A DNA stretch of 42,985 nucleotides from Limnofasciculus baicalensis BBK-W-15 (GTDB lineage Bacteria > Cyanobacteriota > Cyanobacteriia > Cyanobacteriales > Coleofasciculaceae), in NCBI RefSeq assembly GCF_024178385.1, contig NZ_JAMZMM010000008.1, positions 1 through 42,985 on the forward strand, written 5' to 3'. Under the pieces are notes generated by a model. That model worked only from the letters and a program-made list of their open reading frames with translations. It was not told where the DNA came from and ran no database searches. The position numbers and the translations under genes were made by a program. Below are positions 1 through 42,985 of this stretch, one piece after another (position 1 is the first letter of the stretch; each line of letters opens with the position of its first letter).

Positions 1-66
1 AGGTTTTGAGCTAGATAGGGTAAGGGTTTGAAATTATATTTTGGAGATGTCTAATGGAATGGAGTT

Positions 67-86
67 CACAGGCAAGATGCCTGTGC
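67..86. repeat. Interspersed palindromic repeat, copy 1
   Basis: The sequence CACAGGCAAGATGCCTGTGC has complementary ends (CACAGGCA and TGCCTGTG) and is followed by TAC. A sister copy with the changed pair GAACAGGC/GCCTGTTC lies at 42350-42370. The compensatory change suggests the hairpin is kept. The rest of positions 1-123 shows no gene. Confidence 0.6.
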
Positions 87-123
87 TACGGATAAAAGAT
101 TTATACAAACAATTAATAACAAG

Positions 124-672
124 TTAAAACTCAATCTCTTCTACTCCATCATCAGTAATTTCATAGCCCCACTCAGGATGTCGGATAATAGCATTTTCCA
201 TCTCTTGTCGCAGGATTGGATCTGCCATAAACTGATTAACAGTAGCAAGATCTGGTATGGTTGAGATTAAACTCAAATTGCGCCGAAGTTTAGGATGGTT
301 TGGTTGGCGGGGACGATTGAAATTACTCTTCACCATTTGACATAATTGTCGGTAATTCTCTATTCTTTCCTCCTGATTATGTCCCGTATTAAAATCAGCA
401 GCAGTTAATAGAGGTGAGAAGGGGGCTTCGGCATTGTTTCGGGGTTTCCATCCGTTTTTTAATGCTTTGATTAGGTACCGATCGGGTTTCTCAAGTTGTC
501 CCTTTGCTGAATACTCGATAAATGCTTGAATCCCACTTTCTAAATTGTAGGAATAGGCGATAATAGTTTCTTTTAGGTATTCGTCATCGAGATTAACTCC
601 TAGCTTTTCTAGTTGAGGTTGGTATTTATAAATAATTTCAATTTCACTGGAGTCAAGTTCAAATAAGTCCAT
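124..672 (-). CDS. Hypothetical cyanobacterial protein, 182 aa
   Basis: I do not recognise this family. The protein is soluble, with no signal peptide or membrane segment. A central stretch reads KPDRYLIKALKNGWKP, which resembles the short helical segment found near the C-terminus of some plasmid replication and primosome-type proteins; this is only a faint resemblance. The C-terminus is acidic (DDGVEEIEF). The frame can be extended upstream to a TTG at 711, but that adds a hydrophobic run encoded by the low-complexity ACAAACAACCAATAA repeat, so I take the ATG at 672 (MDLFELDSSE). No clear ribosome-binding site precedes either start. It lies 48 bases downstream of the SLH porin gene on the same strand and may be cotranscribed with it. 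Confidence 0.6.
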   Translation of the reverse strand: MDLFELDSSEIEIIYKYQPQLEKLGVNLDDEYLKETIIAYSYNLESGIQAFIEYSAKGQLEKPDRYLIKALKNGWKPRNNAEAPFSPLLTAADFNTGHNQEERIENYRQLCQMVKSNFNRPRQPNHPKLRRNLSLISTIPDLATVNQFMADPILRQEMENAIIRHPEWGYEITDDGVEEIEF

Positions 673-719
673 AGTAAAAAAAAGAACAAACAACCAATAA
701 CAAACAACCAATAACTAAA

Positions 720-2735
720 TTAGAATATGAAACTGGTGCGGAGGGATACAATCCAGATGTCGTTATTATTGTTATTGTGTTCTGGATTGGTAATCAGCAA
801 AAGACTGGGCGTGATGAAAATGCGATCGCTATATCGGTAGCGATAAAATGCTTCGATATGATATGAGGTGTCTTGATCTTCACGACTGGAAAAGTCATTG
901 TCCGTTGATTTAGGTGGCATCCCAAATACGAATCCTAACTGACTACCCCGTTTACCTACATCTTGGAATGCAGCAGTAATTGCCCAATTCCAACTTTCAG
1001 CTTCATCACCTTTTGTGCCAATCGCACTATTGACGCTGTAGGAAGATTCTGCTTTGGCGTGAATATATTCTACCCAAGCCCCCATACTGAAACTAGTAGC
1101 AAACCGAAATTGACTTTGCAAACTAAAAGCATTTGCTGAGGTAGGTGCATTATTACCAAATGGAGTTTGGGCGAATTGGCTGCCAGTGAACCCAGTGAGA
1201 TTCGGGCTTTTAGAATAATAACGGGCATAATTCAAGGCGATACCCAAGTTAGTAGATGGGGTAAATGTGACTTGAGTAAATGCACCATATTGACCATTAA
1301 AAAGTCCACTTAATGGATTAGCAATGCTACCCGTATCTCCTCCATACTTGAATCCAGCAGCCAACTTTTCTGAGAAGCGATAGTTCATCGCTATACCACC
1401 CCCGCCAGCAAGTCCATAGATGGGGCTGCTTCCTCCAAAAGCGGATATTGAGATTACGGGATTAAGAGAGGGCATCACACTCCCCGCTGATACTCCTGAT
1501 GTACCAACTTGGACTACACCTTTATCCCCTAGGGGAAAGCGATAGAATATGCCGCCTTCAAAAATATCATTGTCATTATCCAGTCCAAATGCCAGTGCAG
1601 TCATGTCAGTGCCTGTAACTGGGCTGCCAAATCCGTTAACCCCTCCTGCTGCCTTGGTAACATTCAACAAGTCTCGACCTGTAAAACTAGTGTTAAAACT
1701 GATAAAAGACAGACCAGCCAAAACGGTATTCAATTCCAAATCTTGGCTGGGACTTTGACCTGAAGGTACTGCTTTTTGATCGCCAAAACCACCGATTAAA
1801 CTCATCTCAACTAATCCAGATAGAGTTGTGGTGGTGGAGAATTGATGGTTTTCCTGAAAAGCAATACGTTCTTCTAAACTATCTGTTTTAGCTTGCAGAG
1901 TACTTAGTTCAGTTGTAAACTCAGCTTGCAATTTGCGCAGGGTATCTAAATCTCCTGTATTTACGCCACTGCCTGTGCTGCCTGCAATTATTTCGCTGAT
2001 GCGATTCAAACAAGCATTCAAACCTGCGGCAAATTCGTAGCGAGTCATAGCGCGGTTACCACGATAGGTTCCGTCGGGATAACCTGCAATACAACCGTAA
2101 CGCTGCACTAGAGTAGCCAGTGCTTGATATGCCCAATCTGTTGGTCTAACATCAGATAATTGAGAAACAGAGGTGATTTGTTCCATTCCCGGCTCAATTA
2201 ATCCATCCTCTGCATCTATTTCTTTTTCTAGAGATGAATCTAGATTTTGACTGTTAGTCTCAGTTGGTTTAACATCTGATAATTGTAATTCAGAAACAGG
2301 AGTTACCTGATTTATTGGCAGGGGAGGAGATCCATTTTCTACATCTAAAGCTATGGATGAATTCAATTCGCTAAAAGTCTCTTGAGAAGTAGAAAAAGAA
2401 GCAGTAGACGAGAGATTGCTTGTTACCAAAGCGGGGCTATGTTCAGAAGTCTCCATGCCCCATTTGCCATTCTTCTGCTTATCTCCGCTGTCTCCATTTC
2501 CCATTGCCACTTTTTCTGAAGCAACAGAAGGTGTTTGAGTCTCTTTTGCTACTTCAGTTTCGCCTTTTGTTACCAATGGCGCTGCGCCATCGTTGATTAT
2601 TTCTGTAGCTGGAAATGGAATCTCGTTTGCTGGCATGTTTTGTGCGATTGCATTCCCTTGTCCTCCAGAAGCTATCGCTAAGTTCACACCCAATATTATC
2701 CAGTTCAGTGGTGATGCACAATTAATTTTTTTCAC
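720..2735 (-). CDS. OprB-family carbohydrate/iron-type porin with SLH domain
   Basis: This is an outer-membrane channel protein of the cyanobacterial SLH-OprB type (671 aa). The order visible is: an N-terminal signal peptide ending near AIAQN; a long Ser/Thr/Glu-rich spacer; one SLH domain (SDVRPTDWAYQALATLV through MTRYEFAAGLNACLNRI, roughly residues 195-250) that should bind peptidoglycan-linked polymer; a short coiled coil (TLQAKTDSLEERIA); then a beta-rich barrel ending in the aromatic residue Phe (SLRTSFIF), as is usual for outer-membrane barrels. The spacer also holds a partial second SLH-like start (SELQLSDVKPTE) that stops short, possibly a decayed duplication. A GTG at 2747 is possible, but the GTG at 2735 has AGGAG five bases upstream and gives a better signal peptide. 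Such porins are proposed to take up sugars or inorganic ions; the substrate cannot be read here. Confidence 0.88.
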   Translation of the reverse strand: MKKINCASPLNWIILGVNLAIASGGQGNAIAQNMPANEIPFPATEIINDGAAPLVTKGETEVAKETQTPSVASEKVAMGNGDSGDKQKNGKWGMETSEHSPALVTSNLSSTASFSTSQETFSELNSSIALDVENGSPPLPINQVTPVSELQLSDVKPTETNSQNLDSSLEKEIDAEDGLIEPGMEQITSVSQLSDVRPTDWAYQALATLVQRYGCIAGYPDGTYRGNRAMTRYEFAAGLNACLNRISEIIAGSTGSGVNTGDLDTLRKLQAEFTTELSTLQAKTDSLEERIAFQENHQFSTTTTLSGLVEMSLIGGFGDQKAVPSGQSPSQDLELNTVLAGLSFISFNTSFTGRDLLNVTKAAGGVNGFGSPVTGTDMTALAFGLDNDNDIFEGGIFYRFPLGDKGVVQVGTSGVSAGSVMPSLNPVISISAFGGSSPIYGLAGGGGIAMNYRFSEKLAAGFKYGGDTGSIANPLSGLFNGQYGAFTQVTFTPSTNLGIALNYARYYSKSPNLTGFTGSQFAQTPFGNNAPTSANAFSLQSQFRFATSFSMGAWVEYIHAKAESSYSVNSAIGTKGDEAESWNWAITAAFQDVGKRGSQLGFVFGMPPKSTDNDFSSREDQDTSYHIEAFYRYRYSDRIFITPSLLLITNPEHNNNNNDIWIVSLRTSFIF

Positions 2736-2759
2736 GATTCTCCTCACAAAATAGTCATT

Positions 2760-2825
2760 GGTTATTTGTTTTTGGTTATTTGTTTTTGGTTATTTGTTTT
2801 TGGATTATTTTCTAAAAACAAATAA
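2760..2825. repeat. STRR-type 14-bp tandem repeat with inverted copy
   Basis: Three exact units of GGTTATTTGTTTTT lie at 2760-2801. They are followed by the inverted sequence AAAAACAAATAAC, so the stretch can fold back on itself. It lies just upstream of the porin gene. A further run of CAAACAA units follows to about 2905. The unit is two heptamers, as in cyanobacterial STRR sequences. Confidence 0.75.
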
Positions 2826-2917
2826 CTTAGCGATTTGTCATCCGTTGTTATTTTCTAAAAACAAACAACAAACAACAAACAACTAATTAACTAACAACAA
2901 ATAACTAATTCATTTGG

Positions 2918-3931
2918 CTATGGTCTAATAGTCTTATTGGCTACTTGAATTGCTCTTTGAGTAACATCTTCGGGAATTTTGGCGTACTTAAACTCTTCGT
3001 TAAATGTCTGACCCTTCGTCAGAATCCAAGTCGTCATGTCTTTCATCCTTTGAGCTATTTCTACACTAGAGTATTGCTTATGAAGTAGTAGAAAAAGGAT
3101 ATTGGCTAATGGATATCCCTCTGGTGCTTCTTCGTCATTTGGGTAAAAGTTTTCGTCGAACCTCTCACTAGTTAGCCCTTTACTCACCTGAGATGATCTT
3201 GGCAAAAGGTACTCGCCTTTCTTATTTTCTATTTTGGCTATGGGCAGGCTATTCTGTCTGGCCAAAATCGCTGCGATGTAGCCAATTGCGCCATCAGTCC
3301 GCCGCACTTCTCCAGTTACCTGGCTAGATTCCGGAACACTAGCAAAAACATCGAATCCCCAATCTGGTAATGCCTTAGCTTCTATTTTCCCATTGGTAAT
3401 AGACTGCAAGTAGTTAGTTAACGTATAGTTAATACCACTTCTATCGGAGCGGACAACAACTTTTATGTCAGTATTAGGCAAGTTGGGGTCAATCTGGTTC
3501 CAACTACTAACTTTTCCCGTGAAAATTTTGACGAGATTCTTGCGAGACAAACTGACTGGAGAAGATACCTGTCGCAGATTGTAAATTATTGCTACAGGTG
3601 ATGCACCTGTCGGTAGCATAACTAGCCCCTGCTGCTTTTCTAGATTATCTCTCTCTTCTCTCGTTGGCCGGATGTCGCTAGCAGCGAAATCAACTGAACC
3701 TTCAATAAATCTGTTGATCCCTTCAACACGGCCAGTTGCGCTGTATTGAATCTCAGTTCCTGTTTCTTTCTGGTATTCAGTGGAGTAGCGTTGGAAAAGA
3801 GGACCAGCTAATATGGAACCTGCACCAACTATAGGATTCGCGGGTACTGCTCTCAGAGAAATCAATACGATCGCAAATGTTACAAGTGAAGCAATTATAC
3901 TTCTACGCAGAGTTTTGGCTTTAAAAATCAT
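2918..3931 (-). CDS. pstS: Phosphate ABC transporter substrate-binding protein PstS family
   Basis: This is a periplasmic solute-binding protein of the PstS family (337 aa from the chosen start). It has an N-terminal membrane/signal segment (SIIASLVTFAIVLISLRAV), then the family opening VGAGSILAGPLFQRY and VDFAASDIRPTREE. Further on come NLVKIFTGKVSSWNQI and VVVRSDRSGINYTLTNYL. In this family those Ser, Asp, Arg and Thr residues form the phosphate pocket. I chose the ATG at 3931 because GGGGAGAA lies about nine bases upstream; a start at 3967 would add 12 residues. No pstC, pstA or pstB is nearby, so this is a stand-alone copy. It could act in phosphate sensing or scavenging, or bind a related oxyanion. 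The upstream gap (3932-4076) contains the palindromic -10-like TGGTATAATACCA. Confidence 0.85.
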   Translation of the reverse strand: MIFKAKTLRRSIIASLVTFAIVLISLRAVPANPIVGAGSILAGPLFQRYSTEYQKETGTEIQYSATGRVEGINRFIEGSVDFAASDIRPTREERDNLEKQQGLVMLPTGASPVAIIYNLRQVSSPVSLSRKNLVKIFTGKVSSWNQIDPNLPNTDIKVVVRSDRSGINYTLTNYLQSITNGKIEAKALPDWGFDVFASVPESSQVTGEVRRTDGAIGYIAAILARQNSLPIAKIENKKGEYLLPRSSQVSKGLTSERFDENFYPNDEEAPEGYPLANILFLLLHKQYSSVEIAQRMKDMTTWILTKGQTFNEEFKYAKIPEDVTQRAIQVANKTIRP

Positions 3932-4076
3932 CTTGTCTTCTCCCCTGAAATGAGGCTCAAAATGCACCGATCATTAGGATTTTGGTATAATACCACAAGA
4001 ATATTGTTTATGGATGCTAATTGATCGTCGATCTTTGGTTGACTTTTGCTGGATGGATAGATTATCATTACCCTAC

Positions 4077-5120
4077 TTACAAGTTCAGTAAATCCGCGAT
4101 CGCGTCTGTCGATCTCACTACATTCATTCCGGCATTAGCAAAGCGCTGGAATGCGGCGTTGGCTTGTTCAGTGAAATCAATCTCTTGACTGATAACTACA
4201 GGAGATGTACAATCCTCCAACAAATATACTTTTTCAGCTAGGTTGGGATCGACGATCGTAATTTCCGTCAATAAATCGTCAATTGTCCAAGCTACACAAT
4301 GGCTTTTCGCTTGACCTGCAATAATAACCGCATCAAAATTCAATAACCGTTCCATCAGCAAACTATTTTTCTGAGCAATAGCCTTGCCATGATTATCTTC
4401 TAATACTTCAGGACGCAATACAGAATAATTTTCAGTTAAAGGATGATCGCCTTTCAGTTGAAAATGCGTCTGACTATTTCTAGCTATAGCATGAAAAAAT
4501 ATTGCTTCTTCCACCGCAGAAACAAGAGCATGACCAATTCCGCCCAGCATAGAATGATAAGGCCATATAATCAGGGGAAACTTGCCAGCATCGCTTAGTT
4601 TCTTCACGTAATGGAGAGCATGTTGTTCCAGAGCTAAATTATCGCCTTCAGCAATAGTGTAAGCAACCTCTGGATTAACTTTCCATCTTCCTTCCTCCAC
4701 ATCTTCCAGACTGATGATAGTCGTTCCTGGAGTAGGATGTTCTCCAGCTCGATTAATCCAGAAAATAGGGTGAAAAATTTGCATAGCCCGATGAGTATCC
4801 ATTGTCGGGATAATTTCGGTAATAACGTGCAAATTGCGGTAGATAAATTCACATATCCGCACGTTATCTTCCACAGCCCCTAAACCAGATTTTCCCCCAA
4901 CAAATAGCTCAAATCCTGGAATACAAAAAGTATTTTGGACATCAATAAGTAGTAGGCAAATGCGATGGCAATCTGCTACTACTGACTGAATTTGATATTC
5001 TTTTGCCCACGCCTTCGCCTGAGACGCTCTTGTTTGGTAGGGGACGCGCCAAACTTCCCCTACTTTTTGGGAATCGAAAAAATTAGGAATGGGGAGTTGT
5101 GGGATAGTTTTAGTAGTCAT
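4077..5120 (-). CDS. Isochorismatase-like cysteine hydrolase (nicotinamidase-related)
   Basis: The protein (347 aa) belongs to the isochorismatase-like superfamily. The probable catalytic Asp is in LLLIDVQNTF (about residue 60). The metal-site pattern MDTHRAMQIFHP (about 108-118) matches the Asp-x-His region of nicotinamidases. The nucleophilic Cys lies in AGQAKSHCVAWTIDDLL (about 275). At 347 aa it is longer than a usual nicotinamidase (about 200 aa). The extra length is an N-terminal extension of about 50 residues and an insertion around 130-250, so the substrate may not be nicotinamide. It is probably cytoplasmic, since no signal peptide is visible. The neighbours give no pathway clue. An amidase role on a small amide is likely from the family; the substrate is unknown. 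Confidence 0.8.
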   Translation of the reverse strand: MTTKTIPQLPIPNFFDSQKVGEVWRVPYQTRASQAKAWAKEYQIQSVVADCHRICLLLIDVQNTFCIPGFELFVGGKSGLGAVEDNVRICEFIYRNLHVITEIIPTMDTHRAMQIFHPIFWINRAGEHPTPGTTIISLEDVEEGRWKVNPEVAYTIAEGDNLALEQHALHYVKKLSDAGKFPLIIWPYHSMLGGIGHALVSAVEEAIFFHAIARNSQTHFQLKGDHPLTENYSVLRPEVLEDNHGKAIAQKNSLLMERLLNFDAVIIAGQAKSHCVAWTIDDLLTEITIVDPNLAEKVYLLEDCTSPVVISQEIDFTEQANAAFQRFANAGMNVVRSTDAIADLLNL

Positions 5121-5204
5121 ATATAATTACCCAAGTTGCTAATTGTTAATTGCTAATTCTTAAGCTAATGCGCAGTTAAATTGAATATTTACTCTTGCTC
5201 CTCA

Positions 5205-5225
5205 CCTCTTACCTCTTACCTCTTA
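5205..5225. repeat. Heptanucleotide STRR (CCTCTTA x3)
   Basis: Three exact tandem copies of CCTCTTA followed by a partial fourth (CCTG). They lie in the gap between the nucleotidyltransferase and hydrolase genes. Heptamer tandem repeats of this kind are characteristic of filamentous cyanobacteria. Confidence 0.75.
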
Positions 5226-5276
5226 CCTGTCATTACTATCCAATATAGATGGACAACAGCTTGCTTAATAAAGTAG

Positions 5277-6149
5277 TTAAAAACCAAACAAGCCAGCTTC
5301 AGTAAATGCTCGATCTAAATCATTAGCAATATTAAGTATTTCAGCCCAATGCCATAAATAATCAAAGTCAAGTTGAGAGTCTTGTACTTTAATGATTCCC
5401 AAGACATCAGTCCATTGTTTCATTGACTGAGATTGTTGCCGCCAGAGGAGTTTTGCCAATACTACATCTTCAGGAGAAGCAATCCAAAACTGTTCTACTC
5501 CAGCCACATCTAGCGCTTCTAGTCGTCGCCGTGCCATTTTGGATCTGTCAAAGTCAGTATCGGTATTCAAGATAAGATCAGCGTTAAGCACTTTGGTGAT
5601 ATGAGTTACGCTTAATACCCTACTTCTGGCAACCCGAATATCTGCAACAGATCCCGGTGGACAGTAAAAATCAGCCGCTTCTAGTAACTCTACCAATCTA
5701 GATATATTTTTCCGATCTAATTCAATCACTAAATCTAAATCCCGTGTGGTTCTGGGGTCCCCATAAGCAGTTGCAGCAACGCCGCCTGTAATGTAGTAAG
5801 GGATACCCATAGTTTCCAAAATTGGGTGCAACAATCTAGCAATTTCGCTGGGATCTTGAGTCCACATAGAAGGATCGCTGGTAGGGGTTAAAATGGGCAA
5901 CCACTTACTACCTAATATTGATTGGGCAAATCGCTTTGAGTATGCCAGAGGATTAGCTTTTCTCATTCCCCGTAGCGATACAATCTTTGCCCAACGAGTT
6001 AATGAAGCACCCAATTGTAACCGTTGAGAATTAGTAAGTTGGCGCAGTCGGTAAAAATCAACAGCGTCAGCTAAGGGTGTCTTGTCTTCTGACTGGGGAC
6101 GATATCCAGATTTAATATCAAAGTGGGGTATGGTTTGGATCGTAGCCAT
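5277..6149 (-). CDS. MNT-type nucleotidyltransferase-fold protein
   Basis: This 290-aa protein has the nucleotidyltransferase signature TGGVAATAYGDPRTTRDLDL at about residues 121-140. It contains the GG...G..R.T.D.D arrangement whose two aspartates bind metal in DNA polymerase beta-like minimal transferases. Further on, SPEDVVLAKLLW is the usual element after the active site in related stand-alone transferases. An N-terminal region of about 100 residues (LRQLTNSQRLQLGASLTRWAK) is helical and unassigned. Relatives include AbiEii-type toxins and antitoxin-like MNT proteins, but no HEPN or AbiEi partner is adjacent, so a toxin-antitoxin role is not supported. The start at 6149 is the first ATG. 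The molecule it modifies is unknown. Confidence 0.7.
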   Translation of the reverse strand: MATIQTIPHFDIKSGYRPQSEDKTPLADAVDFYRLRQLTNSQRLQLGASLTRWAKIVSLRGMRKANPLAYSKRFAQSILGSKWLPILTPTSDPSMWTQDPSEIARLLHPILETMGIPYYITGGVAATAYGDPRTTRDLDLVIELDRKNISRLVELLEAADFYCPPGSVADIRVARSRVLSVTHITKVLNADLILNTDTDFDRSKMARRRLEALDVAGVEQFWIASPEDVVLAKLLWRQQSQSMKQWTDVLGIIKVQDSQLDFDYLWHWAEILNIANDLDRAFTEAGLFGF

Positions 6150-6201
6150 CGCACTTTTAAGAGATAAATCTCAGCTTAATTTTATTTAAGAAAAGGAAGA
6201 G

Positions 6202-7653
6202 TTATTTAGCCACAACACCCTGCTTTGCCACACTGATAGCTTTGCGGCGGAGTTCCATAATTTGCCCAATTTCACGAGCAAGAGTCGGTTGTCTTTCGAT
6301 CATCATATAGGCAACCTCAGAATAGATTAAAATCACCTCCATATCTTCCAAAGCCGTGACTGTAATACTTGCTAGTTCCCCAGTAAACAAAGCCATTTCA
6401 CCAAAAAATTCACCACGAGAGAGGATGTAGACTTCTTGTTCTTTTCCTTTCTTGTCGGTAACAGTAACAGATGCTTTACCTGCGACGATAACGTGTAGAG
6501 CATTGATGCGATCCCCTTCTCTAATTATTTTTTCTCCAGCAGCAAAGTTGTGGAGCATAGATCCCTTAGCTAAATCTGCCAAGGAGTCGCCTTCCATCCG
6601 CACTAAAGCAGGTACAGATTGAATACCTTCGTTAAACTTAGTAGTTGCTTGTTCTTGATGAGTAGGTTTATCGGATTGATAGATTTCCCGCACAGGTACA
6701 GGAATTTTCAAATTGTATCGCTTGGCGGCATACCAAAGTCGGGTTCTCAACTCGTCGCGGATATCACCACGATCGCCAAATTCGCTAATCTGAATTACTA
6801 ACTTATATAAAATACCAGATTCTTCATAATCTGCTGTTTGTACAATTGGTTCTGGATCAGTTAATACTCCGGGTGTAGATAGTGCTGTAGCTTTAAGAAC
6901 CTGTTTGACGAAGTTAGGGGGATGTTCGTAGGAAAAGCGGAGTTCAATTTCGTCTTCGTGCTGTATTAATGGTCTACTGTAATTCCGTACTATTTCTTGG
7001 CTGACGATTGTGTGAGGAATTACAATCTCATGCTGCTCTTCTGTGAGGATGCGAATACCGCGCCAATTGATATCAACTACTTTCCCCTCAACCTCTCCTA
7101 TCTGCAGCCAATCTCCCTCTTTAAAGGGACGTTCAAACAACAGAGCAATTCCCGCAAAAATGCTGCCTAATGTGTCTTGCAATGCCAAACCGAGAACAAT
7201 AGAACCCACACCAAGGGCAGCAGCTAAACCCGCGAGGTCTATTTTCCATACGAATGATAGTACTAGGGCACTCCCGGCTGAGATCAAAACTGCCTGAGAT
7301 AAATCGCGGAAGAGTTTAGGAACTTTCGCCCCCAATGATTTTTCACCTCTGTCAGCGAATATTATCCCATTAATTGTAGAAAGAGTTGCGTAGATGGCGC
7401 AAATCCAAAACAAAGTAGCGACTAGCTTAACCGGATTACTGTCATTTTTGAGCTGCCAAACGTACTGCATGAACAGCAGAATCGCCAAGGCAGGGAGAAC
7501 TAAATTCTGAATAAATCTGAGAGTACCTGTGACGCTGCTACCCCGTCGTTTTAGATTGTGAATAACTTCGAGCAGGATAATTTGTAATAGCGGGAACCCT
7601 ATTCCTAAGATTACCGCCCAGATTAATAACTCATTTTGTGCTGTCAATTGCAT
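6202..7653 (-). CDS. MscS-family channel with C-terminal cyclic-nucleotide-binding domain
   Basis: This 483-aa inner-membrane protein has four or five N-terminal membrane helices (for example LLIWAVILGIGFPLLQIIL and LVATLFWICAIYATLSTING). The MscS pore and beta domain follow: LGVGSIVLGLALQDTLGSI, then FERPFKEGDWLQIGEVEG. The C-terminus is a cNMP-binding domain (GEKIIREGDRINALHVIVAG, then FGEMALFTGELASITV). In canonical cAMP pockets the last motif carries an Arg that binds the phosphate; here the segment reads GELASITV with no Arg. I chose the ATG at 7653 because GGGAGAAAAGAA precedes it; a start at 7770 would read through heptamer repeats. It lies 137 bases downstream of three nucleotide cyclase genes on the same strand, so second-messenger gating by their product is a reasonable inference, weakened by the missing Arg. 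Confidence 0.88.
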   Translation of the reverse strand: MQLTAQNELLIWAVILGIGFPLLQIILLEVIHNLKRRGSSVTGTLRFIQNLVLPALAILLFMQYVWQLKNDSNPVKLVATLFWICAIYATLSTINGIIFADRGEKSLGAKVPKLFRDLSQAVLISAGSALVLSFVWKIDLAGLAAALGVGSIVLGLALQDTLGSIFAGIALLFERPFKEGDWLQIGEVEGKVVDINWRGIRILTEEQHEIVIPHTIVSQEIVRNYSRPLIQHEDEIELRFSYEHPPNFVKQVLKATALSTPGVLTDPEPIVQTADYEESGILYKLVIQISEFGDRGDIRDELRTRLWYAAKRYNLKIPVPVREIYQSDKPTHQEQATTKFNEGIQSVPALVRMEGDSLADLAKGSMLHNFAAGEKIIREGDRINALHVIVAGKASVTVTDKKGKEQEVYILSRGEFFGEMALFTGELASITVTALEDMEVILIYSEVAYMMIERQPTLAREIGQIMELRRKAISVAKQGVVAK

Positions 7654-7691
7654 TTCTTTTCTCCCATTGAGGATTATCCTATTTAAAGAAA

Positions 7692-7726
7692 GCTGAAGGC
7701 TGAAGGCTGAAGGCTGAAGGCTGAAG
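7692..7726. repeat. Heptanucleotide STRR (GCTGAAG x5)
   Basis: Five exact tandem copies of GCTGAAG. The repeat lies between the channel gene and the cyclase gene upstream of it, inside the presumed leader of the channel transcript. Copy number probably varies between strains. Confidence 0.85.
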
Positions 7727-7749
7727 TAAAAAATAATTTGACTCTTCCT

Positions 7750-7805
7750 CCCCTGCTCCCCTGCTCCCATGCTCCCCTGCTCCCTGATCCCTAGTCCCTA
7801 GCCCC
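7750..7805 (-). repeat. C-rich/G-rich repeat, eight G-runs, G-quadruplex candidate
   Basis: On the minus strand eight runs of three or four G are separated by loops of three to five bases. The C-runs on the plus strand start at 7750, 7758, 7766, 7774, 7782, 7789, 7796 and 7802. The repeat overlaps the last codons and stop of the cyclase gene. It lies in the RNA sense between that gene and the channel gene, so a transcript could form RNA quadruplexes there. The regular spacing is that of an STRR. Confidence 0.7.
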
Positions 7806-9947
7806 TTTAATTATCCACAAATTTCCCCGGAAGTCGTTATCTTCAACTGGCTCAAATTGGTATAAATCTTCCAGGGATTCGTGTACATTTTGGGAAACCA
7901 GAATTGAACCGGGTATCTTCTCCGCCGCTGATAAGATAGCACTGGTGATTGAAACTGTTCTGCCCCAAACATCGTAGGTTAACTTTTTCTTCCCCACAAT
8001 TCCAGCAAAGACATCTCCGGAATGGATAGCGATACAAATATCGAGATTCAATCCTCTTTCTAGATTAAATTGGCGGATAATCTTGCGCATTTCCATGGCA
8101 AAACTAATGGCGCGTTGGCTGCGATCCGGACTTGAAGTAGTAATCCCAACCGCCGCGATATAATTATCCCCAATGGTTTTAATTTTATCCACCCCATATT
8201 CTGGGAGTGCCCGATCGAATAAACCGACTAGATCGTTAATCGTACTCAATACTTCCTCAACAGTCATTGATTGATACAGCTTGCCAAATCCGATCGTATC
8301 TGCGAATAAAACTGTCACGTTGTCAATATGATCTGCGATGATTTCATCTTTATTTTTCAGGCGTTCCGTTACTGAGGAGGGAAAGACACTTAAGAGTAAG
8401 TCCTCGTTTTCTTGATTTTTCTTTTCGATTAGTTTGGTTTGGGTTTGCAGAGATTGAACCATGGTATTAAAGGATTCGGCTAACTCTCCGAATTCGTCGC
8501 GGGATGCTATGTCAACTACGGCATCAATATCCCCGCTGCCAATCTTGCGGGCACTAGCAATGATCGCCTGAATCGGTTTAATAAAGACAGAGGAAATCAC
8601 CACCGCAACTATGGTGACTATTACTGCTAAAATTGCGCCCCAAAGCAGAACAAATGCACTAAATTCGTGAACAGGTTTGTAAGCTTCCTCCAGATCGATC
8701 TCCGCCACAATTGCCCAACCCAAGCCGCCAACTTCTAAGGGGGAATATGAACTGAGAACGCTCATATTGCGATTATCTGTCAGAATTTGCGTGCCTTTTT
8801 TCCCGGATAAGGCGTTAGTCGCTGCCTCTGAATCGATTTTCAAAAGCAGAATTGTTGTCTGATACCTCTCAATCGCATTAACGAGGCTTTCGTCAACGTC
8901 TGCTGATTTCAGGTTGTCCAAAAACTTTTTCTGGTCTTCGAGAAGGAAACGGGATATCGATCGCATGGTAGAATCTGCTCCTACCAGATAGGTTTGTCCG
9001 GTTTTTCCCAGCCCATCCTTTTCCCAATTTTTGTCTCCCGTCATGATCTTATTCAGATCAGCGTCTGGGATTTGAAGTACTAATACTCCGATCAATTCTG
9101 ATTTATCAAAAATTGGGGCGGCGATGAAAGTTGTTGGTGCGCCAAAGGATGCGGCATATTGTTTGTAATCGACGAGTTTACTGTAGTTTTTGGCTTTTCC
9201 TTGGATCGCAGCATTTACAGCTTCTGCTAAGTTAGTATCCTTGAATTCTCCAGTGGTTAAGTCTCTGGCAAAGTCAATTTGTTTGGCATAGGTGTAGATC
9301 GTAGTATTCGTTTCCGCATCCACTAACATGATATCGACATAGTGAAATCTTTCTTGGATTTCTCTAAAGAGAGAATGGTAGCGGGAATGTACTTGAGTAT
9401 ACTCGCTCCCGTCCCCCGGATCCTCTAGCAAATAGTGATTGTCGTAATCATTTGCGTTGGTGACGAGGTAGTGGTATTCCAGATAGCGATTTCCGGATTG
9501 GGTAGGCGGGGCGGTTTGGATGAGGGGCTTCCCTTCAGGCGTTTTCGGCATGTTGGGGATAATCTGTTCGTTATAATATTTCTCTAGCTTCTTATCCCAA
9601 TAACTCGGCATTGGTATTTTTTCAATTTTCTTGTAGGCTGCCTTAAAATCCTTCATGGCATTAATCACCATCCAGTCTTCACTGAGTGTCTCAACCTGAG
9701 TGCGCAATCCGTCAAAATAGGTGCTAACTTGTGCTGCTCTAGCGGATCGCAAACTGGTTAACTGTTCCAATATTCGTTCGCTCAAATTCTCTTTACCGCT
9801 GTTATAGCTCAATGCCATGAGGGTAAACATACAGGCTAAACTAACTGCTAGTAACATAAATACTAGCTGTGTCCGGATTCCGGTTTTGATCTTGAAGCCG
9901 GACATTAATTTAGTGACTTGTCCAATTTTCTTATATTTCATTACCAT
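7791..9947 (-). CDS. Membrane sensor nucleotide cyclase (Cache-HAMP-class III cyclase), copy 1
   Basis: This 718-aa transmembrane protein should sense a periplasmic signal and make a cyclic nucleotide. The order is: membrane helix about 28-48; extracellular Cache-like sensor to about 430 (FGAPTTFIAAPIFD, then LIGVLVLQIP); second membrane helix (FVLLWGAILAVIVTIVAVVI); HAMP; class III cyclase about 540-700. Metal aspartates are present at about 550 (LFADTIGF) and 594 (TIGDNY), and the adenine-selecting Lys and Asp appear intact (DKIKTIGD, TYDVWG). However, where canonical cyclases have Asn and Arg (VNxASR), this copy reads VSITSA at about 665-670. Both the Asn and the transition-state Arg are gone, so catalytic output may be low or absent. 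It may act as a regulatory partner of the two paralogues upstream. The stop lies inside a heptamer repeat. AGGAG precedes the start by about nine bases. Confidence 0.88.
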   Translation of the reverse strand: MVMKYKKIGQVTKLMSGFKIKTGIRTQLVFMLLAVSLACMFTLMALSYNSGKENLSERILEQLTSLRSARAAQVSTYFDGLRTQVETLSEDWMVINAMKDFKAAYKKIEKIPMPSYWDKKLEKYYNEQIIPNMPKTPEGKPLIQTAPPTQSGNRYLEYHYLVTNANDYDNHYLLEDPGDGSEYTQVHSRYHSLFREIQERFHYVDIMLVDAETNTTIYTYAKQIDFARDLTTGEFKDTNLAEAVNAAIQGKAKNYSKLVDYKQYAASFGAPTTFIAAPIFDKSELIGVLVLQIPDADLNKIMTGDKNWEKDGLGKTGQTYLVGADSTMRSISRFLLEDQKKFLDNLKSADVDESLVNAIERYQTTILLLKIDSEAATNALSGKKGTQILTDNRNMSVLSSYSPLEVGGLGWAIVAEIDLEEAYKPVHEFSAFVLLWGAILAVIVTIVAVVISSVFIKPIQAIIASARKIGSGDIDAVVDIASRDEFGELAESFNTMVQSLQTQTKLIEKKNQENEDLLLSVFPSSVTERLKNKDEIIADHIDNVTVLFADTIGFGKLYQSMTVEEVLSTINDLVGLFDRALPEYGVDKIKTIGDNYIAAVGITTSSPDRSQRAISFAMEMRKIIRQFNLERGLNLDICIAIHSGDVFAGIVGKKKLTYDVWGRTVSITSAILSAAEKIPGSILVSQNVHESLEDLYQFEPVEDNDFRGNLWIIKGARD

Positions 9948-10029
9948 GGAGGGAAACTCCTTATAATTGTTATTTGTTGTTAGTTCTTGGTTGTTTGTTG
10001 TTTGTTATGTGAATTTTAACAATTAATAA

Positions 10030-10110
10030 CCAATAAACAGCAACTAACAACCAACAACTAACAAGCAATAACCAATAACCAACAACTAACAACCAACAAC
10101 TAACAACCAA
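10030..10110. repeat. STRR-type AACCAACAACTAAC repeat tract
   Basis: Low-complexity tract built from 7- and 14-bp units such as AACCAACAACTAAC, with several imperfect copies. The complementary TTGTTGTTTGTT form occurs at 9970-10005, so the two halves of the gap between cyclase genes 1 and 2 can pair. No promoter or gene is evident inside. Confidence 0.65.
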
Positions 10111-10116
10111 ACTAGT

Positions 10117-12432
10117 TTATATAGCTGATGTTGGATCGGTTTGCCGTCTCACTGTACTTTGTAATAGCCAGAGATCCAGATTCTCGTTGCCACCAACTTC
10201 TATACTACCAACGCGATCGAATTCGTATATATCTTCCACAGCATTGTAGACGGTTTGGGTGACTAAAATTGAACCAGGCATACTCAAAGGATTGTTTAAG
10301 ATCCGGTTGGCGGTTGTCACGGTGTCACCCCAAACATCATAAGTAAACTTTTCAGTTCCGATGATTCCCGTCAAGACATCCCCAGAGTTAATTGCGATCG
10401 CAATATCCAGATTCAATCCCCGATCCTGACTAAATCGGCGGACAATACCGCGCATTTCTAGGGCAAAATCGATCGCTCGTTTTCCGTGATCTAGTGTTGG
10501 TCTTGCTAGTCCGCAAGCTGCCATATAGTTATCGCCAATGGTTTTAATTTTATCCACTCCATATCGATCGTTGGCTTCATCAAAGCTATTCACGAGGTCA
10601 TTCAATGTAGAGACTATCTCATCAATTGTCATGGATTCATACAGCTTGCCGAAGCCGATGATATCACTGAATAATACACTGACATTAGAAATCCGTTCAG
10701 TGATACCTCGTTCTCCTTTTTTGAGGCGTTGGGCGATGGAATCTGGAAATACTTTCAGCAGAATTTCATCATTTTCTCGATTCTTTTCTTCAATCAGTTC
10801 TGTTTGGTTTTTCAGAGAGCTAACCATGTTGTTAAAAGAGTCTGCTAATTCTCCAAATTCATTTTTGGCAGGCAACTTGACCACTGTATTCATATCGCCA
10901 TTGGCAATTTTTTTTGCCTTGTAAATTAACAGATTAATTGGTTTGATAAACAGATAGGATAAAACCAGCGCCACTATGGTGACGACTAATACGAGGAGAG
11001 AACCCCAGAGCAGAATAATCCGTTGAAACCCGTAAATAGGCTGATAAGCTTCAGTCAGATCGATCTCCGCCACGATTGCCCACTGTAATCCTTCCACTTC
11101 TAACGGCGCGTAGGAACTGAGAACAGCCTTCCCGCGAGCATCTCTGACAATTTTGGTTTTGCTCTTTCCCTCCAATGCTTCCTCTACTGCGGTTGACTCT
11201 ACTTTTACGAGGAGAATGGTGGTGTTGAAATCCTTAATTTTTTCCAGGATATCTTCACTTACATTACTCTCTCGCAGATCTTTGAAATAATTATTGGGGT
11301 TTTCAATTAAGAAACGAGATATATTCCGCATGGTATAGTCTGGTCCGACTAAATCAGTTTTTCCAGTCTTTCCTAACCCATCTCCTTTCCAATTTTTATT
11401 CCCAGTCATAATCCGATCGATCTGACTAGCAGGAAGCTGTAAAACTAAAACCCCAATTAATTCCGATTGGTCAAAAATTGGTGCCCCCACGAAGGCAGTC
11501 GGTGCGCCAAAGGAGGGAGCGTATTGCTCGAAATCCACAAACTTAACGTAGTTTTTCGCCCTAGTTGCCAGTACTGCTCTAACTGCATCGGCTTCATTGC
11601 TTTGCTTGTATGCTCCCGTCAATATACTTCTGGCAAAGTCAACTTGTTTGGAATAGCTGTAGACAGTGATGCCCGTTTTTGCATCAATTAGGATGATATC
11701 TTCATAATGAAATCTTTGTTGCAACTCTCTCAAGAGAGGGTGGTAGCGATTGTGAACGTTACTGTAGGCGCTGCCGTCTCCCGCATCGTCTAGGAGATAG
11801 CGCTCGTTGGGAGGATTGGGGTTGTTGGCAATGTACTGGTACTGTAGATAGCGACCAGATACTGTTGCTGGTTTATAAAGTTCGAGTACGGGTTCACCAT
11901 CGCTAATTTTGGCGATTCCCGGTAGATATTGTTTTTCATAGTATTCTGTTATTTTGGCTTCCATTTCACTGGGTACGGTTACCTTTGCATCCGATGGCAA
12001 TTCTTTGGTCTTTTCTGTTTCTGGCTTTTTGGTAGCAACCGGGCTGCTATTTCCCTGGGCTTTAGTCACCTCGCTGGTATCCAACTTAACTGGATCGAGC
12101 TGTTTTGATAGCTGATCGTAGGCTGCGTTAAAATCTTTCATGGCATTGAGTACCATCCAGTTTTGACTCAAAGCCTGAGCCTGAGTGTGCAAGTCTTGAA
12201 AGTACCCACTAATTTGAGAGCTTCTGGCGGATCGTAAGCTGGTTAACTGATCAAAGATGCGATCGCTGAGATTCTCTTTACCGTTTTCATAACTCATATA
12301 CGCGATTGTCCACATGGAACAGAAGCTCACCACTAGGACCATGATCACCAACTGTGTTCTAATACTCGCTTTCAAACTGAAGCGGGACATTAGTTTTGCC
12401 AGTGGACTGATTTTGTTATACACCATTCTCAT
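10117..12432 (-). CDS. Membrane sensor nucleotide cyclase (Cache-HAMP-class III cyclase), copy 2
   Basis: This paralogue of the neighbouring cyclases is about 771 aa. The architecture matches copy 1: short cytoplasmic start, membrane helix, Cache-like periplasmic sensor (FGAPTAFVGAPIFD, LIGVLVLQLPA), second helix (IILLWGSLLVLVVTIVALVL), HAMP and cyclase. The sensor is longer than in copy 1 by a Lys/Glu/Thr-rich linker (VATKKPETEKTKELPSDA). Both metal aspartates are present (LFSDIIGF, TIGDNY), as are the adenine-selecting Lys and Asp (DKIKT, TYDVWG). The Arg is kept in VTTANR, but the usual Asn is Thr. It is therefore probably the more active relative of copy 1. I chose the ATG at 12432 because GAGG lies about eight bases upstream and the start then aligns with the paralogues (MRMVYNKIS). 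It lies 169 bases upstream of copy 1, same strand. Confidence 0.88.
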   Translation of the reverse strand: MRMVYNKISPLAKLMSRFSLKASIRTQLVIMVLVVSFCSMWTIAYMSYENGKENLSDRIFDQLTSLRSARSSQISGYFQDLHTQAQALSQNWMVLNAMKDFNAAYDQLSKQLDPVKLDTSEVTKAQGNSSPVATKKPETEKTKELPSDAKVTVPSEMEAKITEYYEKQYLPGIAKISDGEPVLELYKPATVSGRYLQYQYIANNPNPPNERYLLDDAGDGSAYSNVHNRYHPLLRELQQRFHYEDIILIDAKTGITVYSYSKQVDFARSILTGAYKQSNEADAVRAVLATRAKNYVKFVDFEQYAPSFGAPTAFVGAPIFDQSELIGVLVLQLPASQIDRIMTGNKNWKGDGLGKTGKTDLVGPDYTMRNISRFLIENPNNYFKDLRESNVSEDILEKIKDFNTTILLVKVESTAVEEALEGKSKTKIVRDARGKAVLSSYAPLEVEGLQWAIVAEIDLTEAYQPIYGFQRIILLWGSLLVLVVTIVALVLSYLFIKPINLLIYKAKKIANGDMNTVVKLPAKNEFGELADSFNNMVSSLKNQTELIEEKNRENDEILLKVFPDSIAQRLKKGERGITERISNVSVLFSDIIGFGKLYESMTIDEIVSTLNDLVNSFDEANDRYGVDKIKTIGDNYMAACGLARPTLDHGKRAIDFALEMRGIVRRFSQDRGLNLDIAIAINSGDVLTGIIGTEKFTYDVWGDTVTTANRILNNPLSMPGSILVTQTVYNAVEDIYEFDRVGSIEVGGNENLDLWLLQSTVRRQTDPTSAI

Positions 12433-12538
12433 CGGAGGAACCTCATGGAGCATTTCAATTTAGTAGTTCGACTATTAATTTCTTTGAAGCTTTTCACTTC
12501 CCTGGGATATCAGATCTGCTGATTATACCACATATATT

Positions 12539-12622
12539 AGGACTTACGCAGCCACATTATTAGTAGTGTGAGTGGTCCGCTCTTCAGAGCGTAACTACGG
12601 ATAGAGTCTTTGCGTAAGTCCT
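12539..12622. mobile_element. MITE-like element with 12-bp terminal inverted repeats, copy 1
   Basis: An 84-bp stretch starts with AGGACTTACGCA and ends with the exact inverse TGCGTAAGTCCT. The interior includes GTGGTCCGCTCTTCAGAGCG. It encodes nothing. A diverged copy lies at 15261-15349. The GGACTTACGCA termini resemble small non-autonomous elements common in cyanobacterial genomes. No target duplication is certain. Positions 12454-12742 otherwise hold only repeats. Confidence 0.65.
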
Positions 12623-12704
12623 GTATATGAAGGATGAAGTATAAAGTCTGAAGTCTGAAAAAAAATTCTACTTCATCCTAACTTAACAAATCAGTCCTTT
12701 TGAC

Positions 12705-12745
12705 ACTTCAACCTTCATACTTCAACCTTCATCCTTCAACTTTCA
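12705..12745. repeat. STRR-type CTTCAACCTTCATA repeat
   Basis: About three imperfect copies of the 14-bp unit CTTCAACCTTCATA. The repeat runs into the 3' end of cyclase gene 3 and supplies its stop codon (12743-12745). Confidence 0.7.
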
Positions 12746-15121
12746 TACTTTGACTGTCAATATTTGACTGGTTACTGTAGTTTGTAAAAGCCAAAGTCCC
12801 AATTTTTTATTATTGCTTGTTTCCAAATAGCTAACTAACTCGAATTCATAGATATCTGCCACAGATTCGTAGACATTTTGGGAAACTAAGATTGAACCGG
12901 GTATACTTGCTGGACTTCCTAAGCTACGATTGGCAATACTAACAGGTTCACCCCAAACATCATAGGTTACCTTTTCCCTGCCAATGATACCTTGCATCAC
13001 TTCTCCAGAGTGAATCCCGATACAAATATCTAGGTTAAGTCCTTTTTCTAGATTAAAGCGGCGGATGATACTCCGCATTTCCAAAGCAAAATCAACAATC
13101 CGTTTACTGCGATCCAGCTTGGGATTTGAGAGTCCGCAAGCGGCAACGTAATTATCACCTAGGGTTTTAATTTTATCGATTCCATATTGTTCAGCAGCTT
13201 GATCGAAGGCATTGACAATATCATTGAGAATAGTCACCACTTCATCAATAGACATAGTTTGATATAGTTCAGAGAATCCTTCAATATCAGAAAATAAGAC
13301 AGTGACGTTGGAGATGAGATCGCCAATATTTTGTTCTTTATTTTTCAGCCGTTTAATCAAGGAATCTGGAAATATTTTCAGGATAATTTCCTCGTTATCC
13401 TGACTTTTTTCATCAATTAGTTCCCTTTGACTTTGGAGAACGTCTACCATATTATTAAATGAATTGGCTAACTCACCAAATTCGTTTTTGACGTTCAATT
13501 TCGCCAGATTATCTGTGTCCCCATTGCTAATTTTACTGGCATTACCAATGAGAATATTAACAGGTTTGATAAAGATATAAGAAAGGATAATTGCTCCCCC
13601 CGTAACTATTATCACCAACAACGAACTCCAAAGGAGGATGACTCCTTGAAAACCGTAAATTGGGGCGTATGCTTCCTTAAGATCAATTTCCGCTATAATT
13701 GCCCAATTCAAGTCACGGATTTGCAAGGGGGAATATGAACTGAGAACAGTGACTTCCCGATTATCTTTGATAATCTGCGTCCCCTCTTTTCCAGCAAAAG
13801 CTTCTTTTGTCGCTGTTGTTTTTACTTCTGTGAGGAGAATTGTTGTACCATATTCCTTGATTTTGTTAATGATGCTGTTACTTACATTTGCTGCCCGGAG
13901 ATTCTTTAAATAATTTTCCTTGTCTTCAATTAAGAATCGAGATATAGATCGCATTTTATAATCCGATCCTACCAACTCGGTTTTGCCAGACTTCCCTAAA
14001 CCATCTTTTTCCCAATTTTGGTTATTAGTCATAATTTGCTTAATCGGATCAACTGGGATTTGCACGGCTAAAATCCCAATCAATTCTGATTTATCAAAAA
14101 TTGGGGTAGCAATGAAAGCCGCAGGTGCGCCAAATGAAGGGTAATAGGATTGGAAATCAACGATTTTAGTGTAACCTTTTGCCTTAACTTGCATAATCGT
14201 CTTTGCCGCCTCTGCCAAGTTTGTCTGGTTATAGGGACCTTTTAATAGGCTAGTAGCAAAGTCTGTTTCTTTGGAAGCTGTGTAGATAATATCCCCAGTT
14301 TCCGGATCGATCAAGAATATATCATAGTAAGCAAATCGTTTGAGAATTCGTCTGAAAATCGGGTGGTAGATATCGTGAATGCGACTGTATTCGCTACCAT
14401 CCTTGGCATTATCTAGTAAATCTTTCTTCCCCACAGGATTGGGATTGGCCGCAATATAGTGGTATTGTAAATAGCGAGCTGCTGGATTTCTCGGTTTATA
14501 GAGTTCTAGGATTGGCTTACCTTCTGTTATTTTGGTCAGTTTGGGCAAATATTCTTGTTCGTAGTAGGTGTTCAGTTTGGCATCTAAATCGCTGGGTATG
14601 GCGATCTTGTTCCGTAAATTACTTGGACTCGTTATATTTATGTCTGAATTACTGGGTGTTGGCGTTTTTTCGGCTAAATTACTTGAACTTATTTCCTGAG
14701 TATCTGAGTTACTCTGTCTGGTCTTTTTTTCTTGTAAATTAGTGGTATTATTTGGCTCGATCTCGGAATTAGTCGGTGTTGTCTCCTGTTCGAGATCCCG
14801 GTAAGCTGCCTTAAAATCTTTCATGGCGTTAATCACTCGCCAGTCTTGATTTAAGCTTTGAATTTGGGTAGTTAGGTTATCAAAGTAGGTGGTAATTTGG
14901 TTGCTTCTAACTGAGCGCAAGGTATTTAATTGGTCAAATATTCTTTCCCTGAGATTCGCTTTCCCGTTTTCATAACTTATATACCCAATTGCCCCCATCG
15001 AACCAATGCTAACTCCTAACACCATCAGTACTAGTTTTGTCCTAATACTGGTGTTCACCTTTAATTTAGGGATTCGTTGAGCAATATCCCCGATCTTTTT
15101 ATATGTCTTATAACTGTTCAT
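12743..15121 (-). CDS. Membrane sensor nucleotide cyclase (Cache-HAMP-class III cyclase), copy 3
   Basis: This is the longest of three tandem paralogues (792 aa from the chosen start). Domain order is as in copies 1 and 2. The metal aspartates (LFSDIEGF, TLGDNY), adenine-selecting residues (DKIKT, TYDVWG) and the Arg (VSIANR) are present, but the usual Asn is Ser. The periplasmic sensor contains a Ser/Asn-rich insertion (about residues 125-180) made of three imperfect repeats around SNL.EK and SNSD, absent from copy 1. I prefer the ATG at 15121 (MNSYKTYKK) because AGGCGGTG lies at a proper distance; a GTG at 15133 is also open. It is flanked by two MITE-like repeats in the same orientation, which may have helped the duplication. 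Being first in the row, it may carry the promoter; no clear -10/-35 was identified. Confidence 0.88.
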   Translation of the reverse strand: MNSYKTYKKIGDIAQRIPKLKVNTSIRTKLVLMVLGVSIGSMGAIGYISYENGKANLRERIFDQLNTLRSVRSNQITTYFDNLTTQIQSLNQDWRVINAMKDFKAAYRDLEQETTPTNSEIEPNNTTNLQEKKTRQSNSDTQEISSSNLAEKTPTPSNSDINITSPSNLRNKIAIPSDLDAKLNTYYEQEYLPKLTKITEGKPILELYKPRNPAARYLQYHYIAANPNPVGKKDLLDNAKDGSEYSRIHDIYHPIFRRILKRFAYYDIFLIDPETGDIIYTASKETDFATSLLKGPYNQTNLAEAAKTIMQVKAKGYTKIVDFQSYYPSFGAPAAFIATPIFDKSELIGILAVQIPVDPIKQIMTNNQNWEKDGLGKSGKTELVGSDYKMRSISRFLIEDKENYLKNLRAANVSNSIINKIKEYGTTILLTEVKTTATKEAFAGKEGTQIIKDNREVTVLSSYSPLQIRDLNWAIIAEIDLKEAYAPIYGFQGVILLWSSLLVIIVTGGAIILSYIFIKPVNILIGNASKISNGDTDNLAKLNVKNEFGELANSFNNMVDVLQSQRELIDEKSQDNEEIILKIFPDSLIKRLKNKEQNIGDLISNVTVLFSDIEGFSELYQTMSIDEVVTILNDIVNAFDQAAEQYGIDKIKTLGDNYVAACGLSNPKLDRSKRIVDFALEMRSIIRRFNLEKGLNLDICIGIHSGEVMQGIIGREKVTYDVWGEPVSIANRSLGSPASIPGSILVSQNVYESVADIYEFELVSYLETSNNKKLGLWLLQTTVTSQILTVKV

Positions 15122-15260
15122 TTTCAATTTCACCGCCTGGTAGGTTTTATCTAATCTATTAGTTAATACCGATTGATATTGTCATGTCTGATATCAATTT
15201 AGTATCACTTGAATAAAAGTCAATCCCGTCTGTTAATTCTCGGTTACTCTGTATTATACT

Positions 15261-15349
15261 AGGAATTATGCCGCCACACTATTAGTGGCTTGGCTGGTGC
15301 GTTAGCAGAGCGTAACGCACCCTACAAATAGATTATTTGCGTAAGTACT
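15261..15349. mobile_element. MITE-like element, diverged copy 2
   Basis: This stretch aligns along its length with 12539-12622. It begins AGGAATTATGCC, shares CCACA.TATTAGT and CAGAGCGTAAC, and ends TGCGTAAGTACT. The left end is more decayed than the right. The orientation is the same as copy 1. The two bracket cyclase gene 3. Confidence 0.6.
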
Positions 15350-15354
15350 GAAAT

Positions 15355-16044
15355 TCATCCTTCGGAAGACAACTGCTGCACAAACTTATGATGTTCAGAA
15401 GTAGCTAATCCCTGGCGCAAACCCGCCAAAACACTAGCTAAATCTCCCGCTAATAAAGAAGATTTGTCTAACCATAATCCTGGAAATACGATTGAACAAA
15501 TCATCCCATCAGGATTGGGTTCAAACTGAACATAATCCCCATCCTTTAAGTGAAACCAATCAAATTGATGTTCGTCAACTCGCCAAACTAAATATTCTTG
15601 CACCTGATTGCGACAATACACCTTCTGTTTGGAGTGCAAATCACTAGAATCACTACTTCTGGTAATTTCTACAATTAACTCTGGCGCACCTTCAACATAA
15701 TCATCTTCACTAATATGGGATTTTCCTCCAACTTCAATCCTCAAAATTGCCTCTGGTTGCAATTCGTTATCCCCATCTAAACGGATTGTGGCATTATCGC
15801 TTAATTCAACTCCTAGTGTAGCCGCCTCGTATCTGCCCAACCAATCCATAATGTAAGTATGGGGTTTACCATAACTTCTGAATTTTAAAGCAGATTCGAT
15901 ATAAACTACTCCTTCGATTAGTTCAGCTTTTTTCACTTTGGGCATAGTATTATAGCGATGCTCAAATTCACTACGAGTAAGTCTAGCGCCATTTTCTAGA
16001 GGTAGGATAGTCAGGGGAGGAGCAAGCAAGCTTGGGTGTGTCAT
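15355..16044 (-). CDS. Uma2-family putative restriction endonuclease-like protein
   Basis: This 229-aa protein belongs to the Uma2 (DUF820) family, which is greatly expanded in cyanobacteria and has a PD-(D/E)XK nuclease fold. Family landmarks are KAELIEGVVYIESA near the N-terminus, LQPEAILRI, and GAPELIVEITRSSDSSDLHS followed by KQKVYCRNQVQEYLVW. In the family, the Asp before the strand, the Glu in the VEI segment and the downstream Lys form the active site; here Pro-Glu-Ala replaces the more usual Pro-Asp. No function has been firmly assigned to most members. It lies 85 bases downstream of the RNA-repair gene on the same strand, and its upstream region shows no strong promoter. Confidence 0.85.
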   Translation of the reverse strand: MTHPSLLAPPLTILPLENGARLTRSEFEHRYNTMPKVKKAELIEGVVYIESALKFRSYGKPHTYIMDWLGRYEAATLGVELSDNATIRLDGDNELQPEAILRIEVGGKSHISEDDYVEGAPELIVEITRSSDSSDLHSKQKVYCRNQVQEYLVWRVDEHQFDWFHLKDGDYVQFEPNPDGMICSIVFPGLWLDKSSLLAGDLASVLAGLRQGLATSEHHKFVQQLSSEG

Positions 16045-16129
16045 CGTTTTGGTGCTAATAGCTAATTGCTATTACCAAGTCCTAAATATATAACTAGCAA
16101 CTTAGGCTATTATATGCTGCAATTTGGTA

Positions 16130-17278
16130 TTAAGCATCGACAATCCAATCCACTTGATAGGCTTCAGTAATATCTGGAATGTCTAAGCGCTCGCGCATTC
16201 GCTCTATTACGGCTTCTGGTACCATTGTAGAACGAGAACGATTCCGTTGTAATAATTCTTGCCAATCTACTTCCAAATAAACAATGCGAATTCTGCCGTG
16301 GTAAGCTGAAAATAGGTTAACTAGAGAACAACGTAATTGCCGAGAAATATTGCTTGCATTCCATACAAAAGATTTTCCAGCTCTCATGTACTCCTTTGCT
16401 GTTGCTTTGGCTCTATCCACTACTGGCGCTTGATCGTCTGTAGGTGAAACTTTCATGACTTTTCGCAATTCATCTAAAGATATTACTGTCCAATTCGGTA
16501 GATTTTTCTCAATCCAATAGTCTTTGCCAGATGCGGGTAATCCTGACATCATAATAACTTCAAATTTGGTATCGTCAAATGCCAGATAATTGGGATCGCC
16601 ATTCTCTTTTTGGAAATAGATAAATCGACTAAGATTCGAGGGAAACTGCCAGGGACTATTTAAGCAATTATTCTCTTGACAAAATTCAACAAAATACTCA
16701 ATTCGTTCCAATAATTGTCCTCGATCTTCACATTCACGCCCGCGCACATCAGCTTCTGCGAGTATTGCCAATAAATCGCATCGGATTAATTGACTGGCTT
16801 TAATTACAGCACGTTGAGGATTAGGTTTGTCCCAAAACCAAAGGGGTAAACTGCCATATTGTACCAAGGAAACTATTGCCTCTCGGTGTTGAAATGGTAC
16901 ATTCATTTCCCATGAAATTTGCCGCGCCATTTTTGCCCCCTGACGCACATGCCCTTTTGAGGTAATTCTGCCATCTGTTTCGATTTCAGTGGCAGCAGGT
17001 TTGGCGATATCGTGTAATAATGCGGCAGCAAATAGTATCGATCTTTCAGTAGGAGGTAATTCTTGCCAAGCGGGTAATGAAATTAATGCTTCACAGACTA
17101 AACGGGTATGGGTTAAAACATCTCCTTCAGCATGATAAAGGGGATCTTGGGGACAATTGGCAAGGGATTGTAGCCAATAAAATTTAGATTGAAGTGATGC
17201 CCAATCTAATGTCCAATTGGGAGGAGTTGGAGAGTAGGGAAATAACCAGGGTAGGGATTGAGAAATAGAGTAAGTCAT
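16130..17278 (-). CDS. HD-Pnk-type RNA/DNA end-healing enzyme (HD phosphoesterase + polynucleotide kinase)
   Basis: This 382-aa protein has two catalytic modules. Residues about 45-180 form an HD phosphohydrolase: His in THTRLV (57), the His-Asp pair in LLHDIAKP (89-90), His in SKGHVRQGAKMA (110) and Asp in AEADVRGRE (177). Residues about 240-380 form a P-loop kinase: GLPASGKD (246-253), SLDELRKVM with the likely base Asp (269), VWNASNISRQLR and a lid segment rich in Arg (LLQRNRSRS). The same order is known from HD-Pnk of Runella slithyformis, which removes 3' or 2',3'-cyclic phosphate with HD and phosphorylates a 5'-OH with the kinase. It lies 151 bases downstream of an RNA ligase gene, so the pair can heal and seal broken RNA. 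The link to that enzyme is from domain order, not a search. Confidence 0.85.
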   Translation of the reverse strand: MTYSISQSLPWLFPYSPTPPNWTLDWASLQSKFYWLQSLANCPQDPLYHAEGDVLTHTRLVCEALISLPAWQELPPTERSILFAAALLHDIAKPAATEIETDGRITSKGHVRQGAKMARQISWEMNVPFQHREAIVSLVQYGSLPLWFWDKPNPQRAVIKASQLIRCDLLAILAEADVRGRECEDRGQLLERIEYFVEFCQENNCLNSPWQFPSNLSRFIYFQKENGDPNYLAFDDTKFEVIMMSGLPASGKDYWIEKNLPNWTVISLDELRKVMKVSPTDDQAPVVDRAKATAKEYMRAGKSFVWNASNISRQLRCSLVNLFSAYHGRIRIVYLEVDWQELLQRNRSRSTMVPEAVIERMRERLDIPDITEAYQVDWIVDA

Positions 17279-17293
17279 GATATTGAAAATGGA

Positions 17294-17349
17294 GAATGGA
17301 ACAGCGGATGCCGTATCGGGCGGTGGGGAATGGAACAGCGGATGCCGTA
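17294..17349. repeat. Direct repeat, two 22-bp copies
   Basis: The 22-bp sequence starting GAATGGAACAGCGGATGCCG occurs at 17294-17315 and again at 17328-17349, a 34-bp period. It lies between the RNA ligase and HD-Pnk genes. It is followed by a half copy of the AGAAACCCGGTTTCT hairpin at 17349-17363. Confidence 0.8.
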
Positions 17350-17429
17350 GAAACCCGGTTTCTATCTACTTCACTAACCTAAAAAGCTTTGTCCATTTCT
17401 GTTTCTTGTTCCTAACTTATACAATAATT

Positions 17430-18218
17430 CTACTGAAATAAATCGACATCCGGACGAAGGAGATTAGGAATAATTGGACGATTTAGCCAATGCCCATCGG
17501 ATTGTTTGATTGTAGTTAAAAAGCTGGCACGGACATATTTATAACGTTCTTTGACTATTCCCTCCTCTTCTACTTTAATATATAAACCTTCCATTAGTGA
17601 ACTAGAATCAGTTTGGCTGAGACTTCGCTCTACATCTAATCCTCTTTCCTCACAAACTTGGCGGAATCTTTCTAAATGTCCGGATTGAATGTAATGAGAC
17701 TGAGTGAGTAATTGAGTGAGTTGTTTGTAGGAGTTAAGCTTACCTGAGAATAGTACGGGGACAGAAAGTAGGGGCAATCCGGCTAATAACTCGTTGCGAC
17801 GTTGGGTACTGAGAAACTGTTTCTGTTCCCAATCTAACAAATCGTATTCTAGAAAATAGTGGGGCAAGTAATCGTAGAATACAGTATGTTTAGCGTAGAG
17901 CCATTCTCCATATAAAATATAGCGACTACCCAAAACATCCCAAAAGGTTACGCTATGACTATATGCCCACTGTTTAAATAAATTAAAGTGCTTTTCTCTC
18001 TCTCCTCCAGTTAAATAATGACCGCGACTTTGCAAGCGCATTTGTCCATCGGTACTGAAACTAATAGCTGTGTTAGCACCATCTATTTTTTCTTCAACTA
18101 CTAAATATTTAGAGGCGATATTGCTAAAGGGGATGCTTTCTAAGTCTTCATCTCCTGGCTGCAATCGGGAGCCTTGAATATGAGGGGTGCGAGGGTATTT
18201 GTAAATTTGTTCCATCAT
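17430..18218 (-). CDS. ATP-dependent RNA ligase
   Basis: This 262-aa protein has the nucleotidyltransferase motifs of RNA ligases. Motif I is VEEKIDGANTAI with the AMP-accepting Lys at about 44. An Arg-Gly element follows (RLQSRGHYLTGGE). Motif III-like is ILYGEWLYAKHTVFYD (about 101-116). Motif IV is MEGLYIKVEEEG (about 208-219). Motif V is VKERYKYVRASF (about 221-232). It is close in size to compact bacterial RNA ligases and lacks an extra DNA-binding OB domain, which argues for RNA rather than DNA. It seals 3'-OH/5'-phosphate ends, which the HD-Pnk encoded next downstream can produce. It follows the TIGR03985 CRISPR regulator gene on the same strand after 193 bases of hairpin repeats. The first two codons are both ATG; no strong ribosome-binding site helps choose. 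Confidence 0.87.
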   Translation of the reverse strand: MMEQIYKYPRTPHIQGSRLQPGDEDLESIPFSNIASKYLVVEEKIDGANTAISFSTDGQMRLQSRGHYLTGGEREKHFNLFKQWAYSHSVTFWDVLGSRYILYGEWLYAKHTVFYDYLPHYFLEYDLLDWEQKQFLSTQRRNELLAGLPLLSVPVLFSGKLNSYKQLTQLLTQSHYIQSGHLERFRQVCEERGLDVERSLSQTDSSSLMEGLYIKVEEEGIVKERYKYVRASFLTTIKQSDGHWLNRPIIPNLLRPDVDLFQ

Positions 18219-18259
18219 CTGTAGCCAAAGTTAAAAGTTAAAAGATTACCCCCCTCACT

Positions 18260-18338
18260 CCCCCCTTATTAAGGGGGGAAGTAGGAATAAGGGGGGAAGT
18301 AGGATTTTTCCGACTCCCTCCCCTTAGTAAGGGGAGGG
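18260..18338. repeat. Two G/C hairpins between regulator and RNA ligase genes
   Basis: Two palindromes fill this gap. The first is CCCCCCTTATTAAGGGGGG (18260-18278). The second has 10-bp arms, CCCTCCCCTT and AAGGGGAGGG (18316-18338), around a 3-base loop. The plus strand then runs into a T-rich stretch. They resemble an interspersed cyanobacterial repeat and could attenuate read-through from the regulator gene into the ligase gene. Confidence 0.7.
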
Positions 18339-18411
18339 TTGGGGAGGGGTTTTATTTCTTTCGCAAGAGGTCTATTGTTTAATATTAGCCCCATCATCAT
18401 CTAATATGCCT

Positions 18412-19845
18412 TTAACTTCGATATGGGAATTTGTATTGATACCAAGTATTTTGACTATCTAGAGCGATTTCCTCTCGCAACTGGCAAGGTAACATAACTT
18501 CTACTTTTGCACCCAATGCTCGTAACCATCTAACTACATAATAGTCTGTAATTCGGTAATAGAGTTGGTAGTAGATATCGGTAGTGGGGCGATGGTGGAG
18601 AATTTGTAAAAGAGTATGTCGTTGTTGGGGATTAGGGGTGTATTGTTTGATTAATAGGGCGGCGCGATCGCAGTCTATAATGGTAAAGGTATGGTGGATA
18701 GCGATCCCCTCCATATAACTTTGATGAAAATCGCGATCGAATCGCAATATCATCAGCCCTATTTCTTTATAAAAATCACAGCCCCAAGCTTGTTTTAACA
18801 TAGTGTTGACGACTTTGGGAGTGGGTAAGCGATTTGCTAGATATTTTTCTCTTAATAATTGGGGAACGCGAGTATCTTGCCAATCCAGAGATTCTAGACG
18901 TTTAGAAATAATACGATCCAGGCGATATTTATACCAGTTGATTTCACCTCTAGGCGTGCTGCCATAGGCACAGAGATATTTAGCATGTTCCATAAAGTAA
19001 ATGCAAACGGGATAAACCACACACTCCTTAATTAGATTTTGATGAGCGCTGCGATAGGTTAGTAATAGAGGGCGAATTTCTCCGGAATCCCAAATTTCTT
19101 GCAATTCGCTTTGAATTTGATCCACCGTATCTTGGAGCGGACTAGATTCTGGGACAACATAATCCACGTACAAAAAGACGCGATTATTGTCTTCATCTAG
19201 TTCCTCTTCTGAAATTTGTTCGGCTAATACTGGAAAACTAGGATCGAGAAAACTAAACCTACCCAAGGCACTAGCTACATAAGCTTGTGCTTTAGGAGTT
19301 AAATTGGTATCAAGGCTATGGTTATTTGATTCGCTAACAATTGGCAAGATATTCGCACGGTGATACTGTTTACTCCTACCAGTCACATTGGTTAGCCGTT
19401 GCAGCCAATTGCGACTGATTAATAAATCAAAATCGCTCTGAAGCGATTTGCGAACCTGAGCAAATAGTCGTTCTTCTAAAAGCTGTTCTATGTCAGAATT
19501 AGGAATAGGAACTTGTTTTTGTAAAGAATGTTGCCACTGGGCAATATCCACTTCATAATCCGATAACCATTGCTTAGTTTTTTTATTACAAGCACAATTG
19601 GAGTCTTGATGATTTTCGATATCTTCCTGCTTTTCATCCTGATGATTTTCAGTAAAGAAAGCTTTGCGCCAATCTGTATAGGTAAAGGAATTGGGCAGAG
19701 CAAGATATCCATCATCGCTGTAAAGCCAACGTAATAATACCCAGAGTCGCACCGCACGGGTAAGATTCTGGCTTTGCTCTAGTGCGCCCTTAGCGAGTTT
19801 TTGTAGTAGCGCTGGTTTTGGAGGGGTGTGAAAGGTTATATCCAC
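18412..19845 (-). CDS. CRISPR-associated TIGR03985-type protein, WYL-like regulator
   Basis: This 477-aa protein matches by memory the cyanobacterial TIGR03985 CRISPR-associated family. The N-terminal third is helical (PALLQKLAKGALEQSQNL, then AVRLWVLLRWLYSD) and contains a hydrophilic insertion with a duplicated ENHQD and two Cys. The C-terminal half contains EINWYKYRLDRI, the Tyr/Arg-rich element of WYL ligand-binding domains. WYL proteins near CRISPR loci have been described as regulators of crRNA or cas expression, and at least one binds DNA. It is divergent from the type III-D operon, separated by 75 bases that hold a perfect 8-8-8 palindrome. It probably controls the operon and perhaps itself. 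The RNA ligase and HD-Pnk genes follow on the same strand. The start at 19845 is the first ATG. Confidence 0.78.
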   Translation of the reverse strand: MDITFHTPPKPALLQKLAKGALEQSQNLTRAVRLWVLLRWLYSDDGYLALPNSFTYTDWRKAFFTENHQDEKQEDIENHQDSNCACNKKTKQWLSDYEVDIAQWQHSLQKQVPIPNSDIEQLLEERLFAQVRKSLQSDFDLLISRNWLQRLTNVTGRSKQYHRANILPIVSESNNHSLDTNLTPKAQAYVASALGRFSFLDPSFPVLAEQISEEELDEDNNRVFLYVDYVVPESSPLQDTVDQIQSELQEIWDSGEIRPLLLTYRSAHQNLIKECVVYPVCIYFMEHAKYLCAYGSTPRGEINWYKYRLDRIISKRLESLDWQDTRVPQLLREKYLANRLPTPKVVNTMLKQAWGCDFYKEIGLMILRFDRDFHQSYMEGIAIHHTFTIIDCDRAALLIKQYTPNPQQRHTLLQILHHRPTTDIYYQLYYRITDYYVVRWLRALGAKVEVMLPCQLREEIALDSQNTWYQYKFPYRS

Positions 19846-19887
19846 TGTCGGTTTAGGAATTTATCGTGTGGTTTCTAGGGTAGCAAG

Positions 19888-19911
19888 TATCGGAAGGGGG
19901 GTATTCCGATA
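19888..19911. promoter_or_regulatory. Candidate operator: TATCGGAA-8-TTCCGATA palindrome
   Basis: A perfect inverted repeat of TATCGGAA (19888-19895) and TTCCGATA (19904-19911) is separated by an 8-base spacer GGGGGGTA. It ends nine bases before the CARF gene start and lies 43 bases from the start of the divergent regulator gene. A site so placed would block transcription or translation start of the effector operon. The TIGR03985 protein is the obvious candidate ligand, by inference only. Confidence 0.6.
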
Positions 19912-19920
19912 GGTGTAATA

Positions 19921-21258
19921 ATGGGGGAGACAGTTGAGAAGGATGGACAAACTAGCTTTATGAGTACATCTGAGTTTGATAAGTACAAAGTTGATCATCT
20001 GTTTTTGCTGATTGGCGAGAATCCTTTGCCAAATTATGTGGCGGCTAGGCTTTTGTTAAATAACGGCGGTACGCCCTATCTTGTGTATACAAGCGGTACA
20101 GACAAGTCAGCAAAACGTCTGCAAACAATATTGAAGAATGAGCCAATTGGGTTAAAGGAGGCTCAACTTGTAGCACTTAATGATTACGAATCCGATGCTT
20201 ATCACATTCAAAAAGAAATTCGTGACAAGTTAAACACTATAACCAATGGAACCATTGGATTAAATTATACTGGTGGTACGAAAGCGATGGCTGTACACGC
20301 TTACAGAACAGTTTTCAGTGAGTGTCCCGACACTGTTTTTAGTTATCTCGATCCGCGTAGATTGGAGATGTGTATTGATCGAGAAAATGCCCCCCGTATT
20401 CCTATTAAAGTTAAACCTGCATTAGTGCCAGTAAAACTTGCTAAAATTTTCCAGATACATGGATGGATGTGGAAAGACAAGTCAGAGCCTATTGATAAGC
20501 CAGAATTACCTGAAGCCGCCAAAGCTTTTGCTGCGTTTCATAACAACGGTGAGTTAGTAAATTTATGGCGTGATTGGTGTAATGAAGTTTTGCGAAAAGT
20601 AGCCCGAGATGAAAAAGATAAAAACAAATGGAAAAAGGAAACTAAGCTAACAGAGCTTTCTACTTTGAGCATAGAGAAGCTGAAGTCGAAGGAAGGGATC
20701 ATGAGTAACTTGATTCATTTAGGAGTTGTGGGTGAGGATTTATCACTTCAGGCTATCAAAGAGAAAGGACTCCAAAGCTTAGAAGCTGCCTGTAAATGGT
20801 TAGACGGCGAATGGTTAGAGCATTATGTTTTACAGCAAGTGCAAGAAATTCCTGAAGACTTATCTATTCACGATAGCGCTACTTCATTTTGGATTCGGAA
20901 TCCAATCGATCCTAAAAATACTAAATTTCAGTTTGATGTTGCCTTCATGCGAGGATATCAACTCTTTGCGATCTCTTGTACAACTATCGCCCGCAAATCT
21001 GATTGCAAATTGAAGCTATTTGAAGCTTACATCAGAGCGCGACAACTGGGTGGAGACGAAGCGCGAGTTGCACTAGTCTGTTGTGCTAGCGAGAAAGATG
21101 TGAATGCCCTTGAAACAGAAATTGTAAATGTTTTTAATCCTGCTCCAGAAAGTGGAAAAAGAGATCGCAAAATAGCCGTATTTGGACGGGAGGATCTCAT
21201 CGATTTATCGAGCAAGATTGAAGCATGGGTTAAGCAAAACGATAAGGATGCAAGATGA
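19921..21258 (+). CDS. CARF-domain protein with degenerate PD-(D/E)XK nuclease-like domain (Card1/Can2-like)
   Basis: This 445-aa protein heads the type III-D operon. The N-terminal CARF-like domain has the ligand-loop motifs LIGENPLPNYVAA (about 30-42) and LNYTGGTKAMAVHAY (about 114-128), which bind cyclic oligoadenylate in this family. The C-terminus aligns with the DUF1887/Card1 nuclease: Glu in LDGEWLEHYV (300), Asp in FQFDVAFMRGYQLFAISCTT (339), then ARQLGGDEARVALV. Where Card1 has Glu-x-Lys, this protein has Ser352-Cys-Thr354. Cleavage may use a different residue (Lys363 or Lys365 in CKLKLFEAY), or the protein may signal without cleaving. I kept the ATG at 19921 because AGGTG precedes it. 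An ATG at 19960 is an alternative. The stop overlaps the cas10 start by ATGA. Confidence 0.82.
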   Translation: MGETVEKDGQTSFMSTSEFDKYKVDHLFLLIGENPLPNYVAARLLLNNGGTPYLVYTSGTDKSAKRLQTILKNEPIGLKEAQLVALNDYESDAYHIQKEIRDKLNTITNGTIGLNYTGGTKAMAVHAYRTVFSECPDTVFSYLDPRRLEMCIDRENAPRIPIKVKPALVPVKLAKIFQIHGWMWKDKSEPIDKPELPEAAKAFAAFHNNGELVNLWRDWCNEVLRKVARDEKDKNKWKKETKLTELSTLSIEKLKSKEGIMSNLIHLGVVGEDLSLQAIKEKGLQSLEAACKWLDGEWLEHYVLQQVQEIPEDLSIHDSATSFWIRNPIDPKNTKFQFDVAFMRGYQLFAISCTTIARKSDCKLKLFEAYIRARQLGGDEARVALVCCASEKDVNALETEIVNVFNPAPESGKRDRKIAVFGREDLIDLSSKIEAWVKQNDKDAR

Positions 21259-22922
21259 AAAAGTTTACTGTCACTGTACTAGACACCACTGGAATTCAAC
21301 CCTACATTTTTGGAAGTAACCGTCTGCGCGAAAATATTGGTGCATCCTACCTAGTCTCTCAAGCAACGGACAACTGGGCGAGAAATGCTTTAGATACATT
21401 GAAAGCAAAGATAAAGCAAAAAATTTACGCTTTCGCTCCTGAAAAACATCAACCAGATGCCAAACCGCGCATCGAAGATGATGAATTAGCTGCTGAATTA
21501 GTTTATGCGGGTGGTGGCAATACAATCTTGCTATTTTCAGACAAGCAATATGCGGTGGAATTTACTCAAATTTTGAGCAAGCGAATCTTAGAAGAAGCAC
21601 CAGGAATTAATCTTGTAGCTGTTCATCAAGAGTTTGATTGGAATACTGAATCTCTCTATAAGGTGGTTCAGAATTTGATGAAAAATGACTTGGATGCAAA
21701 AAAGCGAAGTCGGATACCCTCTGCACCATTGCTAGGTTTGGGTGTGACTGCAACTTGTCGATCGACTCAGTTAGTCGCTGTAGGTGAAAGTGAAAAATTT
21801 GAAGATGATGAACCCTATCTTATTTCAACAGAGATTGATGCAAAACTCAAAGTGGTTCGTCAAGCTAACGATCACCTGCAAAAAATGTTTGCCACTTCTT
21901 TAGGTTCGTATGAATTCCCTCTAAGAACAGATAAGATGGGTCGTTCAGAAGGGGATTCCAGCTATGTTGCTGTTATTCATGCTGATGGTAATGGTATGGG
22001 AAAACGCTTTCAAAAATTTGGCGAAAAGCTGTCTAACCGCAACTACATTATCGCCATGCGTCAACTTTCCCACAGCGTTAATCAGGCTGGTATCAATGCA
22101 CTAAAAAAAGTAGTAGAGATACTGGTTAATTCCATTAAGGTAGATACCGATGGGAAAAGAAAGGTAAAGGGACATTTTGAAATCAAAGATAATTACTTAC
22201 CATTCCGTCCTCTAGTTTATGGTGGTGATGATGTCACCTTTGTTTGTGATGGACGCTTGGGACTAGAACTGGCGGCTATTTATCTTGAAGAACTTGCAAA
22301 ACCAATTGCAGATGGTAAGGATATTAAAGCTTGTGCGGGAATTTGTGTTGTCAAAACTCACTATCCCTTTGCACGGGCTTATCAATTGAGTGAAGACTTA
22401 TGTCGAAAAGCTAAAAGCTTTGTTAAAGATGAGAAAAAATTGGGCAAAGAAGATTTTTCGGCTTTAGACTGGCATTTGGCAGCTAGTGGCTTAATTGGTT
22501 CAATTTCGGAAATTCGCGATCGCGAATTTCAAGTACCCGCAGGTAGTTTATCAATGCGACCTATCAGTTTAAAAAAAGAAATCGATAGCGATTGGCGTAC
22601 TTGGCAAGGTTTTACCAAAGTAGTCAAGCACTTAAATGAAGATGAAGATTGGAAAGGTCGTCGTAATAAGGTGATTGCCTTACGAGATGTACTGCGTCAA
22701 GGAATTGAAGCAACTCAGAAGTTTCTCAAAAACTACAGAATAAAGGATGAGCAACTGCCAACTTTCCCAGAATTTAGCGGTCAAAGTAAAAGTTTAGCTG
22801 AGAAAGGTTGGTTGAATGGAGTTTGTGGTTATTTTGATGCCATTGAAGCGATGGACTTTTATATCTCATTGAGGGAAGAATCAGATGCCGATTTACAGAC
22901 TGAAAATAAAACTACTGAGTGA
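21255..22922 (+). CDS. cas10: Cas10 (type III-D), no HD domain, GGDD cyclase motif intact
   Basis: This 555-aa protein is the large subunit of a type III effector. It opens directly with the palm-type start TTGIQPYIFGSNRLRENIGA, where other Cas10 proteins carry an N-terminal HD nuclease, so it should not cut single-stranded DNA. Palm 1 shows AGGGNTILLF (about 85-94). Palm 2 shows VIHADGNGMGKRF (about 240-252) and VYGGDDVTFV (about 321-330). GGDD is the catalytic motif for cyclic oligoadenylate synthesis. The zinc-finger cysteines usual between the palms are missing; only one Cys lies in that region. It overlaps the CARF gene by 4 bases and the next gene by 38 bases in another frame. Signalling rather than DNA cleavage is its likely output. 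Confidence 0.9.
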   Translation: MKKFTVTVLDTTGIQPYIFGSNRLRENIGASYLVSQATDNWARNALDTLKAKIKQKIYAFAPEKHQPDAKPRIEDDELAAELVYAGGGNTILLFSDKQYAVEFTQILSKRILEEAPGINLVAVHQEFDWNTESLYKVVQNLMKNDLDAKKRSRIPSAPLLGLGVTATCRSTQLVAVGESEKFEDDEPYLISTEIDAKLKVVRQANDHLQKMFATSLGSYEFPLRTDKMGRSEGDSSYVAVIHADGNGMGKRFQKFGEKLSNRNYIIAMRQLSHSVNQAGINALKKVVEILVNSIKVDTDGKRKVKGHFEIKDNYLPFRPLVYGGDDVTFVCDGRLGLELAAIYLEELAKPIADGKDIKACAGICVVKTHYPFARAYQLSEDLCRKAKSFVKDEKKLGKEDFSALDWHLAASGLIGSISEIRDREFQVPAGSLSMRPISLKKEIDSDWRTWQGFTKVVKHLNEDEDWKGRRNKVIALRDVLRQGIEATQKFLKNYRIKDEQLPTFPEFSGQSKSLAEKGWLNGVCGYFDAIEAMDFYISLREESDADLQTENKTTE

Positions 22923-23553
22923 TACAACATTTGGACGGGGAGATGGAGTCGCAGGTTTAATTGACCAAGAAGTCGAACACGATCCTTTTGGTTTTCCGTA
23001 CTTGCGGGGACGTACTCTCAAGGGATTGCTGAGTGAAGAATGCGATAACTTAATTGCAATCTTGACTAATCATAAACAGGATTGGGAAAGAGTTGCTTGC
23101 AAGCTATTTGGGACTTTGGGGAGTACCATAGGGACAATGGGAGCAGTTCATGTTGGTGACGCTTGTTTGCCAGAAGATTTACGTCAAGCTGTTGCTTTCC
23201 AAATTGAGGACAAAACTTTAACAAAAACAGAGGTACTTGATTCCCTAACAACTATCCGCCGTCAAACTTCTATCAACTCACAATCCGGTACATCGGATGA
23301 GGGGAGTTTGCGTTCATTTCGTGTAGTTTTGCGCGACATTTGTTTCACTGCTGACTTAATTTTTGAGAAGATACCAAGTGATGAAATGCTATCACTTGTA
23401 GCTGTGGGTTCGCTAGCACTTCGGCACTTGGGTAGCGGACGCAATCGAGGTCGCGGTCATGTTCAATGTACCCTATACGACTCGGAAGGTAATGACGTTA
23501 CCCATCAATATGCTAACTATTTTGGTCAGGAAATCAAGGAGAAAGTTGGATGA
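22885..23553 (+). CDS. cas7: Cas7/Csm3-like RAMP, stand-alone (type III-D)
   Basis: This 222-aa single RRM-fold RAMP forms part of the crRNA backbone. It carries the Cas7 active-site segment EVEHDPFGFPYLRGRTLKG (about 29-47). Asp33 corresponds to the residue that cuts target RNA in Csm3-type subunits. A glycine-rich loop HLGSGRNRGRG (181-191) and a thumb-like segment (IRRQTSINSQSG) are visible. The ATG lies 38 bases inside cas10 with GAGG upstream, implying coupled translation. Its stop overlaps the Csx10 start by ATGA. In the structurally studied Synechocystis III-Dv complex this Cas7 is fused to Cas5 and Cas11. Here it is a separate protein. Confidence 0.85.
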   Translation: MPIYRLKIKLLSDTTFGRGDGVAGLIDQEVEHDPFGFPYLRGRTLKGLLSEECDNLIAILTNHKQDWERVACKLFGTLGSTIGTMGAVHVGDACLPEDLRQAVAFQIEDKTLTKTEVLDSLTTIRRQTSINSQSGTSDEGSLRSFRVVLRDICFTADLIFEKIPSDEMLSLVAVGSLALRHLGSGRNRGRGHVQCTLYDSEGNDVTHQYANYFGQEIKEKVG

Positions 23554-25112
23554 AAGCAATTACTTTAACATTGGAAACTCAGCAACCAATTCTCGCTACT
23601 TCATTTCAAGGCGATCCCAATAGCGATGTATCTTACTCTTACATTCCTGGCAGCATGATTCGCGGTGCAATTATTGGGCGTTACATGAGGCAGCATCATT
23701 TCTCAGAACTTGACTTAACTAATTATAAAGTGAAGCGATTGTTCTTCGATGCCAAGAGTCCGCGCTACTTAAATGCTTATCTTTTGAGTCATGAAAAGAA
23801 ACGCACTCTTCCTCTACCTTTATCTTGGTTCAAGGATAAGGATGAAGAACTTAAGGAGAATTCATCTATAACTGTCTATGATTTCAGTATTGATCGAGGA
23901 GATGAGCCAGAAACTCCTAAATCTGTGGGTGAATACTTTTGGACTAAGAAAGGTGGAGTAGTTAATTTATACAAAGACAAGCGGCGGATTAATATTCATA
24001 ATTTTCGCGATCGCCAAAAAGGACGTTCTACAGATAACCAAGGTGAACTCTTCCGCTACGATGCCCTAGATGCGGGACAAACATTTCAATCAGTCATCCT
24101 CTGCGAAGATGGAGACGCGATCGCAATTCAGATGTTATTAGTAACCGAACCAAACCTCTGGTTAGGCGGTTCTCAAAGCGCCGGATACGGACATACCAAG
24201 ATTATCGACTTAAAAATTATTAATGATTGGGATGAAATTGGAGATCCAGCAGAAAACCGTGAAAATGATGAAAATTTAAGCATTACACTTTTGAGTGATA
24301 CACTTTTAAGGAATGAATGCGGTCAGCCTGTAGCCGATCCAATGTTAATTAAACAAGCTGTTGAGGAAGTGTTAAATATCTCATTACCTGAAACTAGCAA
24401 TATTTTTGCTGGTAGCACTTTAATTGGTGGATTTAACCGTAAATGGGGATTGCCTTTACCTCAAGTGCCAGCATTAGCAGCAGGAACTACGCTCGTTTTT
24501 GAAGGTATTGAGATTAATGAATCACAAATTAAACAACTTGAAGCTTATGGAATTGGAGAGAGAAGAGAAGATGGTTTTGGACGAGTTGCTGTAAATTGGC
24601 TACAAGATGAATTTTTTTCAGCTAGCTTACCAAATTCATCTGATACATCTAGTCTGCCTACCTTGGAAGATAAAGCATCTCGTCTTTTAGCTGAGAAGAT
24701 GGCACAAAGGTTGCTAGAACAAAAGCTAGAACAATATCTTCAAACAAAGGTGGGATATTTAAAATTGGATGAAGGCATCACTAACAGCCAACTGTCACGA
24801 CTACAATCTGTTGCACGACAAGGGCTTCCCAATGGCGATTGTAGTTTAGTTATCTCGCTGCTAAATAACTTACCATCGAATGCTAAGAGTCAGTTCGATC
24901 GCACAAAAATCGGCGATAAATCATTCAGACTACAGCTAGATGAGTGGCTGGGAAATCCGACAGATTGGATTAATAGTATAGAAGTAAAAATTGCTGATGT
25001 AGAGCGAAAATTTGATGACAATATCGCTCGACAAGATAAGCTAGCAGAAAAGTACACGCTGCGGCTGATTATGGCGGTAGCGAAGAAGGCAACTAAGGAG
25101 AAAAAACAATGA
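23550..25112 (+). CDS. csx10: Csx10 (Cas5-type RAMP) with Cas11-like helical C-terminus
   Basis: This 520-aa protein has the Csx10 opening QQPILATSFQGDPNSDVSYS followed by YIPGSMIRGAIIGRYM. It has a first glycine-rich loop NLWLGGSQSAGYGHTKII (about 202-219). A second RAMP half ends in GIGERREDGFGRVAVNW (about 334-350). It should cap the 5' handle of the crRNA, as Cas5 does. From about 375 to the end the sequence is strongly helical and charged (ASRLLAEKMAQRLLEQKLEQ to the Lys-rich end). That is the place and character of the Cas11 small subunit in III-Dv fusions, so I infer a Cas5-Cas11 fusion. No separate small-subunit gene exists in the operon. It overlaps both neighbours by ATGA. Confidence 0.82.
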   Translation: MKAITLTLETQQPILATSFQGDPNSDVSYSYIPGSMIRGAIIGRYMRQHHFSELDLTNYKVKRLFFDAKSPRYLNAYLLSHEKKRTLPLPLSWFKDKDEELKENSSITVYDFSIDRGDEPETPKSVGEYFWTKKGGVVNLYKDKRRINIHNFRDRQKGRSTDNQGELFRYDALDAGQTFQSVILCEDGDAIAIQMLLVTEPNLWLGGSQSAGYGHTKIIDLKIINDWDEIGDPAENRENDENLSITLLSDTLLRNECGQPVADPMLIKQAVEEVLNISLPETSNIFAGSTLIGGFNRKWGLPLPQVPALAAGTTLVFEGIEINESQIKQLEAYGIGERREDGFGRVAVNWLQDEFFSASLPNSSDTSSLPTLEDKASRLLAEKMAQRLLEQKLEQYLQTKVGYLKLDEGITNSQLSRLQSVARQGLPNGDCSLVISLLNNLPSNAKSQFDRTKIGDKSFRLQLDEWLGNPTDWINSIEVKIADVERKFDDNIARQDKLAEKYTLRLIMAVAKKATKEKKQ

Positions 25113-26641
25113 GTAAAGAACGCCTAAACCGCAATCAGCATCCGATCGCGAAACGCATCATTGTACGGGGTATCTTAATTTTAGATACGCCGACTTGCTT
25201 GGGAAGCGGTGACGCAGATAGTCCAACGGATTTAGCATTGTTACGAGATAGTGTTAGTGACTGTGCGCTTTTAACTGGTGCATCAATTGCAGGTGCTTTG
25301 CGGAACTACTTGCGCGAGTATGAACAGGGATATGGTGTAGAGGAACAAAATAGCGATCGCGCCACAACCCTATTCGGTGGAACTCGTCGCGATCCTGATG
25401 GAGAGCAAAGTCCATTAATTATCAATGATGCGATTAGCACTAAATTACCCGTAGTTGAAATCCGCGATGGAGTGAAAATTGATGGCGCAACTGGTACAGC
25501 AGATGATGGAGCAAAGTATGACTTGGAATTACTAGAAGCTGGAACACAATTTCCTCTTTGTTTTGAACTATTGGTGGAAAAAGAGACTGATGAATCCGAA
25601 TTGAAAAAAGCGCTGGCTATAGCTTTAAGAGGTTTAGAAAAAGGTGAAATCAGCCTTGGGATGAAAAAGCGGCGGGGTTTTGGTCGCTGCAAGGTAGAGA
25701 AGTGGCAAGTTTGGGAGTTTGATTTACGCAAGGATAAAGACCGAATAGAGTGGTTAAAGTTTGACCACTGGAATAGAGAATTATCAAATAAAAGAAAGTT
25801 GTTTGAATCGATTGTAGTAGCACTTGGAGGAATATCGCTTAAGCAACAGATTGATCGGCGCGATCGCCTGTTTATTCATGCCAAATTTAAACTAGCAAGT
25901 CCCTTACTTATCCGTTCTAGTCAAGACTTAACTAAAAGATCGGCGAATGATAACAACTCAAAACTATCTCTGCCTGATGTTGTACATCTGCGATCGCAAA
26001 GACAGGGAAAACCTAAGCCAATTGTTTCTGGAACAAGTCTAGCAGGTGTGTTATGGCATCGAGCAGAGCGAATTGTAAATACACTAGGCAAAGACTTAAA
26101 GATTGTTTATGACCTGTTTGGTAAAGTTGATGAACAGACTAAAGAAGCTAAAGCAAGTCGCTTAGTTATTGATGAAAGCGTAATAGAAAGTACAGACGAT
26201 CTAGTCCAAAGTCGAATTGCTATTGACCGCTTCACAGGTGGCGCTTATCACGGAGTATTGTTTAGCGAACAGCCTATTTTTGGCATTGAAACAGCTGAGG
26301 AACAGAAGAAAAGTAAAAAAGGGAAAGAAAAGTCTAAACCTACTCAAAAAAATAAACATATTGAACTTAAGCTAGAACTTCGTCAACCAAAAGAATATGA
26401 AATTGGTTTGCTGCTGTTGCTACTCAAAGACTTGTGGACAGGTGACTTACCTATAGGCGGTACGAGTAGCATTGGACGAGGACGGTTCCAGGGAGTAGAA
26501 GCAACTCTAACTTGGCAACAACCAGAAAAAATAGAGCAAAAATGGATAATATCTCAAAACAATGGGAAGCTCGAATTTACTGGAGAGGATAAACAAAAAC
26601 TGGAAAATTTTGTTAGCATTTTTGTGGAGAAAACAGCATGA
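25109..26641 (+). CDS. Cas7-2x: double Cas7-like RAMP protein (type III-D)
   Basis: This 510-aa protein contains two tandem Cas7/Csm3-like domains. Domain 1 (about 12-205) has LLRDSVSDCALLTGASIAGA, with Asp47 at the target-cleaving position, and the glycine-rich MKKRRGFGRCKVEKW. Domain 2 (about 252-510) has PIVSGTSLAGVLWHRAERI and IGGTSSIGRGRFQG. The equivalent segment before its SGTS loop (HLRSQRQGKPKP) has no Asp, so domain 2 is probably structural. Domain 2 also has a Lys-rich insertion (KSKKGKEKSKPTQKNK) suited to RNA binding. It corresponds to Cas7-2x of the Synechocystis III-Dv complex. It is translationally coupled to both neighbours by 4-base overlaps. Confidence 0.82.
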   Translation: MSKERLNRNQHPIAKRIIVRGILILDTPTCLGSGDADSPTDLALLRDSVSDCALLTGASIAGALRNYLREYEQGYGVEEQNSDRATTLFGGTRRDPDGEQSPLIINDAISTKLPVVEIRDGVKIDGATGTADDGAKYDLELLEAGTQFPLCFELLVEKETDESELKKALAIALRGLEKGEISLGMKKRRGFGRCKVEKWQVWEFDLRKDKDRIEWLKFDHWNRELSNKRKLFESIVVALGGISLKQQIDRRDRLFIHAKFKLASPLLIRSSQDLTKRSANDNNSKLSLPDVVHLRSQRQGKPKPIVSGTSLAGVLWHRAERIVNTLGKDLKIVYDLFGKVDEQTKEAKASRLVIDESVIESTDDLVQSRIAIDRFTGGAYHGVLFSEQPIFGIETAEEQKKSKKGKEKSKPTQKNKHIELKLELRQPKEYEIGLLLLLLKDLWTGDLPIGGTSSIGRGRFQGVEATLTWQQPEKIEQKWIISQNNGKLEFTGEDKQKLENFVSIFVEKTA

Positions 26642-27237
26642 ATCAGGAATTATGTCAGACATCAGTTGAAAACCTTAGCGAAGAGTCGCTTAAGGATTGG
26701 CTCAAGCAGCAGGCGCAGAATTATCAATTACCCTATCTGTTAGCTCATGCCGAAGATGGAGTTATCTGGGGACATTTTGATATTGATAGTGGGACGTTAA
26801 CAACCGCTAGAGAGATATTTATTGAATGTAATTTTCCTAAATTGTGCTTGAATACGCTGCAACAATGCCGAGTGTTTGGAGAAGCAGGTGAAGTGTTACT
26901 ATGGAATAGTAATGGAGAATGGCGATCGCGCCCAGTTTTGCAAAGTAAAGTTTCAGAGTTAATTGCTCAAGACAAAATAGGTTTAATTCCAGAAACACAA
27001 ATTCTCTGGGGTACGCAGGGAAAAACGAATGGTAACTTTACCTTACTGTCAGATGGTTCTCAAGGACTCAAACACGCTGTTCCGATCCCCGTAGAAGAAA
27101 GTTACTTTAGAAAAGATAAAAATGAACTGTATCGTCCAGTGCGACTAGAAGTAAACCACTATTTTTGCTACAACTCAGATGGAGTAGCAAGAATTTTTCT
27201 GAGCCGTCTAGTATCTCTCAAAAAGGAGAAAATCTAA
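26638..27237 (+). CDS. csx19: Csx19-type III-D subunit
   Basis: This 199-aa protein matches Csx19, a subunit found only in type III-D loci. The visible landmarks are YLLAHAEDGVIWGHFD, LNTLQQCRVFGEAGEVLLW, NSNGEWRSRPV and ILWGTQGKT, in the order expected for that family. In the III-Dv complex Csx19 contacts the backbone near Cas7 subunits; its enzymatic role, if any, is unknown. It overlaps the double Cas7 gene by ATGA and its stop TAA shares one base with the next ATG. There is no membrane segment or signal peptide. Confidence 0.78.
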   Translation: MNQELCQTSVENLSEESLKDWLKQQAQNYQLPYLLAHAEDGVIWGHFDIDSGTLTTAREIFIECNFPKLCLNTLQQCRVFGEAGEVLLWNSNGEWRSRPVLQSKVSELIAQDKIGLIPETQILWGTQGKTNGNFTLLSDGSQGLKHAVPIPVEESYFRKDKNELYRPVRLEVNHYFCYNSDGVARIFLSRLVSLKKEKI

Positions 27238-29540
27238 TGAATCTAAGACATTTAAAGCAAGTACCTGACGATCGAAAAGCGATCGCTCCCTATAATTTTG
27301 TCGAACTTCCTAATAAAGTTGTCCCAGCCCAAGTTGAATGTAATGGTAAACTGCGAGATAACGATCGTTATTATAGCGATCGCCACACTGGTAAAATTAT
27401 CTGTACGCTCAAGACAGAATCACCTCTCTACATTCGTTGTGGTCTAAATCCTGTTGATTTCGCAACTTTTGGCGATACTTCCAATGAAGATTTGACACCA
27501 GAACAGCGTAAAAAGAAAGCTGAATTTTTCCTGCATCCTGCAAATAATCTACATCCTGTTCTTCCAGGTAGCAGTTTACGTGGAATGCTGCGAACTTTGG
27601 TAGAAATTATCAGTTTTGGTAAGATTGAGCGAGTGTCAGACCAACAAAAATTCTTCTTCCGTGCTGTTGCGGCTGAAAGTGACGATCCTCTCAGTAAACT
27701 TTACAAAGATCGACTCAAAAATGTCAAAGCTGGTTATTTAGTTGAAACTAAGGAAGGTTGGTTTATCCGTCCAGTTTCTCAAACTGTTAATGGTAAGACA
27801 TTGACATTTGTTTTGGTTCAGGAAGATCGAGGTGAAAAAAGAGAACCTGGCGAACAAGATATCAAAACAATCGCCACCCATTTCGCTCCTATATTTATCA
27901 CTTTTAACCAGACTGGTTATGTCCCGCAGTATCAAGAAGTTAGTTTTGAAACTACTTATACGAAAAATGGACGTATTTTTGCCAAGAATATCAGTGCCGA
28001 TCGAGAACAGTTTAAATATAAGGGTGTAATTGTCACCAGCGGTAATATGAAGCATGAAGGCAATACTACTGCATCACCTCGTCAAAATCACTGCATAGTC
28101 TTGGAAGTAAAGGATACTAATTTTAGCCGAAGTTTAAACACAGACATAAAAATCGATATTGAAGCTGTCAGGTATTATCGCAACTCGCTAACTGATTTTC
28201 AAAAGCAAATACCATTTAATGAGAAAATGGGAATGTTGCATAAAGGAAGACCTGTTTTTTACTGCGAAGCAGAAGTAGACACACCAGTAACTTTATTTGG
28301 TCAGAGTCCTAACTTTCGTGTCCCATACTCTCCCAAAAATGATGGTCAAGCAGCTTCAGCGGCTGATTTTATTCCTAAAGAAGTTGGAGAATCCGATCTA
28401 ATTGATTTGGCTGATGCAATTTTTGGCTTTGTCAGGGGGAAAAAAGACAAAACAGAAGCAGATACTACTGAAAATAGCAAAGAGAAGCGAGAAAAATCTC
28501 GTGCTGGACGTATCTTTGTCAGCGATGCTAAATATAAAACTGATGAGGATGGAATCTGGCTGACTGATGACACAATTACACCGCAAATTCTGGCTAGTCC
28601 TAAACCAACAACATTTCAGCACTATTTAGTGCAACCGGAAGATACTCAAGCTGCAAAAATCAAGCTCAAACACTATGGCAAGCCAATTACAGAAACAGTA
28701 ATTAGAGGGCATAAACTTTACTGGCATAAAGGCAATGTTAGTCAGGAGAGAATTAAAGCAGACGCTACGGAAGCAGAGATCGAACAGAAGCAATCTCAGT
28801 ACACTGAAATTAAGCCAATCAAAGCTGGTGTTGATTTCGAGTTCAAGATTCACTTTGAAAATTTAAGTGATGTAGAATTGGGCGCATTGCTATGGATATT
28901 GACTTTGGCAGGAGACGATACTGAAAAACTCAAGATGATAAACCTTGATGGTAAGGAAAAATATCGTCTTTCTCTTGGTATGGGTAAGCCTTTAGGAATG
29001 GGTGCTGTGGTAATAGAATATAAACTTGTCCTAAACGAACGCTACAAAAATGATCCTGAACAGCGATATACTAAGCTCTTTGATGGAGATAAGTGGCTCA
29101 CGGGCGACAATTGTAAGGATACTACTGACAAACAAAAACACTGTTTCGATAAGTTTGAACAATATATCGTCAACAATATCAGCATCAAAGATTGTCCCCA
29201 AGGCTTTCTCAATACAGAAAACCGCGACAACCTAAATTTAAAAGATATACCGCGTATCCGAATGCTTTTAGCTATGTTGAGTTGGAACTTCCCACCATTA
29301 AGTGAAACGCGATACATGGAAATCGAACGCACCCAACAACCCCGCTTAGGAGATGATGAAAATGAATATAAAGAGCGTCGAGTTTTACCAACTCCATTTC
29401 AGCTCATGAATCGACTTAATGAGGATAATCGGCAATTGCACCACTCCCCAGCACCTTCTAATCCATCATCACAAAATCAAGGGAATGGGGGAAATCGCAA
29501 TGCAGCAACTCAAAGACCTCCGAAACCACCAAAACGTTAA
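27237..29540 (+). CDS. Large Cas7-like RAMP with insertion (TIGR03986-type, type III-D)
   Basis: This 767-aa protein is the terminal backbone subunit. An early segment (LKTESPLYIRCGLNP at about 58-72, then HPVLPGSSLRGMLRTLVEI at about 106-124) is the Cas7 core, and SLGMGKPLGMGAVVIEY (about 579-595) is the glycine-rich loop that closes it. The 450 residues between include a long charged insertion (for example RGKKDKTEADTTENSKEK). The stretch before LPGSS reads FLHPANNLHPV without an Asp, so target cutting here is doubtful. The C-terminal tail is Asn/Pro/Gln-rich and probably disordered. I chose the ATG at 27237 because AAAGGAG lies upstream and it overlaps the csx19 stop. An in-frame upstream TTG at 27165 lies inside csx19. 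It ends the operon. Confidence 0.82.
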   Translation: MNLRHLKQVPDDRKAIAPYNFVELPNKVVPAQVECNGKLRDNDRYYSDRHTGKIICTLKTESPLYIRCGLNPVDFATFGDTSNEDLTPEQRKKKAEFFLHPANNLHPVLPGSSLRGMLRTLVEIISFGKIERVSDQQKFFFRAVAAESDDPLSKLYKDRLKNVKAGYLVETKEGWFIRPVSQTVNGKTLTFVLVQEDRGEKREPGEQDIKTIATHFAPIFITFNQTGYVPQYQEVSFETTYTKNGRIFAKNISADREQFKYKGVIVTSGNMKHEGNTTASPRQNHCIVLEVKDTNFSRSLNTDIKIDIEAVRYYRNSLTDFQKQIPFNEKMGMLHKGRPVFYCEAEVDTPVTLFGQSPNFRVPYSPKNDGQAASAADFIPKEVGESDLIDLADAIFGFVRGKKDKTEADTTENSKEKREKSRAGRIFVSDAKYKTDEDGIWLTDDTITPQILASPKPTTFQHYLVQPEDTQAAKIKLKHYGKPITETVIRGHKLYWHKGNVSQERIKADATEAEIEQKQSQYTEIKPIKAGVDFEFKIHFENLSDVELGALLWILTLAGDDTEKLKMINLDGKEKYRLSLGMGKPLGMGAVVIEYKLVLNERYKNDPEQRYTKLFDGDKWLTGDNCKDTTDKQKHCFDKFEQYIVNNISIKDCPQGFLNTENRDNLNLKDIPRIRMLLAMLSWNFPPLSETRYMEIERTQQPRLGDDENEYKERRVLPTPFQLMNRLNEDNRQLHHSPAPSNPSSQNQGNGGNRNAATQRPPKPPKR

Positions 29541-29541
29541 T

Positions 29542-29583
29542 GCGATCGCCCTTTCCACTCCCCATCTCATCAAGGGCGATCGC
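29542..29583 (+). terminator. HIP1-built hairpin at the end of the type III-D operon
   Basis: The perfect 12-bp arms GCGATCGCCCTT (29542-29553) and AAGGGCGATCGC (29572-29583) surround an 18-base loop, starting one base after the last stop codon. Each arm is a HIP1 octamer plus four bases. The following bases (CTATCTTAT) are only weakly T-rich, so termination may be partial or the hairpin may protect the mRNA end. Confidence 0.55.
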
Positions 29584-29703
29584 CTATCTTATGCACTTGC
29601 AAAAAACCGCTACTCTTACAATAAATTAACTGATTTTTCCAATATCTGATTATAACTAACATATTCAGTTAAAATAGAAATAGATTGCATCAAGGAGCAA
29701 ATT

Positions 29704-30291
29704 ATGATTGCTAATCGTGAAGACTATCAAAAAATGACGGCTGAAGAATACTTAGAATGGGAAGCCAAGCAAGAATTTCGCCATGAATACATTGACGGCG
29801 AAATTTTGGCTATGACAGGCGGTACTCTTCCTCATAACAGTATTGCGTTAAACTTCTATACAGCACTAAGACCTCACCTACGTCAGAGAGGCTGTGCAGG
29901 TTATGTGTCAGATGCCAAAGTTCAGGCTCGTAAAAACAGTCGTTACTTCTATCCCGATCTAGTTGTCACTTGTGACGCTGATGACTTGAAAGCCCGCGAC
30001 TTTATTCAACACCCTAAAATCATTGTTGAGGTTCTTTCTCCGGGTACAGAAAATTACGATCGCACAAAAAAGCTCAAATATTATCGCCAGATTCCGAGTT
30101 TACAAGAATACGTGTTAGTGGATTCAGAAGAAATAACCGTTGAAGTTTATCGTCGAGGTGAAGGTAAAATGTGGCTTTATTATGTGTATGAAGCTGGAGA
30201 GGCGATCGCTTTAGACAGTATTGGGTTTGAATCTGCGATCGACCTGCTGTATGAAGGTGTTAACTTTGAACAAAAGTTAGAGGCTCAGTAG
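29704..30291 (+). CDS. Uma2-family putative restriction endonuclease-like protein
   Basis: This 195-aa protein is a canonical Uma2/DUF820 member. It opens with MTAEEYLEWEAKQEFRHEYI and DGEILAMTGGTLPHN. It then has FYPDLVVTCD (Pro-Asp of the nuclease site), PKIIVEVLSPGTENYDRTKK (Glu and downstream Lys) and YYRQIPSLQEYVLVD. The putative catalytic set Asp-Glu-Lys therefore looks complete, unlike the copy at 15355-16044. AAGGAG lies eight bases before the ATG. The family is widespread in cyanobacteria, often in many copies. A link to DNA cleavage is inferred from fold, not shown. Confidence 0.88.
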   Translation: MIANREDYQKMTAEEYLEWEAKQEFRHEYIDGEILAMTGGTLPHNSIALNFYTALRPHLRQRGCAGYVSDAKVQARKNSRYFYPDLVVTCDADDLKARDFIQHPKIIVEVLSPGTENYDRTKKLKYYRQIPSLQEYVLVDSEEITVEVYRRGEGKMWLYYVYEAGEAIALDSIGFESAIDLLYEGVNFEQKLEAQ

Positions 30292-30338
30292 AGATTAAGT
30301 TAATTCATTGAATTATAAGGAGATGTATAATGAATCCT

Positions 30339-30387
30339 AGAGAAGCGATGCTAAAATCAACTCCATAAAATACCCAACCTAAATTTA
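30339..30387 (+). repeat. 49-bp leader repeat in front of PD-(D/E)XK-like genes
   Basis: The sequence beginning AGAGAAGCGATGCTAAAATC and continuing through TACCCAACCTAAATTTA occurs at 30339-30387 and, with few changes, at 31596-31644. Each lies 10 bases before a paralogous gene start. A shorter relative precedes the third copy near 32310-32340. The repeat marks the edge of the duplicated unit. The first copy also contains a 12-codon frame starting at 30331 behind AAGGAG, probably a gene remnant. Confidence 0.75.
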
Positions 30388-30397
30388 CGAGTTTATT

Positions 30398-31024
30398 ATG
30401 CCTTTCAGCGCTTATAAAACTATCGATGCCGTTGTCAAAGAATTTCAGATTACCTACACCAAATCTAACTTTATTATTGAAACAGAATTTCCTATCCCCG
30501 ACTACTTTCGAGAAGATTTGGAAATCGTCATCCAGGATGGTGCAGCAGACTGTTCGGAATATGCCATTTGCGAAAATATGATTTATCCAGTTTTAAAGGA
30601 AATTTGGAAGCAATATCGTCGAAAATTTATCTTGTGGAGTCATAAATCCTTAACCTACGATCAAAATCTATCAGGATTTCCAGAGTATATATTAGCGAAA
30701 AAGTCTCCCTTGGGAAATGTTGTATTTGACAAGCCTTACTTTTTGTTAGTTGAGGCTAAACAAGATAATTTTGAAAATGGATGGGCGCAATGTTTAGCTG
30801 AAATGATTGCCGCACAGCGACTTAATGACAATCCCGAGCAAGAAGTATTTGGAATTGTATCCAATGGCGATATCTGGCAGTTGGGCAAACTCAAATCTAA
30901 TGTTTTTACTCGCAATCAAATCTTTTATACAATTCAAGCATTAGATAAACTTTTTGCGGCGATCAATTACGTGTTTCAACAGTGTGAATTGCTCCTGGAT
31001 GCTGAAGCCAAAAGCCAAAATTGA
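30398..31024 (+). CDS. Putative PD-(D/E)XK-fold protein, copy A
   Basis: This 208-aa cyanobacterial protein is uncharacterised as far as I know. The central segment LSGFPEYILAKKSPLG, then KPYFLLVEAKQDNFENGWAQ (about 91-131) resembles the core of a PD-(D/E)XK nuclease: an acidic residue in FPEY and Glu-Ala-Lys at 119-121 on a hydrophobic strand, followed by an alpha helix with conserved Gln-Cys. An earlier Glu (ICENMIYPVLKEIW, about 59) fits the helical acidic position. Such a core occurs in restriction and repair enzymes. A paralogue follows at 31655, a truncated near-identical copy at 32351, and an XRE regulator lies between. No ribosome-binding site is strong. The nuclease call is inference from motifs. 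Confidence 0.65.
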   Translation: MPFSAYKTIDAVVKEFQITYTKSNFIIETEFPIPDYFREDLEIVIQDGAADCSEYAICENMIYPVLKEIWKQYRRKFILWSHKSLTYDQNLSGFPEYILAKKSPLGNVVFDKPYFLLVEAKQDNFENGWAQCLAEMIAAQRLNDNPEQEVFGIVSNGDIWQLGKLKSNVFTRNQIFYTIQALDKLFAAINYVFQQCELLLDAEAKSQN

Positions 31025-31093
31025 ACAGCAGAAGTCATCCAAGCCGCGCGGAATGGACGACAAGTGTTAGTATAATTTAATATAGGTAAAAAA

Positions 31094-31480
31094 ATGACGA
31101 AAATTGATGGCAAAGTCAGCGATTTATTGGCGGCAATCCTAGCCGAATCAGAAGCAATGGTAGATACAAATCCTCCTGAAACTCTCAATCCGACTACTGT
31201 AGAGGAATTACAACAAAAATTGGAATATTTTCTCATTTTAGATAGTTTGGGAGAACTTCTGCAAAAAATTCGCAGCGATCGCGGATTGACTGTTAGAGAA
31301 ATGGCGCGTGAAGTGCAAAAAAGTCCTGGCAGGATATCTCAAATTGAAGGAACACGCGATCGCATAGAGTTGAAAACTCTGGCGCAATATGCCAATGAGT
31401 TAGGCTATGATGTCCAAATTGCTCTCGTTCCGCGAAACGATCGCGAACCAGCTCTTTTTGCTCCCATTCCACTGTCGTAA
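31094..31480 (+). CDS. XRE-family helix-turn-helix regulator
   Basis: This 128-aa protein has a C-terminal XRE-type HTH: LGELLQKIRSDRGLTVREMA, then EVQKSPGRISQIEGTRDRIE, then LKTLAQYANELGYDVQIALV (about 53-112). This is the compact form seen in antitoxins and phage-type regulators. The N-terminal 50 residues (KVSDLLAAILAESEAMV) are helical and may mediate dimerisation or bind a partner. It lies 69 bases after copy A and 174 bases before copy B of the nuclease-like family. It could repress this cluster or act as antitoxin, but no toxin of known type is next to it. The start is the first ATG; a weak ATAGGTAAA precedes it. Confidence 0.8.
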   Translation: MTKIDGKVSDLLAAILAESEAMVDTNPPETLNPTTVEELQQKLEYFLILDSLGELLQKIRSDRGLTVREMAREVQKSPGRISQIEGTRDRIELKTLAQYANELGYDVQIALVPRNDREPALFAPIPLS

Positions 31481-31654
31481 ACAATAACAACGCTTAACTC
31501 GTAACTTGAATTAGAGGCGATAGCGAAGCCCGCCGCAGGCATCGCTCTTTTCCCTACAAGCGATCGCGCAGCTTACCCTTCGCGGAGCGTCTCGTAGAGA
31601 AGCGATGCTAAAATCAGCTCAATAAAATACCCAACCTAAATTTAGGAGGTTATT

Positions 31655-32281
31655 ATGCCATTCAGGGCTTACAAAACCATCAGTTTAGTCCTCAAAGAAT
31701 TTCAAATTACCTACACCGAATCTAATTTCATAGTAGAAACCGAGTTTCCTATCTCTGACTATTTCCGAGAAGATTTAGAATTTACAATGCGAGAAGGAGT
31801 GGTTGATAATTCTGAATTTGCCGTTTGCGAAAATTTGATTCATCCAATTCTCAAAGAAGTTTGGAAGCGCTACTATAGTAATTTTGTTCTATGGAGCCAT
31901 CAATCTCTCACTTACGATCAATATCTTTCAGGATTTCCTGAATATATTTTGGCTAAACGTTCCTCATTAGGAAAAGTTGTTTTTGAACAACCTTATTTTT
32001 TGTTAGTTGAAGCGAAACAAGATAACTTTGAAAATGGATGGGCACAATGTTTGGCGGAAATGATTGCGGCACAGCGACTGAATGAAAATCCAGAGCAAGA
32101 TGTCTTTGGGATTGTATCAAATGGGGATCGGTGGCAATTTGCCAAACTAAAATCTAATGTTTTTACTCGCAATCAAACGTTTTATACAATTCAAGAATTA
32201 GACAAACTTTTTGCGGCGATCAATTACGTGTTTCAACAGTGCGAATTGCTGCTGAATGCTGAAATTAGCGATCGCACTTAA
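31655..32281 (+). CDS. Putative PD-(D/E)XK-fold protein, copy B
   Basis: This 208-aa paralogue of 30398-31024 has the same length and the same key segments (LSGFPEYILAKRSSLG, LLVEAKQDNFENGWAQCLAE). It differs mostly in the N-terminal half (REGVVDNSEFAVCENLIHPI instead of QDGAADCSEYAICENMIYPV). TAGGAGG lies about six bases before the ATG, a better ribosome-binding site than copy A. The shared C-terminal halves suggest past gene conversion. It probably has the same unknown role as copy A. No membrane segment is visible. Confidence 0.65.
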   Translation: MPFRAYKTISLVLKEFQITYTESNFIVETEFPISDYFREDLEFTMREGVVDNSEFAVCENLIHPILKEVWKRYYSNFVLWSHQSLTYDQYLSGFPEYILAKRSSLGKVVFEQPYFLLVEAKQDNFENGWAQCLAEMIAAQRLNENPEQDVFGIVSNGDRWQFAKLKSNVFTRNQTFYTIQELDKLFAAINYVFQQCELLLNAEISDRT

Positions 32282-32350
32282 AGACGATCGCCCTTTCCCC
32301 ATCCTCAAATCATCTCAATAAAATACCTGACTTAAATTGGAGAATTTATT

Positions 32351-32608
32351 ATGCCATTCAGCGCTTATAAAACTATCGATGCCGTTGTCAAAGAATTTCA
32401 GATTACCTACACCAAATCTAACTTTATTATTGAAACAGAATTTCCTATCCCCGACTACTTTCGAGAAGATTTGGAAATCGTCATCCAGGATGGTGCAGCA
32501 GACTGTTCGGAATATGCCATTTGCGAAAATATGATTTATCCAGTTTTAAAGGAAATTTGGAAGCAATATCGTCGAAAATTTATCTTGTGGAGTCATAAAT
32601 CCTTGTAG
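32351..32608 (+). pseudogene. Truncated third copy of the PD-(D/E)XK-like gene
   Basis: This 85-codon fragment repeats the start of copy A: bases 32357-32604 are identical to 30404-30651 (248 bases). It then breaks off at AAATCCTT, and the stop TAG belongs to an intergenic repeat that begins at 32605. It lacks the putative active-site strand and Glu-Ala-Lys, so it should be inactive. The identity shows a recent duplication or gene conversion. Confidence 0.85.
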
Positions 32609-32693
32609 CTGCGGTTTTAACCGCTAACGCCAAATCAACAGGATTGAAACCCGCGCAGGCGGGTTTTGTCTGTGTAGCTGCGGTTTTAACCGC
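32605..32693. repeat. Duplicated hairpin repeat GTAGCTGCGGTTTTAACCGC
   Basis: The 20-bp palindromic unit GTAGCTGCGGTTTTAACCGC occurs at 32605-32624 and 32674-32693 (69-bp period). Between them lies a third hairpin, AAACCCGC-GCAG-GCGGGTTT (32647-32666), followed by TTGTC. It looks like an interspersed cyanobacterial repeat. The left end coincides exactly with the break in the truncated gene. Beyond it, to 32840, are only short direct repeats (GGTGCAAG at about 32704 and 32779; GCCACTGG). Confidence 0.75.
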
Positions 32694-32841
32694 CAGTTGA
32701 GAATGGTGCAAGTTATCAATTTTAACGGACTTAAGCTATTAGACAGTGCCTGATAGCCACTGGCGGTTTTTGCCACTGGTGCAAGATCTGAGTATGAAGG
32801 GGTTACATTTGGCGATGAATAAGAGTTACTGATTCTCCTAG

Positions 32842-32869
32842 CTGACGGGGTGACAAGCCGCCCCGTCAG
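32842..32869. terminator. Hairpin between defence island and argJ
   Basis: The 9-bp arms CTGACGGGG and CCCCGTCAG surround a 10-base loop. The hairpin lies 30 bases beyond the argJ stop, which is on the minus strand, and would act as its terminator or as a bidirectional one. No long T-run follows on either strand. Confidence 0.55.
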
Positions 32870-32898
32870 GTTTAGATCCGTAACAGCTTATCGCTACC

Positions 32899-34140
32899 TC
32901 AAGTAGTATATTCGGCGTTAATCTTCACGTAGTCATAGCTCAAGTCACAACCCCAAGCAATGCCTTTACCATTACCATTACCAACACTTACGGAGATTAA
33001 AACTGTATCATCCTTCAGATAAGCGCCTCCTGCGGCTTGCTTCATATAAGCACTCGCGGCACTACGATCGAATGGTAAGGGTTGACCATTTTCCATCATC
33101 AGGAAATCGCCTAACTGAATCCGCAAATTGGCTTGATCGAATTGTACACCAGCACGTCCTGCTGCTCCAGCAATTCTACCCCAATTAGGATCGCGACCAA
33201 ATATGGCAGATTTGACTAAAGATGAACCAACAATAGTTTTCGCAATTTGACGCGCTCCCTTATCATCAGGTGCGCCTGTAACTTGCACTTCAAGTAAACA
33301 AGTTGCCCCTTCCCCATCCCGTGCGATCGCTTTGGCTAAATGCTGGCAAACTGCTGTTAGCATTGCCTCTAACTTTTCGGCATTTGCGCCCATTTCCGTA
33401 ATCGCTGAGGTGCGAGACTGACCATTAGCCAGAGCAATTAGAGTATCGTTAGTACTAGTATCGCCATCTACAGTAATTTGATTAAAACTTTTATCTGCTG
33501 CCCGACTCAACATCTCTTGCCATAAAGAAGTCGAGACAACCGCATCGCAGGTAACAAAAGATAGCATCGTTGCCATATTAGGATGAATCATCCCCGATCC
33601 CTTAGCAATACCACCCACTCGCACCGGGCGATCGTCAATAATAGTTTCCAGAGCAATAGATTTGGTAACTAAATCCGTAGTCACAATCGCTTGCGCCGCA
33701 AGATCCGAACCAGTTTCCGATGCCGATTCTACCAATTTAGGAATACCCGCCAACAAAGGCTCCATCAGAATGCGGCGACCGATTACACCAGTGGAAGCAA
33801 GTAAAATAGAGTCTGGGGAAATTTGCAATGCTTCAGCCAAAGCCTTCGCACTAGTCAAAGCATCTTGCCAACCTTGTTCGCCTGTCGCCGCATTAGCTTG
33901 CCCAGCATTCACCAGAATCGCACGGGCACTAGCTTTCTTTTGCAACCGTTCTCGGCAATAATCTACACAAGCAGCACGAACGTAACTAGTTGTAAAGACA
34001 CCAGCCGCGATCGCATCCACATCTGAGACAATCAAAGCTAAATCCGGAAGTCCTGAAGGCTTCAATCCAGCGGTAATTCCTGCTGCTCGATATCCTTTAG
34101 GAGCGGTAACGCCACCTGTAATTTCCCGCCAATCTGACAT
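32899..34140 (-). CDS. argJ: ArgJ: glutamate N-acetyltransferase / amino-acid acetyltransferase
   Basis: This 413-aa bifunctional enzyme of arginine biosynthesis moves acetyl from N-acetylornithine to glutamate and can also make N-acetylglutamate from acetyl-CoA. Landmarks are ITGGVTAPKGYRAAGI at the start, ILVNAGQANAATGEQG, and the autocleavage site KGSGMIHPNMATMLSFVTCD, where the Thr becomes the nucleophile of the beta chain. DGDTSTNDTLIALANG and GRDPNWGRIAGAAGRAGV follow. I chose the ATG at 34140 because GGGAGG lies just upstream; 34170 would read into a mobile-element remnant. The leader is occupied by a decayed tnpB element whose end lies about 11 bases from the start codon. Confidence 0.95.
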   Translation of the reverse strand: MSDWREITGGVTAPKGYRAAGITAGLKPSGLPDLALIVSDVDAIAAGVFTTSYVRAACVDYCRERLQKKASARAILVNAGQANAATGEQGWQDALTSAKALAEALQISPDSILLASTGVIGRRILMEPLLAGIPKLVESASETGSDLAAQAIVTTDLVTKSIALETIIDDRPVRVGGIAKGSGMIHPNMATMLSFVTCDAVVSTSLWQEMLSRAADKSFNQITVDGDTSTNDTLIALANGQSRTSAITEMGANAEKLEAMLTAVCQHLAKAIARDGEGATCLLEVQVTGAPDDKGARQIAKTIVGSSLVKSAIFGRDPNWGRIAGAAGRAGVQFDQANLRIQLGDFLMMENGQPLPFDRSAASAYMKQAAGGAYLKDDTVLISVSVGNGNGKGIAWGCDLSYDYVKINAEYTT

Positions 34141-34151
34141 TATTCCTCCCT

Positions 34152-34495
34152 TGACACTCCCCGGTCTCAAGACAAGGGGAGTCTTATATTATCACGGCTG
34201 CAATTCATTCTGCAACTGCCAGTGGCTCAAGCCAAGCTCCGCTAATATCCCCAGAGTAAAGTCATGGGGTTTTTAGACTATTTTGTACACCGCGCAATTA
34301 AATACCTTGTTAGATTCTCCACAGATCTACTCAATTACTGCCTGAGTATCCTTGTTTGCGTGGCTTAAAACTTCCTGGCAGCCAAACAATAAAATCACCT
34401 CCTTTAATGTCAGCTATTATACCATTGATATGGGGTTTTTAAACCTCACTGGTTTCCATCCCCCGGATGCGATCGCGGGGGCTTTCAACCTCGTC
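34152..34495 (-). mobile_element. Decayed IS200/IS605-like (tnpB) element upstream of argJ
   Basis: On the minus strand this stretch has a 5' hairpin (CCCCCG at 34460-34465 pairing with CGGGGG at 34476-34481), an extended -10 (TGGTATAAT near 34416-34424), a ribosome-binding site (AAAGGAGG), a broken tnpB start, and a 3' hairpin (ACTCCCC 34156-34162 with GGGGAGT 34176-34182) ending in GGGGAGTGTCAA. That ending resembles right ends of cyanobacterial IS605-type elements. Boundaries are approximate. The body of tnpB is deleted. Confidence 0.55.
34273..34398 (-). pseudogene. tnpB N-terminal remnant
   Basis: The minus-strand frame reads LLFGCQEVLSHANKDTQAVI-E, a TAG stop, then ICGESNKVFNCAVYKIV and a TAA stop. 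This is very like the N-terminus of a cyanobacterial TnpB group (FGCQQVL near the start, then an ESNKLYNCALY-type segment), recalled from memory. The in-frame TAG and loss of all downstream domains show it is dead. It follows AAAGGAGG at a natural distance. Confidence 0.6.
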
Positions 34496-34523
34496 TCTTG
34501 TAAGTTCTTAACTCCTCAAAACT

Positions 34524-35072
34524 CTAGACATTGCCAAATGTCGGAATCACACTAATGCTAGGGCGAGCAAAACTGGGCAATTCAATGCGAGTGATATTGC
34601 GGTTTCTCACAGCAAGTCGATAGCTGACACTTTGCAACTCGGCGTGGAGTTGGCGATTTTCCCGCTGTAACATTGCCACTTTCTCGCGGACAGGTGCCAT
34701 CCGTTCGGCAAATTTCTGACGGTAAATCTGAGGTAGTTCCTGGACTACTTGCTCTAACATACGGGAACGGTCAGTTAATTCCTGAACCGATTGCCGCAAT
34801 TGATAAATTTCCTGATCCCGACTAGCAATCTGGTCTTGGTAAAACTTGACCTGTTGCTCAACATCTTGCAATTGTTCTCGCAAGAGTCGCATCTGAGCCT
34901 GGTGACGCTCAGAAACCTCTGGTGGAGGAGTAAAGTTGGCATTCCCCTTAACCAAGCGAAATAGTTCTTGAGAGAGCTGCTGCACGAGCTGATCTCTCAG
35001 ATGCAAATCTTCTCGCAGACGGGAAACTTCAGTTTGTAGGGTTTTTAAGGTTGGGGCTTCACTCTGGCTCAC
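34524..35072 (-). CDS. Coiled-coil protein of the cyanobacterial Npun_F5560 type
   Basis: This 182-aa protein is almost entirely heptad-patterned. LKTLQTEVSRLREDLHLRDQ starts the first coil. HQAQMRLLREQLQDVEQQVK, IASRDQEIYQLRQSVQELTD and AMLQRENRQLHAELQSVSYR continue it. The last 30 residues are Pro/Ser/Ile-rich and not helical. I recall the Npun_F5560 family name for such proteins in cyanobacteria, but its function is unknown. It could be a scaffold or a septum or chromosome associated coiled-coil protein. The start is a GTG with no clear ribosome-binding site. No signal peptide or membrane helix is visible. It is upstream of argJ on the same strand but separated by the mobile-element remnant, so a shared transcript is unlikely. 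Confidence 0.75.
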   Translation of the reverse strand: MSQSEAPTLKTLQTEVSRLREDLHLRDQLVQQLSQELFRLVKGNANFTPPPEVSERHQAQMRLLREQLQDVEQQVKFYQDQIASRDQEIYQLRQSVQELTDRSRMLEQVVQELPQIYRQKFAERMAPVREKVAMLQRENRQLHAELQSVSYRLAVRNRNITRIELPSFARPSISVIPTFGNV

Positions 35073-35596
35073 GATCGCTTACAGCTCCGAATATATAGTA
35101 TGTATTGGATTTCCAATGGCACAAGACGAGGGGCAGGGTTAATCTCATCACATTGCCAGGGGGTATGGATTACACTACTATATCTTCTCCTCTGGGAATC
35201 GTACTGGCAACTTTTGTCATCTGTGGCTTAATTCGATCCGACTGCTCAATTACAGATCTACATAAATTGACTTTTTTGTCAATTATCCTTATCGATCGTC
35301 AGCTAAAAATTAGTTGTTTGAAGTATAACTTGTAGTACGCCAATCTTTTGCCCCCTGCTACTTGAACCTAAGCCTAGACTGGCTTTCAATTCGGTGATTG
35401 GCAATTTTTTAAAAATGGTCATAAAAAACCAGTTTATAAATATTTTTCTAATTTGGAGATCGTACTACGTTCCTGCCACAACGTCAATACTATGGTTAGA
35501 GGTGCTTAACGTTAATTAACATTGTCAGGAAATCGAGATGTACTTGAATAATTTAAAAGCCAAACTCGGAAATACGAAATTTTACTTATATATATA

Positions 35597-35709
35597 GGAG
35601 GAAACTCCCATCCCGTTGGAGTGGAGTCTGGTAATGGTAGGTGAAGTGCCAGAGAAACCAGATAAACTGGAGAAACCAGGTTTCTTTGGGAAACCCAGTT
35701 TCTTTTGGG
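35597..35709 (+). ncRNA. Candidate small RNA or pgm leader with GGAG-GAAA-CTCC hairpin
   Basis: The gap 35073-35800 holds no convincing gene. Within it, a TATATATAT -10-like stretch ends at about 35596. It is followed by the hairpin GGAG-GAAA-CTCC (35597-35608), a G-rich unpaired stretch, and a large terminator-like hairpin (35671-35705) with TTTCTTTT. The layout of a roughly 110-base transcript fits a Yfr2-like cyanobacterial small RNA, but I could not verify the family. It may instead be the leader of the phosphohexomutase gene. Confidence 0.35.
35671..35705. repeat. AGAAACC-family hairpin repeat, variant copy
   Basis: AGAAACCAGGTTTCTTTGGG is followed by AAACCCAGTTTCTT. This is a variant of the interspersed hairpin found also at 17349-17363 (half), 38991-39023 and 41514-41546. 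It lies 96 bases before the phosphohexomutase start. Confidence 0.75.
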
Positions 35710-35800
35710 TACTCGATCGAGATGAAAACGGCTATAGCTCCTCAGTGCGATCGCGATTTCAACTAAAATTAAGGGAAATTGAGATCCAGAAATAGCCTAA

Positions 35801-37234
35801 ATGAGTTCAGTAAAGAGTGGAACCCAGATTAAATTCGGTACAGATGGCTGGCGGGGAATTATCGCCGATGACTTTACCTTTGCCAACGTCTGTAAAGTCA
35901 CCCGTGCGATCGCAAGTTACCTAGAAACCGCCTACAGCAAAGATCGCCCTGTCCTAATTGGCTACGATCCTCGCTTCCTGGCAGATCAATTTGCCCAAAC
36001 TGCTGCCCAAATCCTGGCAGACTTAGGCTGGACAGTAAAAATCGTAGACCGAGATTGCCCCACCCCCGTTATCGCCTATAACGCCCGTTTGCTTAACTCA
36101 GCCGGGGCGCTGATGTTTACCGCATCTCACAATCCTGCCCCCTATTGCGGAATTAAATATATCCCCGATTACGCCGGACCTGCTACTCCAGAAATTACTG
36201 ATACCATTGTCGCTAATATCGAAGGAGCCAGTAACGAACCACCAACGGGGAAAAATAAGGATAAAATTTCTACCTTTGACCCTAAACCAGAATATCTGAA
36301 ATTCATTTACACCTTATTAGATGTAGAAAGGATTCGCAGTGCCCATCTAAAAGTGAAATACGATGCTCTCTATTCCACCTCTCGCGGCTATTTAGATGTA
36401 GTTCTCGATTATTGCGGTTGCCAAACGGAAACCTTTAATGCCACTCGCGATGTTCTCTTTGGTGGGGGAATGCCCGAACCCAAAGCAGAACAATTAGTAG
36501 GATTAGTTGCAGCAGTCAAAAACGATCGCGCGGATATCGGTTTAGCCACTGATGGCGATGCGGATCGTTTCGGTGTAGTAGACGAACAAGGAAATGTCCT
36601 CACTCCCAATACTATACTTCTATTACTAGCCCGTCACCTAATTAAAAATAAAGGTAAAACAGGTGCAATTGTCCGAACAGTAGCCACTACTCACTTATTA
36701 GATAACTTTGCCAATAAATACGGTTTGGAAATCTACGAAACTGCCGTCGGATTTAAGTATATCGGCGAGAAAATGCGGGAAATAGATGTCCTGATTGGCG
36801 GTGAAGAATCTGGCGGATTGAGCATTATCGGACATATTCCCGAAAAAGATGGGATTTTAGCCGATATGCTGGTGGCTGAAGCCATTGCCTACGAAGGGAA
36901 ACCTTTGAGTCAATTAGTGGAAGAAGCGATCGCAGAAGCTGATGGTCCACTGTATAATCAGCGTCTGGACTTACATCTGGACGATCCTCATAAAGCTGCT
37001 GTTCTCGATTTCTGTACTAAAACTCCCCCTACTGAGGTAGCCGGAATTAAAGTCAAAGAAGTTGGTCGCAAAGATGGCATTAAACTCTATTTAGAAGAAG
37101 GTAGTTGGGTTTTACTTCGTCCATCAGGTACTGAGCCTCTGATGCGCGTATACCTGGAAACTAATTCTATTGAAAAGCAAGGAAAAATTGCGACAGCAAT
37201 GGAAACAATGATTGCTAAGATGGAACCAGTTTAA
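35801..37234 (+). CDS. Phosphoglucomutase/phosphomannomutase family protein
   Basis: This 477-aa enzyme belongs to the alpha-D-phosphohexomutase superfamily. It begins IKFGTDGWRGIIADDF. It has the phosphoserine loop MFTASHNPAPYCGIKY (about 106-121), the metal loop TDGDADRFGVVDE (about 250-262), the sugar-binding EESGGLSIIGHIPEKDG (about 334-350) and the C-terminal phosphate loop RPSGTEPLMRVYLE. All four active-site elements are present, so it should be active on glucose-, mannose- or glucosamine-phosphate. The length and the GTDGWRG opening suggest the cyanobacterial phosphoglucomutase/phosphomannomutase group rather than classic Pgm. It is cytoplasmic. It stands alone, with a possible small-RNA or leader structure upstream. 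Confidence 0.92.
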   Translation: MSSVKSGTQIKFGTDGWRGIIADDFTFANVCKVTRAIASYLETAYSKDRPVLIGYDPRFLADQFAQTAAQILADLGWTVKIVDRDCPTPVIAYNARLLNSAGALMFTASHNPAPYCGIKYIPDYAGPATPEITDTIVANIEGASNEPPTGKNKDKISTFDPKPEYLKFIYTLLDVERIRSAHLKVKYDALYSTSRGYLDVVLDYCGCQTETFNATRDVLFGGGMPEPKAEQLVGLVAAVKNDRADIGLATDGDADRFGVVDEQGNVLTPNTILLLLARHLIKNKGKTGAIVRTVATTHLLDNFANKYGLEIYETAVGFKYIGEKMREIDVLIGGEESGGLSIIGHIPEKDGILADMLVAEAIAYEGKPLSQLVEEAIAEADGPLYNQRLDLHLDDPHKAAVLDFCTKTPPTEVAGIKVKEVGRKDGIKLYLEEGSWVLLRPSGTEPLMRVYLETNSIEKQGKIATAMETMIAKMEPV

Positions 37235-37359
37235 TTGAGATTTTGGTTGTTGGTTATTTGTTGTTGGTTGTTTGCTAGAAATAGCCAACAACAATCTTGC
37301 CATCTGCTCTATAGAAATCCTAAATAGGTTGTCATATTTTCAAGTTCAGAAGTTTTGCT

Positions 37360-37649
37360 GTGAAAAATGCTAACCACGGCTGGTATCCAGATATTGTTGG
37401 TCTTGGAAAACATTATCGTATCTGGACTTGTGACGAGGTTATTGATGTTGTTAGTTGTACAGAACCAATTATTGAACTTCTAAAATAGAAATGGTACAGG
37501 ATAATGGAGGAAGAATAACTAAAATTTTATGTCAGTTGCCCAAGCCAGGAGACTATCAAGTTATTATGTTCAGTATAGAAGAGAAAAATAACCATCTTCG
37601 TCAGGAAAAGATTCCGATTGGTCAAATTAGATTTCATTATGGGCAGTAG
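37360..37649 (+). pseudogene. Candidate frameshifted gene remnant
   Basis: Two short frames lie end to end. A GTG-started 42-codon frame (37360-37488) contains NHGWYPDIVGLGKHYRIWTC. A 52-codon frame (37491-37649) begins MVQDNGGRITKILCQLPKPG and ends IPIGQIRFHYGQ. They are in different frames and separated by two bases. Read together they look like one small domain broken by a frameshift. I do not recognise the family. Otherwise the gap 37235-37659 holds only TTGTTGG repeats after the phosphohexomutase stop. Confidence 0.35.
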
Positions 37650-37659
37650 CAGATTATCT

Positions 37660-37908
37660 ATGAAAGTATTTACTAATTTATTGAGTGCAATAATTGTGGC
37701 AGGGTGGATTTCTGCGATCGCAATTCTCTCTGTACAAAACTATACCGCAGTCTCAGTAAAGTTTCTGAGCTTTGAGTCCATTGAAATGCCTGTGGGGATT
37801 GTTTTGGGGTTTGCTGTGGGGGTAGGATTGATAGGCGGTGCGATCGCTCCTTTATTATGGCAAGTTACAGGACTTGAGGGAGAGTCTTATGATGAAGAGG
37901 AGGATTAG
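37660..37908 (+). CDS. LapA-domain (DUF1049-like) small membrane protein
   Basis: This 82-aa protein has two membrane helices: LLSAIIVAGWISAIAILSV and VGIVLGFAVGVGLIGGAIA. Between them lies the LapA-like connector VQNYTAVSVKFLSFESIEMP, and the tail is acidic (GESYDEEED). This is the arrangement of LapA-type inner-membrane proteins, related in E. coli to regulation of lipopolysaccharide assembly. The role in cyanobacteria is not established. The frame is open to a TTG at 37618 and an ATG at 37639; I chose the ATG at 37660 because the first helix then starts at the usual distance. No strong ribosome-binding site helps. Confidence 0.75.
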   Translation: MKVFTNLLSAIIVAGWISAIAILSVQNYTAVSVKFLSFESIEMPVGIVLGFAVGVGLIGGAIAPLLWQVTGLEGESYDEEED

Positions 37909-38007
37909 GCTATTCTTTGTTTATTCCCTTCGTTTTCATAAACCACTAAGACACTAAGACACCAAGAAGGGGAAGAAATAGATAATCTTTTAGGCAAAGG
38001 AATGTTA

Positions 38008-38469
38008 TTATTTTGGTAGCGCGATCGCATTTAAATCAAAATTGCCAAATGGTGTAAGCTGGGCATAACGTCCACTATCATTTGAGTGGGTGAGTTCTAG
38101 ATTTAGATAGCTCGGTGGTAAATAGGGCAAACGTTCCGCCCATTCGATTGCGACTATTCCTAGTGGGGTTTCTATTCCTTCCCAGTAGGTTTCTACGTTT
38201 AATCCTTCTACTTCTCCTGATTCCAGACGATACAAGTCTAAGTGATAAAGGGGGATTCGTCCTTCTGGATACTCGTTAATTAATGTAAAGGTGGGACTAA
38301 CTATTGGCTCTATGATTCCCAATCCCTCTCCAATTCCTTGTACTAGGGTGGTTTTGCCAGTACCCAAATCTCCTGAAAGTAGGATAGTGCTTCCAGGAGG
38401 AAGGAATTCTCCCAGCTTTACACCTAGGGATTTCGTTGCTTCGGCGTTGGGAAGAAAGATTTTGGTCAT
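38008..38469 (-). CDS. tsaE: TsaE: tRNA threonylcarbamoyladenosine biosynthesis ATPase
   Basis: This 153-aa ATPase acts with TsaB and TsaD in making the t6A base at position 37 of ANN-decoding tRNAs. The P-loop GDLGTGKTTLVQGIGEGLGI (about 34-53) is followed by the family signature VSPTFTLINEYPEG. LYHLDLYRLESGEVEG and IVAIEWAERLPYLPP follow. All are as in TsaE. The length is normal. The start is the first ATG (38469). The 3' end overlaps a region with a GCGATCGC HIP1 site. tsaB and tsaD are not in this window. Confidence 0.93.
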   Translation of the reverse strand: MTKIFLPNAEATKSLGVKLGEFLPPGSTILLSGDLGTGKTTLVQGIGEGLGIIEPIVSPTFTLINEYPEGRIPLYHLDLYRLESGEVEGLNVETYWEGIETPLGIVAIEWAERLPYLPPSYLNLELTHSNDSGRYAQLTPFGNFDLNAIALPK

Positions 38470-38607
38470 TACTCGAAAAGATTAAGAAAATATAAATTAT
38501 AACTGATTAATAACATTCGTTAAGTATCTTGTCCAAAATGAGAAAATTAAACAGTAATGCGCTTAGAATGATCCCAAAGATAAAATTCTGCGATACAGGA
38601 GGGAGCC

Positions 38608-38973
38608 ATGGTTTCCTACGCGGTAAATAGAAGACATCTGACGGTCAATCCAGGTGACATCATTGCCAAACAACCTCAAACTATTGAGGAAAAAGCCAAG
38701 CAGATTGCAGTAGATGCACCTGATATTACAGGCGATCGTATTAAAGTTCCAACTTATTTCGTTGTCGAATACCCAAATGGTGAAACGAAAGCTTTGCACC
38801 ATGTCAGGGATGCTAAACAAATTTCCGATGTGATTCGCCAAATGCACTTTGAGGAAGAAGAAGAAGTAACTTCAGGTGCGCGAGAAATACAACATGAGTT
38901 AAACCTGACAGGTTTGATCTTCATCTTGGCATGTTTCTTAATCACAAGTATCGTACTAGTTGGGATTTTTTAG
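38608..38973 (+). CDS. Small C-terminally anchored membrane protein, unknown function
   Basis: This 121-aa protein has a soluble acidic N-terminal part and a single C-terminal helix, NLTGLIFILACFLITSIVLV. It therefore looks tail-anchored. A preceding segment (MHFEEEEEVTSGAREIQHEL) is strongly acidic. I do not recognise the family. GGAGGGAGCC lies directly upstream of the ATG at 38608, a strong ribosome-binding site, so it is very likely real. A palindromic repeat 18 bases after the stop may serve as its terminator. Confidence 0.75.
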   Translation: MVSYAVNRRHLTVNPGDIIAKQPQTIEEKAKQIAVDAPDITGDRIKVPTYFVVEYPNGETKALHHVRDAKQISDVIRQMHFEEEEEVTSGAREIQHELNLTGLIFILACFLITSIVLVGIF

Positions 38974-38990
38974 ATTCCTTAGTACACCCC

Positions 38991-39023
38991 AGAAACCCGG
39001 TTTCTTTGAGAAACCGGGTTTCT
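38991..39023. repeat. AGAAACCCGGTTTCT hairpin repeat
   Basis: AGAAACCCGGTTTCTTT and AGAAACCGGGTTTCT form nested palindromes, 18 bases after a stop codon. A near-identical element follows psbU at 41514-41546. They probably act as mRNA 3' hairpins. The rest of the gap 39024-39466 holds a HIP1 site, the direct repeat described below and the leader of the PEP-CTERM gene. Confidence 0.8.
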
Positions 39024-39336
39024 CTGTACCTCACATACCTGAAAATTGCTGTAACTAAGTCCAGAAGAAGGGGGATTCCTGACGTTGTTACCCGCGCTGC
39101 TTCCTCCTCGCGTTGGACTAACACATAGCTCTCGAAGGGCGCGATCGCATAACGTGCCCTATCCATTCACTTTTCGGAGCAAGTACCTGACAGAGCGATG
39201 CTTCCAGAGATAAGGATATTAAATTACAACGTATCATTTAGACATACAAGCGACACGATAACTCCGTGTTATCAACAGCTATTTACCAGCTTTTATAAAG
39301 TTTCTGTGAAGTTAAACCCCTTTTCAGCCAACATTC

Positions 39337-39358
39337 GATGAAGATTTGATGAAGTTTA
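39337..39358 (+). promoter_or_regulatory. Tandem 11-bp direct repeat upstream of PEP-CTERM gene
   Basis: GATGAAGATTT and GATGAAGTTTA lie head to tail with an 11-bp period, about one helical turn, 109 bases before the gene. The half-site TGTGAAGTTAA at 39306-39316 is related. This layout is typical of response-regulator sites. The regulator is unknown. Confidence 0.35.
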
Positions 39359-39466
39359 TAAAAACCCCTAGACAGACTATTTATGTAGCGGTTATTGTTT
39401 ACTCATGGGAATAAATTAAAGATTCAACTATCACACAGCTCCAACTATCACAAGGAATATTTCATC

Positions 39467-40096
39467 ATGGCTCTTAAATCTACATTCGCTATTCTCGGAT
39501 TAGTTGCTGGCAGCACTCTAGCTTTGTCTGCTATACCCGCTCAAGCTGCTAACTTGTTTGGCAATAGCGGTATCAAGTTTGACGAGACTACCACAGTCGA
39601 TTTTTGGTTCGTGCAGTCTAAAGGTGCATTCAAATCAACCTTATCTGTCGTAGAAAAGGCAGCGCCGACGACTTCACTAGGAGTGCTGTTTAAAGAAAAC
39701 GTGGCATCTTTAGGATCAGCTAATGATTTCCTCGGAACTTGCCCTGAAACAGTTACTTCTCCTACCGGAGAGTGCCACAACTGGTTCACCTTTACGGGTG
39801 GCGTAGAGTACAGCTTGCTGCTAGACTCTGGTAACAACGGAAATGTATGGTCAACAGATACTCTAAATACTCCTGTTAAGCCGCAGGCATTGTTCTCCTT
39901 CGTAGCTACCCCCGAGCCTGGCAAGTATACAATTCGGTTCGATGATAAAGGAGCAGGTGACGATGCAGACTTCAACGACTTCACAATCATGGCTCAGATT
40001 AAACCTGTACCGGAGCCAACAGCATTGGCTGGTTTAGGTGTAGTCGCTGGGGCATTAGCATTCTCTCGTCGTCGGAAGAGCGATCGCAAATCCTAA
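39467..40096 (+). CDS. PEP-CTERM sorted exported protein
   Basis: This 209-aa secreted protein has a signal peptide (ILGLVAGSTLALSAIPAQAA). It ends in the PEP-CTERM signal VPEPTALAGLGVVAGALAF followed by RRRK, so it should be processed by an exosortase and kept at or released from the cell surface. The body is beta-rich. The segment FDDKGAGDDADFNDFTIMAQ resembles the acidic DxDFND motif of DUF4114-like domains, probably Ca2+-binding. Two Cys (CPE, CHN) may form a disulfide. I chose the ATG at 39467 (MALKST) because AAGGA lies upstream and the signal peptide then has normal length; the frame is open to 39395. A strong terminator follows. Its extracellular role is unknown. Confidence 0.88.
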   Translation: MALKSTFAILGLVAGSTLALSAIPAQAANLFGNSGIKFDETTTVDFWFVQSKGAFKSTLSVVEKAAPTTSLGVLFKENVASLGSANDFLGTCPETVTSPTGECHNWFTFTGGVEYSLLLDSGNNGNVWSTDTLNTPVKPQALFSFVATPEPGKYTIRFDDKGAGDDADFNDFTIMAQIKPVPEPTALAGLGVVAGALAFSRRRKSDRKS

Positions 40097-40142
40097 GCTC
40101 TTGAGTTAGGCTGTAAACTAGTTTAATATTTTTGTAGCAGAC

Positions 40143-40176
40143 AATTGCCAGTAAGTATCTATCTTGACTGGCAATT
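40143..40176 (+). terminator. Intrinsic terminator of the PEP-CTERM gene
   Basis: The 10-bp arms AATTGCCAGT (40143-40152) and ACTGGCAATT (40167-40176) are followed by TGTTTGCTTTTGTTTT. The hairpin starts 47 bases after the stop. Confidence 0.8.
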
Positions 40177-40219
40177 TGTTTGCTTTTGTTTTAGATAAAG
40201 TATCTAAAATCAAAGTATC

Positions 40220-40858
40220 TTACTTATTCGGTTGCGGTGTCATCCGCAGGTAGGGTTTGATGACAGTGTACCCTTTAGGAAACCGTTCCTTCAACTCTTC
40301 TGGATCTTTAATAGTGGGGACAATTACACAGTCATCACCATCTTTCCAGTTGACGGGGGTAGCCACCTTATAGTTATCGGTTAACTGCAAAGAGTCAATT
40401 ACCCGCAAAATCTCATCGAAGTTGCGACCAGTACTGGGAGGATAGGTAATGGTGAGTCGTAATTTCTTCTGAGGATCGATGACAAAGACAGTCCGTACCG
40501 TGACGCTAGCATTAGCGTTGGGATGGATCATATCATAAAGATCGGACACCTTTTTATCCGCGTCCGCCAAAATCGGGTAGTTGACTGTGGTATTCTGAGT
40601 TTCGTTAATATCGCAAATCCAGCCGCCGTGGGATTCAACACCGTCAACACTCAAGGCGATGACTTTAACATTGCGCCCATCGAATTCGGGTTTTAGCTTT
40701 GCGACTTCACCTAACTCAGTAGTGCAAACAGGAGTGTAGTCGGCGGGGTGGGAGAAGAGTACAACCCAGCTATCCCCTGCCCAGTCGTAAAAGTTGATCT
40801 CCCCTTCGCTAGATGCTTGGGTAAAGTTGGGGACTGTATCGCCTAATCTTAGAGTCAT
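40220..40858 (-). CDS. 1-Cys peroxiredoxin (Prx6 group)
   Basis: This 212-aa thiol peroxidase reduces hydrogen peroxide and organic hydroperoxides. The peroxidatic Cys is in HPADYTPVCTTELGEVAKL (about residue 46). The Prx6-type second half is complete: VNYPILADADKKVSDLYDMI, then VRTVFVIDPQKKLRLTITYP, PVNWKDGDDCVIVPTI and FPKGYTVIKPYLRMTPQP. A Cys at WICDI (about 83) and another at DDCVIV are not at the resolving position of 2-Cys enzymes. The length is normal for Prx6 proteins. It is cytoplasmic and convergent with the PEP-CTERM gene. Confidence 0.95.
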   Translation of the reverse strand: MTLRLGDTVPNFTQASSEGEINFYDWAGDSWVVLFSHPADYTPVCTTELGEVAKLKPEFDGRNVKVIALSVDGVESHGGWICDINETQNTTVNYPILADADKKVSDLYDMIHPNANASVTVRTVFVIDPQKKLRLTITYPPSTGRNFDEILRVIDSLQLTDNYKVATPVNWKDGDDCVIVPTIKDPEELKERFPKGYTVIKPYLRMTPQPNK

Positions 40859-41024
40859 ATCTAATTTTCTGTATCAGGACAGACAATGTTTAATCGGTCT
40901 TGAATTATAGCGTGCAATAAGATGAGATGATAGAAAACAAAAATTAAACAAACCAAAGAGGGGTACTTCTCTCTTGAGTTTCGTTTGTCTGTTGTTCGTT
41001 TTTCCGTTGTAAGGAGGAGAGTTT

Positions 41025-41462
41025 ATGAAAAGCTTGGTTCGTCTAGTAGTTCTATTGGGATTGTTAGTAGGCAGCTTAGGCTGGTTCGGAATGTCTCAAA
41101 GTGCCATGGCAGCGCCGATGGATTGGACTCAGGTAACTGGCCAATCATCCCCTGTCTTGATTGCTGAGGCTGAGTATCGCAACTCTGCTGACGACAAGTT
41201 AGGGACTGAGTTTGGTAAGAAAGTCGATTTGAATAATAGTGACGTGCGAGACTTTCTTCAGTTTTCGGGCATGTATCCCACTCTAGCTGGCTTGATTATT
41301 CAGAATGCCACATACGAAACTGTAGAGGACGTTCTCAATATACCCGGACTCACCGATCATCAGAAGGAATTGCTCCAAGCTAACCTTGACAGTTTTACCG
41401 TCACTGAAATTTCTGACACTTTTACTGAGGGCGGAGACCGCTACAATGCTGGTGTCTACTAA
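41025..41462 (+). CDS. psbU: PsbU: photosystem II 12-kDa extrinsic protein
   Basis: This 145-aa precursor is exported to the thylakoid lumen, where it helps stabilise the oxygen-evolving complex. The N-terminus is a signal peptide (LVVLLGLLVGSLGWFGMSQS). The mature protein probably starts near the AEAEYRNSADDKLGTEFGKK segment. NNSDVRDFLQFSGMYPTLAG and ATYETVEDVLNIPGLTDHQK form the helix-hairpin-helix-like core typical of PsbU. GGDRYNAGVY is the conserved end. AAGGAGGAGAG lies five bases before the ATG. A hairpin repeat follows the stop by 51 bases. Its presence marks the organism as a cyanobacterium. Confidence 0.97.
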   Translation: MKSLVRLVVLLGLLVGSLGWFGMSQSAMAAPMDWTQVTGQSSPVLIAEAEYRNSADDKLGTEFGKKVDLNNSDVRDFLQFSGMYPTLAGLIIQNATYETVEDVLNIPGLTDHQKELLQANLDSFTVTEISDTFTEGGDRYNAGVY

Positions 41463-41513
41463 AAACTGATTAACTGCAAGTCTGAAGACTGAGTAAGGTC
41501 AATAAATTGCTAC

Positions 41514-41546
41514 AGAAACCCGGTTTCTTTAAGAAACCGGGTTTCT
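41514..41546. repeat. AGAAACCCGGTTTCT hairpin repeat downstream of psbU
   Basis: AGAAACCCGGTTTCTTT and AGAAACCGGGTTTCT again form nested palindromes, 51 bases after the psbU stop. It differs from 38991-39023 mainly at the central bases (TTTAAG instead of TTTGAG), and probably acts as the psbU 3' hairpin. Confidence 0.8.
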
Positions 41547-41646
41547 ATTGTCAGTTGTCAGAAGAGATAGATACCTGACTATGTAAAAATGACTACAGAC
41601 AGATGAAAGGTAACGATCGCTATTTACTTAACCTAAAAGACACGCC

Positions 41647-41892
41647 CTAACGGGTTCCAGCACTCCGAGATATTCTCGGTCCGCCTTTGTCAGGAGGCTG
41701 GAATGCGATCGCGTACCCATCGATTGACTCGATGGCTTTTGAAATATTTATATTTTTACCTACCAAGGATTGCTCTGATGAAGTAGTACCGGGCAGATTG
41801 ATTTGGATACTGGCATCAACTAGCTTGTGTCCCAACAAGTGTAAGCCGAGCAATAAAGTAGCGATACTAGTGAGGCAAAGATAATTCTCCAT
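41647..41892 (-). CDS. Small exported protein, possibly a truncated DUF928 protein
   Basis: This 81-aa protein begins with a hydrophobic segment, LCLTSIATLLLGLHLLGHKL, that could be a signal peptide. It ends with the sequence FQPPDKGGPRISRSAGTR. In DUF928 proteins a Pro-Pro-x-x-Gly-x-Pro...GTR motif like this opens the domain and 150 or more residues follow. Here the frame stops directly after the motif, and no continuation is visible downstream in the other frames. It may be a broken gene or a small secreted peptide. There is no strong ribosome-binding site. Confidence 0.45.
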   Translation of the reverse strand: MENYLCLTSIATLLLGLHLLGHKLVDASIQINLPGTTSSEQSLVGKNINISKAIESIDGYAIAFQPPDKGGPRISRSAGTR

Positions 41893-42142
41893 ACTTTCAA
41901 CTCATGTCTCTGAGATTCCTTAATTTATTATATTCATCTCAGTAGATATTCGTAAGTATCTTCATCCAATCTTTGAAAGCCACAAGTCCCTTCACGCAAG
42001 CTTTATTGAGTTATTTACTAAACCTTTATATATCTATTCGTAGGGAATAAACTACATCAAAAAATTACATTTATCTCCGAGAAAATCATCAAATTAAAAT
42101 ATAACGGTCAAATTATTTACTTTTTTTTTATCTTTGATATGG

Positions 42143-42310
42143 TATAATGATGGGTTTGATGTAAAAATGACCCAATCGAGCGAAAGGCCAAAGATGTAAC
42201 TTTTGAGACGATGCTCTGGGTGAAGTAGTCTTAGTCTTCCCCTGGCATCAGCGCAAGATAGCCCTAGGGGTAGCACAGCTTGCCAAGACAAAAATAGCTC
42301 TATCGTAGAA
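42143..42310 (+). ncRNA. Candidate non-coding transcript behind an extended -10
   Basis: The gap 41893-42346 has no convincing gene. At 42141-42148 there is TGGTATAAT-like GGTATAAT after a T-tract. Behind it lies a structured region: GGGTTT...ATGACCC, and CCCCTGG...CCCTAGGGG. No open frame of note runs forward. The promoter resembles the one before the tnpB remnant at 34416-34424, so this could be the left end or guide-RNA part of another IS605-like element. Family unknown. Confidence 0.25.
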
Positions 42311-42346
42311 TAGAGGAAATTTAGCTCGGCATCCTGCCTGTGATGA

Positions 42347-42985
42347 AACGAACAGGCAAGATGCCTGTTCTACGTCCTAAGATGGAACGGAGCAAAGATT
42401 CCTGTATTTCCACCAGATCCAACTTTATCATCACCCATTCAGTCCACATCTGCTGATAGTCAGGTACAGGATAATTCCCAACAACAATCTGAAATATTAC
42501 AGCCATCTGAAGAGTTAGCAGAAAACGAGGAAATATCCACTGAAGCAGAAAATATTCAGAGAGATGATTTGGGAGAAGGAGTTTCTGACGATGAAGAGAA
42601 AGAATCCGATTCGGAGCAACTGACAGAATTAGAATCGACAGATAATCCTGAAACTCAATCCCAAGAAAAACTAGATTTACAGGCTAAATTTTCCAAGTTA
42701 GAGCAATTTGGTTACAATGGGGCAAAGATTCCTGTATTTCCACCTAATCCAGATTCAAAAGCAGCAATTCAGCCCAAGTCTGGTGTTAGTCAGGTAGAGA
42801 ATAATTATCAAGAGAAACCTCAAGGATTACAGTCAGATGAGGTAGAAAAGGAGAATGATAAAATATCGACTGAAGGGGAAAAGATTCAGTTTGGTGGAGG
42901 GGTTTCTGGTGATGAGGATAATCATAAACTAATTCAGCCTCAAGTAGTGGCTGGGGAATCATTAGCTCAGGCTCAAGTAGCTGAA
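42347..42985 (+). CDS. Acidic repeat-containing protein, 5' end unclear, runs off the window
   Basis: A frame open from 42347 to the end encodes an acidic, Gln/Ser/Glu-rich sequence of at least 210 residues. The motif NGAKIPVFPP occurs twice (from about 42386 and 42715), each followed by Glu-rich segments such as EELAENEEISTEAENIQRDD. An in-frame TGA lies at 42344-42346. No ATG, and no convincing GTG or TTG with a ribosome-binding site, occurs in the visible frame. The first residues come from the palindromic repeat. It therefore looks like a gene whose start was lost to the repeat, or one with an unusual start. The acidic spacer resembles the region before SLH domains in the porin at 720-2735, so an SLH protein may continue beyond the window; this is a guess. 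Confidence 0.45.
42350..42370. repeat. Interspersed palindromic repeat, copy 2
   Basis: GAACAGGCAAGATGCCTGTT is followed by CTAC. It is the sister of 67-86. It forms the 5' edge of the open frame that runs off the window. Confidence 0.65.

Follow-up and report, generated by a model that had tools for sequence, protein, structure and literature searches.

The analysed window is a stretch of 42,985 nucleotides from Limnofasciculus baicalensis BBK-W-15. On its minus strand it carries three paralogous receptor genes in tandem, followed by the gene for an MscS-type channel with a C-terminal cNMP-binding domain (CNBD). The following features are given in reading direction:

12743..15133, minus strand: copy 3, the first gene in reading direction, with a sensor part, HAMP and a class III cyclase-like domain; start at GTG 15133 or ATG 15121
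12830..13312, minus strand: cyclase-like domain of copy 3; both metal Asp, Lys, Asp and Arg kept, Asn replaced by Ser (VSIANR)
10117..12453, minus strand: copy 2, with a dCache-like sensor, HAMP and a class III cyclase-like domain
10162..10701, minus strand: cyclase-like domain of copy 2; both metal Asp, Lys, Asp and Arg kept, Asn replaced by Thr (VTTANR)
7791..9947, minus strand: copy 1, the last of the three and adjoining the channel gene, with a dCache-like sensor, HAMP and a class III cyclase-like domain
7827..8336, minus strand: cyclase-like domain of copy 1 (Pfam match, residues 538-707)
7938..7955, minus strand: VSITSA of copy 1, with Ser at the Asn position and Ala (codon 7938-7940) in place of the transition-state Arg
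6202..7653, minus strand: partner channel, MscS with a C-terminal cNMP-binding domain; likely start at ATG 7653 (the listed open reading frame begins at 7770)
6295..6552, minus strand: CNBD of the channel (Pfam, residues 407-492 of the 522-residue frame)
6370..6372, minus strand: Ala codon where cyclic-nucleotide pockets have their phosphate-binding Arg (GEMALFTGELASITV)

An earlier note on this DNA had described the triplet as three tandem sensor cyclases, and Pfam analysis of the three minus-strand reading frames agreed. Guanylate_cyc (PF00211) scored 134.7, 153.3 and 137.7 bits for copies 1, 2 and 3 (cut-off 21.9), which places all three in the class III fold, and HAMP was found in each. 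The dCache_1 domain scored below the Pfam cut-off in copies 1 and 2, and no Pfam match to it was reported for copy 3, whose sensor part is homologous to the dCache-like part of the other two. Identity between the copies is 51-53% in the sensor parts, close to the 53-55% of the HAMP-cyclase parts, and thus shows no unusual divergence of the sensors; that several paralogous sensors in a row may broaden the range of ligands was a suggestion of the earlier note. No NCBIfam model passed its cut-off among those listed (the best 25 of 34 for copy 1 and the best 25 of 36 for copy 2). The best-scoring solved relatives of copy 1 are the membrane adenylate cyclases 9, 8 and 5; weaker matches than to these animal enzymes were obtained to two distant catalytic-domain relatives, 1wc0 (E 4.3e-6), which we take to be cyanobacterial CyaC, and 2w01 (E 1.7e-10), presumably cyanobacterial Cya2. 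Scans for promoter-like sites (22, against 21.8 in shuffles) and terminator-like sites (10, against 7.4 in shuffles) gave no clear excess.

The channel gene lies 137 bases downstream of copy 1, and its product matches PF00924, PF21082 and PF00027 with 65.6, 24.7 and 71.6 bits, which corresponds to the MscS-CNBD architecture. MscS proteins with a cyclic-nucleotide-binding domain are reportedly known as bCNG channels from the work of Caldwell in 2010 and Malcolm in 2012, and the window channel resembles them in having the MscS beta and C-terminal domains plus the CNBD. This gene, its tie to the receptor family and its altered nucleotide pocket had been missed in the earlier note and change the reading of the triplet.

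Motif alignment verified that both metal-binding Asp residues and the adenine-selecting Lys and Asp are kept by all three copies, whereas the conserved Asn is replaced by Ser, Thr and Ser in copies 1, 2 and 3. The transition-state Arg is present in copies 2 and 3 and is Ala in copy 1. All of these assignments had been proposed from the sequence alone, together with the caveat that a shifted alignment might restore the Arg; the motif stretch of copy 1, TYDVWGRTVSITSAIL, aligns without gaps, so no shift restores it, and none was seen. The description of the triplet as a graded loss of catalytic residues is fair for the Arg, which is lost in one of three copies, but not for the Asn, which is changed equally in all three. 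Among 30 of the 33 cyclase domains of the same genome that were examined, four belong to the receptor family, and the 26 outside it all retain both metal Asp residues, the Asn and the Arg (26/26). Given these intact cyclases, the residue loss in the triplet goes beyond chance. With the class III adenylate and guanylate cyclases (PF00211) the window copies share the catalytic fold by profile, the metal Asp residues and the Lys/Asp pair, and a HAMP-coupled dimer is expected for them too. They differ in the Asn changed in all three copies, the Arg lost in copy 1 and the tie to a channel gene, and loss of catalytic residues is common in their family.

A scan of named genomes for the locus gave one match, Cyanobacteria bacterium UBA11153, which is the sole sister genome with the triplet. 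The Arg-to-Ala change had been suggested as something to look for in orthologous clusters, and the UBA11153 orthologue of copy 1 shares the Ala (VSIASAIL), an argument against a sequencing error. The copy 1 frames are intact in both triplet genomes and their proteins are 84% alike. The dN/dS value between the two orthologues was 0.135 for the whole gene and 0.129 for its catalytic part, with 0.102 and 0.121 for the catalytic parts of copies 2 and 3. Copy 1 and the CNBD are each under purifying selection as strong as that acting on the remainder, and both sequencing error and decay are disfavoured as the origin of the Ala by the orthologue and the dN/dS values.

Erosion of the catalytic site extends across the receptor family. 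According to the motif alignment, the Arg is kept in 24 of 108 family proteins, both metal Asp residues in 43 and the full catalytic set in 15, and the family tree calls for 7-8 or more changes in the state of the Arg. Genomes that encode just one family member, complete ones included, can lack the Arg as well; the residue is Ala in G026, G199, G091 and G248 and Thr in G099; in three further such genomes (G142, G317 and G312) the catalytic motif is degenerate, while another (G302) has the full catalytic set. The absence of the Arg therefore does not call for a partner from the receptor family. Enzymatic function may have been the original mode and may still operate in some of the family, as the 15 members with a full set and the Arg and metal Asp residues of copies 2 and 3 would suggest.

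Receptor and channel occur together. Among 388 genomes of the order, 89 have both the sensor and the channel, eight the sensor only, nine the channel only and 282 neither; these genomes are kin and the 108 proteins include near-copies, so that the Fisher value for this association and the family fractions overstate independence, and one genome scored as having both (G109) contains no more than a remote sensor and the remnant of a CNBD. Two of the eight sensor-only genomes carry an MCP output in place of the cyclase (L158 and L175), three are drafts and three have remote sensors with no cyclase frame found nearby. Within the same taxonomic family, the receptor was found in 11 of 20 genomes and the channel in the same 11 (E 1e-25 or better), the match in G004 being partial (5.4e-28). 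The genes are also linked: at 76 of the 97 loci with a cyclase frame the channel gene lies on the same strand no more than 450 bases downstream and at four more within 2 kb, while five loci run off the contig and 12 have no linked channel, so that 80 of the 92 loci open to the test have it within 2 kb. The window has this same arrangement, with the MscS-CNBD gene immediately following a sensor-cyclase gene in the same orientation, and in other orders of the class the six strongest channel matches are all linked to a sensor-cyclase. The evolutionary distances of the 76 linked pairs correlate with r = 0.919, and the true pairing was the best of 6144 within-genome swaps in nine genomes with at least two modules each, although genes that are linked are inherited together and matched trees are no proof of contact. 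The receptor (dCache-like sensor, HAMP and class III cyclase-like output) and the MscS-CNBD channel dedicated to it form a two-gene module, supported by linkage, co-occurrence and matched co-divergence. No paper joining sensor-cyclase and MscS-CNBD channel genes was found in the literature searched, which was mostly open-access and represented largely by titles and the beginnings of abstracts.

The second altered site of this module is the nucleotide pocket of the channel. The phosphate-binding Arg is present in none of the 95 scored family channels (93 Ser, 2 Ala), whereas 21 of the 23 MscS-CNBD channels from other lineages retain it. The Arg-less family channels form one branch apart from the others on the channel tree, which makes the pocket change a single event and not many. 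Such a CNBD might still bind cAMP weakly, or another nucleotide. At 11 of 24 loci with other-lineage channels, a cyclase of another type is present within the fetched stretch, and the metal Asp residues, Lys, Asn and Arg are kept in all 12 frames near such channels that were scorable at every site. Six loci of family f41 (L254, L255, L257, L260, L261 and L267) pair an Arg-type MscS-CNBD gene with a downstream cyclase gene that lies on the same strand and has a complete motif, and all five of these cyclases that were scanned have a CHASE2 sensor. These pairs, from the same class, resemble the window in that a sensor-cyclase gene adjoins an MscS-CNBD gene; they differ in the sensor, the gene order, the complete cyclase motif and the retained pocket Arg. 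From bCNG channels such as the studied Ss-bCNGa, the scored family channels would differ by the Ser or Ala in the pocket, and they have an adjoining receptor gene.

We consider it somewhat better than even (about 0.55) that the triplet arose when the receptor half of this conserved module was triplicated in this lineage, with the cyclase chemistry eroding and the messenger step mostly dispensed with. Purifying selection, repeated change of the cyclase residues and a CNBD without the phosphate-binding Arg are established by the present analysis. An external ligand would bind the sensor part, and the signal would run through HAMP to the cyclase-like dimer, which would alter the state of the channel through the ring of CNBDs. 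In most family members this step would no longer need efficient cAMP synthesis and canonical cAMP binding, and the cyclase-like dimer would act as a nucleotide-binding or purely structural relay. The loss of key residues from both the cyclase site and the CNBD pocket suggests messenger-free signalling to the channel by many family receptors. In the window, some weak cyclase activity may persist in copies 2 and 3; copy 1 most probably has a regulatory role and no catalysis of its own. More tentatively, and with the odds against so specific a picture, cyclase-derived receptors that have largely abandoned making a messenger could gate an MscS-type channel of their own, the dimer directly contacting the ring of Arg-less CNBDs and several sensors converging on one channel after the triplication in the genus. 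The predicted structures offered no support for contact between receptor and channel; both models are poor, with a mean pLDDT of 57.2 for copy 1 (six alignment rows) and 43.1 for the channel (two alignment rows).

A local second-messenger circuit is unlikely. In it, the receptors would make cAMP as active adenylate cyclases, copy 1 as a heterodimer with copy 2 or 3, and this cAMP would gate the adjoining channel by way of the CNBD, which is what the name bCNG implies. In favour of this circuit, cyclase and CNBD channel genes adjoin, the metal Asp residues, Lys and Asp are kept in all three copies and the Arg in two, the CNBD Glu is kept in the window channel, and canonical versions seem to exist in the six f41 loci. 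A domain without the NxxxR motif that keeps its metal Asp residues and works only in a heterodimer is known from chytrid NeoR, according to an excerpt of PMC12264004. Against such a circuit stand the lack of the phosphate-binding Arg in every scored family channel (95/95), the Asn changed in all three copies, and whole clades with an adjoining channel that have lost the Lys, the metal Asp residues and the Arg (for example L170, L172, L176 and L178).

The earlier note had proposed that copy 1 may act only in heterodimers or as a regulator. The regulatory half is favoured here; the heterodimer half is possible and not needed, as the NeoR-like residue pattern of copy 1 and the Arg available from copies 2 and 3 are set against the at least 7-8 changes of the Arg and the Arg-less single-member genomes. 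Confined to the triplet, with copy 1 as a C1-like donor of the metal site that needs the Arg of copy 2 or 3 and the channel as a mere neighbour, this arrangement is improbable. The residues are complementary, since copy 1 keeps both Asp residues and copies 2 and 3 the Arg (not the Asn), and copy 1 is conserved in both triplet genomes (dN/dS 0.13); however, the Arg is equally absent in single-member genomes, and co-occurrence and linkage show that the channel is no accidental neighbour. The likeness to heterodimeric single-site cyclases (mammalian C1/C2, chytrid RGC1/NeoR) consists of an N...R-less domain beside domains that have part of the motif, and heterodimers are here a candidate only. 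That copy 1, as one of three paralogues and the one with the most changed motif, is a redundant copy that is decaying into a pseudogene is very improbable, because its catalytic dN/dS is similar to those of copies 2 and 3 and because two genomes retain both intact frames and the Ala.

To our knowledge, the gating of MscS-CNBD (bCNG) channels in living cells has been little explored. Knowledge of mechanosensitive channels in cyanobacteria is described as limited in an excerpt of a 2026 paper (PMC13312541). Found together with the channel in one in four of the genomes sampled from the order, the receptor is a candidate input for such channels. Cyclase site and nucleotide pocket are changed together here and kept together in the pairs of other lineages, which predicts a coupling without the canonical cAMP step, and these many 'adenylate cyclases' should not be counted as cAMP producers.

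The receptor-channel cluster of the window is read from copy 3 towards the partner channel and consists of the following genes:

15133-12743, minus strand: copy 3, sensor part, HAMP and class III cyclase domain
12453-10117, minus strand: copy 2, sensor part, HAMP and class III cyclase domain
9947-7791, minus strand: copy 1, sensor part, HAMP and class III cyclase domain
7653-6202, minus strand, next after copy 1: partner channel, MscS with a C-terminal cyclic-nucleotide-binding domain (CNBD)

The spacers measure 289, 169 and 137 bases in reading direction, and heptamer-type short tandem repeats were found in every one of them (7688-7784, 9967-10110 and 12626-12750). The Pfam domain dCache_1 was detected in copies 1 and 2 only, below the Pfam cut-off. 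Elsewhere in the window, an HD and AAA_33 protein adjoins an RNA ligase (16130-17278 and 17430-18218, minus strand), which looks like an RNA repair pair. The plus strand carries a type III CRISPR-like gene row (19921-29540) with a Cas10/Cmr2 palm domain and several RAMP proteins; a Card1-like CARF endonuclease comes before it, and a WYL-domain protein (19845-18412) is encoded divergently from this row.

The catalytic roles of the metal aspartates, the Lys/Asp pair, the Asn and the transition-state Arg are established for class III cyclases. Motif alignment identified both metal aspartates and the adenine-selecting Lys/Asp pair in all three copies; the Asn site is occupied by Ser, Thr and Ser in copies 1, 2 and 3, and at the transition-state Arg site copy 1 has Ala, while copies 2 and 3 retain Arg. 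This bears out the earlier note at each of these positions. The Asn- and Arg-site residues of all three copies, the Ala of copy 1 included, are identical in the orthologous triplet of the sister genome UBA11153, against which the catalytic parts gave dN/dS values of 0.129, 0.102 and 0.121 for copies 1, 2 and 3 (Nei-Gojobori). The genome contains 33 PF00211 domains, 30 of which were examined. Metal sites, Asn and Arg are kept in all 26 domains outside the receptor family, and the four family members (the three window copies and one on contig C190) lack the Asn in 4/4 and the Arg in 2/4 cases.

The sensor part of copy 1 was used as query to follow this family through the order, and relatives were detected in 97 of 388 genomes (E 1e-20 or better). 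The 100 fetched loci and the window together yielded 97 loci with a cyclase frame; with seven later loci these gave 108 proteins that carry a cyclase-like domain, a set that includes near-copies. The Arg site holds Arg in 24 and Ala in 28 of them, followed by Phe, Gln, Ser and other residues. Of the metal aspartates, the first is present in 53, the second in 64 and both in 43; the motif set is complete in 15, and in 20 both metal sites are devoid of Asp and Glu. Three of these 20 were scanned (L149, L160 and L170) and still matched PF00211 with 98-124 bits. On a tree built from the sensor part alone, which does not tell gain from loss of Arg, the Arg state changes eight times, and well-supported branches force at least seven of these changes. 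All six triplet proteins from the two genomes fall into one clade (support 100), in which copies 1 and 2 group to the exclusion of copy 3 (support 95). The triplet thus arose within this genus, to the extent sampled, and copy 1 already carried Ala before the two genomes split. Two degenerate sensor-cyclases, L170 (4267-6924) and L149 (5239-7863), bear an extra C-terminal globin domain; an MscS-CNBD gene is linked to the former and divergent from the latter. At L158 and L175, in genomes with no channel match, the family's sensor has an MCP (chemotaxis) output where the other members have a cyclase.

The earlier note had proposed that copy 1 may act only in heterodimers or as a regulator. For heterodimers, copies 2 and 3 do have an Arg to lend, and one paper ascribes a role to the NxxxR motif in class III cyclases and describes a chytrid NeoR domain without N/R that functions in heterodimers (PMC12264004). 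Against this stand genomes with a single family member, found when twelve genomes were searched and every candidate was scored. The Arg site holds Ala in G026 (one contig), G199, G091 and G248 and Thr in G099; G142, G317 (one contig) and G312 have degenerate sites, and G302 has the full motif set. These genomes have no second family member that could supply an Arg; other class III cyclases of the cell may do so. The Arg-less single members are the main result against the view that copy 1 lost its Arg because it works in heterodimers.

In the taxonomic family, the 11 of 20 genomes with the receptor are also those with the channel. Among the 388 genomes of the order, 89 have both, 8 the sensor only, 9 the channel only and 282 neither (Fisher value 7e-67, which ignores the relatedness of genomes). 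The exceptions mostly have reasons. Among sensor-only genomes, the output is of the chemotaxis type and not a cyclase in two (G200, G311), the sensor is remote and no cyclase frame was found near it in three (G234, G364, G384), and three are drafts (G220, G263, G344); the channel-only genomes comprise two drafts (G271, G356), two with a CNBD remnant only (G244, G290) and five near-threshold matches. G109, counted among the 89, has no more than a remote sensor plus a CNBD remnant. Stand-alone Ser-type CNBD frames of 150-188 residues were seen in G109, G244 and G290 (L280 4988-5455, L281 5144-5593, L282 5138-5701), with no fuller channel match listed there. At 76 of the 97 cyclase-frame loci the channel follows downstream in the same orientation at a distance of at most 450 bases, and at another 4 within 2 kb. 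The remaining 17 include 5 that end at a contig edge and 12 without a channel in that range: eight belong to a fully degenerate clade (NSTN.KAF) with the channel on another contig in seven of its genomes, and the others have an intervening second sensor frame (L186), a divergent channel (L149) or a channel 11-12 kb away (L130, L166). The six channel matches of this strength in other orders of the class (E below 1e-140) are all linked to a sensor-cyclase. Receptor and channel distances correlate across the 76 linked pairs (r = 0.919), and the true pairing ranked first among 6144 within-genome swaps in the nine genomes with at least two modules. The modules move and diverge as units; these matched distances are no proof of protein contact, as linkage alone would also give them.

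The phosphate-binding Arg position of the channel pocket was set by comparison with the CNBD of a cGMP-dependent kinase. Of 95 scored family channels, 93 have Ser there and 2, those of the window and the sister genome, have Ala, whereas 21 of 23 other-lineage MscS-CNBD channels have Arg; most channels, that of the window among them, retain the pocket Glu. One branch of the channel tree separates the two groups (support 100, with a long-branch warning) and the Arg state changes twice in all, so the pocket change is essentially one old event, coincident with the receptor link, and no repeated evidence. At 11 of 24 other-lineage channel loci the fetched stretch contains a different type of class III cyclase, and all 12 cyclase frames scorable at every site have both metal Asp, Lys, Asn and Arg. 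At six loci of family f41 (L254, L255, L257, L260, L261 and L267) a complete-motif cyclase directly follows an Arg-type MscS-CNBD gene on the same strand, with CHASE2 sensors in 5/5 scanned (L260 not among them), making these a possible canonical cyclase-channel pair. Two kinds of neighbourhood therefore seem to exist, complete cyclase with Arg pocket versus the window type with both changed, and both kinds occur in one genome, G503 (L235, L261).

Judged by residues, the window copies fall into the class III cyclase fold family without being catalytically complete, and the channel is built like bCNG channels (MscS with CNBD) but lacks the phosphate-binding Arg. A literature search that did not cover the main bCNG papers found no paper describing the receptor-channel pair. 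Co-inheritance, linkage, selection and residue changes are observed for this module; we infer that the receptor controls the channel. A 914-residue frame of a draft genome (L131 2206-4947) fuses dCache-HAMP to MscS-CNBD without a cyclase domain; in its relatives the genes are separate, and the fusion may be natural or an assembly fault. At L186 a second sensor, which does not match PF00211, lies beside two channels, and both cases hint at direct coupling. A cAMP circuit would need both cyclase and pocket, and the family has lost key residues in both, the cyclase in many lineages and the pocket in every channel scored. Because of this double loss, the cyclase-like dimer would mostly be a relay, nucleotide-bound or not, acting on the CNBD ring, and a nucleotide may still be produced by some members, among them perhaps copies 2 and 3 of the window.
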